Shown here: piece by piece, positions 1 through 64,000 of the stretch | Numbering within the stretch: the stretch's first letter is position 1 | Layout of the letters: each line of letters starts with the position of its first letter | From: Desulfovibrio aminophilus | GTDB taxonomy: Bacteria; Desulfobacterota; Desulfovibrionia; Desulfovibrionales; Desulfovibrionaceae | DNA: 64,000 nucleotides | Direction of reading: 5' to 3' | NCBI RefSeq assembly: GCF_023660105.1 | Contig: NZ_JAMHGA010000012.1 | Span: 124,001 to 188,000 of the forward strand | Notes under the pieces: model-generated | The model's input: the letters and a program-made list of their open reading frames with translations, nothing else | Told to the model about the DNA's origin: nothing | The model's database searches: none | Program-made: the position numbers and the translations under genes

Positions 1-168
1 AAGTCTCGCCTTGCCAATTGAAGTTCTTGCTAGTGTAATAGCTTTATCATGGTCACTATAGTCTTCTGCTGCTTCCTTGAGAATTTCTTCATCAGTCGCT
101 GAAAGAATGTCATCGACGAGAAAACTACAAATTATATCAAGATCATGTTGATTATTGTTGTTATTCAT
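1..168 (-). CDS. Small acidic protein, 3' end outside window
   Basis: The ATG at 166-168 overlaps the stop of the sigma-like gene by 8 bases, so the two are probably translationally coupled. The frame stays open to the window edge. The visible 56 residues start with an Asn-rich run (MNNNNNQHDLD), followed by an acidic helical stretch containing DEEILKEAAEDY. I do not recognise a family and the C-terminus is missing. The reading frame is AT-rich with many AAT and GAT codons, unlike the chromosome to the right. Small acidic proteins of this look often precede peptidase or toxin genes in accessory DNA, but nothing here proves that. Confidence 0.6.
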   Translation of the reverse strand, partial: MNNNNNQHDLDIICSFLVDDILSATDEEILKEAAEDYSDHDKAITLARTSIGKARL

Positions 169-733
169 GTGCGGGCTCCTGTCTAAAATGCCGATCTATG
201 CGGCGCCGTATGAATTTTCGTTTCGACTCATACGTTGTTTTATCCAACCTGAGATCTTTTTGGATTTCTCCGCCCTCATAGCCGGCCGCTACATATTCTA
301 GAATATCTATGGCGAGTTCATCATCATGGAAGATAGTGCGTATTTCATCCCAGAGATCTTTAAATCTGTGCTTGGAATGCCATAGCTCCTCCGGTGTCGC
401 GGAGGGAGCTGGCGGATCATATCCCGCCTCCGTGAGGCTGGCGAGGGATACCAGTGCTGGTTTTCGGCCAGCAGCTTTGTTTGCATCTGCTCTGATGCTC
501 CGCATCACCTCTGCTAAAAAAGGCACCGCCCTAACATCCCTAGGACAATGCCTGCGTCCTTCAAGTGCACGTGTGACGGCCTCTTGAAGAAGTTCGTCAG
601 GAGAAAAGTCGCATTGTGTCGCATAGATAGCGGCAATTTTCATGAGGCGGTGGTTATCCGCCTGAGAAAGTCCCTGAAGTTGTTGGTCAAATTCTTCAGG
701 TGAAATGGGCGATGGCCCCTCGGAATGGATCAC
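161..733 (-). CDS. Sigma-70-like factor (island-borne)
   Basis: This 190-residue protein looks like a small sigma-70 family regulator. Residues about 42-90 (DELLQEAVTRALEGRR onward) resemble region 2, which binds RNA polymerase and the -10 element. Residues about 140-180 (AAGYEGGEIQKDL, then RRKFIRRRI-type basic helices) resemble the region 4 helix-turn-helix. Start choice: GTG at 731-733 with AGGAGG seven bases upstream. It is transcribed away from the ubiquitin-like operon across a shared 169-base region and overlaps the next small gene. It could control island genes, but that is inference. An alternative is a sigma-fold DNA-binding protein that is not a true sigma factor. Base composition is lower in GC than the host. 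Confidence 0.6.
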   Translation of the reverse strand: MIHSEGPSPISPEEFDQQLQGLSQADNHRLMKIAAIYATQCDFSPDELLQEAVTRALEGRRHCPRDVRAVPFLAEVMRSIRADANKAAGRKPALVSLASLTEAGYDPPAPSATPEELWHSKHRFKDLWDEIRTIFHDDELAIDILEYVAAGYEGGEIQKDLRLDKTTYESKRKFIRRRIDRHFRQEPAHE

Positions 734-902
734 CTACGCGCCTCCTCTTGCCCATACATGCGCCACCAGGACACTACCACGGACATTTTTCCGAAAAAAT
801 TGCTCCTGGATGTCCGCGCGTGCTCTCCTTTGGCGCATTGATATATGAGACAGGTAGTTGTCCGCAACTATTAACCCTAACTAAGTTCCTGGAGGAACTG
901 CC
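734..902. promoter_or_regulatory. Divergent control region of the Ubl cassette
   Basis: This 169-base gap separates two divergent transcription units, so it must hold both promoters. An inverted repeat AGTTG-TCCG-CAACT at 856-869 is a candidate operator or leader hairpin about 35 bases before the Ubl start. A strong ribosome site GGAGGA at 890-895 serves the Ubl ATG. I could not assign convincing -35/-10 pairs. Confidence 0.4.
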
Positions 903-1445
903 ATGAACAAAGACCTCAACACCGTTCACCTGGAGGCCGAAGACATCGAAGCCTGCGCCAAGGAAGGGCGCAAACCTAAGGCGACGGGGCCGTATCGCAT
1001 TCTGATCGGAAACGACCGCCTCGAGTTTGTGCCCTACCAAATCGACGATCCCATCGTCACCGGCCGCCAGCTTCTCGACTTGGCCAAATGCCGCCCGGCG
1101 GATGAGCACATCCTCTTCCAGTTGTTGCACGATGGCCTTCTGGAAGAGATTCGTCTGGAGGAAACCACGGACTTGCGCGAACGGGGAATCGAGAAGTTTA
1201 TCGCCTTCCGCTCTGATCGCTCCTTCCGTTTCTTGCTCGATGGGCGCCAGTTCGAATGGGGTGGTACCCACATCACTGGTCTGACCCTGAAGAAACTGGC
1301 CGAGGTGGCCCCCGCGACCCATGGCGTCTGGCTGATCGTCCACGGCCATGAGGACAAAAAGATCGGCAACAACGAGTTTGTCGATCTGTCCGAGCCCGGC
1401 GTGGAGAAGTTCTTCACCGGCGTCGAGCAGACCACGGAGGGCTGA
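903..1445 (+). CDS. Two-domain ubiquitin-like protein (multiubiquitin family)
   Basis: This 180-residue protein appears to be the modifier of a bacterial ubiquitin-like conjugation system. Two beta-grasp-like units follow one another: about residues 28-103 (from YRILIGNDRLEF) and 104-172 (from FRFLLDGRQFEW), each opening with a strand-turn-strand and containing a helix such as TLKKLAEVA. There is no Gly-Gly between the units, so it is not a polyubiquitin to be cut into monomers. The chain ends in ...TTEG, so a C-terminal glycine is exposed without processing. GGAGGA precedes the ATG. The stop overlaps the E2 start by one base. The order Ubl, E2, JAB-E1 and DUF6527 is characteristic of the multiubiquitin/prokaryotic E2 family E group. 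The target proteins are unknown. Confidence 0.85.
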   Translation: MNKDLNTVHLEAEDIEACAKEGRKPKATGPYRILIGNDRLEFVPYQIDDPIVTGRQLLDLAKCRPADEHILFQLLHDGLLEEIRLEETTDLRERGIEKFIAFRSDRSFRFLLDGRQFEWGGTHITGLTLKKLAEVAPATHGVWLIVHGHEDKKIGNNEFVDLSEPGVEKFFTGVEQTTEG

Positions 1446-1831
1446 TGGCTTCCTTCCTTCCCTCCGCCTGTCGCAGCTACCTCGAGGATCGTGGCCTCCC
1501 CTTTAGGGAGATTTTTGAACCCAATGGGCAACGGGGGCTCGTAATGGGCCCCCTGCCCCTGCCTGATGGCAAATTTAACGTTCCCGCAGCCGACGTCTTG
1601 GTTTTGTTGCCGACAGGCTATCCGGACACGCCGCCGGATATGTTTTATACCGCCCCCTGGCTCAAGTTGTTGCCCGGCAACAGCGATCCCAAAGCTGCTT
1701 CTGTCCCTCTGCAATTTGACGGCAAGACCTGGCAGCGCTGGTCCCGACACAACCCGGTCTGGAGACCCGGCAAGGACGGGATCTGGACCATGCTCAAAAG
1801 GATTGAGACAGCTCTCGCGGGGGCCCAATGA
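1445..1831 (+). CDS. E2-like protein, prokaryotic E2 family E
   Basis: This 128-residue protein matches the E2/UBC-fold family found beside multiubiquitin proteins. Seen: the strand and turn LVLLPTGYPDTPPDMFY, corresponding to the YP..PP core of E2 enzymes, and a C-terminal RHNPVWRPGKDGIWTML followed by a helix, corresponding to the segment after the E2 active site. A canonical E2 has its catalytic cysteine just before this segment. Here the only cysteine is Cys9, near the N-terminus, so thioester transfer by the usual route is not possible; Ser, His110 or an adenylate relay are alternatives. It starts within the Ubl stop (TGATG) and overlaps the JAB-E1 start by four bases, which implies coupled translation. 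Confidence 0.8.
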   Translation: MASFLPSACRSYLEDRGLPFREIFEPNGQRGLVMGPLPLPDGKFNVPAADVLVLLPTGYPDTPPDMFYTAPWLKLLPGNSDPKAASVPLQFDGKTWQRWSRHNPVWRPGKDGIWTMLKRIETALAGAQ

Positions 1832-3237
1832 ATGCTGTTGATATGCTCCTCCAGGAACGGCATCTCACGAAACTACGCGAGCTGGTCTACCGTTTAGACG
1901 GAACGGAGGGGGCGGCCTACTTGCTACTAGGCAAAGCGGACATCAAGAGCGATCCATGGGACCGCTCCAGGCGACTGAAGTTGCTCTCACACGAGGTGGT
2001 ACCCATTCCGCCAGAGGAGATGGTCTCCGTCAGCTCCCAGCACGTCACTTGGGGGACGGATTCCTTCGTGCGTCTGCTGAAGCAGGCTCAACATGAAGAC
2101 CTGATCGTAGGAATCGTCCATTCTCACCCGCAGGGCCTCCAGAACTTTTCCGGACAGGATGACGCCAACGAGCCAGACCTAGTCCAACTCGTGCAGAATC
2201 GAAACGGGACTTCAGGGATGATGGCCAGCCTACTGCTACCTGCTGATGGCTCACCGCGAGCTCGTCTATGGGTTTCTCCAAAGACAAAATTCGATTGCAG
2301 GAAAGTCAGCGTAGTTGGCATGAGCCTCGCCATTCATCCACTTGAGGTCCACAACAGGATGCCGCATGAGATATGGCATCGGCAAGCCCTTGCCTTCGGC
2401 GCCGCACTCAACGACCTACTGCGGTCGCTGAAGGTCGGTATCGTAGGCTGTGGTGCAACGGGGAGTGCGACCGCCATGCTGTTGGCCCGGTTAGGGGTGG
2501 GGCAGCTCCTTTTGATCGACGAAGACATTGTCGAGCCGACCAATCTCAACCGACTCCACGGTGCAAAGCGCGCTGACGCGGACGCCATGCGCCCGAAGGT
2601 AGAGGTGGTGGCCAGAGAGATTGCGGACCTGGGGCTAGGGGTACGCCCGCATTTCATTCGCTCCTGGGTTGGCAACTCACGGTGCCGGGACGCGCTACGC
2701 TCCTGCGACATCATCTTCGGGTGCACGGACGATCATACCGGCCGGATGTTTTTAAACCGATTCGCTTACTTTTACCTGGTTCCTCTCATTGATTTGGGGT
2801 TGGCAATACTGCCCCGTGCATCCGGCGGCTTTTCGGATCTCACCGGACGAGTCACGGTCATCACTCCGGGGGCACCTTGCCTTCTCTGTCGCAACATTGT
2901 GGATATCCAGGCCGCTCGAGAAGAGGATCTTCGCCGCACCCAGCCGGAGGATTACGCACGACAGAAAGAAGAAGCCTATGTCCGAGGAGCCGGCAACCCG
3001 GCTCCGGCGGTTGTGACATTCACGACCGCGACAGCTTGCATGGCGGTGAATGAGCTGATTCAGGGGTTGACCGGATTCAAGGGGCCAGACGGCTGGTGTT
3101 GGAACCGTGCGTACCGCTTCGATCTTCACGAAGACCGCCGACCTGGTGCGTTACCTAATCCTGATTGTATCATTTGCAAAAGATTTGAGTACTGGGGGCG
3201 GGGAGATATGGAGCCGTTCCTTGACCGGGTGGGGTAG
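1828..3237 (+). CDS. JAB metallopeptidase - E1-like ThiF fusion
   Basis: This 469-residue fusion joins the removing and activating enzymes of the cassette. Residues about 20-160 form a JAB/JAMM peptidase: His98, His100, Ser108 and Asp111 in HSHP-x6-SGQD are the zinc ligands and catalytic serine, with Glu27 as the likely general acid/base. Residues about 200-445 form a ThiF/MoeB-type adenylating domain with the nucleotide motif GCGATGS (from Gly207), an acidic LLLIDED strand end and NLNR. Two CxxC pairs (CLLC, and CIIC near the C-terminus) should bind zinc. No cysteine lies between CLLC and a TAC motif, where ThiF-like E1s carry the thioester cysteine. It should adenylate the Ubl glycine and cleave Ubl from targets. 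Housekeeping MoeB or ThiF is excluded by the fusion and neighbours. Confidence 0.88.
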   Translation: MNAVDMLLQERHLTKLRELVYRLDGTEGAAYLLLGKADIKSDPWDRSRRLKLLSHEVVPIPPEEMVSVSSQHVTWGTDSFVRLLKQAQHEDLIVGIVHSHPQGLQNFSGQDDANEPDLVQLVQNRNGTSGMMASLLLPADGSPRARLWVSPKTKFDCRKVSVVGMSLAIHPLEVHNRMPHEIWHRQALAFGAALNDLLRSLKVGIVGCGATGSATAMLLARLGVGQLLLIDEDIVEPTNLNRLHGAKRADADAMRPKVEVVAREIADLGLGVRPHFIRSWVGNSRCRDALRSCDIIFGCTDDHTGRMFLNRFAYFYLVPLIDLGLAILPRASGGFSDLTGRVTVITPGAPCLLCRNIVDIQAAREEDLRRTQPEDYARQKEEAYVRGAGNPAPAVVTFTTATACMAVNELIQGLTGFKGPDGWCWNRAYRFDLHEDRRPGALPNPDCIICKRFEYWGRGDMEPFLDRVG

Positions 3238-3242
3238 GGGGC

Positions 3243-3596
3243 ATGTTGAAACTCTCTCTCGTCAGATTCCTCGTCGGGCTGCACCTTCTCCCCCGACCCC
3301 AATATTTGAGCTGTATAGTCTCGGAGCACCCCAATCCTGGTGAGGTTGTCGATGGAATGATGCTCATCGTGAAGGAGGGAACGCTTGAGAAATGGGCGTG
3401 TTTTCGCTGCCCTTGTGGATGCGGACAGCGTATTCAGCTATCGCTTTCGCACGTACGGAGGCCTAGATGGGCTGTCCAAACCGATTGGCTGGGGCGGCCG
3501 TCTGTGAACCCCTCTGTGCGCCAACTCTCGGGCTGTCGGAGCCATTTTTGGATCAGGCGCGGTCAGATTCAGTGGTGCAAGGACACAGGAAGGTAG
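3243..3596 (+). CDS. DUF6527-type zinc protein of the Ubl cassette
   Basis: This 117-residue protein has a knuckle FRCPCGCGQRI around residue 54, a tryptophan-rich RRPRWAV turn, SGCRSHFWI and an ending WCKDTGR. The spaced Cys and His residues suggest a bound zinc ion. The pattern matches my memory of the DUF6527 family, which accompanies multiubiquitin operons; its biochemical role is unknown. It starts five bases after the JAB-E1 stop, so it belongs to the operon. It might recognise substrates or act as a ligase-like adaptor, but that is speculation. About 190 bases follow before the convergent integrase gene, with no clear terminator seen. Confidence 0.75.
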   Translation: MLKLSLVRFLVGLHLLPRPQYLSCIVSEHPNPGEVVDGMMLIVKEGTLEKWACFRCPCGCGQRIQLSLSHVRRPRWAVQTDWLGRPSVNPSVRQLSGCRSHFWIRRGQIQWCKDTGR

Positions 3597-3785
3597 AGAA
3601 CTTACCCCATCATCTGATGGGAACCTGGCTTTTGCTGGATAGTCAGGGATAAACCCATTATGCGTTTTCGATGGCATCGGCATGGCACAATGATACGTGC
3701 TATGGCTCCCATAAGTGCAATTCGCAGGCACAAAAAACATCGCCGGTGCAATTTGTTGATAACCGGTCTTCAGCATAAATTTACT

Positions 3786-4766
3786 TTACAACTTCGCAGC
3801 CAAGTCTTCGGCGCGCAGGTGTGTATATCGCTTGAGCATTTCCAACGTCTTGTGGCCGGTGATCGCCGCGACCTCCATCATGTTCAGCCCCTTTTCAAAC
3901 AGACGGCTGGTAGCCTCATGTCTGAGGTCATGGAATCGCAGGTTCTCCAGCTTGGCCCGGCGACAGACTCGATCAAACGCCTGGGTGATCGAGTCCGGAC
4001 GCATGCCCCACACCTGGCCTATGTCGCGTTCACGCAGCATGAGGATTTCCAGGGCACGTGGAGAAAGCGGCACCCGTCGGGAGTCACCGTTTTTTGTTTT
4101 CGGAAGCAGCACGACGCATTTTTTCAGGTTTACATGCTCCCACCGCATGGATGCGATTTCCGCGCGGCGCATGCCCGTTTCCAAAGCAAAGGAAACGATG
4201 TCCGCGAGGTCTCCCCCATAGGATTGGGCGGCCTTGAGGAGCTTTTCCTCTTCACCTGATTTCAGGCGGCGATCCCGGCCATTTGGCAGCTTGGGCTTTC
4301 GGACAAGGGCTGTGGGAAGACCGCGTGGGAGATGAATGCCCCAATCGATGGAGGCGGTTTTCAAGACGCGGTTGAGCAGGCCGAGTGCATGTTTTACGGT
4401 CTGGGGCGCAAGTCCGACCTTCAGACATTGATCCCTGAACTCCGCGATATGAGAAGAATCCATGGCGGCAAGGGAGAGCTTTCCAAGGGACTCCCTCAAA
4501 CGCTCCAAGTTGGAACGCAGGAACTTCCCTCCACCGCAGAGAGTAGGGAAAACTTCTTCGGCGTATCGGTCCAAGGCAGCAGAAAGAGTCGTGCGCTGGG
4601 CCGTATCCGAGGGGATGAAGGCCCCCCGGTCCATTTCCCGTTCCTGGGCCCGGGCCCATGCCTCGGCGTCGGCTTTGGTCGCGAAAGTCTTGGAAATAGG
4701 CGGCTGGCCATCGCGACGGATGCGGGCTTGCCACTTGCCCGAGGCGCGTTTCTGGAAGGTCGCCAA
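3786..4766 (-). CDS. Tyrosine recombinase (island integrase)
   Basis: This 326-residue integrase should insert and excise the island at tRNA-Arg(CCG). The N-terminal 60 residues look like an arm-binding domain (KRASGKWQARIRRDG, then an EAWARAQE helix), followed by a SAM-like core-binding domain. The catalytic domain shows Arg in TGMRRAEI, the HDLRHEA box, a second His in ITGHKT and the nucleophile Tyr in LKRYTHL, so all key residues are present. The start is TTG with GGAGG upstream. The gene begins about 100 bases from the tRNA fragment, and that AT-rich interval should contain its promoter and arm sites. It is convergent with the Ubl cassette. Confidence 0.93.
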   Translation of the reverse strand: MATFQKRASGKWQARIRRDGQPPISKTFATKADAEAWARAQEREMDRGAFIPSDTAQRTTLSAALDRYAEEVFPTLCGGGKFLRSNLERLRESLGKLSLAAMDSSHIAEFRDQCLKVGLAPQTVKHALGLLNRVLKTASIDWGIHLPRGLPTALVRKPKLPNGRDRRLKSGEEEKLLKAAQSYGGDLADIVSFALETGMRRAEIASMRWEHVNLKKCVVLLPKTKNGDSRRVPLSPRALEILMLRERDIGQVWGMRPDSITQAFDRVCRRAKLENLRFHDLRHEATSRLFEKGLNMMEVAAITGHKTLEMLKRYTHLRAEDLAAKL

Positions 4767-4865
4767 CGAAGTGCCTCCGAAGGGTTACTGTCTCCGAATT
4801 GTCTCCATTTAGGCTAAAATTATTGTAAAATTGGCTTATAATCAAGCTTAAATCATAATTTAATT

Positions 4866-4915
4866 TTGGCCTCCGGAGCCAAAGGCCAGGTGTTCGAATC
4901 ACCTATTGCCCACCA
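4866..4915 (+). other. attR: displaced 3' part of tRNA-Arg(CCG)
   Basis: From left to right one can fold an anticodon arm (TTGGC / loop CTCCGGA / GCCAA, anticodon CCG), a short variable region, a T arm (AGGTG / TTCGAAT / CACCT) and the 3' acceptor strand ATTGCCC-A-CCA. No D arm or 5' acceptor strand precedes it; the upstream sequence is AT-rich. This is the leftover 3' end produced by tRNA-site integration. The expected 5' acceptor strand of the parent gene is GGGCAAT. Confidence 0.88.
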
Positions 4916-4922
4916 GCAATAT

Positions 4923-4966
4923 CAGGGAGTTATGCTGTAGCAAGCATGGCTCCCTGTTCTATTTTT
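4923..4966 (+). terminator. Native terminator of the split tRNA-Arg gene
   Basis: A 14-pair stem (CAGGGAG at 4923 pairing with CTCCCTG at 4950, extended inward with two G-U pairs) has loop GTAGCA and is followed by TTCTATTTTT. It lies eight bases after the CCA of the tRNA fragment, so it probably terminated the original tRNA transcript. Confidence 0.85.
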
Positions 4967-5134
4967 CGCCCCCATTTCGCGCCAAGCCGCACCATTCCCG
5001 GTGATCATTTTGTGGGCGAGTCTGCGCTCGCGTCTCCATCAGCCCCGGGCCGGGGAAAGGTCTTTTGTTTCTCGCTGGAATGGCTTAACCAAACCCGGCG
5101 GGGGAGAGCCCCCCAAGGAGGTCGAGAAGCTTTC

Positions 5135-6754
5135 ATGTCCACTGTCGAACGCTTGCTGGACGCCCATCCCCGCGAGGGCGACATCCCTTCCGAATACGCT
5201 CTGGCCGCGCCCATCGAGGACCGGGGCTATCTGCTCAACGGCGAGATTCTCCGCTGGCCCGGCGAAATGGCGCGCATCGACTCGGCCGTGGCCGTGCGTT
5301 CCGGCGACCGCCTCGTGCCGGTCCACATCGGCTACGGCCCGATGCAGGACGAGGCGGCCGGCCTGGCGGCCGTGGCGGCCGCCGACGCGGCCTATGGCGA
5401 CGGCATGGGCGTTTGGCCGACCATGGGCGTGGCCGAACGCATCCGGCATGTGCTGGATTTCATCCCCCGTCTGGAAGAGCGCCGCGACGAGATCGTCCGG
5501 CTCATGATGTGGGAGATCTGCAAGCCCCTGAAGGAGGCCCGCGACGAGTTCGACCGCACGGTGGAGGACATCCGCGACACCGTGGAGGCCCTGCGCGGGC
5601 TGGAGCGCGGCTCCGCCCGTTTCGTCGAGGAGAAGGGCATCTTCGCCCAGATCCGGCGCGCGCCCCTGGGGCCGGTGCTCTGCATGGGGCCCTACAACTA
5701 TCCCCTGAACGAGACCTTCGCCACGCTCATTCCGGCCCTGCTCATGGGCAACACGGTCATCCTCAAGACCCCGCGCCAGGGCCGTCTGCTCTTCGGTCCT
5801 CTGATGGAGCCGTTCCGCGACTGCTTTCCACGGGGCGTGGTGAACATCCTGCACGGCGACCGCCGCCTGGTCCGGCCCATGCTCCAGTCCGGCAGGATCT
5901 CCGTGCTGGCCTTCATCGGCACGAGCGCGGCCGCGGCGTCCCTGCGCGCGCTCCATCCCCACCCGAACCGCCTGCGCTGCGTGCTCGGCCTGGACGCCAA
6001 GAATCCGGCCATCGTCACGGAATCCGCGGACATGGAACTGGCGGCCTCGGAGACGCTCACCGGCAGTCTGGCCTTCAGCGGCCAGCGCTGCACCGCGCTG
6101 AAGATCCTCTTCGTGCACGAGAGCCGCCTGGACGAGATGCTGGAGCGCCTGAACGCTGGCATCGGGCGGCTTTCCGTGGGCATGCCCTGGGCGCCGGGCG
6201 TGAACATCACCCCCCTGCCCACGCCCGGCAGGATCGCCTATCTGACGGAACTGCTGGACGACGCCCGCTCCCGGGGCGCGCGCGCGGTCAATCCCGACGG
6301 CGGCGTCTCGGTGGGCTCCCTGTACCATCCGGCCCTGCTGTCGCCGGTGAACAGCGGCATGCGTGTGTTCCACGAGGAACAGTTCGGCCCCGTGGTCCCG
6401 GTGGTCCCGTTCCGCGACGCCCGCGAGCCCATCGAGGCCCTGGTGCGCTCCAAGTACGGCCAGCAGGTCAGCGTGTTCAGCAACGATCCCGAGTCCCTGG
6501 CCCGGCTCATCGACCCCCTGGTGAACCAGGTCTGCCGGGTGAACGTCAACAGCAAGTGCCAGCGCGGCCCGGACACCTTCCCCTTCACCGGGCGCAAGGA
6601 CTCGGCCGAGGGCACGCTCTCCGTGAGCGACGCCCTGCGCTGCTTCTCCATCCGCACGCTGGTGGCGGCCAAGGGCACCGACGGCAACAAGGCCCTGCTC
6701 AACGACATCGTGAGCGGGCGAAGGTCCAGGTTCCTGTCCTCCGACGGCCTCTAG
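5135..6754 (+). CDS. GapN-like NAD(P)-dependent aldehyde dehydrogenase
   Basis: This 539-residue protein belongs to the aldehyde dehydrogenase superfamily, closest in feel to non-phosphorylating glyceraldehyde-3-phosphate dehydrogenases (ALDH11). Seen: the PYNYPLNE motif with the oxyanion-hole Asn, cofactor-site segment VILKTPRQG, FIGTSAAA, and the nucleophile in FSGQRCTALK near residue 318. Where most family members have the general-base Glu in ELGGK, this protein reads CVLGLDAKNP, with valine and a two-residue insertion. The ATG has AAGGAG upstream; an in-frame earlier ATG at 4946 would start inside the tRNA-Arg terminator and is unlikely. It is the first gene after the island and ends 44 bases before the hydrogenase flavoprotein, so co-transcription is likely. 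The exact substrate is uncertain. Confidence 0.8.
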   Translation: MSTVERLLDAHPREGDIPSEYALAAPIEDRGYLLNGEILRWPGEMARIDSAVAVRSGDRLVPVHIGYGPMQDEAAGLAAVAAADAAYGDGMGVWPTMGVAERIRHVLDFIPRLEERRDEIVRLMMWEICKPLKEARDEFDRTVEDIRDTVEALRGLERGSARFVEEKGIFAQIRRAPLGPVLCMGPYNYPLNETFATLIPALLMGNTVILKTPRQGRLLFGPLMEPFRDCFPRGVVNILHGDRRLVRPMLQSGRISVLAFIGTSAAAASLRALHPHPNRLRCVLGLDAKNPAIVTESADMELAASETLTGSLAFSGQRCTALKILFVHESRLDEMLERLNAGIGRLSVGMPWAPGVNITPLPTPGRIAYLTELLDDARSRGARAVNPDGGVSVGSLYHPALLSPVNSGMRVFHEEQFGPVVPVVPFRDAREPIEALVRSKYGQQVSVFSNDPESLARLIDPLVNQVCRVNVNSKCQRGPDTFPFTGRKDSAEGTLSVSDALRCFSIRTLVAAKGTDGNKALLNDIVSGRRSRFLSSDGL

Positions 6755-6798
6755 GCCGGGGGCGGGCGGCGCGAGAACGCAACCGCAGCGAGGAAGAC

Positions 6799-8796
6799 AT
6801 GGCGCGCATCATCTATGGGGTCTGGGACTCCCGGGTCCAGGACAATCGCGGCAAGGGCCTGTTCGAGATCCCGGAATCGGTGGAGCTGGCCGAATTCGAC
6901 GCCTTCAACCAGGGCAACCCCATCAAGGCCTTCGTGGGCGACCGGGGCTTCTTCGTCTTCGCCCCGGACACGAGCCTGCTGGACGCCCTGTCCCGCCACA
7001 TCGAGGCGGCGGCCAGAGAGTCCTGCGGCAAGTGCACGCCCTGCCGGGTGGGGCTGCACCTCATCCAGGAGAAGCTGGCCGCCCTGCGCGACGGCAAGGG
7101 CGGGCCGGAACTCCTGGAGGAGGCCGTGGAGTTGGCCCGTTTGGCCGCTTCCACCTCGCGCTGCAACCTGGGCCGCTCCAGCGCCGTGGCCCTGCTGGCC
7201 GCCGAGGAACACTTCCGCGACGTGCTCGAGGCCGAGATGGCGGCCGCGCCGCTGCCCGGGCAGTACGGGCTGGCCTACACCACGGCCCCCTGCGTGGAGG
7301 CCTGTCCGGCCAAGGTCAACGTGCCGCGCTACATAGACTACATCAAGGACGGCAAGCCCTCGCACTCCCTGGGCGTGATCCTGCAGAAGTACCCCATGGC
7401 CGCCACCTGCGGCCGGGTCTGCGTGCGCTTCTGCGAGCAGGCCTGCCGCCGGGGCCTGGTGGACGAGCCCGTGGGCATCAAGACCCTCAAGCGCTACGTG
7501 GCCGACCACGAGCACCATCTTTCCGAGCACTGGTTCACCCGCGACCTCATCGAGAAGGAGAAGCCGCCGCATCTCCGGGTGGCCGTGGTGGGGGCCGGTC
7601 CGGCGGGCATCTCCTGCGCCTACCACCTCCTGCTCAAGGGCTACCCAGTGGACGTGCTGGAGGCCCGCGAGGAGGCCGGGGGCATGGCCGCCTGCGGCAT
7701 CCCCAGCTACCGCCTGCCCAAGTCCGTGCTCAAGTCCGAGGTGCGCATCGTGGAGGACCTGGGCGGCCGCATCTTCTACAACCGCCGCATGGGCCGGGAC
7801 TTCACCCTCGACGATCTCTTCGGTCAGGGCTACAAGGCCGTGTTCCTGGCCCTGGGCTGCTCCACGGGACGCGCCCTGGGGGTCAAGGGCGAGCACTGCT
7901 CCCAGGGCTGCCGCTCGGGCGTGGACTTCCTGCTCGACGTGCACGACCACGTGGAGGGCCAGCGGCCCATGAGCCTGGCGGGCCGGACCGTGGTGGCCGT
8001 GGGCGGCGGCAACGTGGCCATGGACTGCGTGCGCTCGGCCCTGCGCCTGGGCGCCAAGGCCGTGCACCTGGTCTACCGTCGGGGTCGCGAGGAGATGCCC
8101 GCGGACCACGAGGAGATCGAGGCCGCCGAGCAGGAGGGCGTGATCTTCCATTTCCTGACAAACCCCACGCGGGTGCTCTCCGAGGACGGCCGGGTCATCG
8201 GCGTGGAGCTCATCGAGATGCGCCTGGTGGAGAACGACGGCCGGGGGCGGCGCGGGGTGGACCCCGTGCCCGGCACGGAACGCGTGCTGCCCTGCGACCT
8301 GCTCATCTCCGCCGTGGGCCAGCAGATGGACAGCGCCTCCATCAGCCCCGGCGACGGCGTGGTCATCGACAAGCGCGGCTGCCTGGAGACCGACCCCATG
8401 ACCCTGGCCACGGCCCGGCAGGGCGTGTTCGCGGGCGGCGACTGCGTGCTCGGCCCCTCGACCCTGATCCACGCCATGGCCAACGGCCTCAAGGCCTCCC
8501 GAGCCATCGACGACTACCTGACCCACGGCCGGGTGCGCTTCTTCGCCCGCAGCCGGATGCGCAAGCTCATCAACGATTTCATGGTCCGCTCGCACGAGTG
8601 GACGGACGCCCCGGTGAAGCACCTCTACCGCATCCGGGGCCAGGAACTGGACCCGGCCGAGCGCCGCGAGCTGTTCGAGGAGGTGGAGCGCCCCATAGGA
8701 CAGGAGGAGGCCTACCGCGAGGCCGGGCGCTGTCTGCGCTGCTACCGCATCTATTCCCTGGTCACGGAATCGCCCATCCCCCAGGGCAGCTACTAG
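6799..8796 (+). CDS. GltD-type flavoprotein with NuoF-like Fe-S domain, hydrogenase partner
   Basis: This 665-residue cytosolic electron-transfer subunit has three parts. Residues about 70-150 resemble the C-terminal 4Fe-4S domain of NuoF (ESCGKCTPCRVG and a later Cys). Residues about 160-250 form the two-cluster domain of glutamate synthase small subunits (cysteines in APCVEACPAK and RVCVRFCEQAC). The rest is a GltD/NfnB-like reductase with FAD motif VVGAGPAGIS, NAD(P)H motif VGGGNVAMDC and an FAD-closing GVFAGGDC. A final CLRCY near the C-terminus is another cysteine pair. The hydrogenase catalytic subunit begins ten bases later. Together they should exchange electrons between NAD(P)H and H2, possibly with ferredoxin. 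The open frame extends far upstream, but GAGGAAG precedes this ATG and homology starts here. Confidence 0.85.
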   Translation: MARIIYGVWDSRVQDNRGKGLFEIPESVELAEFDAFNQGNPIKAFVGDRGFFVFAPDTSLLDALSRHIEAAARESCGKCTPCRVGLHLIQEKLAALRDGKGGPELLEEAVELARLAASTSRCNLGRSSAVALLAAEEHFRDVLEAEMAAAPLPGQYGLAYTTAPCVEACPAKVNVPRYIDYIKDGKPSHSLGVILQKYPMAATCGRVCVRFCEQACRRGLVDEPVGIKTLKRYVADHEHHLSEHWFTRDLIEKEKPPHLRVAVVGAGPAGISCAYHLLLKGYPVDVLEAREEAGGMAACGIPSYRLPKSVLKSEVRIVEDLGGRIFYNRRMGRDFTLDDLFGQGYKAVFLALGCSTGRALGVKGEHCSQGCRSGVDFLLDVHDHVEGQRPMSLAGRTVVAVGGGNVAMDCVRSALRLGAKAVHLVYRRGREEMPADHEEIEAAEQEGVIFHFLTNPTRVLSEDGRVIGVELIEMRLVENDGRGRRGVDPVPGTERVLPCDLLISAVGQQMDSASISPGDGVVIDKRGCLETDPMTLATARQGVFAGGDCVLGPSTLIHAMANGLKASRAIDDYLTHGRVRFFARSRMRKLINDFMVRSHEWTDAPVKHLYRIRGQELDPAERRELFEEVERPIGQEEAYREAGRCLRCYRIYSLVTESPIPQGSY

Positions 8797-8806
8797 GAGG
8801 ACGGCC

Positions 8807-10630
8807 ATGCGCGCGCACATCGACGGCAGGGAAGTGCTTTTCGAGGACGGCCAGAGCATCCTCGAGGCGGCCCGGAACAACGGCGTCTTCATCCCCACGC
8901 TCTGCGAACTGGCCGACATCAACCACACCCCCGGCACCTGCCGGGTCTGCCTGGTGGAGATGCGCCGGACCCCGGACGCCGCGCCGGTGGTCGTGACCTC
9001 CTGCAACACGCCTATGCAGGAGGACATGCTCGTGTCCACCAACACCAAGGAACTGCGGCGCATGCGGCGGCTCCAGGTGGAGCTGCTCCTGGCCGACCAC
9101 GACCAGGACTGCGCCTCCTGCGCCCGGCGGGGCGACTGCGAGCTGCTCGACCTGGCCCGGGTGGTGGGCATCGAGCGGGAGCGCCCGGGCCTGGAACAGC
9201 CCGGCGGCGGACGCACCCGCAACCTGGCCGCCACGGCCGTGACCCGCGACATGGGCAAGTGCGTGCGCTGCCTGCGCTGTCTGGCCGTGTGCCGCAACGT
9301 CCAGGGCGTGGACGCCCTGGTGGTGGCCGGGGAGGGGCTGACCTGCGAGATCAACCTGCGCGACGGCCAGAGCCGCCCGGAACCCGGCTGCGTGTCCTGC
9401 GGCCAGTGCACCCTGGTCTGCCCGGTGGGGGCCCTGTCGGCCAAGGACGACACGGGCCGCGCGGCGGACATGCTGGCCGACCCGGACACCGTGGTCGTGG
9501 CCCAGTTCGCCCCGGCCGTGCGCGTGGGCCTGGGCGAGGAGTTCGGCCTCGCGCCGGGGGCCAACGTGGAGGGCCGGATCATCTCCGCCCTGCGGGCTCT
9601 GGGCGCGGACGTGGTCCTGGACACCAATTTCGCCGCCGACCTGGTCATCATGGAGGAGGGCGCCGAGCTGCTCGGCCGCCTGCAAGGGAGCGGACCGCTG
9701 CCCCTGTTCACTTCCTGTTGCCCGGCCTGGATCAATTTCGCCGAGACCCGGCATCCCGAACTGCTGCCGCGCATCTCCAGCACCCGTTCGCCCCAGCAGT
9801 GCCTGGGCGCGCTGGCCAAGACCTATCTGGCCCGCAACCTGGGCCTGGGCCGCGAGCGCGTGCGGGTGCTCTCGATCATGCCCTGCACGGCCAAGAAGGA
9901 CGAGGCCGTGCGCCCCGCGCTCTTCACGGACGGCACGCCGGACGTGGACGTGGTCCTGACCACCCGGGAGTTCGCCGAGCTCATGCGCATGCGCGGCCTG
10001 GACCTGAACCGCCTGCCCGAATCCGGCTTCGACAACCCGCTCATGGGGGCCTATTCCGGAGCCGGGGCCATCTTCGGCACCACCGGCGGGGTCATGGAGG
10101 CGGCCGTGCGCACGGTCTACCACGTGCTCAACGGCCGGGAACTGGAGACCATCGAACTGGCCCCGTTGCGGGGCTATGAGAACGTCCGCGAGGCCGTGCT
10201 CGACCTGGGCCCCGAGGGAGGCAGCCTGAAGGTGGCCGTGGTCCACGGCCTGAAGGGCGCCGCGCGCATGGTCGAGGATGTGCTGGCCGGACGCTCGGAC
10301 CATGCCTTCATCGAGGTCATGGCCTGCCCGGGCGGGTGTATGGACGGCGGCGGCCAACCGCGCGTGAAGCGGGCCTACCAGCCCCACGCCCAGGCCCGGC
10401 GGCAGGCCCTGTTCGCCATAGACCGGGGCTGCGGGGTGCGCCAGTCGCACAACAATCCGTTCATCAAGAAGCTCTACGAGGACTTCCTCGAACGGCCCAA
10501 CTCCCACTTGGCCCACGAACTGCTGCACACCGGCTACGCGGACCGCCGCCGGGAGCGCTACTACACCATGAAGGAAATCTGGCGGGAGATCACCCTGGGC
10601 ACCAGGGTGCACGGGCAGAACGACCACTAG
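8807..10630 (+). CDS. [FeFe] hydrogenase catalytic subunit, group A
   Basis: This 607-residue enzyme interconverts protons and H2. The N-terminus has a 2Fe-2S domain (Cys33, 45, 48, 66), then a His/Cys cluster site (HDQDCASCARRGDC), then two 4Fe-4S sites (CVRCLRCLAVC and CVSCGQCTLVCP). All three H-cluster motifs are intact: TSCCPAW near residue 302, MPCTAKKDE near 360 and MACPGGCMDGGGQP near 507. The C-terminal small-subunit-like segment is present, ending with YTMKEIWREI. No Tat signal is seen, so it is cytosolic, unlike periplasmic Hyd of Desulfovibrio. AGGAGG precedes the ATG. It is paired with the flavoprotein instead of the usual HndA/B/C set. A strong hairpin follows. Confidence 0.95.
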   Translation: MRAHIDGREVLFEDGQSILEAARNNGVFIPTLCELADINHTPGTCRVCLVEMRRTPDAAPVVVTSCNTPMQEDMLVSTNTKELRRMRRLQVELLLADHDQDCASCARRGDCELLDLARVVGIERERPGLEQPGGGRTRNLAATAVTRDMGKCVRCLRCLAVCRNVQGVDALVVAGEGLTCEINLRDGQSRPEPGCVSCGQCTLVCPVGALSAKDDTGRAADMLADPDTVVVAQFAPAVRVGLGEEFGLAPGANVEGRIISALRALGADVVLDTNFAADLVIMEEGAELLGRLQGSGPLPLFTSCCPAWINFAETRHPELLPRISSTRSPQQCLGALAKTYLARNLGLGRERVRVLSIMPCTAKKDEAVRPALFTDGTPDVDVVLTTREFAELMRMRGLDLNRLPESGFDNPLMGAYSGAGAIFGTTGGVMEAAVRTVYHVLNGRELETIELAPLRGYENVREAVLDLGPEGGSLKVAVVHGLKGAARMVEDVLAGRSDHAFIEVMACPGGCMDGGGQPRVKRAYQPHAQARRQALFAIDRGCGVRQSHNNPFIKKLYEDFLERPNSHLAHELLHTGYADRRRERYYTMKEIWREITLGTRVHGQNDH

Positions 10631-10649
10631 CCACCGCGCGGCATGATAC

Positions 10650-10685
10650 GCGGGCCCCGGGCGCCAACAGGCGTCCGGGGCCCGC
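10650..10685. terminator. Strong GC hairpin after the hydrogenase
   Basis: Arms at 10650-10665 and 10670-10685 form a 16-pair stem with one G-U pair around loop AACA, starting 20 bases after the hydrogenase stop. No T tract follows, so it may be a terminator that needs help or an mRNA-stabilising 3' structure. Confidence 0.65.
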
Positions 10686-10760
10686 GCCGTGTTCAGGGAC
10701 CACGGTCGGGCTTCCCATGCCCCCGGGTTCCGGTGTAGGACGAGTGTCTGGAGCACACGC

Positions 10761-12602
10761 ATGGGACATCGCAATCTGCGCGCCTGTCTGGACGACCTGG
10801 AACGGGTGGGCCAGCTCAGGCGCATCGACGTGGAAGTGGACGCCCGGCTGCTGGCCGGAGCCATCCAGCGCCGCGTCTTCCAGGCCCGGGGCCCGGCCCT
10901 GCTGTTCACCCGCGTGAAGGACTGCGCCTTCCCCATGGCCGCCAACCTGTTCGGCACCCTGGAACGCGCGCACTTCATCTTCCGGGACACCCTGCGGACC
11001 CTGGAGAACCTGTTCCGGCTCAAGATCGATCCCCTGGAAGGGCTGAAGCACCCTCTGAAATACCTGGGGGCCCCCAGGGCGCTCTGGCACACCCAGCCGC
11101 GCCGGGTGGCCTCTGGTCCGATCCTGGAGTGCGGAACCACCATCTCCAGCCTGCCGCGACTCGTGTCCTGGCCCAACGACGGCGGACCCTACGTCACGCT
11201 GCCCCAGGTCTACACCGAGAACCCGGCCCGCCCGGGCTTCCGCGACTCCAACCTGGGCATGTACCGGGTCCAGCTCTCCGGCAACCGCTACCGCGAGGAC
11301 GAGGAGGTGGGCCTGCACTATCAGATCCACCGGGGCATCGGCCCGCACCATGCCGAGGCCATCCGCCGGGGCGAACCCCTGCGCGTGAACGTCTTCGTGG
11401 GCGGCCCTCCGGCCATGGCCCTGGCGGCAGTCATGCCCCTGCCCGAGGGATTGCCCGAGTTGTTCTTCGCCGGGGTGCTGGCCGGGCACCGCATCCCCAT
11501 GGTCACGCCCGAGGGCTGCCTGCCCATCCCCTCGGAGGCCGATTTCTGCATCTGCGGCAGCGTGGACCCGGACTGGCAGCTGCCCGAGGGGCCCTTCGGC
11601 GACCACCTGGGCTACTACAGCCTGGCCCACGACTTCCCGGTGATGCGCGTGGACAGGGTCCTGCACCGCAAGGACGCGGTCTGGCCCTTCACCACCGTGG
11701 GCCGCCCGCCCCAGGAGGACACGGTCTTCGGGACCTTCATCCACGAGCTGACCGGCGCGCTGGTGCCCACGGTCTTCTCCGGGGTCCACGAGGTCCACGC
11801 CGTGGACGCCGCCGGGGTCCACCCGCTGCTCCTGGCCGTGGGCAGCGAGCGCTACGTGCCCTATGCCCGCGACCGCCAGCCCCAGGAACTCCTGACCTGC
11901 GCCATGAACCTTTTGGGCGCCACCCAGACCTCGCTGTCCAAGTATGTGCTCATCGCCGCCCGCGAGGACGACGACCGGCTCTCGGCCAAGGACATCCCGG
12001 GATTCTTCCGGCACCTCCTGGAGCGCCTGGACCTGACCCGCGACCTGCACTTCATCACCCGCACCACCATGGACACCCTGGACTATTCCGGCATCAGCCT
12101 GAACCAGGGTTCCAAGGCGATCCTGGCCGCGGCGGGCAGATCCCGGCGCACGCTGTCCGCCAGGCTGGAGCGGGAGCTGCCCCTGCCTGAGGGCTTCGGC
12201 GGGGTCCGGGTCCAGTCCCCGGGCATCCTGGTGCTCCATGGACCGCCCCACGACCGCGGGCGCGACAGCCAGGACCCCCGGCTGGAGGAGCTTTGCCGAG
12301 CCCTGGAGCAGGCCGGAGACCTCTCCGGCTTCCCGCTGGTGGTCCTGGCCGACGACGCGGCCTTCACCGCCGCCTCCTGGGAGAATTTCCTCTGGGTCGC
12401 CTTCACCCGCTCGGACCCGGCCACGGACCTCTACGGAGTCCGCGCCTTCACGCATTGCAAGCATTGGGGCTGTGACGGCCCCCTGGTCATGGACGCCCGG
12501 CTCAAGACCTATCACGCCCCGCCGCTGGCGTCCGACCCGGAGGTGGAGCGGCGCGTGGACGAGCTGGGGGCCCCCGGAGGGCCGCTGCACGGCATCATCT
12601 AG
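10761..12602 (+). CDS. UbiD-family prFMN-dependent decarboxylase
   Basis: This 613-residue protein belongs to the UbiD superfamily, which uses prenylated FMN to decarboxylate aromatic or unsaturated acids. Seen: GMYRVQ, VNVFVGGPP, and the signature PEGPFGDHLGYYS, which carries the catalytic acidic residue and cofactor/metal contacts. In anaerobes without ubiquinone such genes usually serve menaquinone synthesis by the futalosine route, but other substrates are possible. The length is greater than E. coli UbiD (about 497) and fits the longer MqnL-like or archaeal-type members. GGAG lies upstream of the chosen ATG. The next gene starts 11 bases after the stop. Confidence 0.85.
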   Translation: MGHRNLRACLDDLERVGQLRRIDVEVDARLLAGAIQRRVFQARGPALLFTRVKDCAFPMAANLFGTLERAHFIFRDTLRTLENLFRLKIDPLEGLKHPLKYLGAPRALWHTQPRRVASGPILECGTTISSLPRLVSWPNDGGPYVTLPQVYTENPARPGFRDSNLGMYRVQLSGNRYREDEEVGLHYQIHRGIGPHHAEAIRRGEPLRVNVFVGGPPAMALAAVMPLPEGLPELFFAGVLAGHRIPMVTPEGCLPIPSEADFCICGSVDPDWQLPEGPFGDHLGYYSLAHDFPVMRVDRVLHRKDAVWPFTTVGRPPQEDTVFGTFIHELTGALVPTVFSGVHEVHAVDAAGVHPLLLAVGSERYVPYARDRQPQELLTCAMNLLGATQTSLSKYVLIAAREDDDRLSAKDIPGFFRHLLERLDLTRDLHFITRTTMDTLDYSGISLNQGSKAILAAAGRSRRTLSARLERELPLPEGFGGVRVQSPGILVLHGPPHDRGRDSQDPRLEELCRALEQAGDLSGFPLVVLADDAAFTAASWENFLWVAFTRSDPATDLYGVRAFTHCKHWGCDGPLVMDARLKTYHAPPLASDPEVERRVDELGAPGGPLHGII

Positions 12603-12613
12603 CGAGGAACGAC

Positions 12614-13120
12614 ATGGACCGCCGAGTCATCGAACGACTGAGGGAGGCTTTCGCCCTGGACCTCTATGAAACCGTGCGCGCCGCCCGCCAGGTGCGGGGC
12701 GAGAAGGTCTTCCGCCACACCCTCTACGAGGACGGCGAGGCCGTGTTCTGCGGTTTCTATCCCAAGGCCGAGCTGCTGGAATTCCCGGGCGTGGACGAGG
12801 AGTTCGTCTCCCGCCTGTCCACCTTCAACCTCCTGGGCGTGATCACCGACGGGGCCACCCGCCTGGACCTCTTTCTTCTGGCCGGGCGGAACAAGCCCTT
12901 CACCTCGGCGGAATCGCACAAGGACATCGCCAAGCTCCTGCGCGAGCCCGAGCTGGCCCGCTTCCTGGACGCCTATTTCAAGCTGCGCGACGCCTCCCTG
13001 GACATCTACACCATGACCCTGGAGCAGTTCATGGACGCGGTGGCCGACGAAGTGGCCCGGAACACGCCCATCGCCGAATTGCAGCGCGTGGACATGCTCC
13101 TGGGAGAGAAGGGGGAGTAA
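12614..13120 (+). CDS. Conserved-looking protein of unknown function
   Basis: This 168-residue protein has no motif I recognise. It appears soluble, mixed alpha/beta, with no signal peptide or membrane segment. The N-terminus is a helix (IERLREAFALDLYETVRAAR). The middle contains SRLSTFNLLGVITDGATRLDLFLLAGRN and the C-terminal half is helical. It begins 11 bases after the UbiD stop with GAGGAA upstream and ends four bases before the M48 protease, so it sits inside an apparent operon. Codon use matches the neighbours. Confidence 0.75.
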   Translation: MDRRVIERLREAFALDLYETVRAARQVRGEKVFRHTLYEDGEAVFCGFYPKAELLEFPGVDEEFVSRLSTFNLLGVITDGATRLDLFLLAGRNKPFTSAESHKDIAKLLREPELARFLDAYFKLRDASLDIYTMTLEQFMDAVADEVARNTPIAELQRVDMLLGEKGE

Positions 13121-13124
13121 GGCC

Positions 13125-14456
13125 GTGCGGCGACGGAAACTTTCGGGGAATATGGCCGGCGGCATGAGCCGCCGCGACTTTCTGCGCCTGGGCGGGATCG
13201 CCGCCGCCGGGCTGCTGGCGGGCTGCGCCGTGAATCCCGTCACCGGCCGGTCGCAGCTCATGCTCATCGGCAAGGACGACGAGGTCCAGATCGACCGGCA
13301 GTACGCCCCCCGCCAGTATTCCAACGACTACGGCGTGGCCCGGGACAAGGCCCTGAACGCCTATGTGAACTCCGTGGGCCAGGCCCTGTCCGCCCGCTCC
13401 CACCGGCCGGACATGCCCTACGCCTACCAGGTGGTCAACGCCACCTACGTCAACGCCTACGCCTTTCCGGGCGGGAGCATCGTCTGCACCCGGGGCATCC
13501 TCGTGGGCCTGCGCAACGAGGCCCAGCTGGCGGCCTTGCTGGGGCACGAGACCGGGCACGTGAACGCCCGGCACACGGCCGCGCGCATGAGCCAGGGCGC
13601 CCTGGCCCAGCTTTTGTTGGGCGGGGCCGGGGCCGTCGCCGGGGGCGGGGCCCTGGGCCAGGTGGTCCAGGGGCTCGGGGGACTCGGCATGAGCGCCATG
13701 CTGGCCAGCTACAGCCGCGACGACGAGCGCCAGGCCGACGAACTGGGCATGGAGTACATGGTGCGGGCGGGCTACAACCCCTGGGGCGAGGTCCAGCTCA
13801 TGGAATTCCTCATGGCCCAGCACAAGGCTCGGCCGAGCGCCCTGGAAACCCTCTTCGCCACCCACCCCATGAGCGAGGAGCGCCGGGCCGACGCGATCCA
13901 GCGGGCCGAGACCCAGTACGCCCAGGCGCGCGACCTGCCGTTCCTGGAAGCCCGCTACATGGACAATACAGCCTCCCTGCGGAAACAGGCCGGAGCCATC
14001 CGGGCCATGCAGGACGGCGACAAGTACATGGCCAAGAAGAACTACGGCGAGGCGGCCCAGGCCTATGACGCGGCCCTGGCCGCGGAACCTGGCGATTACG
14101 CCGGGCTGCTCATGATGGCCAAGTGCCAGGCGGCCATGGAGCGCTGGGCCGATGCGCGCCAGTTCGCGCGTCTGGCCCGTCAGAGCTATCCCGGCGAGGC
14201 CCAGGCCGTGCTGGTGGGCGGACAGATCGCCCTGGCCTCGGGCGAATATGAGCAGGCCTATGTGGATTTCGGGGAATACGACCGGATTTTCCCGGGCAAC
14301 AACGGGCTGAATTTCCTGCGCGGCTACTGCCGCGAGAAGCAGGGCCGCTTCCGCGACGCGGCCACCCTGTACAAGCGCTACCTGCGCAACGGCGGCTCCG
14401 GCCAGCAGGCCCAGTACGCCTACAGCAGGCTCGTGCAGTGGGGCTATGCGCGCTGA
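13125..14456 (+). CDS. M48 metalloprotease lipoprotein with TPR tail (BepA-like)
   Basis: This 443-residue envelope protease is probably involved in outer-membrane quality control. A twin-arginine signal (SRRDFLRLGG) runs into a lipobox (LLAGC), predicting Tat export and lipid attachment. Residues about 70-250 are the M48 domain with the zinc-binding HETGH and a downstream DDERQADELG supplying the third ligand. The last 150 residues form TPR-like helices (AAQAYDAALAAEPGDYAGLL and repeats). Start: GTG with GGGGGAG seven bases upstream; ATGs at 13152 and 13164 are in-frame alternatives nearer the RR motif. The stop overlaps the convergent Hpt gene by 13 bases. Confidence 0.88.
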   Translation: MRRRKLSGNMAGGMSRRDFLRLGGIAAAGLLAGCAVNPVTGRSQLMLIGKDDEVQIDRQYAPRQYSNDYGVARDKALNAYVNSVGQALSARSHRPDMPYAYQVVNATYVNAYAFPGGSIVCTRGILVGLRNEAQLAALLGHETGHVNARHTAARMSQGALAQLLLGGAGAVAGGGALGQVVQGLGGLGMSAMLASYSRDDERQADELGMEYMVRAGYNPWGEVQLMEFLMAQHKARPSALETLFATHPMSEERRADAIQRAETQYAQARDLPFLEARYMDNTASLRKQAGAIRAMQDGDKYMAKKNYGEAAQAYDAALAAEPGDYAGLLMMAKCQAAMERWADARQFARLARQSYPGEAQAVLVGGQIALASGEYEQAYVDFGEYDRIFPGNNGLNFLRGYCREKQGRFRDAATLYKRYLRNGGSGQQAQYAYSRLVQWGYAR

Positions 14457-14851
14457 GCCCCGGCGCGCAGTCCGGCGACCCTGCCCAGACGCTCCAGCAG
14501 CTCCGAGACGTCGCGGGATTCGCTCTCCTCGACGTCCTCCACCATGTCGCGCATGGCGTCCAGCCCTTCCAGCAGGATGGAGATGATGCGGCCGGTGGGA
14601 GCCAGCTCCCGCTTGCGCATGCGCTCCAGGATGTTCTCCAACTTGTGGGCCAGGCCCTCGATGTTGCGCAGGTGGAGCAGGTTGGCCCCGGCCTTGACCG
14701 AGTGGGCTTCGCGGAAAATGCCGTGGATCATGGCCTCGTCCGCGTCGCGGCCTTCCCTTTCCAGGGCCAGCAGGCCGCGTTCGATGGACGCCAAGCGTTC
14801 CCGGCTTTCCTCCACGAAGATGTCGAGGACGTCGTCGCCGTGCGTCGTCAT
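14444..14851 (-). CDS. Histidine phosphotransfer (Hpt) domain protein
   Basis: This 135-residue, all-helical protein carries the Hpt signature: IFREAHSVKAGANLL, in which the His of REAHSVKAG is the phospho-accepting residue, near residue 50. The following NIEGLAHKLENILERMR resembles the second helix of the CheA P1 domain. It should relay phosphate between a hybrid histidine kinase and a response regulator, but no such partner is nearby. GGAGAG precedes the ATG. It is a stand-alone gene whose end overlaps the protease gene, and its promoter should lie in the 14852-15093 gap shared with the divergent dioxygenase. Confidence 0.88.
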   Translation of the reverse strand: MTTHGDDVLDIFVEESRERLASIERGLLALEREGRDADEAMIHGIFREAHSVKAGANLLHLRNIEGLAHKLENILERMRKRELAPTGRIISILLEGLDAMRDMVEDVEESESRDVSELLERLGRVAGLRAGAQRA

Positions 14852-15093
14852 GTCGGGTTCTCTCCAGGTGCTCGGGACATGGCTGCCTTCCTGTGGTATG
14901 CTTATCCGTCAACGGCACACCGCGTCAATGAGACCCGGCGGGCCGCATGACCCGGGGTGGGCGTTAGAAAGATCGCGGCGCGTCGCTGATTGTCTTGACG
15001 CCGGTTCCTCCGCCATGCACCTTGCTCCGATGGGGCCCGCCGAAGGGGTTTTGTTTCGCAGCCACAGGGGCGTCGGCCCCGGGGAGTCCTGCC

Positions 15094-16176
15094 ATGTCCA
15101 CGTTCCGCAATGACGACGACACGCTGCGCGCGGGTGCGGAGGAAGTTCTGAAGGAACGCCGCCGCCTGGGCCTGGAAGGGCTGGTCGGCGGCCTGGAGGC
15201 CGTGAGCATTCGCGTGGAGCCCGGCGATCTGGTTCCGGCCGCCCGGGAGTTCCTGGAACGGACCGGCCACGCCTTGGCCGACGCCTTCGATCAGGCCGGG
15301 GAGCGCTGCTGCCTGTTGCGCCTGCCCGGCTCGGCCGACGTGATCCTGCGCGCGGGCCCGCTCCGGGACAATCCCTTCCGTTCCTACAACTACGGCCCCA
15401 AGTCCGGGCACCTGCCCGACACCCGGCTGGAGACCTTCATCTTCCGTTGCGGGGACGTGCGCCGCTACGCGGCGATCCAGAAAGAGCGCGGAGTGGCGTT
15501 CCTGACCCCGGAACCTCTGGAGACATCGGCCTTTCTGTTCATCCAGACCAGGCCCTCGGCGTATACCGGGAATTCCATCGGGCTGGTGCAGTGGAAGGGA
15601 ACCCCCGGCCGGTATCGCGGCGACGGCTGCGCGGACCTGGATCTGCCCCTGGAGAAGCCGGACAAGGCGCACCTCAAGGACATCCTCGAACTGGACCACA
15701 CGGCCACCCGGGTCCATGCCCGGGATCGCGATCCGGCCATCCTGGAGTTCATGGGCCTGACCGGCTATCATTTTGATTTCGCGGTCCACGTGGAGTCGCT
15801 CAACTCCATCACCAACGTGGCCCGCATGCCCGGCGGCGGCTTCGCCATGGTCTTCACCTCCGGCATCGAGCCCTATTCCGAGGACGGTTCGTCCGGGCCC
15901 ACCGAGCAGTACATCCACAACTACGGCCGCCGGGTGCACCACATGGCCTTCCATTGCCGCGACATCCGTCCGGTGTTCTCGGCCCTCAAGGCCGACGGCA
16001 TGGAATTTCTCTCGGAGCTGGTGGGCTCGCCCGGGGAGGGCCTCAGACAGACCTTTTCCCGGCCCTCGAAGCGGACGCTCCTGGTCAACGAATACATCGA
16101 ACGCTACGACGGATTCGATGGGTTTTTCACGAAAAGCAACGTGACGCTCTTGACCAAGGCCACGGAAAACCAGTAG
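15094..16176 (+). CDS. 4-Hydroxyphenylpyruvate dioxygenase-like protein (VOC fold)
   Basis: This 360-residue protein resembles HPPD/HmaS, Fe(II) enzymes that oxidise 4-hydroxyphenylpyruvate with O2. The facial triad is visible: His in LELDHTATRV, His in RVHHMAFHC and Glu in NEYIERYDGFDGF. The C-terminal YDGFDGFFTKSN corresponds to the conserved DG.DGFF helix of HPPD. The family length is about 350-380, so it looks complete. GGGGAG precedes the ATG. An O2-dependent enzyme is unexpected in a strict anaerobe; it could act during aerobic exposure or have another substrate. No other tyrosine catabolic genes are adjacent. Confidence 0.75.
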   Translation: MSTFRNDDDTLRAGAEEVLKERRRLGLEGLVGGLEAVSIRVEPGDLVPAAREFLERTGHALADAFDQAGERCCLLRLPGSADVILRAGPLRDNPFRSYNYGPKSGHLPDTRLETFIFRCGDVRRYAAIQKERGVAFLTPEPLETSAFLFIQTRPSAYTGNSIGLVQWKGTPGRYRGDGCADLDLPLEKPDKAHLKDILELDHTATRVHARDRDPAILEFMGLTGYHFDFAVHVESLNSITNVARMPGGGFAMVFTSGIEPYSEDGSSGPTEQYIHNYGRRVHHMAFHCRDIRPVFSALKADGMEFLSELVGSPGEGLRQTFSRPSKRTLLVNEYIERYDGFDGFFTKSNVTLLTKATENQ

Positions 16177-16301
16177 GCGGGTGGCCGCGCCGTGTCCTGG
16201 AGACGCGGCCTGGTGCGACATCGCCTTGACGAAGGGAACGGGGACCGGCGCCGCCGGTTTTCAGAAAGGCAGGGGAGACGCCTCCCCACGCGCATGCACG
16301 C

Positions 16302-19028
16302 ATGACGAACGAACGCCAGCTCGAACAGCTCGCGATAGAAACCAGGTCCCACGCCTATGTGGTGCCCTTCCTGCCGGGAGCCGGAGTGCCCGACACCCCG
16401 GAGGCGGCCGATCGTTGGCGCGCCTTCCTGGACATGCTCTCGGCCAAGACCCGCGTGGGCGAGGACCCGGAGACCAAGCAGGTCGGCATCCTCTACCGCC
16501 AGGGGGTCTGGCTCGGCGACCTGATCCTGGCCGACGACGTCAAGACCCTCTTCATCATCCCCGACATCCGCGAGGTGCGCGGCGCCCTCATGGCCCGCAA
16601 CGCCCGCGTGCGCACCCGTTCCTTCACCCATTCCCTGCGCGTGGACGGCGACCTGGTGGTCCACCAGGACATCCTGCGCGAGGAGCCGCCGGGCATCGAA
16701 CGCGGAGGCGACCTCGCCCTGTCCTGGCCGAGGAAGGTCGAGGACCTGCGCGCCGCGCCCCAGCGCCTGGCGGCCTGGGGAGTCGGGGAGCGCTCCCGGC
16801 TGCGCATGGAGGAGGGCGCCTTCACCCTGAGCGAGGAGCGCGAGGGCGGCGCGGCGGTGTTCGTCCTGCGCAACGTGGATTCCGGACGCCAGTATGTCTG
16901 GGAGTTCAACGCCTGGGAGCCTGTGCGGGCCAGCGAACTGGGCCAGGAGATCCTGAACCAGGTCTCGGCCCGGCTGGAGCGCTTCTGCAAGCTTTCGGGC
17001 CTGGGCGCGGACTTCGTGCTCAAGAACACCAAGAAGATCGGCCACGACATCCGCAAGATGCTCCGCTACCTCGAATTTCTCGGAACCGACGCCTCGGCCG
17101 CGCCGGAGGCGGAAGCCCTTTCCGAGGTGGAGGGCATCCTCCGCGACCTGGAGAAGAACGTCTACGGCCCCAACCCCGACGCCCCGAACATCCTGATCAT
17201 GCTCGACGTGCTCTCGGACCGCCTGGCCGCCCGGGTGCACGCCGTCAACGCCCTGCCGCGCGAGAAGCGGCCGGAGGCCCATCTCCAGAACGACCTGGAA
17301 ATCCTGGCCGCGCTTTCGGCCGAGGAAGTGAGCGTGGACGGGCTGTTCCGCCATCCCACGCGGGCGGCCCTGTTCTTCCTCGACGCCCTGCGCTCGGACG
17401 AGGGGCGCGCGGCGGTCCGCTCGGCGCTGGACGACTTCATCGAAGCCTTCGACGCCGCCCTGGCCGCCGTGGGCGCGGCGGGAGACGTGCGGCTGCAGGA
17501 CATCCTGCGCTGGCCCGTGGACACCCTGGCGGCGCTCAAGGCGCGCGGCGGAGAGGGCGTGGCCGCGGTGGAGGACCTGGAGTTCGAGCTGGCCCGCCTG
17601 GGCGAGGTGTCGCCCAAGGCCATGCTCCGCTCGGTGCAGCGGGCCATGCAGGCCTCCGGCTATGCCGCCGAAGGCGATGCCGACCTGCGCCTGCTCGGCG
17701 AGATGGACCGCTTCAGGGGTTCCCTGGACTCCCTGGCGCAGTCCCCAGAGTATCTGCTCAACCTGGTGCTGGCCAATTTCCAGTCGCCCATGCTCGAGAA
17801 CCTGCTGCGGGTCCGCGAGAGCCTGTTGGGCGGGGAGCGGGACGAGGACGTGGGCGTGCGCGTCATCCTGGCCCGGCTCAAGACGTCGCAGCCCTTGGAC
17901 TTCGTGCGCTTCCTCCAGCGCCGGGTGAACTGGGAGCATTCCGTGGTGCGGCGCTTCAACAAGAACGCCGTGCCCCCGCGCCGGAGCGCCGCCGCGCCGT
18001 CCAGGGCCAGGACCGAAACGTCCCAGGATCCCCGGCCGGAGATTCTGGCCCTGCTTATCCGCGTCTGCCAACTGGGCGGCCTGGGCAAGGGCTTCCTGGA
18101 TTCCCAGCCCGCCGCGCTGCGGGCCGGTCTGGAGAAGATGCGCGCGGTCATCGACATCTGCGCCCACACCACCGTGGTGGCCGAGGGCGATGCCCGGGCG
18201 CTCAAGTGCCGGGCCCTGCTCAAGGACTTCTCCAACCGCCTGAAGCTGATGGAGCAGGCCGCCCGGCAGCGCGACGAGGCCTCCCTGCGCGGGGTCGCCG
18301 CCGCCCTGGGTGAGAACTACGTGCAGGCCCTGCGCGCGGCCCTGTCCATGGACCGCAAGCGCATCAGCGCCCTGGAGCTGCTGGACGACATCAACACCCT
18401 GGAACGCCTGCGGAATCAGGAACTGGGCCTGGACGACATTCTGGGGGGCACGGACAAGGCGCTCTTCTTCCTCAACGCGGTCCTGGAATCCAAGGCCGCC
18501 AAGCGGGAAATCTTCCAGCTGGTCAAGCCGCTCAACGACGCCCTGGCCGAGCTGTTCAAGGCCCGCGAGGGATTGCGCCTGTCCATGGCCGACGTGCTGC
18601 GCCGCTTCGAGCGGGCCAGCCAGAACCTCACCGTCCGGGTGGTGGGCGAGGAGGCCGCGGGCATCCTGGAGCACATGCGCGGGCTGCTCCGGCAGCTGCG
18701 GGCCATGCCCCTGGCCCGGGTCCTGCCGGTGCTGCGCAATGCCGCCATCGCCGAGGGCGGCGAGGCGGGCGAGCTGGACGCGGCCCTGCTGGAACGCATG
18801 GAGGGCTTCGAGCGCGGCGGCGTAAGCGGGCTCGGCCTGGCTCCCCTGCACGTGGTCCAGCTCCTCCTGGCCCATCTCGGCCCCCTGGCCGCCGAGGAGG
18901 TCAAGGCGCTTTCCGGCCGGGGCGAGTTCGAGGGCAAGTCCACGCCCACCATCATTTCCCTATCCCTGGAACGGCTGCGCTGGCGCGAGTCCATCCTCCA
19001 GGCCCACAACACCCTGGCCCGGCGCTGA
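16302..19028 (+). CDS. Large helical protein of unknown function
   Basis: This 908-residue protein has no family I recognise. The first 230 residues look mixed alpha/beta (GILYRQGVWLGDLILADDV, then LFIIPDIREVRGALM). The remainder is almost wholly helical and charged, with repeated leucine-rich amphipathic segments such as LRSVQRAMQASGY and VILARLKTSQPLDFVRFLQRR. No signal peptide or clear membrane span is seen, so it is probably cytoplasmic, perhaps a scaffold. The upstream ribosome site is weak (GGGGAG about 30 bases away), so the start could be further in. It is a single gene flanked by a metabolic gene and an ABC importer. Codon use is host-like. Confidence 0.75.
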   Translation: MTNERQLEQLAIETRSHAYVVPFLPGAGVPDTPEAADRWRAFLDMLSAKTRVGEDPETKQVGILYRQGVWLGDLILADDVKTLFIIPDIREVRGALMARNARVRTRSFTHSLRVDGDLVVHQDILREEPPGIERGGDLALSWPRKVEDLRAAPQRLAAWGVGERSRLRMEEGAFTLSEEREGGAAVFVLRNVDSGRQYVWEFNAWEPVRASELGQEILNQVSARLERFCKLSGLGADFVLKNTKKIGHDIRKMLRYLEFLGTDASAAPEAEALSEVEGILRDLEKNVYGPNPDAPNILIMLDVLSDRLAARVHAVNALPREKRPEAHLQNDLEILAALSAEEVSVDGLFRHPTRAALFFLDALRSDEGRAAVRSALDDFIEAFDAALAAVGAAGDVRLQDILRWPVDTLAALKARGGEGVAAVEDLEFELARLGEVSPKAMLRSVQRAMQASGYAAEGDADLRLLGEMDRFRGSLDSLAQSPEYLLNLVLANFQSPMLENLLRVRESLLGGERDEDVGVRVILARLKTSQPLDFVRFLQRRVNWEHSVVRRFNKNAVPPRRSAAAPSRARTETSQDPRPEILALLIRVCQLGGLGKGFLDSQPAALRAGLEKMRAVIDICAHTTVVAEGDARALKCRALLKDFSNRLKLMEQAARQRDEASLRGVAAALGENYVQALRAALSMDRKRISALELLDDINTLERLRNQELGLDDILGGTDKALFFLNAVLESKAAKREIFQLVKPLNDALAELFKAREGLRLSMADVLRRFERASQNLTVRVVGEEAAGILEHMRGLLRQLRAMPLARVLPVLRNAAIAEGGEAGELDAALLERMEGFERGGVSGLGLAPLHVVQLLLAHLGPLAAEEVKALSGRGEFEGKSTPTIISLSLERLRWRESILQAHNTLARR

Positions 19029-19135
19029 CCCTCCGCCCGGAAAGCGCGCATGTCCGCGCCCCGGGGCTCCGAGCACGAGGCGCTTCCCCGCGTCCGGCAC
19101 TTGCCGGGAAAAGCGGAAAGACGTAAGCACGGCGG

Positions 19136-20059
19136 ATGCGGAGAATCATCGCGGGCATTCTTCTCGCCGGGACGGCGCTGGCCGTGGTCTTGTGCGCCGG
19201 GCTTCCGGCCCGGGCCGAGACCGTGCGCATCGGCGTGCTGCCGGTGCTGGACGCGCTGCCCTTGCAGGCGGCCGCGCGCGACGGCCTGTTTCGGGCGCAT
19301 GGCCTGGACGTCGAGCTGGTGCCCTTCCAGAGCGCCCTGGAGCGGGACATGGCCGCCCAGGCCGGGCGGATCGACGGCTATTTCGGCGACCTCGTGGCCG
19401 CGCTCCTGCTGCTGCGCTCGGGCGTGCCCATGCCCGCCCTGCTCGTGTCCTACCGCACCACCCCGGGCCATCCCATGTTCGCCCTGGTGACCACGCCGGG
19501 CCGCAAGGGCGCGGCGCTGGAGGATCTCCAGGGCGCCAGCGTGGGCATCTCCAACTCCACGATCATCGAGTACCTCCTGGATCGCCTGGAGGTCCGCCGC
19601 CGGCTGCCCCGGGACTACTTCCGGCGGGTGGAGATCAAGAAATTCCCGCTGCGGCTGCAGATGCTGGCCACCGGCCAGATCGACCTGGCGCTCCTGCCCG
19701 AGCCCCTGGTCTCCCTGAACGTGCTCAAGGGCGGCTCGATCGCGGCCACGGACGAGAATCTGGACCTGCCCCTGACCGTGGTCTGCCTGCACGAACGCCT
19801 GCGGCCGAGCTTCCCGGCCTTCCGCGCGGCCTATGCCGAGGCCCTGGAGCGGCTGGCCCGCGACCCGGAGTCCTATCGGAACCTCATGGTCGCGTCCTGC
19901 GCGGTTCCGGCCCCCCTGGCGGACCGCTTTCCGGTGCCGCCCTATCCCGCGCCCGCGCCGCCCACCCGCGCCGAGTTGGAGGAGTTCCAGGACTGGATGC
20001 TCGGCCACGGCCTGCTGCGGGAGCGCATCCCCTACGAGCGCGCCGTCGCCGTCCCCTGA
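19136..20059 (+). CDS. ABC transporter substrate-binding protein (NitT/TauT/NMT1-like)
   Basis: This 307-residue protein begins with a Sec signal peptide (hydrophobic ILLAGTALAVVLCAGL, cleavage near ARA-E). The mature part starts ETVRIGVLPVLDALPLQAAARDGLF, typical of NMT1/SsuA-like binding proteins that feed small organic solutes to a two-domain importer. Further family-like segments are GYFGDLVAALLLL and LLPEPLVSLNVL. The ligand cannot be told from sequence: sulfonates, thiamine precursors and riboflavin-like compounds are all handled by relatives. ATPase and permease genes follow with spacings of three and minus four bases. Confidence 0.85.
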   Translation: MRRIIAGILLAGTALAVVLCAGLPARAETVRIGVLPVLDALPLQAAARDGLFRAHGLDVELVPFQSALERDMAAQAGRIDGYFGDLVAALLLLRSGVPMPALLVSYRTTPGHPMFALVTTPGRKGAALEDLQGASVGISNSTIIEYLLDRLEVRRRLPRDYFRRVEIKKFPLRLQMLATGQIDLALLPEPLVSLNVLKGGSIAATDENLDLPLTVVCLHERLRPSFPAFRAAYAEALERLARDPESYRNLMVASCAVPAPLADRFPVPPYPAPAPPTRAELEEFQDWMLGHGLLRERIPYERAVAVP

Positions 20060-20062
20060 CCC

Positions 20063-20800
20063 ATGCTCGAAGCCAGGGGCATCCGCAAAATCTACGCCGC
20101 CGAGGGCGACATCCTGCGCGACGTCTCCCTGTCCCTGGCGGCGGACGAGACCCTGGCCGTGGTGGGCCCCTCGGGCTGCGGCAAGACCACGCTCCTGTAC
20201 ATCCTCTGCGGCCTGGCCCGGCCGGACGAGGGAGAGGTGCTCCTGGACGGCGCGCCGGTGGACGGCCCGAGGCCGGACGTGTCGATCATCCTCCAGGACT
20301 ACGGCCTGCTGCCCTGGAAGAGCGTCATCGGGAACGTGGCCCTGGGCCTCAAGCTGCGCGGCGTGTCCCGGGCCGAGCGCCTGGAGCGGGCGCGCGGGCA
20401 GCTGGCCGAGCTGGGCATGGCGGGACGCGAACGCGACTGGCCGGGAACGCTCTCCGGCGGCGAGAAGCAGCGGGTGGCCATCGCCCGTGCCTTCGTGGGC
20501 CGCCCCCGGCTCCTGCTCCTGGACGAGCCCTTTTCCTCCCTGGACGCCCTGACCCGGGAAAAGCTCCAGCACACGCTCCTGGACGTCTGGAGCAGGCGGC
20601 GCGTGCCCTACGTGCTCGTGACCCACAGCCTGGAGGAGGCCGCCTTCCTGGGTCGCCGCATCCTGGTCCTGGCCGGGCGGCCCGCCGGAGTGGCCGCGAG
20701 TTTCGACAACCCCGGGTTCGGCGACGCCCGCTACCGGGAGCGGGACGGCTATTTCGAGCTCGTGCGCGATCTGCGCCGGAGCGTGGAGGAGCTGTGGTGA
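20063..20800 (+). CDS. ABC transporter ATP-binding protein
   Basis: This 245-residue ATPase energises the importer encoded by its neighbours. Walker A is GPSGCGKTTLL, the Q loop is ILQDYGLLPW, the signature is LSGGEKQR, Walker B is LLLLDEPFSSLD and the H-loop is VTHSLEEA, all canonical. The pattern and length fit the SsuB/TauB/NitT group. It starts three bases after the binding-protein stop. Its stop overlaps the permease GTG start (GTGA). Confidence 0.93.
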   Translation: MLEARGIRKIYAAEGDILRDVSLSLAADETLAVVGPSGCGKTTLLYILCGLARPDEGEVLLDGAPVDGPRPDVSIILQDYGLLPWKSVIGNVALGLKLRGVSRAERLERARGQLAELGMAGRERDWPGTLSGGEKQRVAIARAFVGRPRLLLLDEPFSSLDALTREKLQHTLLDVWSRRRVPYVLVTHSLEEAAFLGRRILVLAGRPAGVAASFDNPGFGDARYRERDGYFELVRDLRRSVEELW

Positions 20801-21558
20801 GCGGCCTTCTGCGCAGGCTGTTGAGCTACGGGCTGGTGGTCCTGGTCCTGGGGCTCCTCTGGCAGGCGCTGTCCTCCTCGCTGGGGTCGGCCGTGCTGCC
20901 GCCGCCCCTGGAGGCGGGCGGAGCCTTTCTTCGCGCCCTGGGCACGGCGGAGTTCTGGGGCCATTTCCGGGCCAGCTTCATCCGCGCGGGCCTGGGCATG
21001 CTCCTGGCCTTCGCCCTGGCCTTTCCCCTGGGGCTGGTCATGGGCGGCTCGCGCCGGGCCGACGCCCTGCTGGGGCCCTTCGTGCTGCTCACCTATCCGG
21101 TGCCCAAGATCGTGCTCCTGCCCGTGCTCCTCGTGCTCCTGGGCCTGGGCGACGCGGCCAAGGTGGCGATCATCGTCCTGATCCTCGGCTACCAGGTCCT
21201 GGTGACCACCCGCGACGGGGTCCGCGCGGTGCATCCCAAGTACGTGGACTCGGTGCGCTCCCTGGGCGGCGGCAAGCTGGACATTTTGCGCGAGGTGCTG
21301 CTTCCGGCGGCCTTGCCGCACGGATTCACGGCCCTGCGCCTGGGCACGGGGGTTTCGGTGGCGGTTTTGTTCTTCGTGGAGTCGTTTGCCACCACGAGCG
21401 GCCTGGGCTATTGCATCATGGACGCCTGGGGCCGCATGGACTACGTGGCCATGTTCACCGGCATCCTGGGCATGAGCCTCATGGGCGCGGCCTTGTACGA
21501 GGCCGCCGACTTGCTGGAGCGCCGGGCCTGCGCCTGGATGCGGGCCGGACGGCGCTAG
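20797..21558 (+). CDS. ABC transporter permease
   Basis: This 253-residue membrane protein has about six hydrophobic spans, beginning with LLSYGLVVLVLGLLWQAL. The EAA loop coupling it to the ATPase is visible as VDSVRSLGGGKLDILREVLLPAALPH, matching the SsuC/TauC/ThiX-type permeases. It probably dimerises to form the channel of the importer. The GTG start lies in the ATPase stop codon, so translation is coupled. The phoH-like gene begins seven bases after its stop, so the operon may continue. Confidence 0.9.
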   Translation: MSGLLRRLLSYGLVVLVLGLLWQALSSSLGSAVLPPPLEAGGAFLRALGTAEFWGHFRASFIRAGLGMLLAFALAFPLGLVMGGSRRADALLGPFVLLTYPVPKIVLLPVLLVLLGLGDAAKVAIIVLILGYQVLVTTRDGVRAVHPKYVDSVRSLGGGKLDILREVLLPAALPHGFTALRLGTGVSVAVLFFVESFATTSGLGYCIMDAWGRMDYVAMFTGILGMSLMGAALYEAADLLERRACAWMRAGRR

Positions 21559-21565
21559 GAGGAAC

Positions 21566-22576
21566 ATGAACAAGCGCAGAAAGGGCGCGGTCCGCACCCT
21601 GGACTTCGACGACGCGGTGCTGGCCGGGCAGCTTTTCGGGCCCCAGAACGCCAATTTGCAGCTCGTGGCCGAGCGGACCTCCACGGCCATCGAGAGCCGG
21701 GGAGGACGGTTGACCCTCACGGCCGAGACCGAAGACCGCCTGGACCTGGCCGAATCCGTGCTGACCCAGCTCTACGGCCTGATCCAGCAGGGCCGCCCCG
21801 TGCATCCGCAGGACGTGGACTGCGCCTGCCGCATGCTCGCCCGCGACCCGCGCACGGATCTCTCCCGGGTCTTCCGCGACAGCGTCTACACGGCCTCGCC
21901 CAAGAAGACCATCACCCCGCGCACGGTGACCCAGCGCGACTACCTCACGGCCATCCGCGAGAACGACCTCGTCATGGCCATCGGCCCGGCGGGCACGGGC
22001 AAGACCTATCTGGCCGTGGCCACGGCCGTGGCCGCCCTGACCCGCCGCGAGGTCAAGCGCATCGTGCTCACGCGTCCGGCCGTGGAGGCGGGCGAAAAGC
22101 TCGGCTTCCTGCCCGGGGACCTGGTGGAGAAGGTCAACCCCTACCTGCGCCCGCTCTACGACGCCCTGCACGACATGCTCGACTTCCGCAAGGTGCAGGA
22201 GATGCTCGACACCGGGATCATCGAGGTGGCCCCCCTGGCCTTCATGCGCGGCCGCACCCTGAACGACGCCTTCGTGATCCTGGACGAGGCCCAGAACACC
22301 ACCCCGGAGCAGATGAAGATGTTCCTCACCCGCCTGGGCTTCGGCTCGCGGGCCGTGGTCACCGGCGACGTGACCCAGATCGACCTGCCCTCGGGCAGCC
22401 GCTCGGGGCTCGTCCAGGCCGCGGAAATCCTCGCCTCGGTGACCGGCATCGCCTTCATCCGCTTCACCGAGGAGGACGTCATCCGCCATCCCCTGGTGGG
22501 CCGCATCGTGCAGGCCTACGACCAGCATGATCAGGCCCGGGAGCGGGCGGAGAAGAAGCGCCATGGCCGTGGTTGA
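21566..22576 (+). CDS. PhoH-family ATPase
   Basis: This 336-residue protein matches PhoH-like (YbeZ) ATPases. Walker A is [12 protein letters not shown], followed by [16 protein letters not shown] and the Walker B segment [16 protein letters not shown]. The N-terminal 110 residues include a KH-like region ([18 protein letters not shown]). In bacteria phoH commonly precedes ybeY, as here, and YbeZ is thought to assist YbeY in ribosome and RNA maturation. GAGGA precedes the ATG, and the ybeY start lies inside the end of this gene. Confidence 0.93.
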
Positions 22577-22964
22577 GCGCCGCCTCGTCCCGGACCCGCG
22601 CCTGCCCCTGTCGCGCCGCGAGCTGGATGGGCTGCTGGCCGACCTGACCGGAGCCCTGGGCATCGACGGTGACTTTTCCCTGGCCCTGGTGGACGACCGC
22701 GAGATGGCCGAGTTGAACTTCCGGCACCTGGGCTGTCCCGGCCCCACCAACGTCCTGGCCTTCGAGTCGGGAGGGGAGGGCGGCCTGGGCGAGATCGTGC
22801 TCTCCGTGCCCACCTGCCTGCGCGAGGCCCGGCTCTACGGCCAGGAGCCCGCGCGGCACTTGGCCCGGCTCCTGGCCCACGCCCTGCTGCATCTGGCGGG
22901 CTTCGACCACGGCCCGGAGATGGACGCCCTCACCGAGCACGCCGTGGACGCCACCCGGGTCTGA
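22563..22964 (+). CDS. ybeY: Endoribonuclease YbeY (16S rRNA maturation)
   Basis: This 133-residue metalloenzyme matures the 3' end of 16S rRNA and takes part in ribosome quality control. The zinc site HALLHLAGFDH is visible near residue 105. Upstream it shows DREMAELNFRHLGCPGPTNVLAF, the family pattern of an NxxxR.xDxPTDVLSF-type strand. The start was chosen for GGAGAAG upstream; an in-frame ATG 12 codons earlier is less likely. It overlaps phoH by 14 bases. The product is slightly shorter than E. coli YbeY. Confidence 0.92.
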   Translation: MAVVERRLVPDPRLPLSRRELDGLLADLTGALGIDGDFSLALVDDREMAELNFRHLGCPGPTNVLAFESGGEGGLGEIVLSVPTCLREARLYGQEPARHLARLLAHALLHLAGFDHGPEMDALTEHAVDATRV

Positions 22965-23058
22965 ACCGCCGGGCGCGCGCACTTTACAATCCATTACGCG
23001 TGGGGCAATATGCCCGCTTTCCCGGTCGGACAAAGCCACGACCGGTGAAGGAGTAAGC

Positions 23059-23964
23059 ATGCCCAGACATCTGTTGCGCATCGCGGATTTGAACCGCGAG
23101 GACGCCTGGACCATCCTGCGCCGGGCCAAGGAACTCAAGGACGGCAATATCCGCACGAAGACCCTGGACGGCCGCATGGTCATCCTCATCTTCGAAAAGT
23201 CCTCCACCCGCACCCGCGTGTCCTTCGAGGTGGCCGTGCGCCATCTGTCCGGACAGACCATCTTCATGACCCCGGTGGAGTCCCAGCTCGGCCGCAGCGA
23301 GCCGCTCAAGGACACCGCCCGCTGCCTGTCCCGCTACGCCGACGGCCTGGTGGTGCGGACCTACGGCCAGGAGAAGCTGGAGACCCTCGTTCAGTTCAGC
23401 TCCATCCCGGTGGTCAACGCCCTGTCCGACGCGCACCATCCCTGCCAGGTGCTCTCCGACATGCTCAGCATGTACGAGCGCACGCCGGATATGGACTCCC
23501 TGCGCGTGGCCTGGATCGGCGACGGCAACAACATGGCCCATTCCTTCATCGACGCGGCCGCGCTCTATGGCTTCGATCTGGTCCTGGCCTGCCCGGCGGG
23601 CTACGACCCCGATCCGGCCATCGTGGCCCAGGCCCGGGAGCGGGGCGCGCGCGTGACGCTCACCCGGAATCCCGAGGAGGCGGCCCGCGACGCGGACTAT
23701 CTCAACACCGACGTCTGGGCCAGCATGGGCCAGGAGCAGGAGCAGCGCGAGCGCGAACGGGCCTTCGCCGGGTTCCAGCTGGACGACCGCCTGCTGGCCC
23801 TGGCCAAGCCCGCCTGCAAGGTCATGCACTGCCTGCCCGCGCATCGCGGCGAGGAAATCAGCGAGGCGGTGCTGGAAGGCCCGGCCTCCATCGTCTTCGA
23901 CCAGGCCGAGAACCGCCTGCACATGCAGAAGGCGGTCCTGGAATGGGTTTTCGAGACCATCTAG
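23059..23964 (+). CDS. argF: Ornithine carbamoyltransferase
   Basis: This 301-residue enzyme makes citrulline from ornithine and carbamoyl phosphate. The carbamoyl-phosphate site [13 protein letters not shown] is at about residue 50, HHPCQ follows near 134, and the ornithine loop [11 protein letters not shown] lies near 260. The length is typical for OTCase. AAGGAG precedes the ATG. The next two arginine genes follow with 13-base gaps, giving an argFGH operon that completes arginine synthesis from ornithine. Confidence 0.96.
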
Positions 23965-23977
23965 GGAGAACACCGAG

Positions 23978-25219
<1,242 letters not shown>

Positions 25220-25232
25220 GCGGGAGCGGGGC

Positions 25233-26633
25233 ATGAGCGGGAAGAAGATGTGGGGCGGCCGGTTCCAGGCCGCCACCGACGCCTCGGTGGAGGAGTACAC
25301 CCAGTCGGTGTCCTTTGACCGCCATCTGTACGCGGTGGACATCGCCGGGTCCAAGGCCCACGCCCGCATGCTGGCCCGCCAGGGCCTGCTCACGGCCGGG
25401 GAGGCCGAAACCCTGGTTTCCGGCCTGGACGCTGTGCTGGCCGAGATCGAGGCCGGGACCTTCGCTTGGGACGTGGCCCTGGAAGATGTGCACATGAACG
25501 TCGAGCGCCGCCTGACAGAGCTCGTCGGCCCGGTGGGCGGAAAACTCCACACCGGCCGCTCGCGCAACGACCAGGTGGCCCTGGACTTCCGGCTCTTCGT
25601 CTCCGGCCGCGTGTCGGCCTGGACCCGGGAGCTGGCCCTGCTGGTGGAGGTGCTCGTGACGCGGGCCTCGGAGCACGTGGAGACGCTCCTGCCCGGCTGC
25701 ACCCATCTCCAGCCCGCCCAGCCCGTGTCCCTGGCCCAGCACCTCCTGGCCTACGCCTGGATGTTCCGCCGCGACATCGAGCGGCTGGAGTCGGCCCAGG
25801 AGCGCATCCGCGTCTCCCCCCTGGGCGCGGCGGCCCTGGCCGGAACCACCTATCCCCTGGACCCGGCCTCCGTGGCCGGGGAGCTCGGCCTGTCCGGGGT
25901 CTTCGGCAACAGCATGGACGCGGTCTCGGACCGCGACTTCGCCCTGGAGGCCCTGTTCGGCGGCAGCCTGGTGATGATGCACCTCTCGCGTCTCTGCGAG
26001 GAGCTCATCCTCTGGGCCAATCCGGCCTTCGGCTACGTGCGCCTGCCGGACGCCTATTCCACGGGCTCCTCGATCATGCCCCAGAAGAAGAACCCGGACG
26101 TCTGCGAACTCATGCGCGGCAAGACCGGCCGGGTCTACGGCTCCCTGGTGTCCCTGCTGACCATCATGAAGGGCCTGCCCCTGGCCTACAACCGGGACAT
26201 GCAGGAGGACAAGGAGCCCTTCCTGGACGCCGACCGCACGGTCTCGGCCTCCGTGTCCATCATGGCCGACATGCTGGCCGAGATGGCCTTCGTGCCCGAG
26301 GCCATGAGCCGCGCCTTGTCCCGGGGCTTCCTCAACGCCACCGAGCTGGCCGACTACCTGGCCGCCCGGGGCCTGCCCTTCCGGGAGGCCCACCACGCGG
26401 CGGGTTCGGCCGTGGCCCTGGCCGAATCGCGCGGCCGCGGCCTGGAGGATTTGAGCCTGGAAGATCTGCGCGTCTTCTCGCCGCTCATCGGCGAGGACGT
26501 CTTCGAGGCCTTGCGCCACGAGACCGCCGTGGCCCGCCGAACCACTCCCGGCGGCACCGGGCCGGATTCCGTGCTCCACCAGATCGACGAGCTGTCGGAC
26601 TGGCTCCGGGCCATCGAGGAGGAGGCTCCGTGA
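25233..26633 (+). CDS. argH: Argininosuccinate lyase
   Basis: This 466-residue fumarase-fold enzyme splits argininosuccinate into arginine and fumarate. The opening [12 protein letters not shown] is typical. The catalytic signature [12 protein letters not shown] lies near residue 280, and [19 protein letters not shown] box and [17 protein letters not shown] are also conserved. The length is normal. Its stop overlaps the GTG start of the following small gene, so that gene is read on the same transcript. Confidence 0.96.
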
Positions 26634-27172
26634 TCCTGACGGAAAAGCACATCCAACTGCTCAAGGACATCGAGCGCTTCTCGCGCATCAAGCGCTACCA
26701 CGGGCTCCTGCCCCGCAAGGAGTGCTTCATGTTCGACGACGCCATTCTCGAGTCGCTCCAGGAGAACGGCATCGTGGAGGAGGGCGTCATCTTCACCCGT
26801 TGCGGCTCCAATCCCACGGGCTACCGCATCGCCGAGCACGCCAAGGAAGAGCTCAAGAAGCTCGGCGTGGACTTCTCGGAGCGCGATTGGGACAAGGTCA
26901 AGCAAGAGGAGGACGTGGCCCTGGACCAGCTGGAAAAGGAGCACCTCGACGCCCTGGTGGACGTCTACCACTTTTCCAAGACCAGCAAGTTCGGCGGCAT
27001 GGCTCCCAAGGACATCATGGACGACTATGACAAGGCCGTCATCGACTACCTCTATGACGCCGGATACATCTTTCAGATCAAGGTCAAGGGCAAGAGCGTG
27101 AAATACGAGAAGGGCTATGTCCTTTCGGACAAGTCCATGCGGATTCTCAAGCAGCTGGGATACGCGATGTAG
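26630..27172 (+). CDS. Small protein coupled to argH, unknown function
   Basis: This 180-residue, lysine-rich soluble protein is not one I recognise. Two segments look like helix-turn or winged-helix units: residues about 22-70 ([19 protein letters not shown]) and 125-180 ([20 protein letters not shown], then [18 protein letters not shown]). The near-repeat of a helix followed by a beta wing suggests tandem winged-helix domains, but no DNA-binding role is shown. The GTG start lies in the argH stop (GTGA). It is followed ten bases later by the 3' end of the oppositely oriented tRNA-Sec gene. Confidence 0.75.
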
Positions 27173-27181
27173 CCGGGGGAG

Positions 27182-27274
27182 TGGCGGAAGCGTACAGGAG
27201 TCGAACCTGCCCGAGAGGATGAGTCTCGCAATGGGTTTGAAGCCCACGCGCCACACCGGTGACGAAACGCTTCC
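27182..27274 (-). tRNA. selC: tRNA-Sec (anticodon TCA)
   Basis: On the minus strand there is an 8-pair acceptor stem (GGAAGCGT with ACGCTTCC), a long D arm, an anticodon loop CTTCAAA giving TCA, a long variable arm (GCGAGA...TCTCG) and a T arm with GTTCGACTC. It ends in encoded G-CCA. The 8-base acceptor, long D stem and TCA identify selenocysteine tRNA. The genome should therefore encode selenoproteins. Confidence 0.95.
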
Positions 27275-27440
27275 GTTGATTTCGAATCCCGCGTAAGTAG
27301 CAAGGAAAAGGGGGCAGGGCAAGGGCGGGAAATGCGTCCGGTCCCCTTGATTTTTTTTCTCGCGGACTTAAAGTGGCATTCATGCCCGCCGTCAACCGCG
27401 TCCCGGGTGGGCCCGTCCCGACCTTGCGGAGGAACACCGT

Positions 27441-29396
<1,956 letters not shown>

Positions 29397-29411
29397 GGGC
29401 TGCTGCGGCTC

Positions 29412-30278
29412 ATGCGGGACAACACGTGGATCATCAAGGGGGGCAAGGTCTTGGGACCGGCCCCCTTTTTCATCGCCGGCATCGTGAACGTGACGCCGGA
29501 TTCCTTTCACGACGGCGGCCGCTGGTTCGATCCCGGCGCGGCGATCGAGCACGGCCGGGAGCTGGCGGCCCAGGGCGCGCACATCCTGGACGTGGGCGGG
29601 GAGAGCACCCGGCCCGGCGCGGCCGACGTCTCCGAGGAGGAGGAGTTGCGCCGCGTGCTGCCGGTGATCGCGGAGCTCGCCCGGCTGCCCCGCGCGCCGC
29701 TGTCCGGCTGCGGCGGGGAATACCCGGTCCTGTCCGTGGACACCTTCAAGGCCCGGGTGGCGGCCGGGGCCCTGGCCGCCGGGGCCGACATCGTGAACGA
29801 CATTTCGGCCTGCCGTTTCGACGAGGGCCTGGCCGACGTGCTGGCCCAGGAAAAGCCCGGCTACGTGCTCATGCACGCCCAGGGGCGGCCCCGGGACATG
29901 CAGCGGGCCCCTTCCTACGACGACGTGGTGGAGGAAGTGCTGGCGTTTTTCGAGGAACGGTTGCAATATCTGTGCGCACGCGGCCTGCCGGAAGACCGCA
30001 TCGTGCTCGACCCGGGCATCGGCTTCGGCAAGACCCTTGAGCACAACCTGCGCCTCCTCAGGGAGATCGGGCGGTTCGAGAGCCTGGGGCGGCCGCTCTA
30101 CGTGGGCCTGTCCAACAAGTCCATGTTCCAGGCCCTGCTCGGGCTGGAGAACGGGCGGCGCGGGACCGCGACCCAGGCGGCCACGGCCATCCTGGCGACC
30201 AAGGGCGTGGCCGTGCATCGCGTGCACGACGTGGCGGAGACCGTTCGGACCTTGAGCCTGGCGGCGGCGATGGCCTAA
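29412..30278 (+). CDS. folP: Dihydropteroate synthase
   Basis: This 288-residue TIM-barrel enzyme joins p-aminobenzoate to dihydropterin pyrophosphate in folate synthesis and is the sulfonamide target. Signature segments are GIVNVTPDSFHDGG near residue 22, HILDVGGESTRPGA near 57, VNDISACRFD near 128 and DPGIGFGKTLEHN. It starts 15 bases after ftsH and 19 bases before cdaA, giving the common ftsH-folP-cdaA-cdaR-glmM order. Confidence 0.96.
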   Translation: MRDNTWIIKGGKVLGPAPFFIAGIVNVTPDSFHDGGRWFDPGAAIEHGRELAAQGAHILDVGGESTRPGAADVSEEEELRRVLPVIAELARLPRAPLSGCGGEYPVLSVDTFKARVAAGALAAGADIVNDISACRFDEGLADVLAQEKPGYVLMHAQGRPRDMQRAPSYDDVVEEVLAFFEERLQYLCARGLPEDRIVLDPGIGFGKTLEHNLRLLREIGRFESLGRPLYVGLSNKSMFQALLGLENGRRGTATQAATAILATKGVAVHRVHDVAETVRTLSLAAAMA

Positions 30279-30297
30279 GTCATCACGGCGGGATGTT

Positions 30298-31044
30298 ATG
30301 GAATTCGAAGGACTGACCCTGCCCCTGCGCGAGATCCTGGACATCGGGATCGTCGCGCTCATTTATTACTACCTCATCCTTCTCGTGCGCGGCACCCGGG
30401 CCGTGGCCGTGATCTACGGCCTGGTCCTGGTGCTCTTCGTCTTCCACCTCTCGGACGTGTTCGGCCTGTACACGCTGAACTGGCTCTTGACCAACTTCCT
30501 GGGCTCCATCTTCCTGGTGGTCATCATCCTCTTCCAGAGCGACATCAAGAAGGCCCTGGCCCAGGTGGGCGCCGGTCCGTTCTGGCGCAAGCCCGACCTG
30601 CGCGAGGAGACCCTGGAGCAGCTCGTGCAGTCCGTGATGACCATGTCGCGGATCAAGATGGGCGCGATCATCGTCCTGGAGCGCACCATGCCCCTGGGCG
30701 ACATCGTGGAGCGCGGGGTGGAGGTGGACTCCCGCCTGAGCAAGGAGCTGCTGCTGACCATCTTCCACTACGACACGCCCCTGCACGACGGCGCGGTCAT
30801 CGTGCGCAAGGGCCGTCTGGCGGCAGCGGCCTGCATCCTGCCCCTGAGCTCCAAGTTCAAGGGCCAGACCGTGTTCGGCACCCGCCACCGCGCGGCCCTG
30901 GGCATCAGCGAGGAGTCCGACGCCGTGACCGTGGTGGTCTCCGAGGAGCGCGGAGCCGTGTCCGTGGCCATCGGCGGCCGCCTGACCACCAGTCTGGACG
31001 AGGTGCGCCTGCGCCGCGTCCTGAAGACCGTGCTGGAGCGCTGA
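30298..31044 (+). CDS. cdaA: Diadenylate cyclase (c-di-AMP synthase)
   Basis: This 248-residue membrane enzyme makes cyclic di-AMP from two ATP. About three N-terminal spans (IVALIYYYLILLVRG, VIYGLVLVLFVFHL and LGSIFLVVIILFQ) precede the DAC domain. The catalytic motifs are HDGAVIV near residue 160 and GTRHRAALGISEESDA near 194. It is followed at once by its YbbR-domain regulator and then glmM, the classic cdaA-cdaR-glmM unit linking c-di-AMP with cell-wall precursor synthesis. Confidence 0.96.
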   Translation: MEFEGLTLPLREILDIGIVALIYYYLILLVRGTRAVAVIYGLVLVLFVFHLSDVFGLYTLNWLLTNFLGSIFLVVIILFQSDIKKALAQVGAGPFWRKPDLREETLEQLVQSVMTMSRIKMGAIIVLERTMPLGDIVERGVEVDSRLSKELLLTIFHYDTPLHDGAVIVRKGRLAAAACILPLSSKFKGQTVFGTRHRAALGISEESDAVTVVVSEERGAVSVAIGGRLTTSLDEVRLRRVLKTVLER

Positions 31045-31045
31045 G

Positions 31046-31951
31046 ATGCGCAAGAACTGGCAATACATCCTGCTGGCCGTGTTTCTGGCCGTGTCCACCT
31101 GGTATCTCGTCACCGGCCGGGAAAAGGTCGAGGTCTGGGTCGCCATGAACGTGGAGATGACCAACCCGCCCAGCGGCCTGACCATCCGCAAGGGCATGGT
31201 CAGCACCATCGAGGTGCGGGTCCGGGGCCCCAAGGGACTGGTCCGGGGCCTGGACGCCAAGCGTTTGAGCTATCCGCTGGACGTGCGCCAGCTCAAGGTC
31301 GGCGAGAACCTCATCGACATCGACGCGGAGCGCATGCCGTTCTCGCGGGCCTTCGAGGTGGTGGAGATCCGGCCCAACCAGGTGGTCCTCACCGTGGACC
31401 GCATGGCCGAGAAGACCGTGCCCGTGAGCGCGGAGTGGTCCGGCCAGGTGCCCGCCGACTACCGCCTCCTGTCCAAGAAGGTGGTGCCGGACCAGGTCAC
31501 GCTGCGCGGCCCCGAGGGAGTGCTCAAGCGGCTGACCCAGGCCAAGGCCACGGCCGTGGTCAGCTACGACGAGAACCCGCCCGAGGTCTGGGACGAGAAC
31601 GTCTCCCTGTCGCTGCCGCCGGAAGTCTCGGCCGATCCGGGCCTGGTGCGCATGATCCTGGCCTTCGGGGTCAAGACCAAGGAGCTCTGGATCAAGGTCC
31701 CCCTGGACGTCCGCGCCGCGCCCGGCCTGAAGGTCCGGCCCTCGCGCGACTCCGTGCGGCTCCTGGTGGAGGGCCCGCAGACCCTGCTGCGCGGCCAGGA
31801 ATTCAAGAAGGACATCCACGCGGCCATGCTCGTGGACCCCGGGCTCCGGCCCGGAAAGCATGAGCTGAGCTATCAGGTGCGCGGTCTGCCGGACAAGGTG
31901 CGCGTGCTCAAGCGCGACCCCGAGGCCGTGTCCGTGACCATCCCCAAGTAA
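31046..31951 (+). CDS. cdaR: YbbR-domain protein, CdaA regulator
   Basis: This 301-residue protein has one N-terminal membrane helix (ILLAVFLAVSTWYLV) followed by three YbbR-like beta-rich repeats outside the membrane, each with a pattern like VTLRGPEGVLKRL or VRVRGPKGLVRGL. CdaR-type proteins bind and modulate the diadenylate cyclase. It begins two bases after the cdaA stop. About 40 bases then separate it from glmM. Confidence 0.88.
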   Translation: MRKNWQYILLAVFLAVSTWYLVTGREKVEVWVAMNVEMTNPPSGLTIRKGMVSTIEVRVRGPKGLVRGLDAKRLSYPLDVRQLKVGENLIDIDAERMPFSRAFEVVEIRPNQVVLTVDRMAEKTVPVSAEWSGQVPADYRLLSKKVVPDQVTLRGPEGVLKRLTQAKATAVVSYDENPPEVWDENVSLSLPPEVSADPGLVRMILAFGVKTKELWIKVPLDVRAAPGLKVRPSRDSVRLLVEGPQTLLRGQEFKKDIHAAMLVDPGLRPGKHELSYQVRGLPDKVRVLKRDPEAVSVTIPK

Positions 31952-31990
31952 AACCATGCGCCGCCCACGGCGGCTTCGAGAGGAACGGCA

Positions 31991-33346
31991 TTGAGCACGA
32001 AGCGTCTTTTCGGCACCGACGGATTGCGCGGGGAAGTGAATTCCTTCCCCATGACCCCCGAGATCGCCCTGCGTCTGGGACTGGCCGCGGGCCAATACTT
32101 CCGCGACGGCGCGCGCATGCACCGCGTGGTCATCGGCAAGGACACCCGGCTCTCGGGCTACATCTTCGAGACCGCCCTGACCTCGGGCTTCTGCGCCACG
32201 GGCATGGACGTCTTCCTGGTCGGCCCCCTGCCGACCCCGGCCATCAGCTTCCTGACCCGCAACATGCGCGCGGACCTGGGCGTGGTCATCTCGGCCTCGC
32301 ACAACCCCTTCATGGACAACGGCATCAAGTTCTTCGACCGCCACGGCTTCAAGCTGCCGGACGACGTGGAGGACGAGATCTCCGCGATGGTCCTGGCCGA
32401 GAACCCGGCCTGGGACTTCCCTCCGGCGGACAAGGTGGGCCGCGCCCACAAGATCCAGGACAGCCGGGGACGCTACGTGGTCTACCTGAAGCACAGCTTC
32501 TCCGAGGTCCTGACCCTGGACGGCTTCAAGATCGTGGTGGACTGCGCCCACGGCGCGGCCTATTCCGTGGCCCCCCTGGTCCTGGAGGAGCTGGGCGCGG
32601 AGGTCATCAGCGTGGGCGTCAAGCCCAACGGCCTGAACATCAACGACCGCTGCGGCTCCCTGCATCCCCAGGTGGTGGCCGACATCGTCCAGGACGAGGG
32701 GGCGGACATCGGCCTGGCCCTGGACGGCGACGCCGACCGGCTCATCGTGGTGGACGAGAAGGGCCGCATCCTGGACGGCGACCAGATCATGGCCCTCTGC
32801 GCCCTGGACCTCATGGAGCAGGAGAAGCTGAACAAGAATCTCCTGGTGGCCACGGTCATGAGCAACATGGCCCTGGAAATCTTCATGAAGGACAATGGCG
32901 GACAGCTCATGCGCACGCCGGTGGGCGACCGCTATGTGGTCGAGGCCATGCGCCGCGAGAACGCCATGCTCGGCGGCGAGCAGTCCGGCCACCTCATCTT
33001 CCGCGAGTTCAGCACCACGGGCGACGGCCTGCTGGCGGCGCTGCAACTCTTGCGGATCATGCGCGACACGGGTAAGCTCTTGTCAGAACTGGCGCATCTT
33101 CTCGAACCCTTCCCGCAGGTGCTGAAGAACGTGCGGGTGGTCAAGAAGACGCCCTTCGACGAGGTCCCGGCCATCGCCAAGGCCGTTGAGGCCGTGGAGC
33201 GGGACATGGCGGGCAAGGGCCGGGTCCTGCTGCGCTACTCGGGCACCGAGCCCCTGGCGCGGGTCATGGTCGAGGGCGAGAACCAGGACAAGGTCGATCA
33301 ATACGCCGGAGAATTGGCGGAACTCTTGGAAAAACACCTGCGCTGA
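31991..33346 (+). CDS. glmM: Phosphoglucosamine mutase
   Basis: This 451-residue enzyme turns glucosamine-6-phosphate into glucosamine-1-phosphate for UDP-GlcNAc. The N-terminus [13 protein letters not shown] is diagnostic. The phosphoserine loop [13 protein letters not shown] carries the catalytic Ser near 102, the metal loop DGDADR lies near 243, and the phosphate-binding loop is [15 protein letters not shown]. The start is TTG with GAGGAA upstream. The length matches GlmM exactly, separating it from phosphomannomutases. Confidence 0.96.
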
Positions 33347-33373
33347 CCCGCGCGGGACAGGAGGATGGGCGGC

Positions 33374-34240
33374 ATGCAGATCACCAAGGTCGTCATCCCG
33401 GTGGCCGGGTGGGGCACCCGGTCTCTCCCAGCGACCAAGAACATCCCCAAGGAGATGCTGCCCATCTTCAAGAAGCCCGTGGTCCAGTACGTGGTCGAGG
33501 AGGCCATGAACGCCGGGCTCACCGACGTGGTCTTCATCAACAACCAGTACAAGAAGATCATCGAGGACCATTTCGACTACAACCCGTCCCTGGAGGACAC
33601 CCTGGAGCGCGCGGGCAAGCTGGACATCCTCAAGGAGGTCCGGGCCGTGGCCGAGATGGTGAACATCATCTCCGTGCGCCAGAAGAAGCAGCTGGGCCTG
33701 GGCCACGCCGTGCTCTGCGCCAAGGAGGTCTGCAAGAACGACCCCTTCGCGGTCATGGTGGGCGACGATCTCATGTTCGGCATGCACTCCGGCATCAGCC
33801 AGCTCCTGGACGCGGCCAAGAGCGAGAACATGGCCGTGGTCGGGGTCATCGAGGTGCCCGAGGACAAGGTGAACCGCTACGGCATCATCCAGGGCGAGGA
33901 ATACGCCCCGGGCATGTACCGGGTGCGCAACCTGGTGGAGAAGCCCGCCATCGGCGCCGCTCCCTCGCGCCTGGCCATCGTGGGCCGCTACGTGCTCCTG
34001 CCGGAGATCTTCCACCACCTGGAGCACGTGAAGCCCGGCGTGGGCGGCGAGATCCAGCTCACCGACGCCCTCCAGGGCTTGGCCGACGACAAGAAGCTCC
34101 TGGCCGTGCGGCTGCGGGGCCAGCGGTTCGACGCGGGCGACTGGGTCGAGTACCTCACGGCCAACATCTACTTCGCCCTGCACGACGAGGAACTGCGCGA
34201 ACCCCTGGTGCGGCGGCTGCGCGAGCTCATGCCCTGCTGA
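33374..34240 (+). CDS. galU: UTP-glucose-1-phosphate uridylyltransferase
   Basis: This 288-residue nucleotidyltransferase makes UDP-glucose. It opens ITKVVIPVAGWGTRSLPATK, the GalU nucleotide-binding loop (the usual AG.GTR here is AGWGTR), then KEMLPIFKKPVVQYVVEEA. Further on are VMVGDDLMF with the metal-binding Asp and LVEKP. I chose the second ATG because AGGAGG lies nine bases before it and touches the first ATG at 33365. A good terminator follows, so it ends the operon. Confidence 0.95.
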   Translation: MQITKVVIPVAGWGTRSLPATKNIPKEMLPIFKKPVVQYVVEEAMNAGLTDVVFINNQYKKIIEDHFDYNPSLEDTLERAGKLDILKEVRAVAEMVNIISVRQKKQLGLGHAVLCAKEVCKNDPFAVMVGDDLMFGMHSGISQLLDAAKSENMAVVGVIEVPEDKVNRYGIIQGEEYAPGMYRVRNLVEKPAIGAAPSRLAIVGRYVLLPEIFHHLEHVKPGVGGEIQLTDALQGLADDKKLLAVRLRGQRFDAGDWVEYLTANIYFALHDEELREPLVRRLRELMPC

Positions 34241-34261
34241 GCGGCGGGCGCGGGAATCACG

Positions 34262-34292
34262 GCCCCCGGGGCGTTCCCCGGGGGCTTTTTTT
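34262..34292 (+). terminator. Intrinsic terminator after galU
   Basis: A perfect 10-pair stem GCCCCCGGGG / CCCCGGGGGC with loop CGTT is followed directly by seven T residues. It lies 21 bases after the galU stop and should close the ftsH-to-galU transcript. Confidence 0.95.
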
Positions 34293-34328
34293 CGCCCTCG
34301 GCCTGGGCTAACCACTAGCGGCAACCCA

Positions 34329-36698
34329 ATGGACATCATGCGCACACTCTGGCGGGCCATTCTCACGAGCCCCCCCTACGCGGCCTTGACCTATGCACGG
34401 CCGGCCTGGTTTCCCGAACCCTGGCCGGGCCAGCGGGTTCTCGCGCCCGTGGGCCGGGGCGTGCGCGCCGCCGTGATCGAGGGCCCGGAGCAAGCCGCGC
34501 CCGAGGGCGTGGCGCTCAAGGAACTGCTCTGGCCCTTGGACCGCGAGCCCCTGCTGGACGCGGCCTGGATGGACATGGCCAGGAACCTGGCCGCGCGCCA
34601 GATGGCGCCCCTGGGTCGCATCCTGGAGGCCGTGCTGCCGCGCGGCCTGCGCACCTCCCAGCTGACCTTCGCCCTGGCCGACCGCGTCGGCGGGCGCTTC
34701 CCGGCCGGGCTCCCGCCCCGGGCCCTGGGCGGCCTGGGCGAGGCGGACCGCATGGCGCTCATGGACGTCTGGCTGGCCGGGAACATGCGCGTGCGCGTGC
34801 ATCCGGCCAAGGAGGCCCGCGAACGCCAGGTCTCCCTGGCCTGCGACCCGCCTTGGCCGGTGCGGCCCAACGCCAGGAAGCGCATCGAACTGCTCGATTT
34901 TCTTCTGACCGAGGGATCGCAGAGCCTGGAGGCCCTGGCCCGCGCCCTGGGACCGGGCGCGCCCGCCCTGGCCCAGGCCCTGGCCAAGGCCGAACTCGTG
35001 CGCGTGTCCTATGCCGTTGGCGAGGACGATCCCTTTGAATCCGAGGCCGGGGCCTGCGCCGTGAACGGCGGGGAGCTGGCCAACACCGGAGAACAGGAGG
35101 CGGCCCTGGCCGTGCTGCGCGAGGCCCTGGATTCGTCCCGGCCCGAGAGCGTCCTCGTGCACGGGGTCACGGGCTCGGGCAAGACCCACGTCTACCTCGA
35201 ACTGGCCGCGCGCTGCCTGGAGTCCGGCCGCTCGGCCATTCTCCTGGCCCCGGAGGTGGCCCTGGCCTGCGCCCTCTGGCGCGCGGTCTCGGCGCGCTTC
35301 CCGGACGCGGAACGGGTCTTCTACCACGGCTACCAGTCCCCGGCCCGGCGCGAGGCCTCCTTTCTGCGCCTGGGCCACGGCACGCGCCCGGCCCTGGTGG
35401 TGGGGACGCGCTCGGCCCTGTTCCTGCCCGTGCGCAAGCTGGGCATGGTGGTCCTGGACGAGGAGCACGACGAGTCCTTCAAGCAGGAGGAGCGCCTTTC
35501 CTACCAGGCCAAGGAAGTGGCCCACTTCCGGGTGGGCGGCCAGGGCGGGCTCCTGGTGCTCGGCTCGGCCACCCCGGATTTGAAGACCTTCCACGCCGCC
35601 GGGGCGGGCCGCATCCCCCTGGTGCGCATGACCCGCCGCGCCGGGGGCGGAACCCTGCCGTCGGTGCGCGTGCTCGACATCACGAACCTGCGCGACCCGG
35701 AAACCCCGCTGGCCGACGAGGCACAGGAACGGCTGCGCGAGACCCTGGCCGCCGGGGAGCAGGCCATGATCCTGCTCAACCGCCGGGGCTACGCGCCGCT
35801 CATGTACTGCCTGGACTGCGGCCAGACCGTGCGCTGCCCGGACTGCCACGTGGGCCTGACCTGGCACAAGCGCAGCGGGCGGCTGGTCTGCCACTACTGC
35901 GGCCACACCCTGTCCTGGCCCATGCTCTGCCCGGGCTGCGGGACCGGGAATTTCCTGCCCCTGGGCGAGGGCACCGAGCGGCTGGAGGAACAGCTGCGCG
36001 CGCTCGTGCCCGACTCCGGGCGCATCCTGCGCCTGGACCGGGACAGCGCCCGCCGCCAGGAACGCCTGGAGGACATCCTGGGCCGCTTCGCCAAGGGCGA
36101 GGCCCAGGTCTTGGTGGGCACCCAGATGTTGGCCAAGGGCCACCATTTCCCGGACGTGACCCTGGTGGTGGCCGTGAACGCGGACCTGGGCCTGAACCTG
36201 CCGGACTACCGCGCCGCGGAGCGGGCCTTCCAGCTCATGGTCCAGGTTTCGGGCCGGGCCGGACGGGGAGAGCGGCCCGGCGAGGTGCTCATCCAGACCC
36301 GCAATCCCGGGCTGCCCTTCTGGAAATTCGTCGTCGAGGGCGACTACCAGGGCTTCTATGAGCGCGAGATCGCCCTGCGGGAGAAGTACCGCTATCCGCC
36401 CTTCGTCAAGCTGGCCCTGCTGCGCCTGAGCTTCCCGGCGGACTGGGAGGAGGGCGGGGCGGCGGTCGCGGTCTTCGGCAAGGCCTTGCGCGAGGCGGCC
36501 CGGGCCCTGTCCGTCACGGCCCTGGGCCCGGCCCCGGCCCCTCTGGCCCGTCTGCGCGGGCGCAAGCGCTACCACTGCCTGCTCAAGGCCTCGGACTGGC
36601 CCGCCATCCGCGCCCTGTTCGCGCGCCTGCACCGCGACAACCCCTCGCCCCGACACCTCCGCCTGGATCTGGACCTGGACCCGGTGAACATGCTCTGA
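34329..36698 (+). CDS. priA: Primosomal helicase PriA
   Basis: This 789-residue 3'-5' helicase restarts stalled replication forks. The N-terminal third is the DNA-binding domain. The helicase core has Walker A GVTGSGKTHVYLE near residue 278, the DEEH box in VVLDEEHDESFK, and GSATPDLKT. Eight cysteines follow in CLDCGQTVRCPDC and CHYCGHTLSWPMLCPGCG, the two PriA zinc sites. Motif VI appears as QVSGRAGRGERPG. The weak ribosome site leaves ATG 34329 or 34338 possible. It is a monocistronic gene after the galU terminator. Confidence 0.95.
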   Translation: MDIMRTLWRAILTSPPYAALTYARPAWFPEPWPGQRVLAPVGRGVRAAVIEGPEQAAPEGVALKELLWPLDREPLLDAAWMDMARNLAARQMAPLGRILEAVLPRGLRTSQLTFALADRVGGRFPAGLPPRALGGLGEADRMALMDVWLAGNMRVRVHPAKEARERQVSLACDPPWPVRPNARKRIELLDFLLTEGSQSLEALARALGPGAPALAQALAKAELVRVSYAVGEDDPFESEAGACAVNGGELANTGEQEAALAVLREALDSSRPESVLVHGVTGSGKTHVYLELAARCLESGRSAILLAPEVALACALWRAVSARFPDAERVFYHGYQSPARREASFLRLGHGTRPALVVGTRSALFLPVRKLGMVVLDEEHDESFKQEERLSYQAKEVAHFRVGGQGGLLVLGSATPDLKTFHAAGAGRIPLVRMTRRAGGGTLPSVRVLDITNLRDPETPLADEAQERLRETLAAGEQAMILLNRRGYAPLMYCLDCGQTVRCPDCHVGLTWHKRSGRLVCHYCGHTLSWPMLCPGCGTGNFLPLGEGTERLEEQLRALVPDSGRILRLDRDSARRQERLEDILGRFAKGEAQVLVGTQMLAKGHHFPDVTLVVAVNADLGLNLPDYRAAERAFQLMVQVSGRAGRGERPGEVLIQTRNPGLPFWKFVVEGDYQGFYEREIALREKYRYPPFVKLALLRLSFPADWEEGGAAVAVFGKALREAARALSVTALGPAPAPLARLRGRKRYHCLLKASDWPAIRALFARLHRDNPSPRHLRLDLDLDPVNML

Positions 36699-36784
36699 GC
36701 CGGACTCCGGCCCGGCCGCGCGGCCTCGACAGTGCGGGGCAAAGCGGCTATCTTTTCCGCCAACCGTTTGCAACAGGGGTTCGC

Positions 36785-37318
36785 ATGACCGCATTCCGCG
36801 CCGCTGTTTTCGGGCTGGTCCTGGCCCTGGTCCTGGCCGTTCCGGCCCACGCCCAGCAGGGCAAGGTGGGTTTCCTCCATCCCCAGCGGATTCTCAATGA
36901 GTCCAAGGTGGGCAAGACGGCCCAGGAAGACCTGAGCCGCTTCGCCCAGGAGAAGGACCGCCGCATCCGCTCCGCGACCCAGGAGATCCAGGCTCTGCAG
37001 AACGAGCTGAAGGCCGGGAACCTGCCCGAGGACGAGGGCCGCCGCAAGGCCGACGCCCTGCGCCAGAAGCTCCAGCAGCAGGACCGCCTCATCCAGGAGA
37101 GCAACGAGGAGGTGCGGGTCGAGGAGCAGCGCCTGGCCCGCTACGTCATGCAGAAGGCCGACGCGATCATGCGCCAGATCGCCGTGCGCCAGGGCTTCAC
37201 CATGATCCTCACCGATCCCGAGGCCATCGGCTACGTCGATCCGTCCATGGACATCACCGACCAGGTCCTGCGCGCCCTGGACCAGGCCGGAGACCAGACG
37301 CCGCCGAAGAAGAAATGA
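36785..37318 (+). CDS. OmpH/Skp-like periplasmic chaperone
   Basis: This 177-residue protein has a Sec signal peptide (FGLVLALVLAVPAHA, cleavage before QQGKV). It then shows the Skp pattern KVGFLHPQRILNESKVGK and a long charged coiled coil (about residues 45-130, with repeated Glu/Arg/Gln), which forms tentacles holding unfolded outer-membrane proteins. The C-terminus returns to a strand and helix. Its stop overlaps the next gene (ATGA), suggesting that the two products work together in the envelope. Confidence 0.87.
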   Translation: MTAFRAAVFGLVLALVLAVPAHAQQGKVGFLHPQRILNESKVGKTAQEDLSRFAQEKDRRIRSATQEIQALQNELKAGNLPEDEGRRKADALRQKLQQQDRLIQESNEEVRVEEQRLARYVMQKADAIMRQIAVRQGFTMILTDPEAIGYVDPSMDITDQVLRALDQAGDQTPPKKK

Positions 37319-38883
37319 TCCGAAGAAGCCTGCCGGCCCTGCTGGCCGTCCTGCTCCTGGCCCTTCCGGCGGGAGCGCAGGAATGGGGCGAGACGGCGAC
37401 GCCGGTGAGCCCGGTGAACCTGCGGCAGTCCCGCGACCTCACGTCGCCCTCGCGCGACGTGCTCATGCCCGGCGAGGTCGTGCGCGTGGATTTCCTCCGC
37501 GACGGCTGGTACGCGGTCTTCCGGCCCGCGGAAAAGACCCGCGACGAGTCCAAGGCCATCGGCTACGCTCGGGCCGGATTCTTCAAGCCCGCCCCGGCGA
37601 CAGCCGCTTCGGCCCGCCCGCCCGCGCCTCCCGCCGCCGGGTCCAAAGCCCTTCCGGCGGCCGCGCAGCCGCCCCAGGCCGAGGTCCGGCCGCTTCCCGC
37701 GCCTTCCCCCGAGGCGTCCCCCGCTCCGATGGTCCAGGCTCCGGTCCTGTCCGAATCCCCGAGCCCGGCCGCCCACCGCGCCACCGGCTCCTGGGGGGAA
37801 CTGCGCTACGCCGACCGCCAGTTGGCCGTGCGCGCCCGGCGCGACCTCGGCTCCGAGCACGTGCGCACGCTCAAGGCGGGCGAGCTGGTCAAGGTGGATT
37901 TCCTTCGCGACGAATGGGTCGCGGTCTTTCCGCCCGACGCCCCGGTGCGCGACGAATCCCGGGCCATCGGCTATTCCAAGGCCCGCTTCCTGCTGCCCGC
38001 CGGGAAAAAGGCGAACCTCGCCCCGGCCGAACCGGCGCGGGAGGCTCCGGTTTCGGCGCCCGCGCCCAGGACCGACGAGCCCCGCCTGGAGCCCGCGCCG
38101 CCGCCCGCCGCGCTCACCGGGCAGACGGAATGGGGCCAGGCGCTCAACACCAAGACCCGGGTGGCCCTCTCGCGCGGCCCCTCGGTCCATGCGGGACACG
38201 CGCGCACCCTGGAGCCGGGCACGCCGGTGCGCGTGGAGCCCGTGAGCCGGGACTGGTACGCGGTCTTCGCGCCCTCGGAGGCGTCCCCGGATCCGGCCAA
38301 GGTGTGGGGCTACGCCCGGCGCGACGAAATCGAAGGCCGGACTCCGCCTCCGGCGGAAACGCCCCGGACCGCTCCCCAGGCGGCCGCTCCGGTTCCCGTG
38401 GAAACGCCCCCCAGGCCGGCCGGCCCTGACCTGACTCCGGCTCCCGCGCCCGCCGCCGTTTCCCCGGCGGTCCCGGCCAAGGCCTCCGCTCCGGCCACCT
38501 CCGCCCAGCCTCCCGTGCCCAAGGATCTGGTCAACCCGTTCACGCCCCGGCGGCCGGAAACCCCCGTGGCGGACAGCACCCTGCACGGGTTCCGCTACAA
38601 GATCCTGGACACGGAGGAAGATCGCGTGGGCGACGTGGCGGTCATCGAAATCAAGATTTTCCTCGACGTGACCGTGCTGCCCGATGTGGAAAACCTGAAG
38701 GATTTCTCCCGCAGCATCTGGCGGCAGAAACGCCAGGCCGGACGGGACGTGGTCCTGGACATCTTCCTGCCGGACATGAATCCCAACGGCCTGGCCTATG
38801 CCGTGGCCCATTTCGATGCGCGCGGAGAGCTGGAGTTCTGGCTGCGCCGGACCATGCTGTTCGGCACGCGCTTCGCTCCGTAG
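37315..38883 (+). CDS. Secreted protein with three bacterial SH3-like repeats
   Basis: This 522-residue exported protein has a signal peptide (LLAVLLLALPAGAQ). Three SH3-like units lie at about residues 22-90, 160-230 and 275-342, each with a core like RVDFLRDGWYAVF and an ending such as AIGYARAGFF, separated by long Pro/Ala-rich linkers. The C-terminal 100 residues (LHGFRYKILDTEEDRVGDV onward) form a separate domain I do not recognise, rich in beta strands. SH3-like repeats usually bind peptidoglycan or peptide stems. The same repeat type is fused to LptA at 60403-61650. The gene is coupled to the Skp-like gene by a four-base overlap. Confidence 0.82.
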   Translation: MIRRSLPALLAVLLLALPAGAQEWGETATPVSPVNLRQSRDLTSPSRDVLMPGEVVRVDFLRDGWYAVFRPAEKTRDESKAIGYARAGFFKPAPATAASARPPAPPAAGSKALPAAAQPPQAEVRPLPAPSPEASPAPMVQAPVLSESPSPAAHRATGSWGELRYADRQLAVRARRDLGSEHVRTLKAGELVKVDFLRDEWVAVFPPDAPVRDESRAIGYSKARFLLPAGKKANLAPAEPAREAPVSAPAPRTDEPRLEPAPPPAALTGQTEWGQALNTKTRVALSRGPSVHAGHARTLEPGTPVRVEPVSRDWYAVFAPSEASPDPAKVWGYARRDEIEGRTPPPAETPRTAPQAAAPVPVETPPRPAGPDLTPAPAPAAVSPAVPAKASAPATSAQPPVPKDLVNPFTPRRPETPVADSTLHGFRYKILDTEEDRVGDVAVIEIKIFLDVTVLPDVENLKDFSRSIWRQKRQAGRDVVLDIFLPDMNPNGLAYAVAHFDARGELEFWLRRTMLFGTRFAP

Positions 38884-38891
38884 ACGGGAGT

Positions 38892-38912
38892 GGGGGCGGG
38901 AGCGCCGCCCCC
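38892..38912. terminator. Hairpin between convergent genes
   Basis: GGGGGCGG / CCGCCCCC form an 8-pair stem with loop GAGCG between the stop of the SH3-repeat gene and the stop of the minus-strand zinc-ribbon gene. No T tract flanks it. It probably acts on both strands. Confidence 0.6.
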
Positions 38913-38915
38913 TGA

Positions 38916-39335
38916 TCAATCGCCGAAGAGGGGAATGGTCTTGCCCAGGACGGAGCGGAGGCCGGTCTTGCCCGCGTTCGCGGCCCGGCGCTTGAGGAAG
39001 AGGTTGCCGCAGCCCTGGCAGTGCCAGTGCTTGTCGTGCTCCTGCAGACGCACGAGCAGGGCCTCGCGGTCGTAGCAGACTTGGCAGAACGGGCCTTTTT
39101 TCTTGAAGTCCTCCAGGAGCCAGTATTTCTGGCCGTCGAACTCCATGTTTTCGGCCATGTCCAGCACCCGGGCCACCTCGGCCATCTGCCGGCGCAGCGC
39201 GTCGTTCTCCTCGCACAGCCGCAGATAATCCACCTGAAGCCGTCCGAGAATCGCCCGGGCTCCCTCCAGATCGCCGTGGCGGGCCAGGTCCAGGGCCCGT
39301 TTGAACTCCATGCCGCCGGTAAGACTCGGGGCCAT
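38916..39335 (-). CDS. Coiled-coil zinc-ribbon protein, unknown function
   Basis: This 139-residue protein starts with a helical region (FKRALDLARHGDLEGARAIL, then a Leu/Glu/Arg-rich coiled coil to about residue 63). A short YWLLEDFKKK element and a zinc ribbon with CQVC and CQGC pairs (about residues 83-111) follow. The tail is basic. The arrangement suggests a small nucleic-acid- or protein-binding adaptor, but no function is known to me. About 95 bases separate it from the upstream cyclase gene on the same strand, so they may share a transcript. Confidence 0.75.
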   Translation of the reverse strand: MAPSLTGGMEFKRALDLARHGDLEGARAILGRLQVDYLRLCEENDALRRQMAEVARVLDMAENMEFDGQKYWLLEDFKKKGPFCQVCYDREALLVRLQEHDKHWHCQGCGNLFLKRRAANAGKTGLRSVLGKTIPLFGD

Positions 39336-39429
39336 GCTCCACCTCGCTTGTACGGTGTCCTCGCGCGTCTTATCGGCGCGAAGGCCGCCGTTCTTTAGGG
39401 GCCGCGCGTTGCCGCGGCCGGGCGAGGGG

Positions 39430-41640
39430 CTACTTGGTCTTGTGCGTGTACACGCCGTCCCAGCCCTCGCCGGGCGGATGGGCGCGCAGCGTCTCGCAAC
39501 GCTCCTTGTACATGCCGTAGAGCACCTTGTCCCCGAAGCGGGCGATGCAGTCCGCGAAAGCCGCTTCCGCCTCCTCGAAGCGCGCGGCCCGATAGAGCTC
39601 CAGGGCGTGGCCGTAGGCCGCCAGCTCCTCGGACTGGGCCTCGGCCTGGGCCCGGGTGTGCACGGTGTAGATGGTCACCGGTTCGGTCTTGCCCTTGACC
39701 CGCACGCGATCCATCTCCGTGAAGGCGAAGCGTCCGGCGCAGGCAGCGCGGATGGCGTCGCTGACCAGGATGCGCTGGCCGTAGTACTTGGTCAGGCTCT
39801 CCAGGCGCGAGGTGAGGTTCACGTTGTCGCCGATGAGGGTGTAGTCGAAGAGGTCGGCCGAGCCCATGTTGCCCACGCGCACGCGGCCGCTGTGGATGCC
39901 CACGCCGATCTGGATGCCGAATCCGTAGGTGCGCTCGAATTCGCGGTTCAGCTCCTCCAGCCGGTCGAACATGGCCAGGGCGGCCGAGAGGGCCCGGAAC
40001 TGGTGATCCGTCACGTCCAGGGGCGCGTTCCAGAAGGCCATGATGGCGTCGCCGATGAACTTGTCCAGGGTGCCGGAGTTCTCGGTGATGAGCCGGGTCA
40101 TGGGCGTCAGATAGGCGTGCAGGAGCTCCGTGACCTGGGTGGGCGTGAGCTTCTCGGAGAGGGTGGTGAAGCCGCGCACGTCCGAGAAGAGGACCGTGAC
40201 TTCCTTTTCCTCGCCCTCCAGGGTCAGGGCGTCGGGGTTGTCCATGATCCGGGAGATGACCGCCGGAGCCAGGTAGTGGGAGAAGGCCCCGTGGATGAAC
40301 TTCTTGGCCCGCTCCTCGCGCCAGAACTTGAAGGCCGTGATCAGGGCGAAGTTCGCGGCCAGGGCCAGATAGGAGAACAGCGGCGAGATGTACATGCGCA
40401 GGTCGTCGAAGGCGTGGGCCGCGCCGAGCCAGAGGCCGACCGCGATGGCCGCCAGGGGGATGGTGAACCAGACGGCCCGGGCCCAGGTGAGCAGCAGGGT
40501 GGTCAGCAGGCCGACCATGATCATGCACAGAAACTCCACCCCCGGGGCCCAGTCCGGGATGGACAGGAAATCCTTGGCCAGGATGTTGTCCACGATGGTG
40601 GCGTGGGTCTCCACGCCGGGATAGACCGGATCGAAGGGGGTGGACCGCAGATCCTTGAGCCCGGCGGCCGAGGTGCCGATGAACGCGATTCTGTCCTTGA
40701 GCTTCGCGGGATCTACCCGGTCGGCGAGCACGTCGGCGGCGCTCACGTAGGGGAAGGTTCCCGCGCCGCCTTGGTAGCGCACGAACATTTCGCCCAAGCT
40801 GTTCAGGGGGATCACGGCCTGGCCCACGCGCAGGGATTCGGCCCCGGCCGGGCCGAGCTTGAGCACCGCGTTTCCGATCCCGGCGGCCTGCATGAGCGTG
40901 GCCAGGGCCAGGCTGGGGTACAGCTTGCCGTTCCAGGACACGAGCAGGGGCACGCGGCGCAGGATTCCGTCCATATCCGAGGCGGTGGTGAAGAATCCGC
41001 AGGCGGGCGCGGCCTGGGCCAGGGGCGGGTAGGGGCAGATCATCTCCCGGGCCTGGTGCAGGCATTGCTCGGGCTTGGGCGCGGCGGGGGAGGAGAGCAG
41101 GGCCACGCGCGCGGGCTTGAGGGCGCAGGCATGCGCCGGGACTCCGGTGGCGGCGTGGGTGAAGTTGTAGCCGAGCACGAACGGGCCCGAGGCCAAAACC
41201 CCGGCCAGGACCTGGTCGTTGTCCTCCAACTGCCGCGGCAAGCCCTGGAAGGAGATGTCCACCCGCAGCTCCTTCTTGAGCTGCTCCCGCAGCACCAGCG
41301 GCGAGGTCCGGTCCGGTTCGGCGAAAAGGATGTCCAGGCCCACGGCCAGGGCCCCGGCGGACTGCATCTTGGCCAGCAGCAGGGCGACCCGGTAGCGCGG
41401 CCAGGGCCACTGGCCGTATTCCGCCAGGCTTTTTTCGTCGATGTCCACGATGAGCGGCAGGTCCGTGGCGGCCTTGTGGCTGCCGCGCGTCAGCAGGACG
41501 TCGTATATCTTCGAGTCCAGGAAATTCAGAACCGGCGGACGAAAGACGAACAGCAACGCCATGAGGCAGGTGCAGGCGAGGCCGGAAGCAAAAATGATGA
41601 GCTTGTCCGTCTTGAAACGCTTCTTCGGCTTGGCCGACAT
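39430..41640 (-). CDS. CHASE2-domain adenylate cyclase
   Basis: This 736-residue membrane receptor makes cAMP. After one N-terminal span (LIIFASGLACTCLMALLFVF), a periplasmic CHASE2 sensor fills about residues 35-335 (LIVDIDEKSLAEYGQWPWPR is its typical start). A cluster of hydrophobic spans (about 340-420) leads to a class III cyclase domain. There the metal-binding Asp residues lie in LFSDVRGFT and FIGDAIMAFW, Lys in LDKFIGDA favours ATP, and the transition-state Asn and Arg lie in DNVNLTSRLE. A short helical, TPR-like tail closes it. It is divergent from the secretion operon. Confidence 0.92.
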   Translation of the reverse strand: MSAKPKKRFKTDKLIIFASGLACTCLMALLFVFRPPVLNFLDSKIYDVLLTRGSHKAATDLPLIVDIDEKSLAEYGQWPWPRYRVALLLAKMQSAGALAVGLDILFAEPDRTSPLVLREQLKKELRVDISFQGLPRQLEDNDQVLAGVLASGPFVLGYNFTHAATGVPAHACALKPARVALLSSPAAPKPEQCLHQAREMICPYPPLAQAAPACGFFTTASDMDGILRRVPLLVSWNGKLYPSLALATLMQAAGIGNAVLKLGPAGAESLRVGQAVIPLNSLGEMFVRYQGGAGTFPYVSAADVLADRVDPAKLKDRIAFIGTSAAGLKDLRSTPFDPVYPGVETHATIVDNILAKDFLSIPDWAPGVEFLCMIMVGLLTTLLLTWARAVWFTIPLAAIAVGLWLGAAHAFDDLRMYISPLFSYLALAANFALITAFKFWREERAKKFIHGAFSHYLAPAVISRIMDNPDALTLEGEEKEVTVLFSDVRGFTTLSEKLTPTQVTELLHAYLTPMTRLITENSGTLDKFIGDAIMAFWNAPLDVTDHQFRALSAALAMFDRLEELNREFERTYGFGIQIGVGIHSGRVRVGNMGSADLFDYTLIGDNVNLTSRLESLTKYYGQRILVSDAIRAACAGRFAFTEMDRVRVKGKTEPVTIYTVHTRAQAEAQSEELAAYGHALELYRAARFEEAEAAFADCIARFGDKVLYGMYKERCETLRAHPPGEGWDGVYTHKTK

Positions 41641-41763
41641 GTCTCCCCCCTCGTGGCGCGATCGCGCCGGACAGCATGCTGCAAAGCGTTTTCCGGCCGA
41701 AGGCCGGTGTTTCTGGATGTATCTTTTTTTTCATCGCATTGGGAGTAGATTTTTCTAGTTATC

Positions 41764-41772
41764 TGTTATAAT
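41764..41772 (+). promoter_or_regulatory. Extended -10 promoter of the secretion operon
   Basis: TGTTATAAT is a perfect -10 hexamer (TATAAT, 41767-41772) with the TGn extension, 54 bases before the outer-membrane channel gene. No good -35 lies at the right distance, as is usual for extended -10 promoters. The surrounding 100 bases are AT-rich in a GC-rich genome. Confidence 0.7.
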
Positions 41773-41825
41773 GAGCCAAAAAATCAGCTTCGTAAGAAAA
41801 GCTGTCGGAGCGCACGGGGGGTCGG

Positions 41826-43148
41826 ATGAAGCGTCTCTTGGTTCGGAAGTGCTTGGTGGCGTGCCTCGCGGCCGTCTTGTTCGCCTTGCCCGCCGCATCC
41901 CAGGCCCAGGACGTTCCCAAATTCCCCCTCAGGCCCCTGCTCCGCGACCTGGCCGCGACCCATGACCGCATCAAGGCCGCCGAAGCCTCCTACGAATCCT
42001 CCCAGCACATGGTCGAGCGGGCCAAGAGCGGCTGGTATCCGCGCCTGGACGCCACGGCCGAGGGCGGCTACGAGGAGATGAGCAAGCCCGGCCAGGCGAC
42101 CACGGAGAAGTGGCGCAACGTCCAGGGCCTGCGCGCCACCCAGCTGCTCTACGACTTCGGCGGCACTTCCGGCGCCGTCGACATGTACTCCGGCATGTCC
42201 GGCGAGATGGAGGCCCGGCGCGACCAGACCGTGCAGGACGTCCTCATCCGCGGCATCACCGCCTATCTGACCACCATCCGCGCCCGCGAAACCCTGAAAT
42301 ACGCCATCCAATCCGAGGACAACATCAAGCGCCTCTCCGGCATGCAGGAGGCCCTGGTGGCCCGGGGCGCGGGCCTGTCCTACGAGGAACTCCAGGTCAA
42401 GGCCCAGCTGGCGGGCTCCCAGTCCTACCGCGTGACCCAGGAGCGGGCCCTGTCCACGGCCAAGAACATGTTCCGCTCGGTCTTCGGCTTCGAGCCCAAC
42501 GATGGCCAGATTCAGGGCATGGACGTGCCGGTGCTGCCCAAGGGGCTCATCCCCGACAGCCTGGACGCGGCCCTGGACACGGCCGTGAAGAACAACTTCG
42601 CGCTCAAGGAGCTGGAGTCCTCCGTGTCCCGGGCCGAGGGCGACCTCCAATCCCGGCAGGCGAGCTTCTATCCCAAGTTCCAGTTGGTGGGCGAGACACT
42701 GCGCAAGGAGAACGACCAGGGCGACAAGGGCCTGCGCGACGAACACCGCGCCGGCGTGCTCATGACCTACAACATCTTTTCCGGCATGGGCGACACCGAG
42801 AACGTGCGCGCCGCCAACGCCGACATCACCGCCGCCCGCAAGGGCCTCCTGGACCGCCGCCGCACGGTGGAGGAAAACGTCCGCAACGCCTGGGTCGACC
42901 TCATGACCCTGCGCAAGAACGTGGAGCTGTACCAGAACCAGGCCAACATCACCTGGGAGTTCCTCGGGCTGATCAAGAAGAAGAAGGCCATGGGCGGCGA
43001 GGTGAACCTCCTGGACATCCTGGTGGGCGAGCGCGACTACATCTCCGCCGTGAGTTCGCGCGTGGCCACCGAGATCGACGAAACCCTCGCGGGCTACACC
43101 CTGTTGTACCAGATGGGGCACGTGTCCCTGGACAACGTGGCCCGCTAG
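41826..43148 (+). CDS. TolC-family outer-membrane channel of a type I secretion system
   Basis: This 440-residue protein has a Sec signal peptide (CLVACLAAVLFALPAASQA) and the repeated helical/strand pattern of TolC-like efflux proteins: RLDATAEGGYE, the paired SVSRAEGDLQSRQASFYPKFQ segment, and GVLMTYNIFSGMGD, a typical beta-barrel strand. The sequence LRATQLLYDFGGTSG is diagnostic of the LapE/AggA-type group. It should trimerise in the outer membrane and complete the channel with the ABC and membrane-fusion genes that follow. The promoter lies just upstream. Confidence 0.92.
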   Translation: MKRLLVRKCLVACLAAVLFALPAASQAQDVPKFPLRPLLRDLAATHDRIKAAEASYESSQHMVERAKSGWYPRLDATAEGGYEEMSKPGQATTEKWRNVQGLRATQLLYDFGGTSGAVDMYSGMSGEMEARRDQTVQDVLIRGITAYLTTIRARETLKYAIQSEDNIKRLSGMQEALVARGAGLSYEELQVKAQLAGSQSYRVTQERALSTAKNMFRSVFGFEPNDGQIQGMDVPVLPKGLIPDSLDAALDTAVKNNFALKELESSVSRAEGDLQSRQASFYPKFQLVGETLRKENDQGDKGLRDEHRAGVLMTYNIFSGMGDTENVRAANADITAARKGLLDRRRTVEENVRNAWVDLMTLRKNVELYQNQANITWEFLGLIKKKKAMGGEVNLLDILVGERDYISAVSSRVATEIDETLAGYTLLYQMGHVSLDNVAR

Positions 43149-43196
43149 GGAGCTTCCCGGCCGGACACGGACCGCGTCCGCCAAGCGTCCCCCGCC

Positions 43197-44873
43197 ATGA
43201 AGGAACTGTTCAGACGTCTTTTCCTTTCCCGCCGGCTCGCCTGGGAAATCCTGGCCGCCTCCCTGTTCGTCAACGTCCTCTCGCTGGCCTCGCCCATCTT
43301 CGTCATCCAGGTCCTGAACCGCTACATGGGCTACGGCTTCGACGGCACGCTCATCACCCTGACCAGCGGCACGCTCCTGGCCGCCGGGCTGGGCTTCGCC
43401 TTCGCCTCGGTGCGCACGCGCCTGGCCTCGGCCGTGAGCGTGGGCTCGGACCGCGATCTGGCCTCGTCCCTGCTCTCCGCCCTGACCCAGGTGCGCCTCT
43501 CGGCCCTGAACCGCATTCCCCGCGTCCGGCTGCAGGAGATGGTGGACGGCCTCCAGACCATCCAGAACGCCTACAGCGCCACCCAGATCACGGCCATCCT
43601 GGATCTGCCGTTCGTCTTCATTTTCATCCTGGCAGTGTTTCTTCTGAGCCCGCTGCTGGCCCTGCTGACCATTCTGGCCACGGCCGCGGCCCTGGCCGGA
43701 GGCTGGATGAACGTCACGGCCGGGCGTTCCTCCTTCCGGGAGATGCGCTCCACCACGGCGGCCCACCGCGACCTGGTGTCCTCCGTGCTCACCGGCGGCG
43801 ACACCCTGCGGGCCTTCATGGGCGAATCCTTCGTGCGGCGGCTCTGGAACCGCCAGATGGAGGTCATGCTCTCCCTGCGGCGCACGCTCGCGGCCCAGCG
43901 CGGCCTGGGCCAGGCGCTCATCGGCGGCGCGGCCATGCTCCTGCGCGTGCTCGTCTACGCGGTGGGCGCGGTGGAGGCCGTGCGCGGCGACCTCTCGGTG
44001 GGCGGGCTCATCGGCGTGAGCATCCTTTCGGCCAAGGTGGTGCAGCTGGCCTCAAGCTTTATGCAGGCCGCCTTCCTGCTGGACAAGGCCGAAGACAGCC
44101 TGCGCATGATCGAGGAGTTCCAGCGTCTGCCGCGCGAGTCCCTGTCGGGAACGGCCCTGCGGACCTTCTCCGGCCGGATCGAGCTGCGCGACCTGGCCTT
44201 CGCCTATCCCGGCGCCAGCGGCCCGCTCTTCGAGTCCCTCGATCTCTCCCTGGCCCCCGGCGACATCCTGGTGGTCCACGGCTTCAACGGCTCGGGCAAG
44301 AGCACCCTGACCCGGCTGCTGGCCGGGCTCCTGGACCCCACGCGCGGCCAGATCCTGGCCGACGGCGTGGAACTGCGCCAGCTCTCCCTGGAATGGTGGC
44401 GCAGGCAGGTGCTCTACATGCCCCAGGACCCCACCTTCCTGAGCGGCGGCTTCCGCGAAAACATCCTCCTGAACATGCCCGACGCCTCGGCTGAACGCCT
44501 CAACGAGGTGGTGCGTCTGGCCGGGCTGCGCCGCTACCTGGACCTGAGCCCCGAGGGTCTGGACGCGCCCATCCTGGAGGCCGGACGCGATCTCCCGGCG
44601 GGCATCCGCAAACGCCTGGCCCTGGCCCGGGCCCTGATGCCGGCCGGCCGGCTGGCCGTGTTCGACGAGCCCACCGAGGGCCTGGACGCCGAGGGCGTGG
44701 CCGCCGTCCACGGTGTGCTCGGCATCCTGGCCAAGGCGGGCGTGACCATCGTGGTGGTCACGCGTGACCCGCAGATTCTGCGGGCCGCCACCCAGGTGCT
44801 CGACCTCTCCGAGAAGCCCAGGCCCAGCGTGCTGCGCACGGCCAGAGCCGCGCAGCGGGAGGCCGCCTCATGA
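43197..44873 (+). CDS. Type I secretion ABC exporter with degenerate ATPase motifs
   Basis: This 558-residue inner-membrane exporter has about six spans in the first 300 residues and a nucleotide-binding domain after it. There is no N-terminal peptidase domain. Walker A is intact (GFNGSGKST), as are the Q loop (MPQDPTF) and Walker B (AVFDEPTEGLD). The signature is unusual: LPAGIRKRLALARAL where exporters have LSGGQ, and the H-loop position reads VVVTRDPQ, with Arg in place of His. These changes would lower ATP hydrolysis in a homodimer. The family is the PrtD/LapB/AprD type. It overlaps the fusion protein gene by four bases (ATGA). Confidence 0.88.
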   Translation: MKELFRRLFLSRRLAWEILAASLFVNVLSLASPIFVIQVLNRYMGYGFDGTLITLTSGTLLAAGLGFAFASVRTRLASAVSVGSDRDLASSLLSALTQVRLSALNRIPRVRLQEMVDGLQTIQNAYSATQITAILDLPFVFIFILAVFLLSPLLALLTILATAAALAGGWMNVTAGRSSFREMRSTTAAHRDLVSSVLTGGDTLRAFMGESFVRRLWNRQMEVMLSLRRTLAAQRGLGQALIGGAAMLLRVLVYAVGAVEAVRGDLSVGGLIGVSILSAKVVQLASSFMQAAFLLDKAEDSLRMIEEFQRLPRESLSGTALRTFSGRIELRDLAFAYPGASGPLFESLDLSLAPGDILVVHGFNGSGKSTLTRLLAGLLDPTRGQILADGVELRQLSLEWWRRQVLYMPQDPTFLSGGFRENILLNMPDASAERLNEVVRLAGLRRYLDLSPEGLDAPILEAGRDLPAGIRKRLALARALMPAGRLAVFDEPTEGLDAEGVAAVHGVLGILAKAGVTIVVVTRDPQILRAATQVLDLSEKPRPSVLRTARAAQREAAS

Positions 44874-46186
44874 GGATCGCCGACCTGTTCCGCCCCCTGG
44901 TCGATCCCGGCGACGACACGGTGCTCGTCTCCCGGGCCACGCGGACCTTCTTCTATCTCTGCGGGGCGGGCTGCGTGCTCCTGTTCCTCTGGAGCATCGT
45001 GGGCAGGCTGGACATCGTGAGCGAGGCCCAGGGCGAGGTCATTCCGCGCTCGAAAGTCAAGCGCATCCAGCATCTGGAGGGCGGCATCATCCGGGAGCTG
45101 CTGGTCCGCGAGGGCGATCACGTGACCGAGAACCAGCCCCTGCTGGAGCTGGTCACCACTCCCAGCGAGACGAGCGTGGAGGAATTGCAGGTCCGCACCA
45201 ACTCCCTGCGGGTGGAGATCGCCCGCCTGGAGGCCGAGGAGCAGGGGGCCGCCGAACCCGCCTATCCCGAGGAAATCCGGCGCGAATCCCCGGAGATGGT
45301 GAGCCAGTCCCAGGACCATTTCCGCTCCCGCCGCAAACGCCTGGAAAGCGAGCTCACCGGCCAGGACGAGAAGATCCGCCAGCGCGAGAAGGACGTGGAG
45401 GAGATCAACGCCCGTCTGCGCAACTCCCGCCACAGCCTGGACCTGCTGCGCCAGCAGATTTCCATCAGTTCCTCCCTGCTCAAGGATCAGCTCACCTCCA
45501 AGTACAAGCACCTGAGCTTCCTGCAGGAGGAGTCCAACCTCGTGAGCCGGATCGAGGAGGACTCCGCCGCGCTGGATCGGGCCAACTCCGCCCTGGCCGC
45601 CGCGCGCAGCGAGCGGGAGCGCATCCAGAACGCCTACAACGAGGATGTGCAGGCCTCGCTGCGCAAGGCCCAGACCGACCTCATGGAGTTCAGCCAGCGA
45701 CTGCGCAAGTACACGGACGAGCTGAAGCGCACGGTGGTCCGCTCGCCCGTGGCGGGCACGGTCAAGGCCCTCTATGTGGTGAACGTGGGCGAGGTGGTCA
45801 AGCCGGGCATGACCATCATGGACATCGTGCCCGCCGGGGACACCCTCGTCATCGAGGCGCACCTGCCCATCGCGGACATCGGCTACGTCCAGCCCGGGCA
45901 GCGGGCGGTGATCAAGCTGGCCTCCCGCGATGCCCGGCGCTTCGGTTTCCTGGAGGGCCATGTGACCCAGGTGAGCCCGGACGCACTCAGCCTGCCCAAC
46001 GGCGCCACCTACTACCGCGTGCTGGTGGAAACCGAGAGCGACCATTTCTCCAGCGGCTCGGACCGCTACCAGCTGTACCCGGGCATGCGGGTGGTGGCGG
46101 GCATCCACATCGGCTCCCGCAGCGTGCTCGGCTACATCCTCGATCCCTTCCTGGACACCATGAGCCAGGGGCTCCAGGAGCGCTGA
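44870..46186 (+). CDS. HlyD-family membrane fusion protein
   Basis: This 438-residue periplasmic adaptor links the ABC exporter to the TolC-like channel. One membrane helix (FFYLCGAGCVLLFLWSIVG) precedes a lipoyl-like half (VIPRSKVKRIQHLEGGIIREL), a long coiled coil (about residues 100-270) and the second lipoyl half with the HlyD signature VVRSPVAGTVKALYVVNVGEVV. The C-terminal beta barrel ends in GYILDPFLD, as in LapC/PrtE proteins. It is the last gene of the three-gene secretion operon. Confidence 0.92.
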   Translation: MRIADLFRPLVDPGDDTVLVSRATRTFFYLCGAGCVLLFLWSIVGRLDIVSEAQGEVIPRSKVKRIQHLEGGIIRELLVREGDHVTENQPLLELVTTPSETSVEELQVRTNSLRVEIARLEAEEQGAAEPAYPEEIRRESPEMVSQSQDHFRSRRKRLESELTGQDEKIRQREKDVEEINARLRNSRHSLDLLRQQISISSSLLKDQLTSKYKHLSFLQEESNLVSRIEEDSAALDRANSALAAARSERERIQNAYNEDVQASLRKAQTDLMEFSQRLRKYTDELKRTVVRSPVAGTVKALYVVNVGEVVKPGMTIMDIVPAGDTLVIEAHLPIADIGYVQPGQRAVIKLASRDARRFGFLEGHVTQVSPDALSLPNGATYYRVLVETESDHFSSGSDRYQLYPGMRVVAGIHIGSRSVLGYILDPFLDTMSQGLQER

Positions 46187-46581
46187 TCCTTCTGTGCGGC
46201 GTTCCGCATGCGCGGCATGGGGCTCTCCCCGCCGCAGCGTCTTGGTTTTCCTGAAAATCCGCAGTCGATTCATCATTGCTTTGAAATAACACGATTTTTA
46301 AGCGTCACGGCAGCTGTTTTCCTCCTTTTGTCAAAATGTCGTTTGACATCATATCAACTCTAGAAATTGACTAGATAAAGTCTATATATTGAAATATCAG
46401 ATGAAATTTTTCAGTCAAAAATCAACGGACACATCAGCTTTTTCGACGCCCGGCGGTCCTGTGGGCGGCCCCGAGCGTCCGACCGCTGTCCCCGTACCCT
46501 GTGGCGTGCATTGACAGCCGGCGGTCAGGCGTTACCTGGACCAGAGGCCGCCGCGCCGAGGGCGGCGGCAGGAGGTCGCGC
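46187..46581. other. AT-rich intergenic region after the secretion operon
   Basis: This 395-base gap contains no gene I can support. Positions about 46270-46440 are strongly AT-rich against a GC-rich background. There are short inverted repeats: GTCAAA-N6-TTTGAC and GACT-N6-AGTC. No convincing -35/-10 pair was found, although the msr gene needs a promoter here. It may be a remnant of transferred DNA or a binding region. Confidence 0.5.
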
Positions 46582-47568
46582 ATGGTTCAGGAACACACAG
46601 CCACTTTCGCCGGGGGGTGCTTCTGGTGCACCGAGGCGGATTTCCTCAAGCTTCCCGGGGTGATCTCCGTGACGCCAGGCTATGCCGGCGGCTCGGCCGA
46701 AGAGGCGCGCTACGAACTGGTGGCCACCGGCCGCACCGGCCATGTAGAGGCCGTGCAGGTGGTCTACGACCCGGGCCAAGTGTCCTACGAGCGCCTGCTG
46801 GATTGGTTTTGGCGGCACATCGACCCCACGGACGGCGACGGGCAGTTCGTGGACCGGGGCAGCCAATATGCGCCGGTGATCTTCCACCATGACGAGGAAC
46901 AGCGGCGGCGGGCCGAGGCCTCGCGAAAGCGGCTGGAGGATTCGGACCGGTTTCGGGCCGCGCCTGCCGTGGACATCCGGCCGCTCACGACCTTTTTCCC
47001 GGCCGAGGACACGCATCAGAAATTCTGCCGCCGCAATCCCGCTCACTATGCCCACTATCGGGAAGGCTCGGGCCGAGACCGCTTTTTGAAGGCGGCCTGG
47101 GGCGACGTGGAGCCGTTGTCGGCCGAGAGAGCCGCATCGCCGGAGGCGGCGGCGCGGGTCCGGCTCACGCCCCTGCAGCACCACGTGACCCGGGAGCAGG
47201 GCACCGAACCGCCCTTCGCCAACGAGCACTGGGACCGCAAGGAACCGGGGATATATGTGGACGTGCTGGACGGCGCGCCGCTCTTCGCCTCGCGGGACAA
47301 GTACGACTCCGGCACGGGCTGGCCCAGCTTCAGCGGTCCTCTGGAGCCGGAGAACATCGACACCCGCCGGGACGAGTCGCTCTTCCCCCCGCGCACCGAG
47401 GTGCGGGCGCGGCGCTCCGGCAACCATCTCGGGCATGTCTTCCCGGACGGCCCGCCGCCCACGGGCATGCGCTACTGCATGAACTCGGCGGCCCTGCGGT
47501 TCGTGCCCGCCCGGGACTTGGAGCGCGAAGGCTACGGCCGGTATCGCTCCCTGTTCGAGCGGGACTAG
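46582..47568 (+). CDS. msrAB: Fused methionine sulfoxide reductase MsrA-MsrB
   Basis: This 328-residue fusion repairs both epimers of methionine sulfoxide. The MsrA half (about residues 1-170) has the nucleophile in GGCFWCTE and continues through PGYAGG and [16 protein letters not shown]. The MsrB half has GTGWPSF, the GHVF segment and the catalytic Cys in [12 protein letters not shown]. The two CxxC pairs that bind structural zinc in many MsrB proteins are absent ([12 protein letters not shown] replaces them), so it is the zinc-free form. The start was chosen for AGGAGG; no signal peptide is seen, so it is cytosolic. The stop overlaps the stop of the convergent EF-hand gene inside CTAG. Confidence 0.93.
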
Positions 47569-48401
47569 ACGCCCTGCTTGATGAGGTAGGAGAGCAGGTC
47601 CGCGCTGCTCGTGGAGTCGGAGCCCGAGGAGAAGCTCTTCAGCAGGCTCTCGTTGCTCTGGACGAGCTTTTTCAGCTCCGCGGCGCTCAGTTTGCCGTCC
47701 TTGTCCGTGTCGAGCTTGGCGAACGACTCGGCGGACAGCTTGGTCTCGCTCTTGGAGAGCGCGCCGTCCTTGTCCTTGTCGTTCTTCGAGATGTAGTCCG
47801 AGATGACCTTGGAGGTGCTGCTGGAGCCGCTGGACTCGTTCTGGTTCATGATCTCGTCCAGGAGCTGCTGGCTGCCCTTCAGGAAGGTGCTGAGCTCGGC
47901 GGCGCTGATGACGCCGTCCTTGTTCGTGTCGATTCGGGTGAAGGCCTCGTTGGACATCTTGGTTTCGTTGCGGGCCAGGACGCCGTCCTTGTTCTTGTCG
48001 TTCTTCGAGATGTATTCGGCGGCGGCCTTGGAGGCGTCGGCGCTGGTCCCGGAGCTGTTGTCCATGAGCGCATTGAGGATGTTGCTGTCCTTGGACAGGG
48101 ACTTGTAGTTCTTGACGTAGGTCTGGATGGCCTTGCCGTTCTTGCTCAGGTAGGTCCGCATCTCCTCCCGGTCGATGGCGTTGTCGCCGTTGGTGTCCAA
48201 CTGCTTGAACGCCTCCTCGGAGATGCTCACCTCATCCTTGGTCAGGACGTTGTTCCGGTTCTTGTCATTCTCCTGCATGCACTTGCGCGCGGCCACCTCG
48301 GCCCCGGCGGCGCTGGTCTCCGAAGACTGCTGGTTATCGGAATTGCCGGTCAGGAATCCCGGCAGGTAGCGGGCGATCATGGCGCTCGTCACGCGGTTCA
48401 T
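47565..48401 (-). CDS. Protein with six EF-hand calcium-binding loops
   Basis: This 278-residue protein has three pairs of EF-hands. The loops start [63 protein letters not shown] and [12 protein letters not shown], each with acidic residues at the 1, 3, 5 and 12 positions. Between pairs are Ser/Asn-rich linkers. There is no Sec or Tat signal peptide. Within each pair the first loop begins NDK and the second DTN/DTD, which suggests triplication of one two-hand unit. The C-terminus [10 protein letters not shown] is hydrophobic. It could be a calcium buffer or sensor, or a type I secretion substrate given the nearby operon, but neither is shown. Confidence 0.9.
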
Positions 48402-48573
48402 GCGGCTGCTCCTTTCGGCGGGGTGACACCCGCCGCTCGTGCGTCGTCGTTCCGGGGAGGAATGTTTTTCCTCCCCGGGGCACGAAGCAAGAATCGTGCA
48501 GCCGCAAGGCGAAATGGACGACGCGAGGCGAAAAAGCTCTTGAAACCAATGCCTCGGCCGGTTTGAAACGAAA
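48402..48573. promoter_or_regulatory. Structured leader upstream of the EF-hand gene
   Basis: This is part of the 449-base gap from 48402 to 48850. Two hairpins lie before the EF-hand start: CGGCGGG / CCCGCCG (48416-48435), close to the ribosome site, and an 11-pair stem CCGGGGAGGAA / TTCCTCCCCGG with loop TGTTT (48452-48478). In the minus-strand transcript both would fold in the 5' leader and could control translation. No coding potential was seen. Confidence 0.45.
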
Positions 48574-48594
48574 AAGGCCCCGCATGGGGGCCTT
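48574..48594 (-). terminator. Intrinsic terminator, probably of tRNA-Ser before island insertion
   Basis: AAGGCCCC / GGGGCCTT form an 8-pair stem with loop GCATG. On the minus strand it ends in a run of T residues. It sits just outside the left end of the second island. It probably terminated the minus-strand tRNA-Ser gene that now lies at 55172-55265. Confidence 0.7.
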
Positions 48595-48608
48595 GCCGTC
48601 CTGCTCGG

Positions 48609-48624
48609 GAGGGTGTCAGTCGAA
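48609..48624 (+). other. Candidate left attachment site
   Basis: GAGGGTG...TCGAA here matches the tRNA-Ser 3' end segment at 55179-55194 in 13 of 16 positions, in the same orientation. It lies right after the displaced terminator. The match is imperfect and could be chance. Confidence 0.35.
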
Positions 48625-48677
48625 TTGTTGTTTTATGTCACTGAATTTTTGATACAAACAAAATCACATTTTTATCT

Positions 48678-48698
48678 GTGCCCCCAATTATGCCCCCA
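48678..48698 (+). repeat. Left terminal repeat pair GTGCCCCCA-N2-TATGCCCCCA
   Basis: Two near-identical nine- to ten-base units lie 11 bases apart in AT-rich sequence. The same pair with the same spacing occurs at 55039-55059 in the same orientation. They are candidate integrase arm-binding sites. Confidence 0.65.
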
Positions 48699-48850
48699 AT
48701 ATTGTAACATATTGAAATAAATAAATATAATAAAAATCATCCTGAAATAATTTGCGATTATATAGCGGTGCAGAACAAAAAAAGAGGGGCCAGCCTCTCG
48801 GCCAGCCCCCGAACACCGCCGGGCATCGGGAACCCGGCGGGCGCTCCCGG

Positions 48851-49099
48851 TTACTCTTCGGCGGCCCACTCAGCGGCCAGGGCGATTTCGTCAGCCTCGG
48901 CCGGGGGCAACATGCTCATCAAGGTTTCGCCCTGAATCGAGCCATGATCCCGGATGTCTTGGGCCAGGAGCAGCGTCCGATACGCCTTGTGATGCTCGGC
49001 CAGGGGGGCGCGGCTCAGGTCGATGTTGGTGCTCAGGCCGAAGTGCTCCAGGGCTTCCTGGCGGGCGGTCAGCAGGGCGGCGCGTTCAGCGTAGGTCAT
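48851..49099 (-). CDS. Small island protein, unknown function
   Basis: This 82-residue, acidic, mostly helical protein (MTYAERAALLTARQEALEHF onward, ending AAEWAAEE) is not one I recognise. AAGGAG lies upstream of its ATG. It is the most distal gene of the minus-strand island operon, 23 bases after the 300-residue gene. Codon use matches the rest of the island. The 251 bases beyond its stop hold the AT-rich left end of the island. Confidence 0.65.
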   Translation of the reverse strand: MTYAERAALLTARQEALEHFGLSTNIDLSRAPLAEHHKAYRTLLLAQDIRDHGSIQGETLMSMLPPAEADEIALAAEWAAEE

Positions 49100-49122
49100 G
49101 GTAATTCTCCTTTGCGGTTGGG

Positions 49123-50025
49123 CTAGTTCCAGGGGTTCAACCGGGCGCGGTCAGCGTGCCCGGCAACGATGGTCTTGACGCTGGCCAGGAGGTCCGTGGG
49201 GGCCTTCTCGCGCTTGGGAATGGGCATGGCGCTCATGATCTGCCCGGCGATGGCGTCACCGTAGGCGGCGGCCACCTCGGCAAAACGGATGGAGTCGCGC
49301 CACGCTTCCAGGAATCCGGCCCCGCCGATCTTGCGCATGAGCACCTCCCGCGCCCGACGCATGGGTTCCTCGGCCACCAGCCCGACCCCGCCGGGGTCAT
49401 CGTCCAGGGCATGGAGCGCGTCCACCAGACCACGGCCCGCGAGGGCCAGGGCAAAGCGGGGGCGCTCGTTCTCGGGCATCTCCAGGGCGCGGCGGCGGAT
49501 TTCACCAGCCCGCAGTTCCCGCACCATGAGCCCGTGCCCCTCGATGGGCTCAGGCAGGAGGGCAGCCACGGCAAGGCCGGTCAACTGCTCGGCCTGCTCC
49601 AGAAGCGGCGCAAGGCCCTTCTCAATGGCAAACGGGAGCTTTTCCAGGGCGGGAGCGAGCTTTTCCAGCGTCCGGGCCTCGCGCACGGAGTCCTTGAGGT
49701 CGCGGTTGCGGGCCACGGCCAGGGCGGCCTGGACGCCGGGAGCCACGTCCGCCAGGATGCCTTTCATCCACGCGGCATAAGTCGGAACCAGGGCCGTGCG
49801 CTCAAGCTGGGTGTCGTTGGCGACGATCTGCCCTAGCTGCCAATCCATGCCCTCGGGCAGCCCCAGGCCGGAACTGGCGATGCTCCCGAAGGGGGAGGGG
49901 CCGGTGGCCTTGGTGGTCCGCTCCATGTCGCGCTCGGGGGCGTCCCGGAGGGGCTGGGCCACCTTCACACCCGGGGCCGTGATGACGGCGACGGGGCCGG
50001 TGCTGTTTCGTTCGATCTTGATCAT
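49123..50025 (-). CDS. Island protein of 300 residues, unknown function
   Basis: This protein shows no motif I know. The first 75 residues are polar and Pro/Thr-rich. The rest is helical and Ala/Leu/Glu-rich (RTLEKLAPALEKLPFAIEKG, AGEIRRRALEMPENERP). No signal peptide or transmembrane span is present. The ATG was chosen because AAGGAG precedes it closely; the longer open frame upstream lacks a ribosome site. In satellites this position often holds genes interfering with or packaged by a helper phage, but I have no evidence for that here. Confidence 0.7.
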   Translation of the reverse strand: MIKIERNSTGPVAVITAPGVKVAQPLRDAPERDMERTTKATGPSPFGSIASSGLGLPEGMDWQLGQIVANDTQLERTALVPTYAAWMKGILADVAPGVQAALAVARNRDLKDSVREARTLEKLAPALEKLPFAIEKGLAPLLEQAEQLTGLAVAALLPEPIEGHGLMVRELRAGEIRRRALEMPENERPRFALALAGRGLVDALHALDDDPGGVGLVAEEPMRRAREVLMRKIGGAGFLEAWRDSIRFAEVAAAYGDAIAGQIMSAMPIPKREKAPTDLLASVKTIVAGHADRARLNPWN

Positions 50026-50051
50026 GTCTTTTCTCCTTGTATTCCCGATGG

Positions 50052-50288
50052 TTAAAGTGTTTCCCATTCTTTCGAGACGGCTACCAGAAGCGGGCAGGTG
50101 GTCGCGGCTTCGGCACGGCCCTTGAGGTCCGGCCAACTCTCCCCGGGCAGGCGGCGGAATGTCTGCCCCCCGGCCCGCACCTCGTGGATTTCGGCATCGT
50201 TGTCGGGCACGATCCACGTGCGCGGAACACGACGATCCACGCGGCCAGCCTCCAGAGCCTCCACGCGGGCGGCGATGCTACGCGGCAT
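50052..50288 (-). CDS. Small island protein, unknown function
   Basis: This 78-residue protein starts MPRSIAARVEALEAGRV and ends AVSKEWETL, with a middle strand-rich part (RTWIVPDNDAEIHEV). No family was recognised. Its start overlaps the end of the preceding 74-residue gene by 11 bases, and the 300-residue gene follows 26 bases later. The N-terminal RVEALE helix resembles that of the neighbouring 74-residue protein (RLARLERD), which hints at a common origin. Confidence 0.6.
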   Translation of the reverse strand: MPRSIAARVEALEAGRVDRRVPRTWIVPDNDAEIHEVRAGGQTFRRLPGESWPDLKGRAEAATTCPLLVAVSKEWETL

Positions 50289-50502
50289 GATCCACCTCCG
50301 GCTCAGGGCGGCGGCAATCCGCCACTTGGGCCACAAGCATTTCGTGGGGGCAGGCGGCGCGGGCCTCGGCCTGGGAAGCATAGGCCTTGCCGTTGAAGCT
50401 CACCGAGCCGTCAAGGTGTTCGATAGCCACGATCACGGGCGCGATGGGGCGGCGGTCTTCGGCGTCCCGCTCAAGCCGGGCAAGGCGGTTCCTGATGTTC
50501 AT
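50278..50502 (-). CDS. Small island protein, unknown function
   Basis: This 74-residue protein begins MNIRNRLARLERDAEDRR and contains VIVAIEHLDGSVSFNGKAY, a likely beta hairpin. Similar short proteins with an N-terminal RL.RLE helix are common in phage and satellite DNA. AAAGGAG lies upstream. It overlaps both neighbours: four bases with the preceding gene (ATGA) and 11 with the next. No function can be given. Confidence 0.65.
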   Translation of the reverse strand: MNIRNRLARLERDAEDRRPIAPVIVAIEHLDGSVSFNGKAYASQAEARAACPHEMLVAQVADCRRPEPEVDHAA

Positions 50503-50756
50503 CGAGTTTTCTCCTTTGCCTGGGCCTCCAGGCGCTTTTCCAGGTCGCTTGTGCTGATGACCCCGGCCAGCACTTGGCCGAGGTAGCCGAGACAGCGGGC
50601 AAGCCCCGGGTCCAGTTCGCCCCGGTTTGCGCGGTTGGTCACGTCGGCCAAGAACACGCGCAGGTCTTGGGCGGTTTTCAGCCGCCGCTTTGGCAGTGGC
50701 CGGGGGGCCTGGGAGGCTTTCCCTTTGGCGGCCTTGGTTGCTGGCGTTCTTTTCAT
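50499..50756 (-). CDS. Small basic island protein, unknown function
   Basis: This 85-residue protein has a very basic N-terminal third (KRTPATKAAKGKASQAPRPL) followed by helices (TAQDLRVFLADVTNRANRG, LGYLGQVLAGVISTSDLEKRL). The second part resembles short phage proteins with an N-terminal basic tail and could bind nucleic acid. It sits 65 bases after the primase gene and overlaps the next gene by four bases. Confidence 0.65.
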   Translation of the reverse strand: MKRTPATKAAKGKASQAPRPLPKRRLKTAQDLRVFLADVTNRANRGELDPGLARCLGYLGQVLAGVISTSDLEKRLEAQAKEKTR

Positions 50757-50821
50757 GCGAAAACTCCTGTCTATCTGTGTGCGATTCGCGCAGAAATGGC
50801 CCTAGGATCGCGTCTAGCGCG

Positions 50822-51946
50822 TCAGGCGGCCTCTGCTGTCCCCGCATCGAACGCGGCGGCATCCTCGGGGCATTCGCGCCGCCAGAGGGCAACGAGTTCG
50901 TCCAGGGCCTCACCCACGGCAACGTCAACAGGCGTCAGGGTCGCGGCCTCGATCCAGAACCGGACAAGTCCCGGCGTCCCGGCCATGTCCCCCACGTCTT
51001 TTCCATCCGGGCAAGGCCAGGGCTCGGCCTTGGGGAAATGCTCTTTCCACCAGGGCCACGCCTCGATACCGGCGCGGTCGAAATCCAGGGCTGCAAGGAT
51101 GCGCGGGGCGGCCCGGAGGTAGGCGGCGGCATCGGCGTCAGGCTTGCCGGTCGCGGTCCCCAGGGCCAGGGCTCCGGCCAGGTCGCGGGCCTCCTGCCAG
51201 ATCAGCACGGCGTCAAGCTCGGATTCGACCACCACCACGGGCTTGTCGGGGTCGCCGCCCAGGCCGAGGCCAGGGGTTGAGCCGGGCAGGGCGCAATACT
51301 TCGGGAGTCGATCCTCAGGCGTCCAGGCGAACCGGCGGACCTTCACGGCCACCAGCCCGGACTTGCGGCGAGAGGGGACCACCAGCCCGGCAGGGAGCCA
51401 GACGCGGCGGGGGTTGCCCTTGTCGTTCAACTCGGGTTCCAGGCCCCACGCCTCGCGGGCCTCAAAGCGGTCCTGGGGATTCCAGCCGACGCCCAGGCGG
51501 CGCACGGTGTCCGGCGTCAGCCCCCGACCCTCGGCATAGGCCAAGCCCTCGGAACCGGGCGTCATATTTGCGGCGCACTCGGCAACGAATCGGGCGGCCT
51601 GCTCCTGCCAGGATACGACGGGCGTTGTCGCGGGCTTAGGCTCCCAGGTCCGGCGGACAGGCCGGACATGTCCGGTGTGTCCCGTCCGGGTCCGGGGCTC
51701 CATCTTGAGGGCGGCGCACGCTTCAGGATAGCTCAGGCCGTCGCGGTCCCTGAGGAACTGGATAGCGTCCCCGGTGCGTCCACAGGCCCGGCAGAGGTAG
51801 CGGCCCCCGGCGTCTCCGCTCGGATGGTCCGGCCAGACACGGAAGCGGTCCCGGCCGCCGCACCAGGGACACGGCCCGGCCCATTCGCCGCCCGAGGTTC
51901 CGGCAACGTGTTTCAACTCGGCAGGGAATAGGTCCAGAATATTCAT
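50822..51946 (-). CDS. Zinc-finger/TOPRIM primase
   Basis: This 374-residue DnaG-like primase would make RNA primers for island replication. Residues about 20-60 form a CHC2-like zinc finger with CPWC and CRAC pairs and an adjacent GDAIQFLRDRDGLSYPEA. Residues about 230-330 form a TOPRIM fold: KPVVVVESELDAVL carries the catalytic Glu and LAALDFDRAGIEA the Asp pair. The start overlaps the ATPase stop (ATGA). A 14-base palindrome CCGGACATGTCCGG lies inside its coding region. Confidence 0.88.
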   Translation of the reverse strand: MNILDLFPAELKHVAGTSGGEWAGPCPWCGGRDRFRVWPDHPSGDAGGRYLCRACGRTGDAIQFLRDRDGLSYPEACAALKMEPRTRTGHTGHVRPVRRTWEPKPATTPVVSWQEQAARFVAECAANMTPGSEGLAYAEGRGLTPDTVRRLGVGWNPQDRFEAREAWGLEPELNDKGNPRRVWLPAGLVVPSRRKSGLVAVKVRRFAWTPEDRLPKYCALPGSTPGLGLGGDPDKPVVVVESELDAVLIWQEARDLAGALALGTATGKPDADAAAYLRAAPRILAALDFDRAGIEAWPWWKEHFPKAEPWPCPDGKDVGDMAGTPGLVRFWIEAATLTPVDVAVGEALDELVALWRRECPEDAAAFDAGTAEAA

Positions 51947-52073
51947 TCGGCCCGTCCCTGACCCTGGACGGACACCGGACAACGGACAGGGTCTAAAGAC
52001 CCCTGTCCTGTCCGTCCGGTCTGGTGTCCCCCGGACATGTCTGGACATTGTCCGGTTTTGTCCGGTTGTCCGG
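51662..52073. repeat. TGTCCGG / CCGGACA repeat cluster within the replication genes
   Basis: Perfect palindrome CCGGACATGTCCGG lies at 51662-51675. CCGGACA recurs at 51975 and 52031 (there as CCGGACATGTCTGG). Direct TGTCCGG copies start at 52049, 52059 and 52067. The main group straddles the ATPase/primase junction. Iterons of this density are typical of plasmid or P4-type origins, so this is a candidate island origin. Confidence 0.55.
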
Positions 52074-53178
52074 TTATCCAAAAGTGGTCATCGAGAGTGC
52101 CGACAAGCCCGAGGTCCAGCAGGTCCGCCACGGCCCTCTTGAATGTCCGCCGCTTGTTCTCCTGATCCTCGGAAGCACTCACGCCGCGCCGGTATGCCTC
52201 GGCCCGCCACTTCTCGATATGCGCCCGGCCCTCGGCCCCGCAGGCGTCCCGCAGGGCCTCCAGGGCAATGCGCTTCGCCCCGGTCAAGGCCCTTCCCTTT
52301 TTGCCGGGCACGTCCACCTGCCGCAGGACAAGGGAGCCGATGGGATCGCCCGTCTCGGGGTCGGTCCAGCCGGTCGGCACGGTGTCCGCCTCAAGGGCCA
52401 TGTCCGCCGGGACATCGTGGTCCTTGGCCTTGGTGCAGGTCAGGACGCGGGTATCGTCCCGCACGTCCAGCCGGTATTCCCAATCGAGGGCGGCACGCAG
52501 GGCTGAGGCCCCACGCGCCCGGTCGCGCTCGGCAAGGCCGCTGTGATGCACCACCAGCACGGCGCACCCAAAGCGAGCCCGCAGACGGTCCAGGGCCGCA
52601 ATAAAGGCGCTCATGTCCTGAGTGCTGTTTTCATCGGCCCCGAAGCAGCGGGCCAAGGTGTCGATGACGATCAGCCGGGGGCGCTCGGCAAGGTCGGTAA
52701 TCGCGGATGTTGCGGCTTCCACGCTTGCCGGGTCGAGGAACTGCACGGCCTCGCTGGCGACATGGAACGGCAGGCCCTCCCCGGTCAGGTGGTGGGCCCG
52801 GAGCCACGCCTTGATACGTCGGGACAGGCCCCGGAAGCCCTCGCCCGCGACATAGACCACGGGGCCAGCCTGGGGCACGTCCACCCCCTGCCAGGGCAGG
52901 CCGGAGGCGATGCTCAGCCCCATGTCCAGGGCCACGAAGCTTTTCATGCTCCCGGACGCGCCGAAGAGGCAGGCTAGGGCCTCGGCCTCCAGATAGTCGC
53001 GCAAAAGCCAGGCCGTGGGCCGGGGCTCGGCCAGCATCTCGGACAGGTCCAGGAGCCGGAAGGCGCGGCGGGGCTCATCCTCTGCCGGGGCCTCTTGGGG
53101 CTTCTCGGCAGCACGGAAAGCCTCGGCCCGCTCCAGCACGGCGGCGCGGATTTTCAAAAGGTCCGGCGCGGCGGCCAT
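51943..53178 (-). CDS. RepA-like RecA-fold ATPase/helicase
   Basis: This 411-residue protein belongs to the AAA_25/RepA type of RecA-fold ATPases, which act as replicative helicases of small plasmids and satellites. Walker A is FGASGSMKSF near residue 90, Walker B is LIVIDTLARCFGADENS, and VLVVHHSG is the following strand. The C-terminal 40 residues are low-complexity with repeated TGQ/GRTG units, encoded by the TGTCCGG repeats. The ATG lies one base before the AlpA-like stop. An upstream in-frame ATG would overlap that gene and is less likely. Confidence 0.87.
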   Translation of the reverse strand: MAAAPDLLKIRAAVLERAEAFRAAEKPQEAPAEDEPRRAFRLLDLSEMLAEPRPTAWLLRDYLEAEALACLFGASGSMKSFVALDMGLSIASGLPWQGVDVPQAGPVVYVAGEGFRGLSRRIKAWLRAHHLTGEGLPFHVASEAVQFLDPASVEAATSAITDLAERPRLIVIDTLARCFGADENSTQDMSAFIAALDRLRARFGCAVLVVHHSGLAERDRARGASALRAALDWEYRLDVRDDTRVLTCTKAKDHDVPADMALEADTVPTGWTDPETGDPIGSLVLRQVDVPGKKGRALTGAKRIALEALRDACGAEGRAHIEKWRAEAYRRGVSASEDQENKRRTFKRAVADLLDLGLVGTLDDHFWITGQPDKTGQCPDMSGGHQTGRTGQGSLDPVRCPVSVQGQGRAE

Positions 53179-53179
53179 G

Positions 53180-53383
53180 CTAGGCGGCCTCCTGCCCCGC
53201 AGTGCGGCCCTCCATCCATTCCCGCACATCCTCGGCCCGCCATGCAGTGGTGCGGGGTCCGAGCTTCACGGGCTTGGGGAAGCGGCCTTCTTTGGTCCAT
53301 GCCCAAAGCGTGGCGCGGCAGACGGGAACGAAGGAGAGGACTTGCTTGTCGCGGAGGAAACCAGCGGAAGGTAATTCGGCCAT
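53180..53383 (-). CDS. AlpA-like MerR-type helix-turn-helix regulator
   Basis: This 67-residue protein matches the AlpA/excisionase group found next to integrases: RDKQVLSFVPVCRATLWAWTKEGRFPKPVKLGPRTTAWRAEDV. It combines a small helix-turn-helix with a wing and the WR...V.EW ending. AlpA proteins activate integrase or replication genes of P4-like elements. I chose the second ATG because GGAG precedes it by seven bases; the upstream ATG adds four residues. It is the first gene of the replication operon. Confidence 0.88.
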   Translation of the reverse strand: MAELPSAGFLRDKQVLSFVPVCRATLWAWTKEGRFPKPVKLGPRTTAWRAEDVREWMEGRTAGQEAA

Positions 53384-53572
53384 ATGGCGCTCCATTCGGA
53401 ACGCCGGGCCTATTTAAAGGGGCGGGCGGTCTGGATTACGAGGCGGAGGGCGGGCTTAATGCCGGGCCTCTTGGCTCGGAGAAGAGGGGGCGGCTATTGG
53501 CCGGGGCCTCTTCCTGGAAAGGCATATAGGCTGGACGGATTCAGTTGTCAATAGATTCTTTAGAGAAAAAAA

Positions 53573-53599
53573 GCCCCGCCTCCAGGTCGGAGACGGGGC
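53573..53599 (-). terminator. Intrinsic terminator on the minus strand after the integrase unit
   Basis: A stem of GCCCCG(T/C)CTCC paired across loop GACCT reads into seven T residues on the minus strand (A run at 53566-53572). It lies about 25 bases past the last possible small frame after the integrase gene. It should end integrase transcription before the AlpA-like unit. Confidence 0.85.
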
Positions 53600-53654
53600 C
53601 ATATGGGCCAGGGGGCCGGGTTACTACTTCGCGCCGGGCAGGCGGGTGATCTTC

Positions 53655-53750
53655 TCAGGCATCGGGGGCCTCCCCAGGGTATTGCAGAGTTTCCGTCTCG
53701 TTGGCGATGGCATGGAGCCGCTTGTTAAGCTCCGTGAGGATGCGCCCCAC
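53655..53750 (-). CDS. Possible 31-residue peptide after the integrase
   Basis: A GTG-started frame encodes MGRILTELNKRLHAIANETETL and a nine-residue tail. It begins 16 bases after the integrase stop and looks like a real amphipathic helix, but no good ribosome site is present. Its stop overlaps a tiny 12-residue frame (53624-53662, MPEKITRLPGAK). Confidence 0.3.
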   Translation of the reverse strand: MGRILTELNKRLHAIANETETLQYPGEAPDA

Positions 53751-53766
53751 GCCGGGCGGGTGTCGC

Positions 53767-54999
53767 CTATGCGCTCTTGCTCTTGAACAGGGGCAGCACC
53801 TTGCCGCCGTCCGAAGCCTTGAGCCGGTCCAGGAAGTCCGCCCAACTCTCCATCATCTCAATGCGTTGGGACAGATATTGCGCCCGATTGTAGGCCGCCC
53901 GGATCGCATTCTTCGGCGCGTGGGCAAGCTGGGCCTCGATCACGTCCGGGGGCCAGCCGATTTCATTCAACATGGTACTTGCCATAGCCCGGAAGCCGTG
54001 GGCGGTCATTTCCTCGCTGGTATAGCCGAGGGTGCGCAGGGCCGCGCCCAAGGTATTTTCCGAGATGATCTTGCCGGGGCGGTTGCCGGGGAACAGATAC
54101 TTGCCCGCGCCAGTCAGGGGGTGAAGCTCCCGCAGAATCGCCACGGCCTGGGGGGCCAAGGGAACAAGGTGCTGGCGGCGCATCTTCATCTTCTCGGGCG
54201 GGATGCGCCAGAGAGGGGTTCGGCCGTCAAGCTCGAACTCGGCCCATTCCGCATGGCGGAGTTCGCCGGGCCGAACAAAGAGCAGGGGGGCCAGCCGGAG
54301 GGCGCAGCGGACCACGTGCGAACCCTGGTAGGCGTCAATATCCTTGAGCAGTTCGGCCACCTTGAACGAGTCCGTCAGGGCCGCGAAGTGGCGCTTTGCT
54401 GGCGGAGGCACGGCCCCCCGGAGGTCTGCCGCCGGGTTGCGCTCGGCCCGGCCGGTCGCCACGGCGAAGGCCAGGATTTGCCCGATCTTCTGCAACTGGC
54501 GGCGGGCGGTTTCGGCCGCGCCCCGATCCTCAATGCGCCGGACCACGGCCAGGATTTCCGGGGCGGTGATCTCGCGCACGGGCCGATGCCCCAGCCACGG
54601 GAAAACGTCCGTCTTGAGTCGGTGCATCACGGTATCGCCATGCTTGGCCGTGAAGGTGTGCCGGAACCGCTCGAACCAATCCAGGGCTAGGGCCTCGAAG
54701 GTTTCCGCTTCGGCCACTTCTCCGGCCTTCTCGGCTTTCCGCACGGCAGAGGGGTCTATGCCCTGGGCCAGGAGTTTACGGGCGGCCTCGGCCTTGTCGC
54801 GGGCATCAGCTAGGCCCACGGCGGGATATGCCCCCAGGGCGAGACGCTTTTCCTTGCCCCCAAAACGGAACTTGAGCCGCCAGAGCTTGCCCCCGGCAGG
54901 GGATATCTCCAAGTACATGCCCCCGCCGTCAAAGAGGCGCTGGGGCTTCGGGCCTGGCTTGGCGTTGCGGATCGCGGTGTCAGTGAGCTTGCCGGGCAT
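53767..54999 (-). CDS. P4-type tyrosine integrase
   Basis: This 410-residue recombinase belongs to the P4/CP4-57 group with the DUF4102 N-terminal arm-binding domain (MPGKLTDTAIRNAKPGPKPQ, then KLWRLKFRFGGKEKRL). Catalytic residues are visible: Arg in RPGELRHAEW, HGFRAMAST, His in LAHAPKN and the Tyr in AAYNRAQYL. AGGAGG lies upstream of the ATG. The gene starts about 170 bases from the tRNA-Ser 3' end, its probable target. Repeat units at 55031-55059 lie between the two. Confidence 0.94.
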   Translation of the reverse strand: MPGKLTDTAIRNAKPGPKPQRLFDGGGMYLEISPAGGKLWRLKFRFGGKEKRLALGAYPAVGLADARDKAEAARKLLAQGIDPSAVRKAEKAGEVAEAETFEALALDWFERFRHTFTAKHGDTVMHRLKTDVFPWLGHRPVREITAPEILAVVRRIEDRGAAETARRQLQKIGQILAFAVATGRAERNPAADLRGAVPPPAKRHFAALTDSFKVAELLKDIDAYQGSHVVRCALRLAPLLFVRPGELRHAEWAEFELDGRTPLWRIPPEKMKMRRQHLVPLAPQAVAILRELHPLTGAGKYLFPGNRPGKIISENTLGAALRTLGYTSEEMTAHGFRAMASTMLNEIGWPPDVIEAQLAHAPKNAIRAAYNRAQYLSQRIEMMESWADFLDRLKASDGGKVLPLFKSKSA

Positions 55000-55030
55000 G
55001 GGGGCATCCTCCTGGCCTTGGGGGCTGAAA

Positions 55031-55059
55031 ATGCCCCCGTGCCCCCAGATATGCCCCCA
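55031..55059 (+). repeat. Right terminal repeats (xTGCCCCCx, three units)
   Basis: ATGCCCCC, GTGCCCCCA and TATGCCCCCA lie head to tail, starting 32 bases upstream of the integrase start. The last two repeat the left-end pair at 48678-48698 with identical spacing. They are candidate arm-type integrase sites and may also affect integrase expression. Confidence 0.65.
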
Positions 55060-55171
55060 CTTTTGCCGGGTGTCAATGGTCTATATCGGACTCTATCGGA
55101 CACTTTGGCAACAAAAAACCCCGGATTTCCGGGGCTTTCTGGGCCGTTTTGGCCGTGGTCGGATTCTCATA

Positions 55172-55265
55172 TGGCGGAGAGGGTGGGATTCGAACCCACG
55201 TGCCGGTTATTAGCCGACAACCCGATTTCGAGTCGGGCCCGTTACGGCCACTTCGGTACCTCTCC
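55172..55265 (-). tRNA. tRNA-Ser (anticodon CGA)
   Basis: The acceptor stem is GGAGAGG with CCTCTCC, the discriminator is G and CCA is encoded. The anticodon loop CTCGAAA gives CGA. There is a long class II variable arm and a T loop GTTCGAATC. It is intact and serves as the attachment site of the island on its left. No terminator lies directly after it now. Confidence 0.96.
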
Positions 55266-55315
55266 GCTGGGGAAGGCGTTTATAAACGCTGGCGGCCCGG
55301 GACGCAACCCCTGGA

Positions 55316-55813
55316 TCAGTCCTTGCGGCGCTTCTGGAAAAAATGTTTGAGCAGCCCGCCGCACTCCTGGGCCATGACCCCGGGCACCGTCCACATGGCG
55401 TGGTTGGCGAAGGGCAGGGCCGCGCCGTCCAGGTTGGAGACCAGGGCCCCGGCCTTGGGGTCCGCCGCGCCGAAGACCACTCCCGCCACCCGGGCGTGCA
55501 GGAGCGCGCCCACGCACATGAGGCAGGGCTCCAGCGTGACCACCAGGATCGCGCCGGTGAGCCGGTAATTGCCGAGCCGTTCCCCGGCCCGGCGCAGGCA
55601 GAGGATTTCCGCGTGGGCCGTGGGGTCGTGCCGGGCGATGCTCCGGTTGCGCTCCCGGGCCAGGACCTCGCCGCGCGGGGAGAGAAGCAGCGCGCCCACC
55701 GGGGCCTCGCCCTCCTGGGCCGCGAGCATGGCCTCGGCCAGGGCCTGGTCCATGAACGAGCGCCACGTGCCGCCCAGGGCGGACTCCTCGGGGGGCAGCG
55801 GCCGGGATCGCAT
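55316..55813 (-). CDS. tadA: tRNA-specific adenosine deaminase
   Basis: This 165-residue zinc enzyme converts A34 to inosine in tRNA-Arg(ACG). The active site shows TAHAEIL (His and Glu) near residue 68 and EPCLMCVGAL (two Cys) near 95. It is slightly longer than E. coli TadA owing to about 15 residues at the N-terminus; a later Met (near residue 21, at FMDQALAEA) is an alternative start. It follows purQ with a six-base gap on the same strand. Confidence 0.93.
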   Translation of the reverse strand: MRSRPLPPEESALGGTWRSFMDQALAEAMLAAQEGEAPVGALLLSPRGEVLARERNRSIARHDPTAHAEILCLRRAGERLGNYRLTGAILVVTLEPCLMCVGALLHARVAGVVFGAADPKAGALVSNLDGAALPFANHAMWTVPGVMAQECGGLLKHFFQKRRKD

Positions 55814-55819
55814 GACCGG

Positions 55820-56629
55820 CTACTGGGCCTTGAGGTGGCGCACCCCGCCTTCCAGCAGGGCGAGGCCCAGGCGGATTTCCTCGCCGCGGGTCCAGCCCGG
55901 ATGGTTGGTGGGATGGTTGAAGGCCTCGGGGTGGGGCATGAGGCCCAGGATGCGGCCCGTGGGATCGGTGAGCCCGGCGATGGCCAGGGGCGAGCCGTTG
56001 GGATTGTAGGGATACTCCTGGGTCGGCAGGCCGCTCTCCGGGTCGCAGTACTGCAGGGCCACGAGATTCTTCTTCACGATGTCGTCCAGGAGTTCCTGGG
56101 ACTGGGGAATGATCTTGCCCTCGCCGTGGCGCACCGGCAGGTAGAGCTTGTCCACGCCCTTGGTGAAGACGCAGGGCGAGGCCGGGTTGGCCTTGAGCCA
56201 GACCCAGCGGTCCTCGAAGCGGGCCGAGTCGTTGTTGGACAGGGAGACTTCCTTGACGAAGTATTCGCCGGTGGAGGCGGGCAGCAGGCCGAGCTTCACC
56301 AGGAGCTGGAAGCCGTTGCAGATGCCCAGGACCACGCCGCCCTGGTCCAGGAAGGCCCGCAGCTGGTGGAGCAGGGGTTCGCCCTTGGCCGTGACCGCGT
56401 GCCGCCAGCGCACCGCCGCCGCGTGGGCCGCGCCCAGGTCGTCGCCGTCCAGGAATCCGCCCGGAAAGATGAGGTAGTTGAAGTCCGCGATGTTCACCCG
56501 CCCGGCCGCGATATCCGAGAAAAAGACGATGGTCGCCGCGTCGGCTCCCGCCTGCTTCACCGCGTACGCGGATTCCTGTTCACAATTGGTGCCGTATCCG
56601 GTAATAACCAGGACGTTGACGCGGGCCAT
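55820..56629 (-). CDS. purQ: FGAM synthase glutamine amidotransferase subunit
   Basis: This 269-residue protein provides ammonia from glutamine for phosphoribosylformylglycinamidine synthesis. The opening VLVITGYGTNCEQE, the nucleophile in GICNGFQLL near residue 105 and the catalytic pair in LMPHPEAFN near 238 are all visible. It is a stand-alone subunit longer than the 225-residue B. subtilis PurQ and resembles the C-terminal domain of large PurL. AGGAGG precedes the ATG. It is divergent from pyrG across about 155 bases. Confidence 0.92.
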   Translation of the reverse strand: MARVNVLVITGYGTNCEQESAYAVKQAGADAATIVFFSDIAAGRVNIADFNYLIFPGGFLDGDDLGAAHAAAVRWRHAVTAKGEPLLHQLRAFLDQGGVVLGICNGFQLLVKLGLLPASTGEYFVKEVSLSNNDSARFEDRWVWLKANPASPCVFTKGVDKLYLPVRHGEGKIIPQSQELLDDIVKKNLVALQYCDPESGLPTQEYPYNPNGSPLAIAGLTDPTGRILGLMPHPEAFNHPTNHPGWTRGEEIRLGLALLEGGVRHLKAQ

Positions 56630-56646
56630 GGATTCCTCCTAAGTGA

Positions 56647-59223
<2,577 letters not shown>

Positions 59224-59237
<14 letters not shown>

Positions 59238-59748
59238 GGAACTGGCCCGCGACATCCGCCTGCTCATCCTGGACGTGGACGGCGTGCTCACCGACGGCGG
59301 ACTCTACTACGACCACGAGGGCAACGTCAGCAAACGCTTCCACGTGCAGGACGGCCTGGGCATCAAGCTGGCCCAGGCGGCCGGGCTGGAGGTGGCCGTG
59401 ATCACCGGCCTGAACCACGCGGCCGTGGAGCGCCGGGTGCGCGAGCTGGGCATCGAGGAATACCACGCCGGGCGCGTGGACAAGGGATTGCTCCTGGACG
59501 AGATGTGCCGGAAGCGGGGCATCGTCCCGGCCCAGGTGGCCTATCTGGGCGACGACTGGGTGGACGCGGCGATCATGCGCCGCGTGGGTCTGCCCCTGGC
59601 CGTGCCCAACGCCCAGCCGGAAATCCTCGAACTGGCCCGCTGGAGTCCGGCCCGGTCCGGCGGCCAGGGCGCGGTGCGGGAGACCATCGCCTTCCTGCTG
59701 CGCTGCCAGGGCAAGCTGGACGCCCTCTGGCGGCGCTGGGCGGAGTAG
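59224..59748 (+). CDS. kdsC: Kdo-8-phosphate phosphatase
   Basis: This 174-residue HAD-family phosphatase dephosphorylates Kdo-8-phosphate. The motif [17 protein letters not shown] carries the nucleophilic Asp and the acid Asp near residue 17. [14 protein letters not shown] is motif II and [14 protein letters not shown] is the final metal site. It lacks a large cap domain and should be a tetramer. It follows kdsA with a 14-base overlap and precedes lptC by one base. Confidence 0.95.
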
Positions 59749-59749
59749 C

Positions 59750-60406
59750 ATGCGGCTGACCGGAAAGGCATGGACGGCCGTGGCGGCCATTTTCGTGGGC
59801 GGCGTGCTGCTGGGCACGCTGCTCTCCCGCGAGGACCACGACCGGACCACGGCCAGGAGCGCCGCGAAAAGCGCGGCCAAGGCCGTGGAGCAGGGCCTGG
59901 CCTCCGGGGCCCTCGGCGGCGCGGACATCTCGGCCCAGGACATCGAGCTGGTCCAGGGCAAGGCCGGGCAGATCCAGTGGCGGCTCAAGGCCCGCAGCGC
60001 CCAGTACAGCCAGGAGAAGGGCAGGGTGGTGGTGGTCAAGCCGCAGATGCTCTCCTACGTGGGCGAGGAGCGCCGGGAGGTCTATGTGCAGGCCGAGCGC
60101 GGCGAGATCGACCAGCAGGGCGACAACCTCACCCTCTGGGACCGCGTGGAGGGACGCTACGGCCTGTTCGCCCTGACTGCCGACAATTTCGACTACATCG
60201 GGGCCATGAACAAGGTCTTTCTCAAGGGAGCGGTGCAGGTGCGCCGCCCCGACATGTCCATCGACGCGGCGGCGGTGGAGATCGACCTGACCTCCCGGGA
60301 GCTGGTGGCCGCGGGCGGCGTGACGGCGTTCATCGCCTCGCGCGACGTGAACTTCGACCTCCTGCCTCCAGACGACACGACCAAGCCGCAAGGAAAGACG
60401 CCATGA
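59750..60406 (+). CDS. lptC: LPS export protein LptC
   Basis: This 218-residue inner-membrane protein has one N-terminal helix (VAAIFVGGVLLGTLL) and a periplasmic beta-jellyroll. Family-like patterns are IQWRLKARSAQYSQEKGRVVV, VYVQAERGEIDQQGDNLTLW and VEIDLTSRELVAAGGV. It passes LPS from the LptB ATPase complex to LptA. It is longer and more diverged than E. coli LptC (191), as is usual in this lineage. Its stop overlaps the lptA start (ATGA). Confidence 0.85.
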   Translation: MRLTGKAWTAVAAIFVGGVLLGTLLSREDHDRTTARSAAKSAAKAVEQGLASGALGGADISAQDIELVQGKAGQIQWRLKARSAQYSQEKGRVVVVKPQMLSYVGEERREVYVQAERGEIDQQGDNLTLWDRVEGRYGLFALTADNFDYIGAMNKVFLKGAVQVRRPDMSIDAAAVEIDLTSRELVAAGGVTAFIASRDVNFDLLPPDDTTKPQGKTP

Positions 60407-61650
60407 TCAGACGCCTCACGTTCGCCGCCATCCTGCTGCTCGCCGCGGCCCAGGCCTGGGCCTTCGGGGAGATCCGCTACGCCGACCGGGCGCTCAACGT
60501 ACGCAAGGCCCGCAGCCTGGAGAGCGAACACGTCAAGACCCTCCAGCCCGGGGACCAGGTCCGGGTGGACCATCTCCGCGACGGCTGGTACGCGGTCTAC
60601 GACCTGAGCGCCTCCGACCCCGACGAGGCCAAGGCCCTGGGCTACGCCAAGTCCAGCTTCCTCCTGCCGGTGACCAAGGAGGCCGCTCCGGCCCCCGCGC
60701 CCAAGGCCCAGGCTCCCGCCGTTCCGGCTCCGGCCGCCGCCGAGACCAAAATTCCCGTGAACATGCAGGTGCCCGAGGTCACGGCCCCGGTCCAGGTCGC
60801 GCCGCCCGCGCAGGCATCCAAGCCCCAGCCCGTGGCCAGCATCATCCCCTCGGAAATCAAGGCCGCCGCCGTGAAGGTCTCCGTGCGCACGGCCCGGGCG
60901 GTGAATTCCCCGGTCTCCACCACCCTGAATCCCGGGCAGCGGGTGCAGACCGCCTTTTTCCGCGACGGCTGGTACGCCGTGTTCAAGCTGGACGCCAAGA
61001 ACCTTGATGAAACCAAGGCCCTGGGATTCGTGCACGCCTCGGAACTGCTGCCCGAAACCCCGGGCGTGAAGCCCCTGGCCCAGATCGCGACTCCGCCGGC
61101 CCCTCCGGCCGCCGCGCCCCAGCCCGCCGCACCGGCGGCCCAGGCCAACGAGGTCACGGAGGCGGTGCAGCCCGCCCCGGTGGTCCCCGGCGAGACGCAG
61201 CCCGCCAAGAGCGAGGCCCAGACCCCGGTGAAGATCACCGCCGACCGCATGACCTACGTGGAGAAGGACCACAAGGTGACCTTCTCGGGCAACGTCCAGG
61301 CCGAGCACGAGGGCCTGCGGCTCTGGGCCGCCACGCTCTCGGCCTACTTCATGGAGGGCGGCAAGAGCGCCCAGGGGGGCGTGTCCGACAACATCGACCG
61401 CATCGTGGCCGACGGCGGCGTGAAGATGAAGAAGGAGAAGAGCGAGGGCACCTGCCAGACCCTGACCTACTTCGTCAAGGACGGCGTCCTGCGCATGGAG
61501 GGCGATCCCAGGCTGAATGACGGCGGCAACAGCGTGGCGGGCGAGGTGATCAAGTTCTACGTCAAGGACAACCGCAGCGAGGTGCTCGGCGGCCAGAACA
61601 AGCGGGTGGAAGCGGTCTTCACCGTGCCCGAGGGAGCGAAGAAACCCTGA
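60403..61650 (+). CDS. lptA: SH3-repeat - LptA fusion
   Basis: This 415-residue protein joins two SH3-like domains to an LPS transport domain. A signal peptide (AAILLLAAAQAWA) is followed by SH3-like units at about residues 22-88 (core VRVDHLRDGWYAVY) and 150-212 (VQTAFFRDGWYAVF), Pro/Ala-rich linkers, and an OstA/LptA domain at about 275-410 (VKITADRMTYVEKDHKVTFSGNVQAE, IKFYVKDNRSEVLGG). Ordinary LptA is about 185 residues. The extra domains may hold the LPS bridge to peptidoglycan. The stop overlaps the lptB start (TGATG). Confidence 0.88.
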   Translation: MIRRLTFAAILLLAAAQAWAFGEIRYADRALNVRKARSLESEHVKTLQPGDQVRVDHLRDGWYAVYDLSASDPDEAKALGYAKSSFLLPVTKEAAPAPAPKAQAPAVPAPAAAETKIPVNMQVPEVTAPVQVAPPAQASKPQPVASIIPSEIKAAAVKVSVRTARAVNSPVSTTLNPGQRVQTAFFRDGWYAVFKLDAKNLDETKALGFVHASELLPETPGVKPLAQIATPPAPPAAAPQPAAPAAQANEVTEAVQPAPVVPGETQPAKSEAQTPVKITADRMTYVEKDHKVTFSGNVQAEHEGLRLWAATLSAYFMEGGKSAQGGVSDNIDRIVADGGVKMKKEKSEGTCQTLTYFVKDGVLRMEGDPRLNDGGNSVAGEVIKFYVKDNRSEVLGGQNKRVEAVFTVPEGAKKP

Positions 61651-62372
61651 TGGCCGGTCTCGTCGCCACGAACCTGAAGAAGCGGTACGGCAACCGCGAG
61701 GTGGTCCACGACATCCACCTGAATCTGTCCCCGCGCGAGGTGGTCGGCCTGCTCGGCCCCAACGGCGCGGGCAAGACCACCACCTTCTACATGCTCGTGG
61801 GCATCGTCCGCCCCAATGGCGGGGAGGTCATCCTGGAGGGCCGGCCCATCACCGACCGGCCCCTGCATGAGCGGGCCCGGCTGGGCGTGTCCTACCTGCC
61901 GCAGGAGAGCTCCATCTTCCGCAAGCTCACGGTGCGCCAGAACCTCCAGATCATCCTGGAACAGACGGCCCTTTCCCCGGACCAGCAGCGCAAGCGGGCC
62001 GACGAGCTCATGGACCAGTTCGGCATCAAGCGCTTGGCCGACCAGCCAGCCATGTACCTCTCCGGCGGCGAGCGGCGGCGGCTGGAGATCGCCCGGGCCC
62101 TCATCCTGGACCCCAAGTTCATCCTTCTGGACGAGCCCTTCGCGGGCATCGACCCCATCGCGGTCATCGACATCCAGGAGATCATCTCCATGCTCAAGAA
62201 GATGGGCATGGGCATTCTCATCTCGGACCACAACGTGCGCGAGACCCTGAACATCTGCGACCGCGCCTATCTCGTCTACGAGGGCACGGTCATCCTTGAG
62301 GGCACGCCGGACGAGATCGTACGCGACAGCAAGGCCCGCCAGCTCTATCTGGGCGAGGACTTCAGCCTCTGA
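61650..62372 (+). CDS. lptB: LPS export ABC ATPase LptB
   Basis: This 240-residue ATPase drives LPS extraction. Walker A is GPNGAGKTTTFYM, the Q loop is LPQESSIF, the signature is LSGGERRRLEIARAL, Walker B is FILLDEPFAGID, and SDHNVRETL is the H-loop, all canonical for LptB. The length equals E. coli LptB (241). Its promoterless position suggests co-transcription from pyrG. The next gene, rpoN, follows after 234 bases. Confidence 0.97.
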   Translation: MAGLVATNLKKRYGNREVVHDIHLNLSPREVVGLLGPNGAGKTTTFYMLVGIVRPNGGEVILEGRPITDRPLHERARLGVSYLPQESSIFRKLTVRQNLQIILEQTALSPDQQRKRADELMDQFGIKRLADQPAMYLSGGERRRLEIARALILDPKFILLDEPFAGIDPIAVIDIQEIISMLKKMGMGILISDHNVRETLNICDRAYLVYEGTVILEGTPDEIVRDSKARQLYLGEDFSL

Positions 62373-62606
62373 TTCCCCCGCCGGATCGGGTCGTCGGCCG
62401 CGTCGGTCCGATTTACATGCCCCGCCAGACTTGGTACACTTTTTTCATGTACATGGTCCGACCATCGAAAAACCAATACGGACGGGGAGTTCCGCGCGAT
62501 CTTGGTTGCGCCCCCCGGGTGACTGTGGCACAATGAGGCCGTAACGCGGAAAAAAGAAGCTCGACCGGGTCGCTCAGACGATCCATAAAGGATGTTTCGA
62601 GGCGTC
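62373..62606. promoter_or_regulatory. lptB-rpoN intergenic region
   Basis: This 234-base gap contains a perfect 10-base palindrome CATGTACATG (62446-62455) and partially complementary flanks around GGTCCGA at 62405 and 62456, which could form a hairpin. A run of six T residues (62440-62445) precedes the palindrome. No clear -35/-10 pair or ribosome site longer than AAAGGA (62587-62592) was found. It is the expected place for an rpoN promoter. Confidence 0.4.
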
Positions 62607-64000
62607 ATGGGACTGGAACTGAGACAACAACTCAAGCTCTCGCAACAGCTGGTCATGACCCCCCAGCTGCAGCAGGCCATCAAGCTGTTGCAGCTTTCCC
62701 GCCTGGAGCTGGTGGAGACGGTCCAGCAGGAGCTTCTGGAAAATCCCTTCTTGGAGGAAGCCGAGACCGAGCGATCGGACCTGCCCATGGAAGAAATGCC
62801 CGTGGAGGCGGACCAGAGCAACGCCGAGCCCGAGATGACCGTCCCGGAGCGCAGCGAGGAGATGATCCGCAGCACGGACTGGGAAAACTACCTGGGCGAA
62901 TTCTCCAGCATCTCCAAGCAGGCCCAGGTCCGAGAAACCGAAATCCCCGAGGAGGGCGTGTCCTTCGAGGCCCGCCTGGCCAGCAAGCCCTCCCTGGACG
63001 GCCACCTGAGTTGGCAGATGCGCCTCTCGCACTTCACCGAGCGCGAGCTGGACATCGGCGAGGCGGTCATCGGCAACCTGGACTCGGGCGGCTACCTGCA
63101 CGCCGACATGGACGACATCCGGGCCGTGGTGCCCGACGCCGCGGACACGGAGATCGAGTCCGTGATCCAGCGCATCCAGCGCCTGGACCCCGTGGGCGTG
63201 GCCGCGCGCACGCCCCGTGAATGCCTGCTCGTGCAGCTGGAGGTCCTGGGCGAGACCGATCCCATCCTGCTCTCCCTGGTGGACGAGCACCTGGAGGACC
63301 TGGAGAAGAAGCGCTACAAGCCCCTGGCCCGCAAGTTCAAGATCGACATGGAGGAGCTCAAGCACTACCTGGAGATCATCCAGAAGCTCGATCCCATGCC
63401 CGGGGCCAACTTCTCCAGCACCGAGCCGCACTACGTGTCTCCGGACGTCTTCGTCTACAAGTACGGCGACGACTTCGTCATCGTGCTCAACGAGGACGGC
63501 CTGCCGCGCTTGCAGCTGAACACCTTCTTCGCCGACTCCCTGTCCCAGACCGCTGGCAAGGAGAAGGACTACGTGCAGGAGAAGATGCGCTCGGCGGCCT
63601 GGCTCATGAAGAGCCTTTACCAGCGCCAGCGCACCCTCTACAAGGTCGTGGAGAGCATCGTGCGCTTCCAGCGCGATTTCTTCGAATACGGCGTGACCAA
63701 GCTCAAGCCCCTCATCCTCAAGGAAGTGGCCGAGGACATCGGCATGCACGAATCCACGGTCAGCCGCATCACCACGAGCAAGTACGTGGCCACGCCCCAC
63801 GGGGTGTTCGAGCTGAAGTTCTTCTTCAACAGCGCCCTGGACCTGGAGGACGGCTCGCAGGTCGGCTCCGAGAGCGTCAAGGCGCTCATCAAGAAGCTCA
63901 TCGGCGATGAGGACCCCCGGCGCCCCCTGTCCGACGAGCGCATCGGGGAGATCCTCAAGGAGCACCTCAAGGTGGACATCGCCCGCCGCACGGTGGCCAA
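62607..64000 (+). CDS. rpoN: RNA polymerase sigma-54 factor, C-terminus outside window
   Basis: The visible 464 residues start MGLELRQQLKLSQQLVMTPQLQQAIKLL, the activator-binding region I of sigma-54. An acidic region II follows (EEMPVEADQSNAEPEM), then the core-binding domain (HLSWQMRLSHFTERE and LDPVGVAARTPRECLL). Near the end are HESTVSRITTSKYVATPHG, the helix-turn-helix, and LKEHLKVDIARRTVAK, the start of the RpoN box, cut by the window. It directs genes needing enhancer-binding activators. Its position after lptB is the conserved order in many proteobacteria. Confidence 0.97.
   Translation, partial: MGLELRQQLKLSQQLVMTPQLQQAIKLLQLSRLELVETVQQELLENPFLEEAETERSDLPMEEMPVEADQSNAEPEMTVPERSEEMIRSTDWENYLGEFSSISKQAQVRETEIPEEGVSFEARLASKPSLDGHLSWQMRLSHFTERELDIGEAVIGNLDSGGYLHADMDDIRAVVPDAADTEIESVIQRIQRLDPVGVAARTPRECLLVQLEVLGETDPILLSLVDEHLEDLEKKRYKPLARKFKIDMEELKHYLEIIQKLDPMPGANFSSTEPHYVSPDVFVYKYGDDFVIVLNEDGLPRLQLNTFFADSLSQTAGKEKDYVQEKMRSAAWLMKSLYQRQRTLYKVVESIVRFQRDFFEYGVTKLKPLILKEVAEDIGMHESTVSRITTSKYVATPHGVFELKFFFNSALDLEDGSQVGSESVKALIKKLIGDEDPRRPLSDERIGEILKEHLKVDIARRTVA

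Follow-up and report, generated by a model that had tools for sequence, protein, structure and literature searches.

A compact element at a tRNA-Ser gene of Desulfovibrio aminophilus, a probable phage satellite whose packaging module is TerS-like and shortened

What kind of mobile element carries an integrase and replication genes of its own in some 6.5 kb and has no genes for a particle? The question is raised by a locus, here called E1, in a 64,000-nucleotide stretch of the Desulfovibrio aminophilus genome (contig NZ_JAMHGA010000012.1, positions 124,001 to 188,000; "the window"). Known phage satellites come chiefly from enterobacteria, vibrios and Gram-positive cocci, and the titles and abstract beginnings of the open literature on phage satellites in Desulfovibrio or sulfate-reducing bacteria, or on the domain family DUF5681, revealed no such elements. 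We conclude that, of a phage satellite and an integrative plasmid, E1 is most likely the former, with a packaging module that resembles TerS in shortened form.

Extent, insertion site and gene content of E1

E1 is a one-strand integrative element at 48.6-55.2 kb of the window, about 6.5 kb in length, that adjoins the 3' end of a tRNA-Ser(CGA) gene. Its features, in the direction of transcription, are as follows (window coordinates).

55172..55265, minus strand: tRNA-Ser(CGA), found by ARAGORN; its 3' end is the integration site
55039..55065, no strand assigned: right-end candidate for an arm-type site of the integrase (TGGGGGCA repeats)
53767..54999, minus strand: tyrosine integrase, 410 aa (Pfam and PHROGs)
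53180..53383, minus strand: AlpA-type regulator/excisionase, 67-71 aa by choice of start (PF05930, 2.8e-14)
51943..53178, minus strand: RepA-type RecA-fold ATPase (AAA_25), 411 aa (PF13481, 2.2e-43; phrog_2850, 2e-54; phrog_906, 1.9e-45)
50822..51946, minus strand: primase with zinc ribbon and Toprim-like part, 374 aa (PF08273, Zn_Ribbon_Prim, 2.2e-9; phrog_849, 6.2e-26)
50499..50756, minus strand: gene A, 85 aa, matching the C-terminal half of DUF5681/TerS-position proteins
50278..50502, minus strand: gene B, 74 aa, with an N-terminal 'RLxRLE' helix (motif by eye); 59% identical to B of a second element, E2
50052..50288, minus strand: gene C, 78 aa, with an N-terminal 'RVEALE' helix (motif by eye); 59% identical to C of E2
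49123..50025, minus strand: gene D, 300 aa, modelled as mostly helical and without known family; 31% identical to D of E2 (Z 23.9)
48851..49099, minus strand: gene E, 82 aa, without detectable homology to the E2 gene in the same place
48778..48847, minus strand: terminator made of a double hairpin and a T-run; its counterpart in E2 is 98.6% identical (z -3.9 and -4.7)
48678..48704, no strand assigned: left-end candidate for an arm-type site of the integrase (TGGGGGCA repeats)
48602..48627, minus strand: possible decayed left att core (16/26 match to the tRNA 3' end, 7-bp CACCCTC kept)

The order of integrase, AlpA, RepA-type AAA ATPase, zinc-ribbon primase and five small genes without family (85, 74, 78, 300 and 82 aa) agrees with the preliminary description, all of whose genes are present on the minus strand. 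The right edge had been placed at 55194, which falls inside the tRNA gene; synteny with two congeneric genomes (G028 and G060) breaks off no more than one base from the 3' end of the tRNA (55171/55172), and the true edge is at 55171. The left edge lies between about 48400 and 48670, because one of the two congeneric genomes has the host gene beyond it (47565-48401) at a distance of 1.4 kb from this tRNA. No left att copy was detected, either for the 20-nt tRNA 3' end with up to three mismatches in the window outside the tRNA itself, or for the last 16 nt with up to one mismatch elsewhere on the contig, and the best left-hand match (16/26 at 48602-48627) was not significant, being equalled by 58 of 500 shuffles. 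Since this copy is missing, E1 itself may be fixed or immobile. A 27-nt direct repeat (85% identical) joins 55039-55065 with 48678-48704, the two candidate arm-type sites.

A missing left att would also fit a decayed prophage of which only the integrase, the replication genes and an operon beside the terminase survived. However, the E1 reading frames are intact, and the degenerate structural genes that would have pointed to such a remnant were not seen next to the element, the flanking frames reading in translation as ordinary host genes. Among the nine products none matched a structural or lysis family (Pfam, PHROGs), which bears out the earlier view of a satellite-like element without structural genes.

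The integrase has matches in both family collections (Pfam: Arm-DNA-bind_3 1.4e-28, Phage_int_M 1.6e-36, Phage_integrase 3e-17; PHROGs: phrog_1 1.8e-61). The AAA_25 ATPase is probably a replicative helicase; its stop codon and the primase start share an ATGA overlap. In the primase, the Toprim_2 match reached only 0.014 (under the cut-off), and PADLOC matched this protein to RT-associated DnaG-like models (1.3e-9 and 1.7e-5); PADLOC matches of AlpA and the ATPase were weak (0.0035 or worse), and the five small genes had none up to an E-value of 1.

The preliminary description had left the choice between a satellite and a small integrative plasmid. As a plasmid or mobilisable island, E1 would replicate after excision by RepA and primase, and A-D would be unrelated maintenance or host-benefit genes. 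RepA-type ATPases do occur on plasmids (at E<=1e-5 the E1 ATPase matched 100 of 72,556 plasmid records), though phage records match too (690 of 50,697), and no helper was found in the terminase families searched: the genome has one Terminase_6N match, near a contig end and with no visible prophage around it, and no PF05876 terminase. None of the 102 CRISPR spacers (one array, this genome) matched E1 or E2 at E<=0.05. Against a plasmid stands the absence of relaxase, partition and toxin-antitoxin families among the nine products (Pfam, PHROGs, PADLOC), together with the virion-injection-type genes in some relatives and the conserved gene A, a homologue of the protein at the small-terminase position of phages. 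Because E1 and its relatives carry this homologue, the satellite half of the choice is favoured, and we regard the plasmid as unlikely.

Gene A, the small-terminase position and genes B to E

In phages, proteins of the phrog_9747/DUF5681 type are encoded before the terminase large subunit (TerL). They are homologous to E1 A over most of its length, and over the full length to the long A of relatives. Profile-profile comparison gave 97% for the short A (A6) against the DUF5681-type profile (A7) and 86.7% against the phage profile (A5), versus 0.7% for a control with the B profile. Twelve phage records were opened and counted, namely those whose homologue includes the C-terminal half of the DUF5681-type protein, and in 11 of them the TerL gene comes next (n=7) or one gene further (n=4). 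In Yersinia phage P778 the DUF5681-like match covers only query residues 9-67, and no labelled terminase occurs in the 12 kb shown. Gene A thus has one mark expected of a TerS gene, a phage homologue encoded immediately before TerL. The phage proteins are mostly annotated as hypothetical and none as TerS among the 60 of 190 entries listed; a tblastn search of the phage collection with A gave nothing.

The E1-type A lacks the N-terminal half that is present in longer homologues, as the alignment revealed. The TerS fold consists of a DNA-binding N-domain and an oligomerisation core, and DNA binding by TerS proteins usually resides in a part that the C-terminal domain alone does not contain. The AlphaFold model of a full-length A relative is helical (pLDDT 80.8), and its fold search returned common helical hairpins, with no terminase small subunit among the listed matches.

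In the relatives, B comes after A and C after B. Neither has a match in Pfam or PHROGs, and their profiles share only a weak N-terminal similarity (18%). The AlphaFold model of D (pLDDT 71.7) found no structural match at E<=0.001; its top PDB rows were proteins with long helices and included subunits of alpha-pore-forming toxins with TM-scores below 0.3, which we took to reflect shared long helices. A search of the host's family with D gave matches in 4 of 199 genomes, of which its own genome and G143 were retained; the weak matches in G183 and G122 were discarded because, by reading, they lie inside hydrogenase-type genes. The assignment of D in loci L130 and L129 is tentative, as both entered the alignment partly by position (L129 at E 4.7e-6, L130 not among the profile hits at E 0.05). 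An exact-peptide scan of GTDB contigs with D, a peptide-pattern search of IMG/VR with A and D, and a tblastn search of the phage collection with the D candidate of L130 gave no relative, and A, B, C and D were all absent from 80 viral loci fetched with the E1 ATPase.

On the satellite reading, the integrase (by its family and position) would insert E1 at the 3' end of the tRNA gene, AlpA would respond to an incoming helper phage by turning the element on or aiding excision, and replication would fall to the RepA-type helicase and the primase, as their families suggest. Having no particle genes, E1 would depend on A, the TerS-like C-terminal half, which together with B, C and D would enter the terminase complex of the helper or take the place of part of it, and the helper would then package satellite DNA or be slowed. 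It is conceivable, though we put it forward tentatively, that E1, E2 and close relatives carry a split TerS device, in which A, the adaptors B and C and a helical D of 270-330 residues assemble through RLxxLE coiled coils and re-target or block the helper's packaging motor without a full TerS or capsid genes of their own. Alternatively, the satellite's A-D could be an interference device carried as host defence cargo. A would then not aid packaging but poison the helper terminase as a dominant-negative TerS fragment. The missing N-terminal half of the E1-type A would suit this; however, the long form (148-182 aa) in 22 of the 37 A genes examined fits packaging, and we consider pure interference fairly unlikely.

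The second element and relatives across genomes

The same genome contains E2, an element of 6.7 kb in tRNA-Pro that is bounded by an exact 49-bp tRNA-Pro att repeat. Identities between E1 and E2 are 69% for A, 59% for B, 59% for C and 31% for D (Z 52, 31, 38 and 24), versus Z of only 2.1 for the integrases and 1.2 for the small gene after the integrase. By sequence, the integrase and replication module of E2 are unrelated to those of E1, and the two elements show the packaging-like module A-D kept together and paired with differing integrase and replication modules. The E2 gene in the AlpA position was at first named AlpA, a name that was dropped (no Pfam match), and gene E was rejected as a gene common to both elements (Z 0.5 against the 79-aa protein of E2). 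The 70-bp identity at the terminator was considered as a packaging (pac/cos) site and rejected for its double-terminator fold. Outside E1 and E2 this sequence has only partial matches (at E<=0.01 in 29 of 199 genomes, the source among them; best elsewhere 36 nt), and both observations are more simply explained by the exchange of a terminator.

The A-family profile matched 46 of 348 genomes of the host's class. In Desulfovibrionales, a same-strand integrase lies 2.0-8.3 kb upstream in 29 of the 37 A genes (36 loci examined), and six of the eight A genes without one have less than 4.6 kb of contig upstream; in a set of 63 named loci only 16 have a same-strand upstream integrase. Repeats of 49-75 bp derived from tRNA bracket integrase and A in nine loci (22 tRNA or tmRNA genes tested). 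Loci similar to the A-bearing elements also occur in alphaproteobacteria, and in some relatives tail-injection transglycosylase-type genes follow A-B. Locus L138 was first taken for a prophage fragment; this was dropped because L173 has the same gene block behind an integrase.

TerL was found in none of the 36 A loci or 63 named loci. The TerL set used for this gave matches in 30 of the 80 viral loci that served as controls (L011, one of the 30, contributed its own protein); as these controls were fetched around the helicase gene and need not all contain TerL, its absence is moderate evidence only. An earlier screen for TerL, portal and capsid relied on few reference proteins and had low sensitivity, with TerL recovered from 2 of the 80 viral loci, and the wider TerL set replaced it for that protein; the absence of portal and capsid from the relatives is weak evidence.

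A prophage remnant could draw on the adjacency of A-like genes to terminase genes in phages. It is weakened by E2 and the bounded relatives: many genomes show a similar gene order, in nine cases with long att repeats, and sizes begin at 5.5 kb. Decay also does not produce elements that retain A-D but vary in their integrase and replication modules, and we judge a remnant very unlikely. E1 probably belongs to a family of compact phage satellites in Desulfovibrionaceae and relatives whose packaging-like A-D module would act on a helper. The A gene serves as a simple marker (a DUF5681 C-terminal domain downstream of an integrase) by which bounded tRNA-borne elements are recovered across Desulfovibrionales. 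It also suggests a role for this unknown domain family, and candidate helpers may be sought among phages that encode a DUF5681-type protein ahead of TerL, such as coliphage Skarpretter, and among relatives of such phages.

Comparison with known satellites

The preliminary description proposed a comparison with the P4, PICI and cfPICI gene sets. E1 has the organisation of PICIs, not their size, and Pfam and PHROGs gave neither P4 core nor cfPICI genes. With P4-like satellites E1 has in common an AlpA/Vis-type regulator, an integrase and a tRNA site; the P4 core genes are the alpha primase-helicase, sid, psu and delta, and none of the nine E1 products matched alpha, Sid, Psu or Delta-type families in Pfam or PHROGs. 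The cfPICIs have capsid-forming and packaging genes of their own, unlike E1, in which no capsid, portal or TerL match was found in Pfam or PHROGs. The IMG/VR locus L011, an 11-kb int-AlpA-rep locus likened to cfPICIs, carries an E1-like ATPase and a terminase-like gene. The phages with phrog_9747/DUF5681-type proteins are not satellites, and E1 A is without the N-terminal half of those proteins.

According to PMC6092414, PICIs of the Gram-negative type resemble E1 in having integrase, AlpA and replication genes in one transcription direction without structural or lysis genes, and some carry a terS homologue; they are typically 12-15 kb in size, whereas E1 has about 6.5-6.6 kb and E2 6.7 kb. 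E1 further differs in its separate RepA ATPase and zinc primase and in a TerS-like gene that is a C-terminal half plus B-C-D. PICI attachment sites are by criterion never used by prophages, and in G028 another integrase occupies the same tRNA-Ser. The PICMI of Vibrionaceae (PMC10803314) are likewise very compact, with int, alpA, a primase and few unknown genes (the word terminase has no occurrence in the main text of that paper). PICMI lie beside fis and have a DUF3987 primase with DUF5906, whereas E1 lies at tRNA-Ser with a Zn_Ribbon_Prim primase and an AAA_25 ATPase; unlike PICMI, the E1 relatives with a found att repeat occupy tRNA sites and carry A.

Gene content and borders of E1

The integrative element under study, E1, spans about 48.6-55.17 kb of the window, with every gene on the minus strand. 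Overlaps of a few bases join RepA and primase, A and B, and B and C, a pattern as in one operon.

Genes of E1 in order (minus strand)
Integrase
AlpA
RepA-type AAA_25 ATPase
Zinc-ribbon primase
A, small gene, 85 aa
B, small gene, 74 aa
C, small gene, 78 aa
D, small gene, 300 aa
E, small gene, 82 aa

The preliminary description had presented E1 as a compact satellite-like element with no structural genes, and none of its nine products matched structural, lysis or relaxase families in Pfam or PHROGs. The primase matched RT-associated DnaG-like models of PADLOC (1.3e-9 and 1.7e-5), which we read as reflecting the primase fold; AlpA and the ATPase gave weak PADLOC matches (0.0035 or worse).

The right edge of E1 is the 3' end of tRNA-Ser(CGA), and in two congeneric genomes the similarity to the window ends within 1 base of this 3' end. 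The same tRNA-Ser is occupied by another integrase in one of them (L109 4064-12075) and by a 1.4-kb AT-rich insert without integrase in the other (L110 10470-11898), so that this tRNA is a hotspot. The host gene left of E1 (names of flanking host genes are our reading of the sequence) lies close to the same tRNA-Ser in the genome with the 1.4-kb insert. A 27-nt repeat with TGGGGGCA motifs occurs just inside both ends of E1, placed as integrase arm sites would be. No repeat of the tRNA-Ser 3' end was found at the left side of E1, whereas the element in locus L127, also at tRNA-Ser(CGA) and with an integrase among the closest to that of E1, carries a 20-bp repeat of exactly this tRNA end; probably, therefore, the left attachment site (att) of E1 was lost, or E1 recombines in a very short core.

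Elsewhere in the window, positions 1-5000 are low in GC (0.49-0.59 per kb vs about 0.68 elsewhere) and contain another tyrosine integrase match (about 3810-4268, minus strand), so that a further integrated element is probably located at the left end.

E2 and the shared A-D unit

A search with D revealed one relative in the same genome, on the same contig and 158 kb away, within a second element (E2) bounded by an exact 49-bp repeat of tRNA-Pro(GGG).

Position and genes of E2
G000:C12:330705-337380 (L095 5706-12381), tRNA-Pro(GGG), 6.7 kb
Integrase of unrelated type
73-aa protein
HTH protein
ERCC4 nuclease
A, B, C and D

The HTH protein resembles phage replication initiators, and the 73-aa protein, in the position of AlpA, had no Pfam match. 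Pairwise comparisons identify A-D as the shared unit of E1 and E2, the remainder being different: identities are 69% for A, 59% for B, 59% for C and 31% for D, the A-C region forms a DNA block 73% identical, and the integrases (Z 2.1), the small genes following them (Z 1.2) and gene E with its E2 counterpart (Z 0.5, not alignable) scored low. A 70-bp double-hairpin terminator near the element end is 98.6% identical (window 48778-48847 vs L095 about 5852-5920), and the last genes beside it have no detectable homology to each other, which suggests a recent exchange of element ends. E2 is the better experimental subject.

The A family and its phage relatives

When the class (348 genomes) was searched, a profile built on the A proteins of three elements matched 15 genomes and a wider profile 46. 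From the first search every one of the 13 new places was opened, and from the second 20 regions covering 21 of its 37 further places (16 places stayed outside the set); together with E1, E2 and L096 this gave 36 loci with 37 A genes. For 29 of the 37, the same strand carries a tyrosine integrase at a distance of 2.0-8.3 kb upstream; in six of the other eight the contig ends within 4.6 kb upstream, and L136 and L190 have room yet lack an upstream integrase (that of L190 is downstream). Among 22 tRNA or tmRNA genes tested, nine had repeats of 49-75 bp. Shorter repeats (31, 20, 15, 15 and 14 bp, one of them away from the 3' end) occurred in five more, and the remaining eight, including that of E1, had none of at least 11 bp. 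All nine long repeats enclose both integrase and A, in elements of about 5.5, 6.0, 6.7, 7.6, 9.5, 10.4, 11.9, 16 and 17.6 kb.

By our reading of translations, the replication module is RepA plus primase in E1 and L130, an HTH protein plus ERCC4-like nuclease in E2 and, by resemblance, L127, L128 and L135, and a larger primase-helicase in some remaining loci. The profile of D matched in six loci (E1, E2, L096, L127, L133 and, weakly, L129). Large genes after A-B in three loci matched tail-injection transglycosylase/endolysin PHROGs, so the A-B pair is accompanied by virion-type genes, and these elements may be satellites that modify the injection apparatus of a helper. Portal and capsid gave no match there in a screen weak for both, and a screen of moderate sensitivity for the terminase large subunit (TerL) gave none in any of the 36 loci, and none in a set of 63 named loci on GTDB contigs either. 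The latter are mostly from alphaproteobacteria, the rest largely from Desulfovibrionaceae and other deltaproteobacteria, and at least three are contigs also among the 36. An integrase was found in 23 of the 63 (in 16 of them on the strand of A and upstream of it), a count that may be too low with Desulfovibrionales queries. In Roseovarius azorensis, integrase, primase, A and B are followed by host genes; given such similar alphaproteobacterial loci, the family may be widely spread.

Some loci with A outside E1 and E2
L138 1063-6106, transglycosylase-like gene
L173 6202-9249, transglycosylase-like gene
L181 5608-9664, transglycosylase-like gene
L257 9953-10602, Roseovarius azorensis, similar int-primase-DUF5681-RLxxLE locus

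The A protein of E1 alone matched no family. In 22 of the 37 genes A is long (148-182 aa, about double length), with the A domain as its C-terminal half; of three long proteins scanned, two had an N-terminal DUF5681 match above the Pfam cut-off and one below. In hhalign (E-values here are those of single comparisons), the probability was 97% for the short-A against the long-A profile, 97.7% (124 columns) for long A against three phage proteins, and 86.7% for short A against the phage proteins; the control, short A against the profile of B with its shared RLxxLE motif, gave 0.7%. Scans of two of these phage proteins both gave phrog_9747, and tblastn with one retrieved 190 phage records, the 60 listed being mostly annotated as hypothetical. 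Contexts were examined in 14 matching records and six reference phages. Where the homologue includes the C-terminal half (12 records), TerL is the next gene in seven (among them DDSR119, in which the large and small terminase labels are evidently swapped, as gene length indicates) and lies one gene further on in four; the remaining record is unlabelled there. Of the other two matching records, an unannotated scaffold has A followed by two RLxxLE proteins, with tail genes by our reading, and a Yersinia phage with only the N-terminal match has no labelled terminase nearby. By sequence context, phage homologues of A sit at the position of the terminase small subunit (TerS). For a full-length relative, AlphaFold predicts a helical structure whose confident C-terminal hairpin corresponds to the A domain, and no solved TerS was among the matches listed; the putative TerS label is based on homology and position rather than on fold or function. 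The A of E1 and E2 is hardly a complete TerS, because the N-terminal half is absent.

Proposed working and known satellites

Judged by sequence, E1 and E2 belong to a family of integrase-bearing, capsid-less elements that also carry replication genes and have a module in common, whose A is a homologue of a phage protein encoded next to the terminase. A helper phage would trigger induction via AlpA, and its terminase would package the element with the participation of A, together with B and C via coiled-coil contacts, and of D. The short A of E1 and E2 would be an adaptor working with the helper TerS/TerL, or would serve interference. We consider it rather probable that E1 is a phage satellite, with packaging aid ranked ahead of interference.

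No helper was identified in the same genome, where two terminase families were searched with one match. A CRISPR array (G000:C18; L206 about 1900-8300) has 103 repeats of 29 bp; at E<=0.05 neither E1 nor E2 was hit by any of the 102 spacers, whose matches to other fetched loci were short and did not exceed 23 nt (2 mismatches).

E1 would work like the satellite classes PICI or PICMI, yet is assigned to neither: its size differs from that given for PICIs in PMC6092414, and its site and primase differ from the fis site and primase given for PICMIs in PMC10803314. Core genes of P4 and cfPICI were not found in E1. The locus that resembles cfPICI is L011 (IMGVR_UViG_2910534825_000004, 11 kb), an int-AlpA-RepA locus with an E1-like ATPase, a terminase-like gene and, by our reading, an HNH-like protein.
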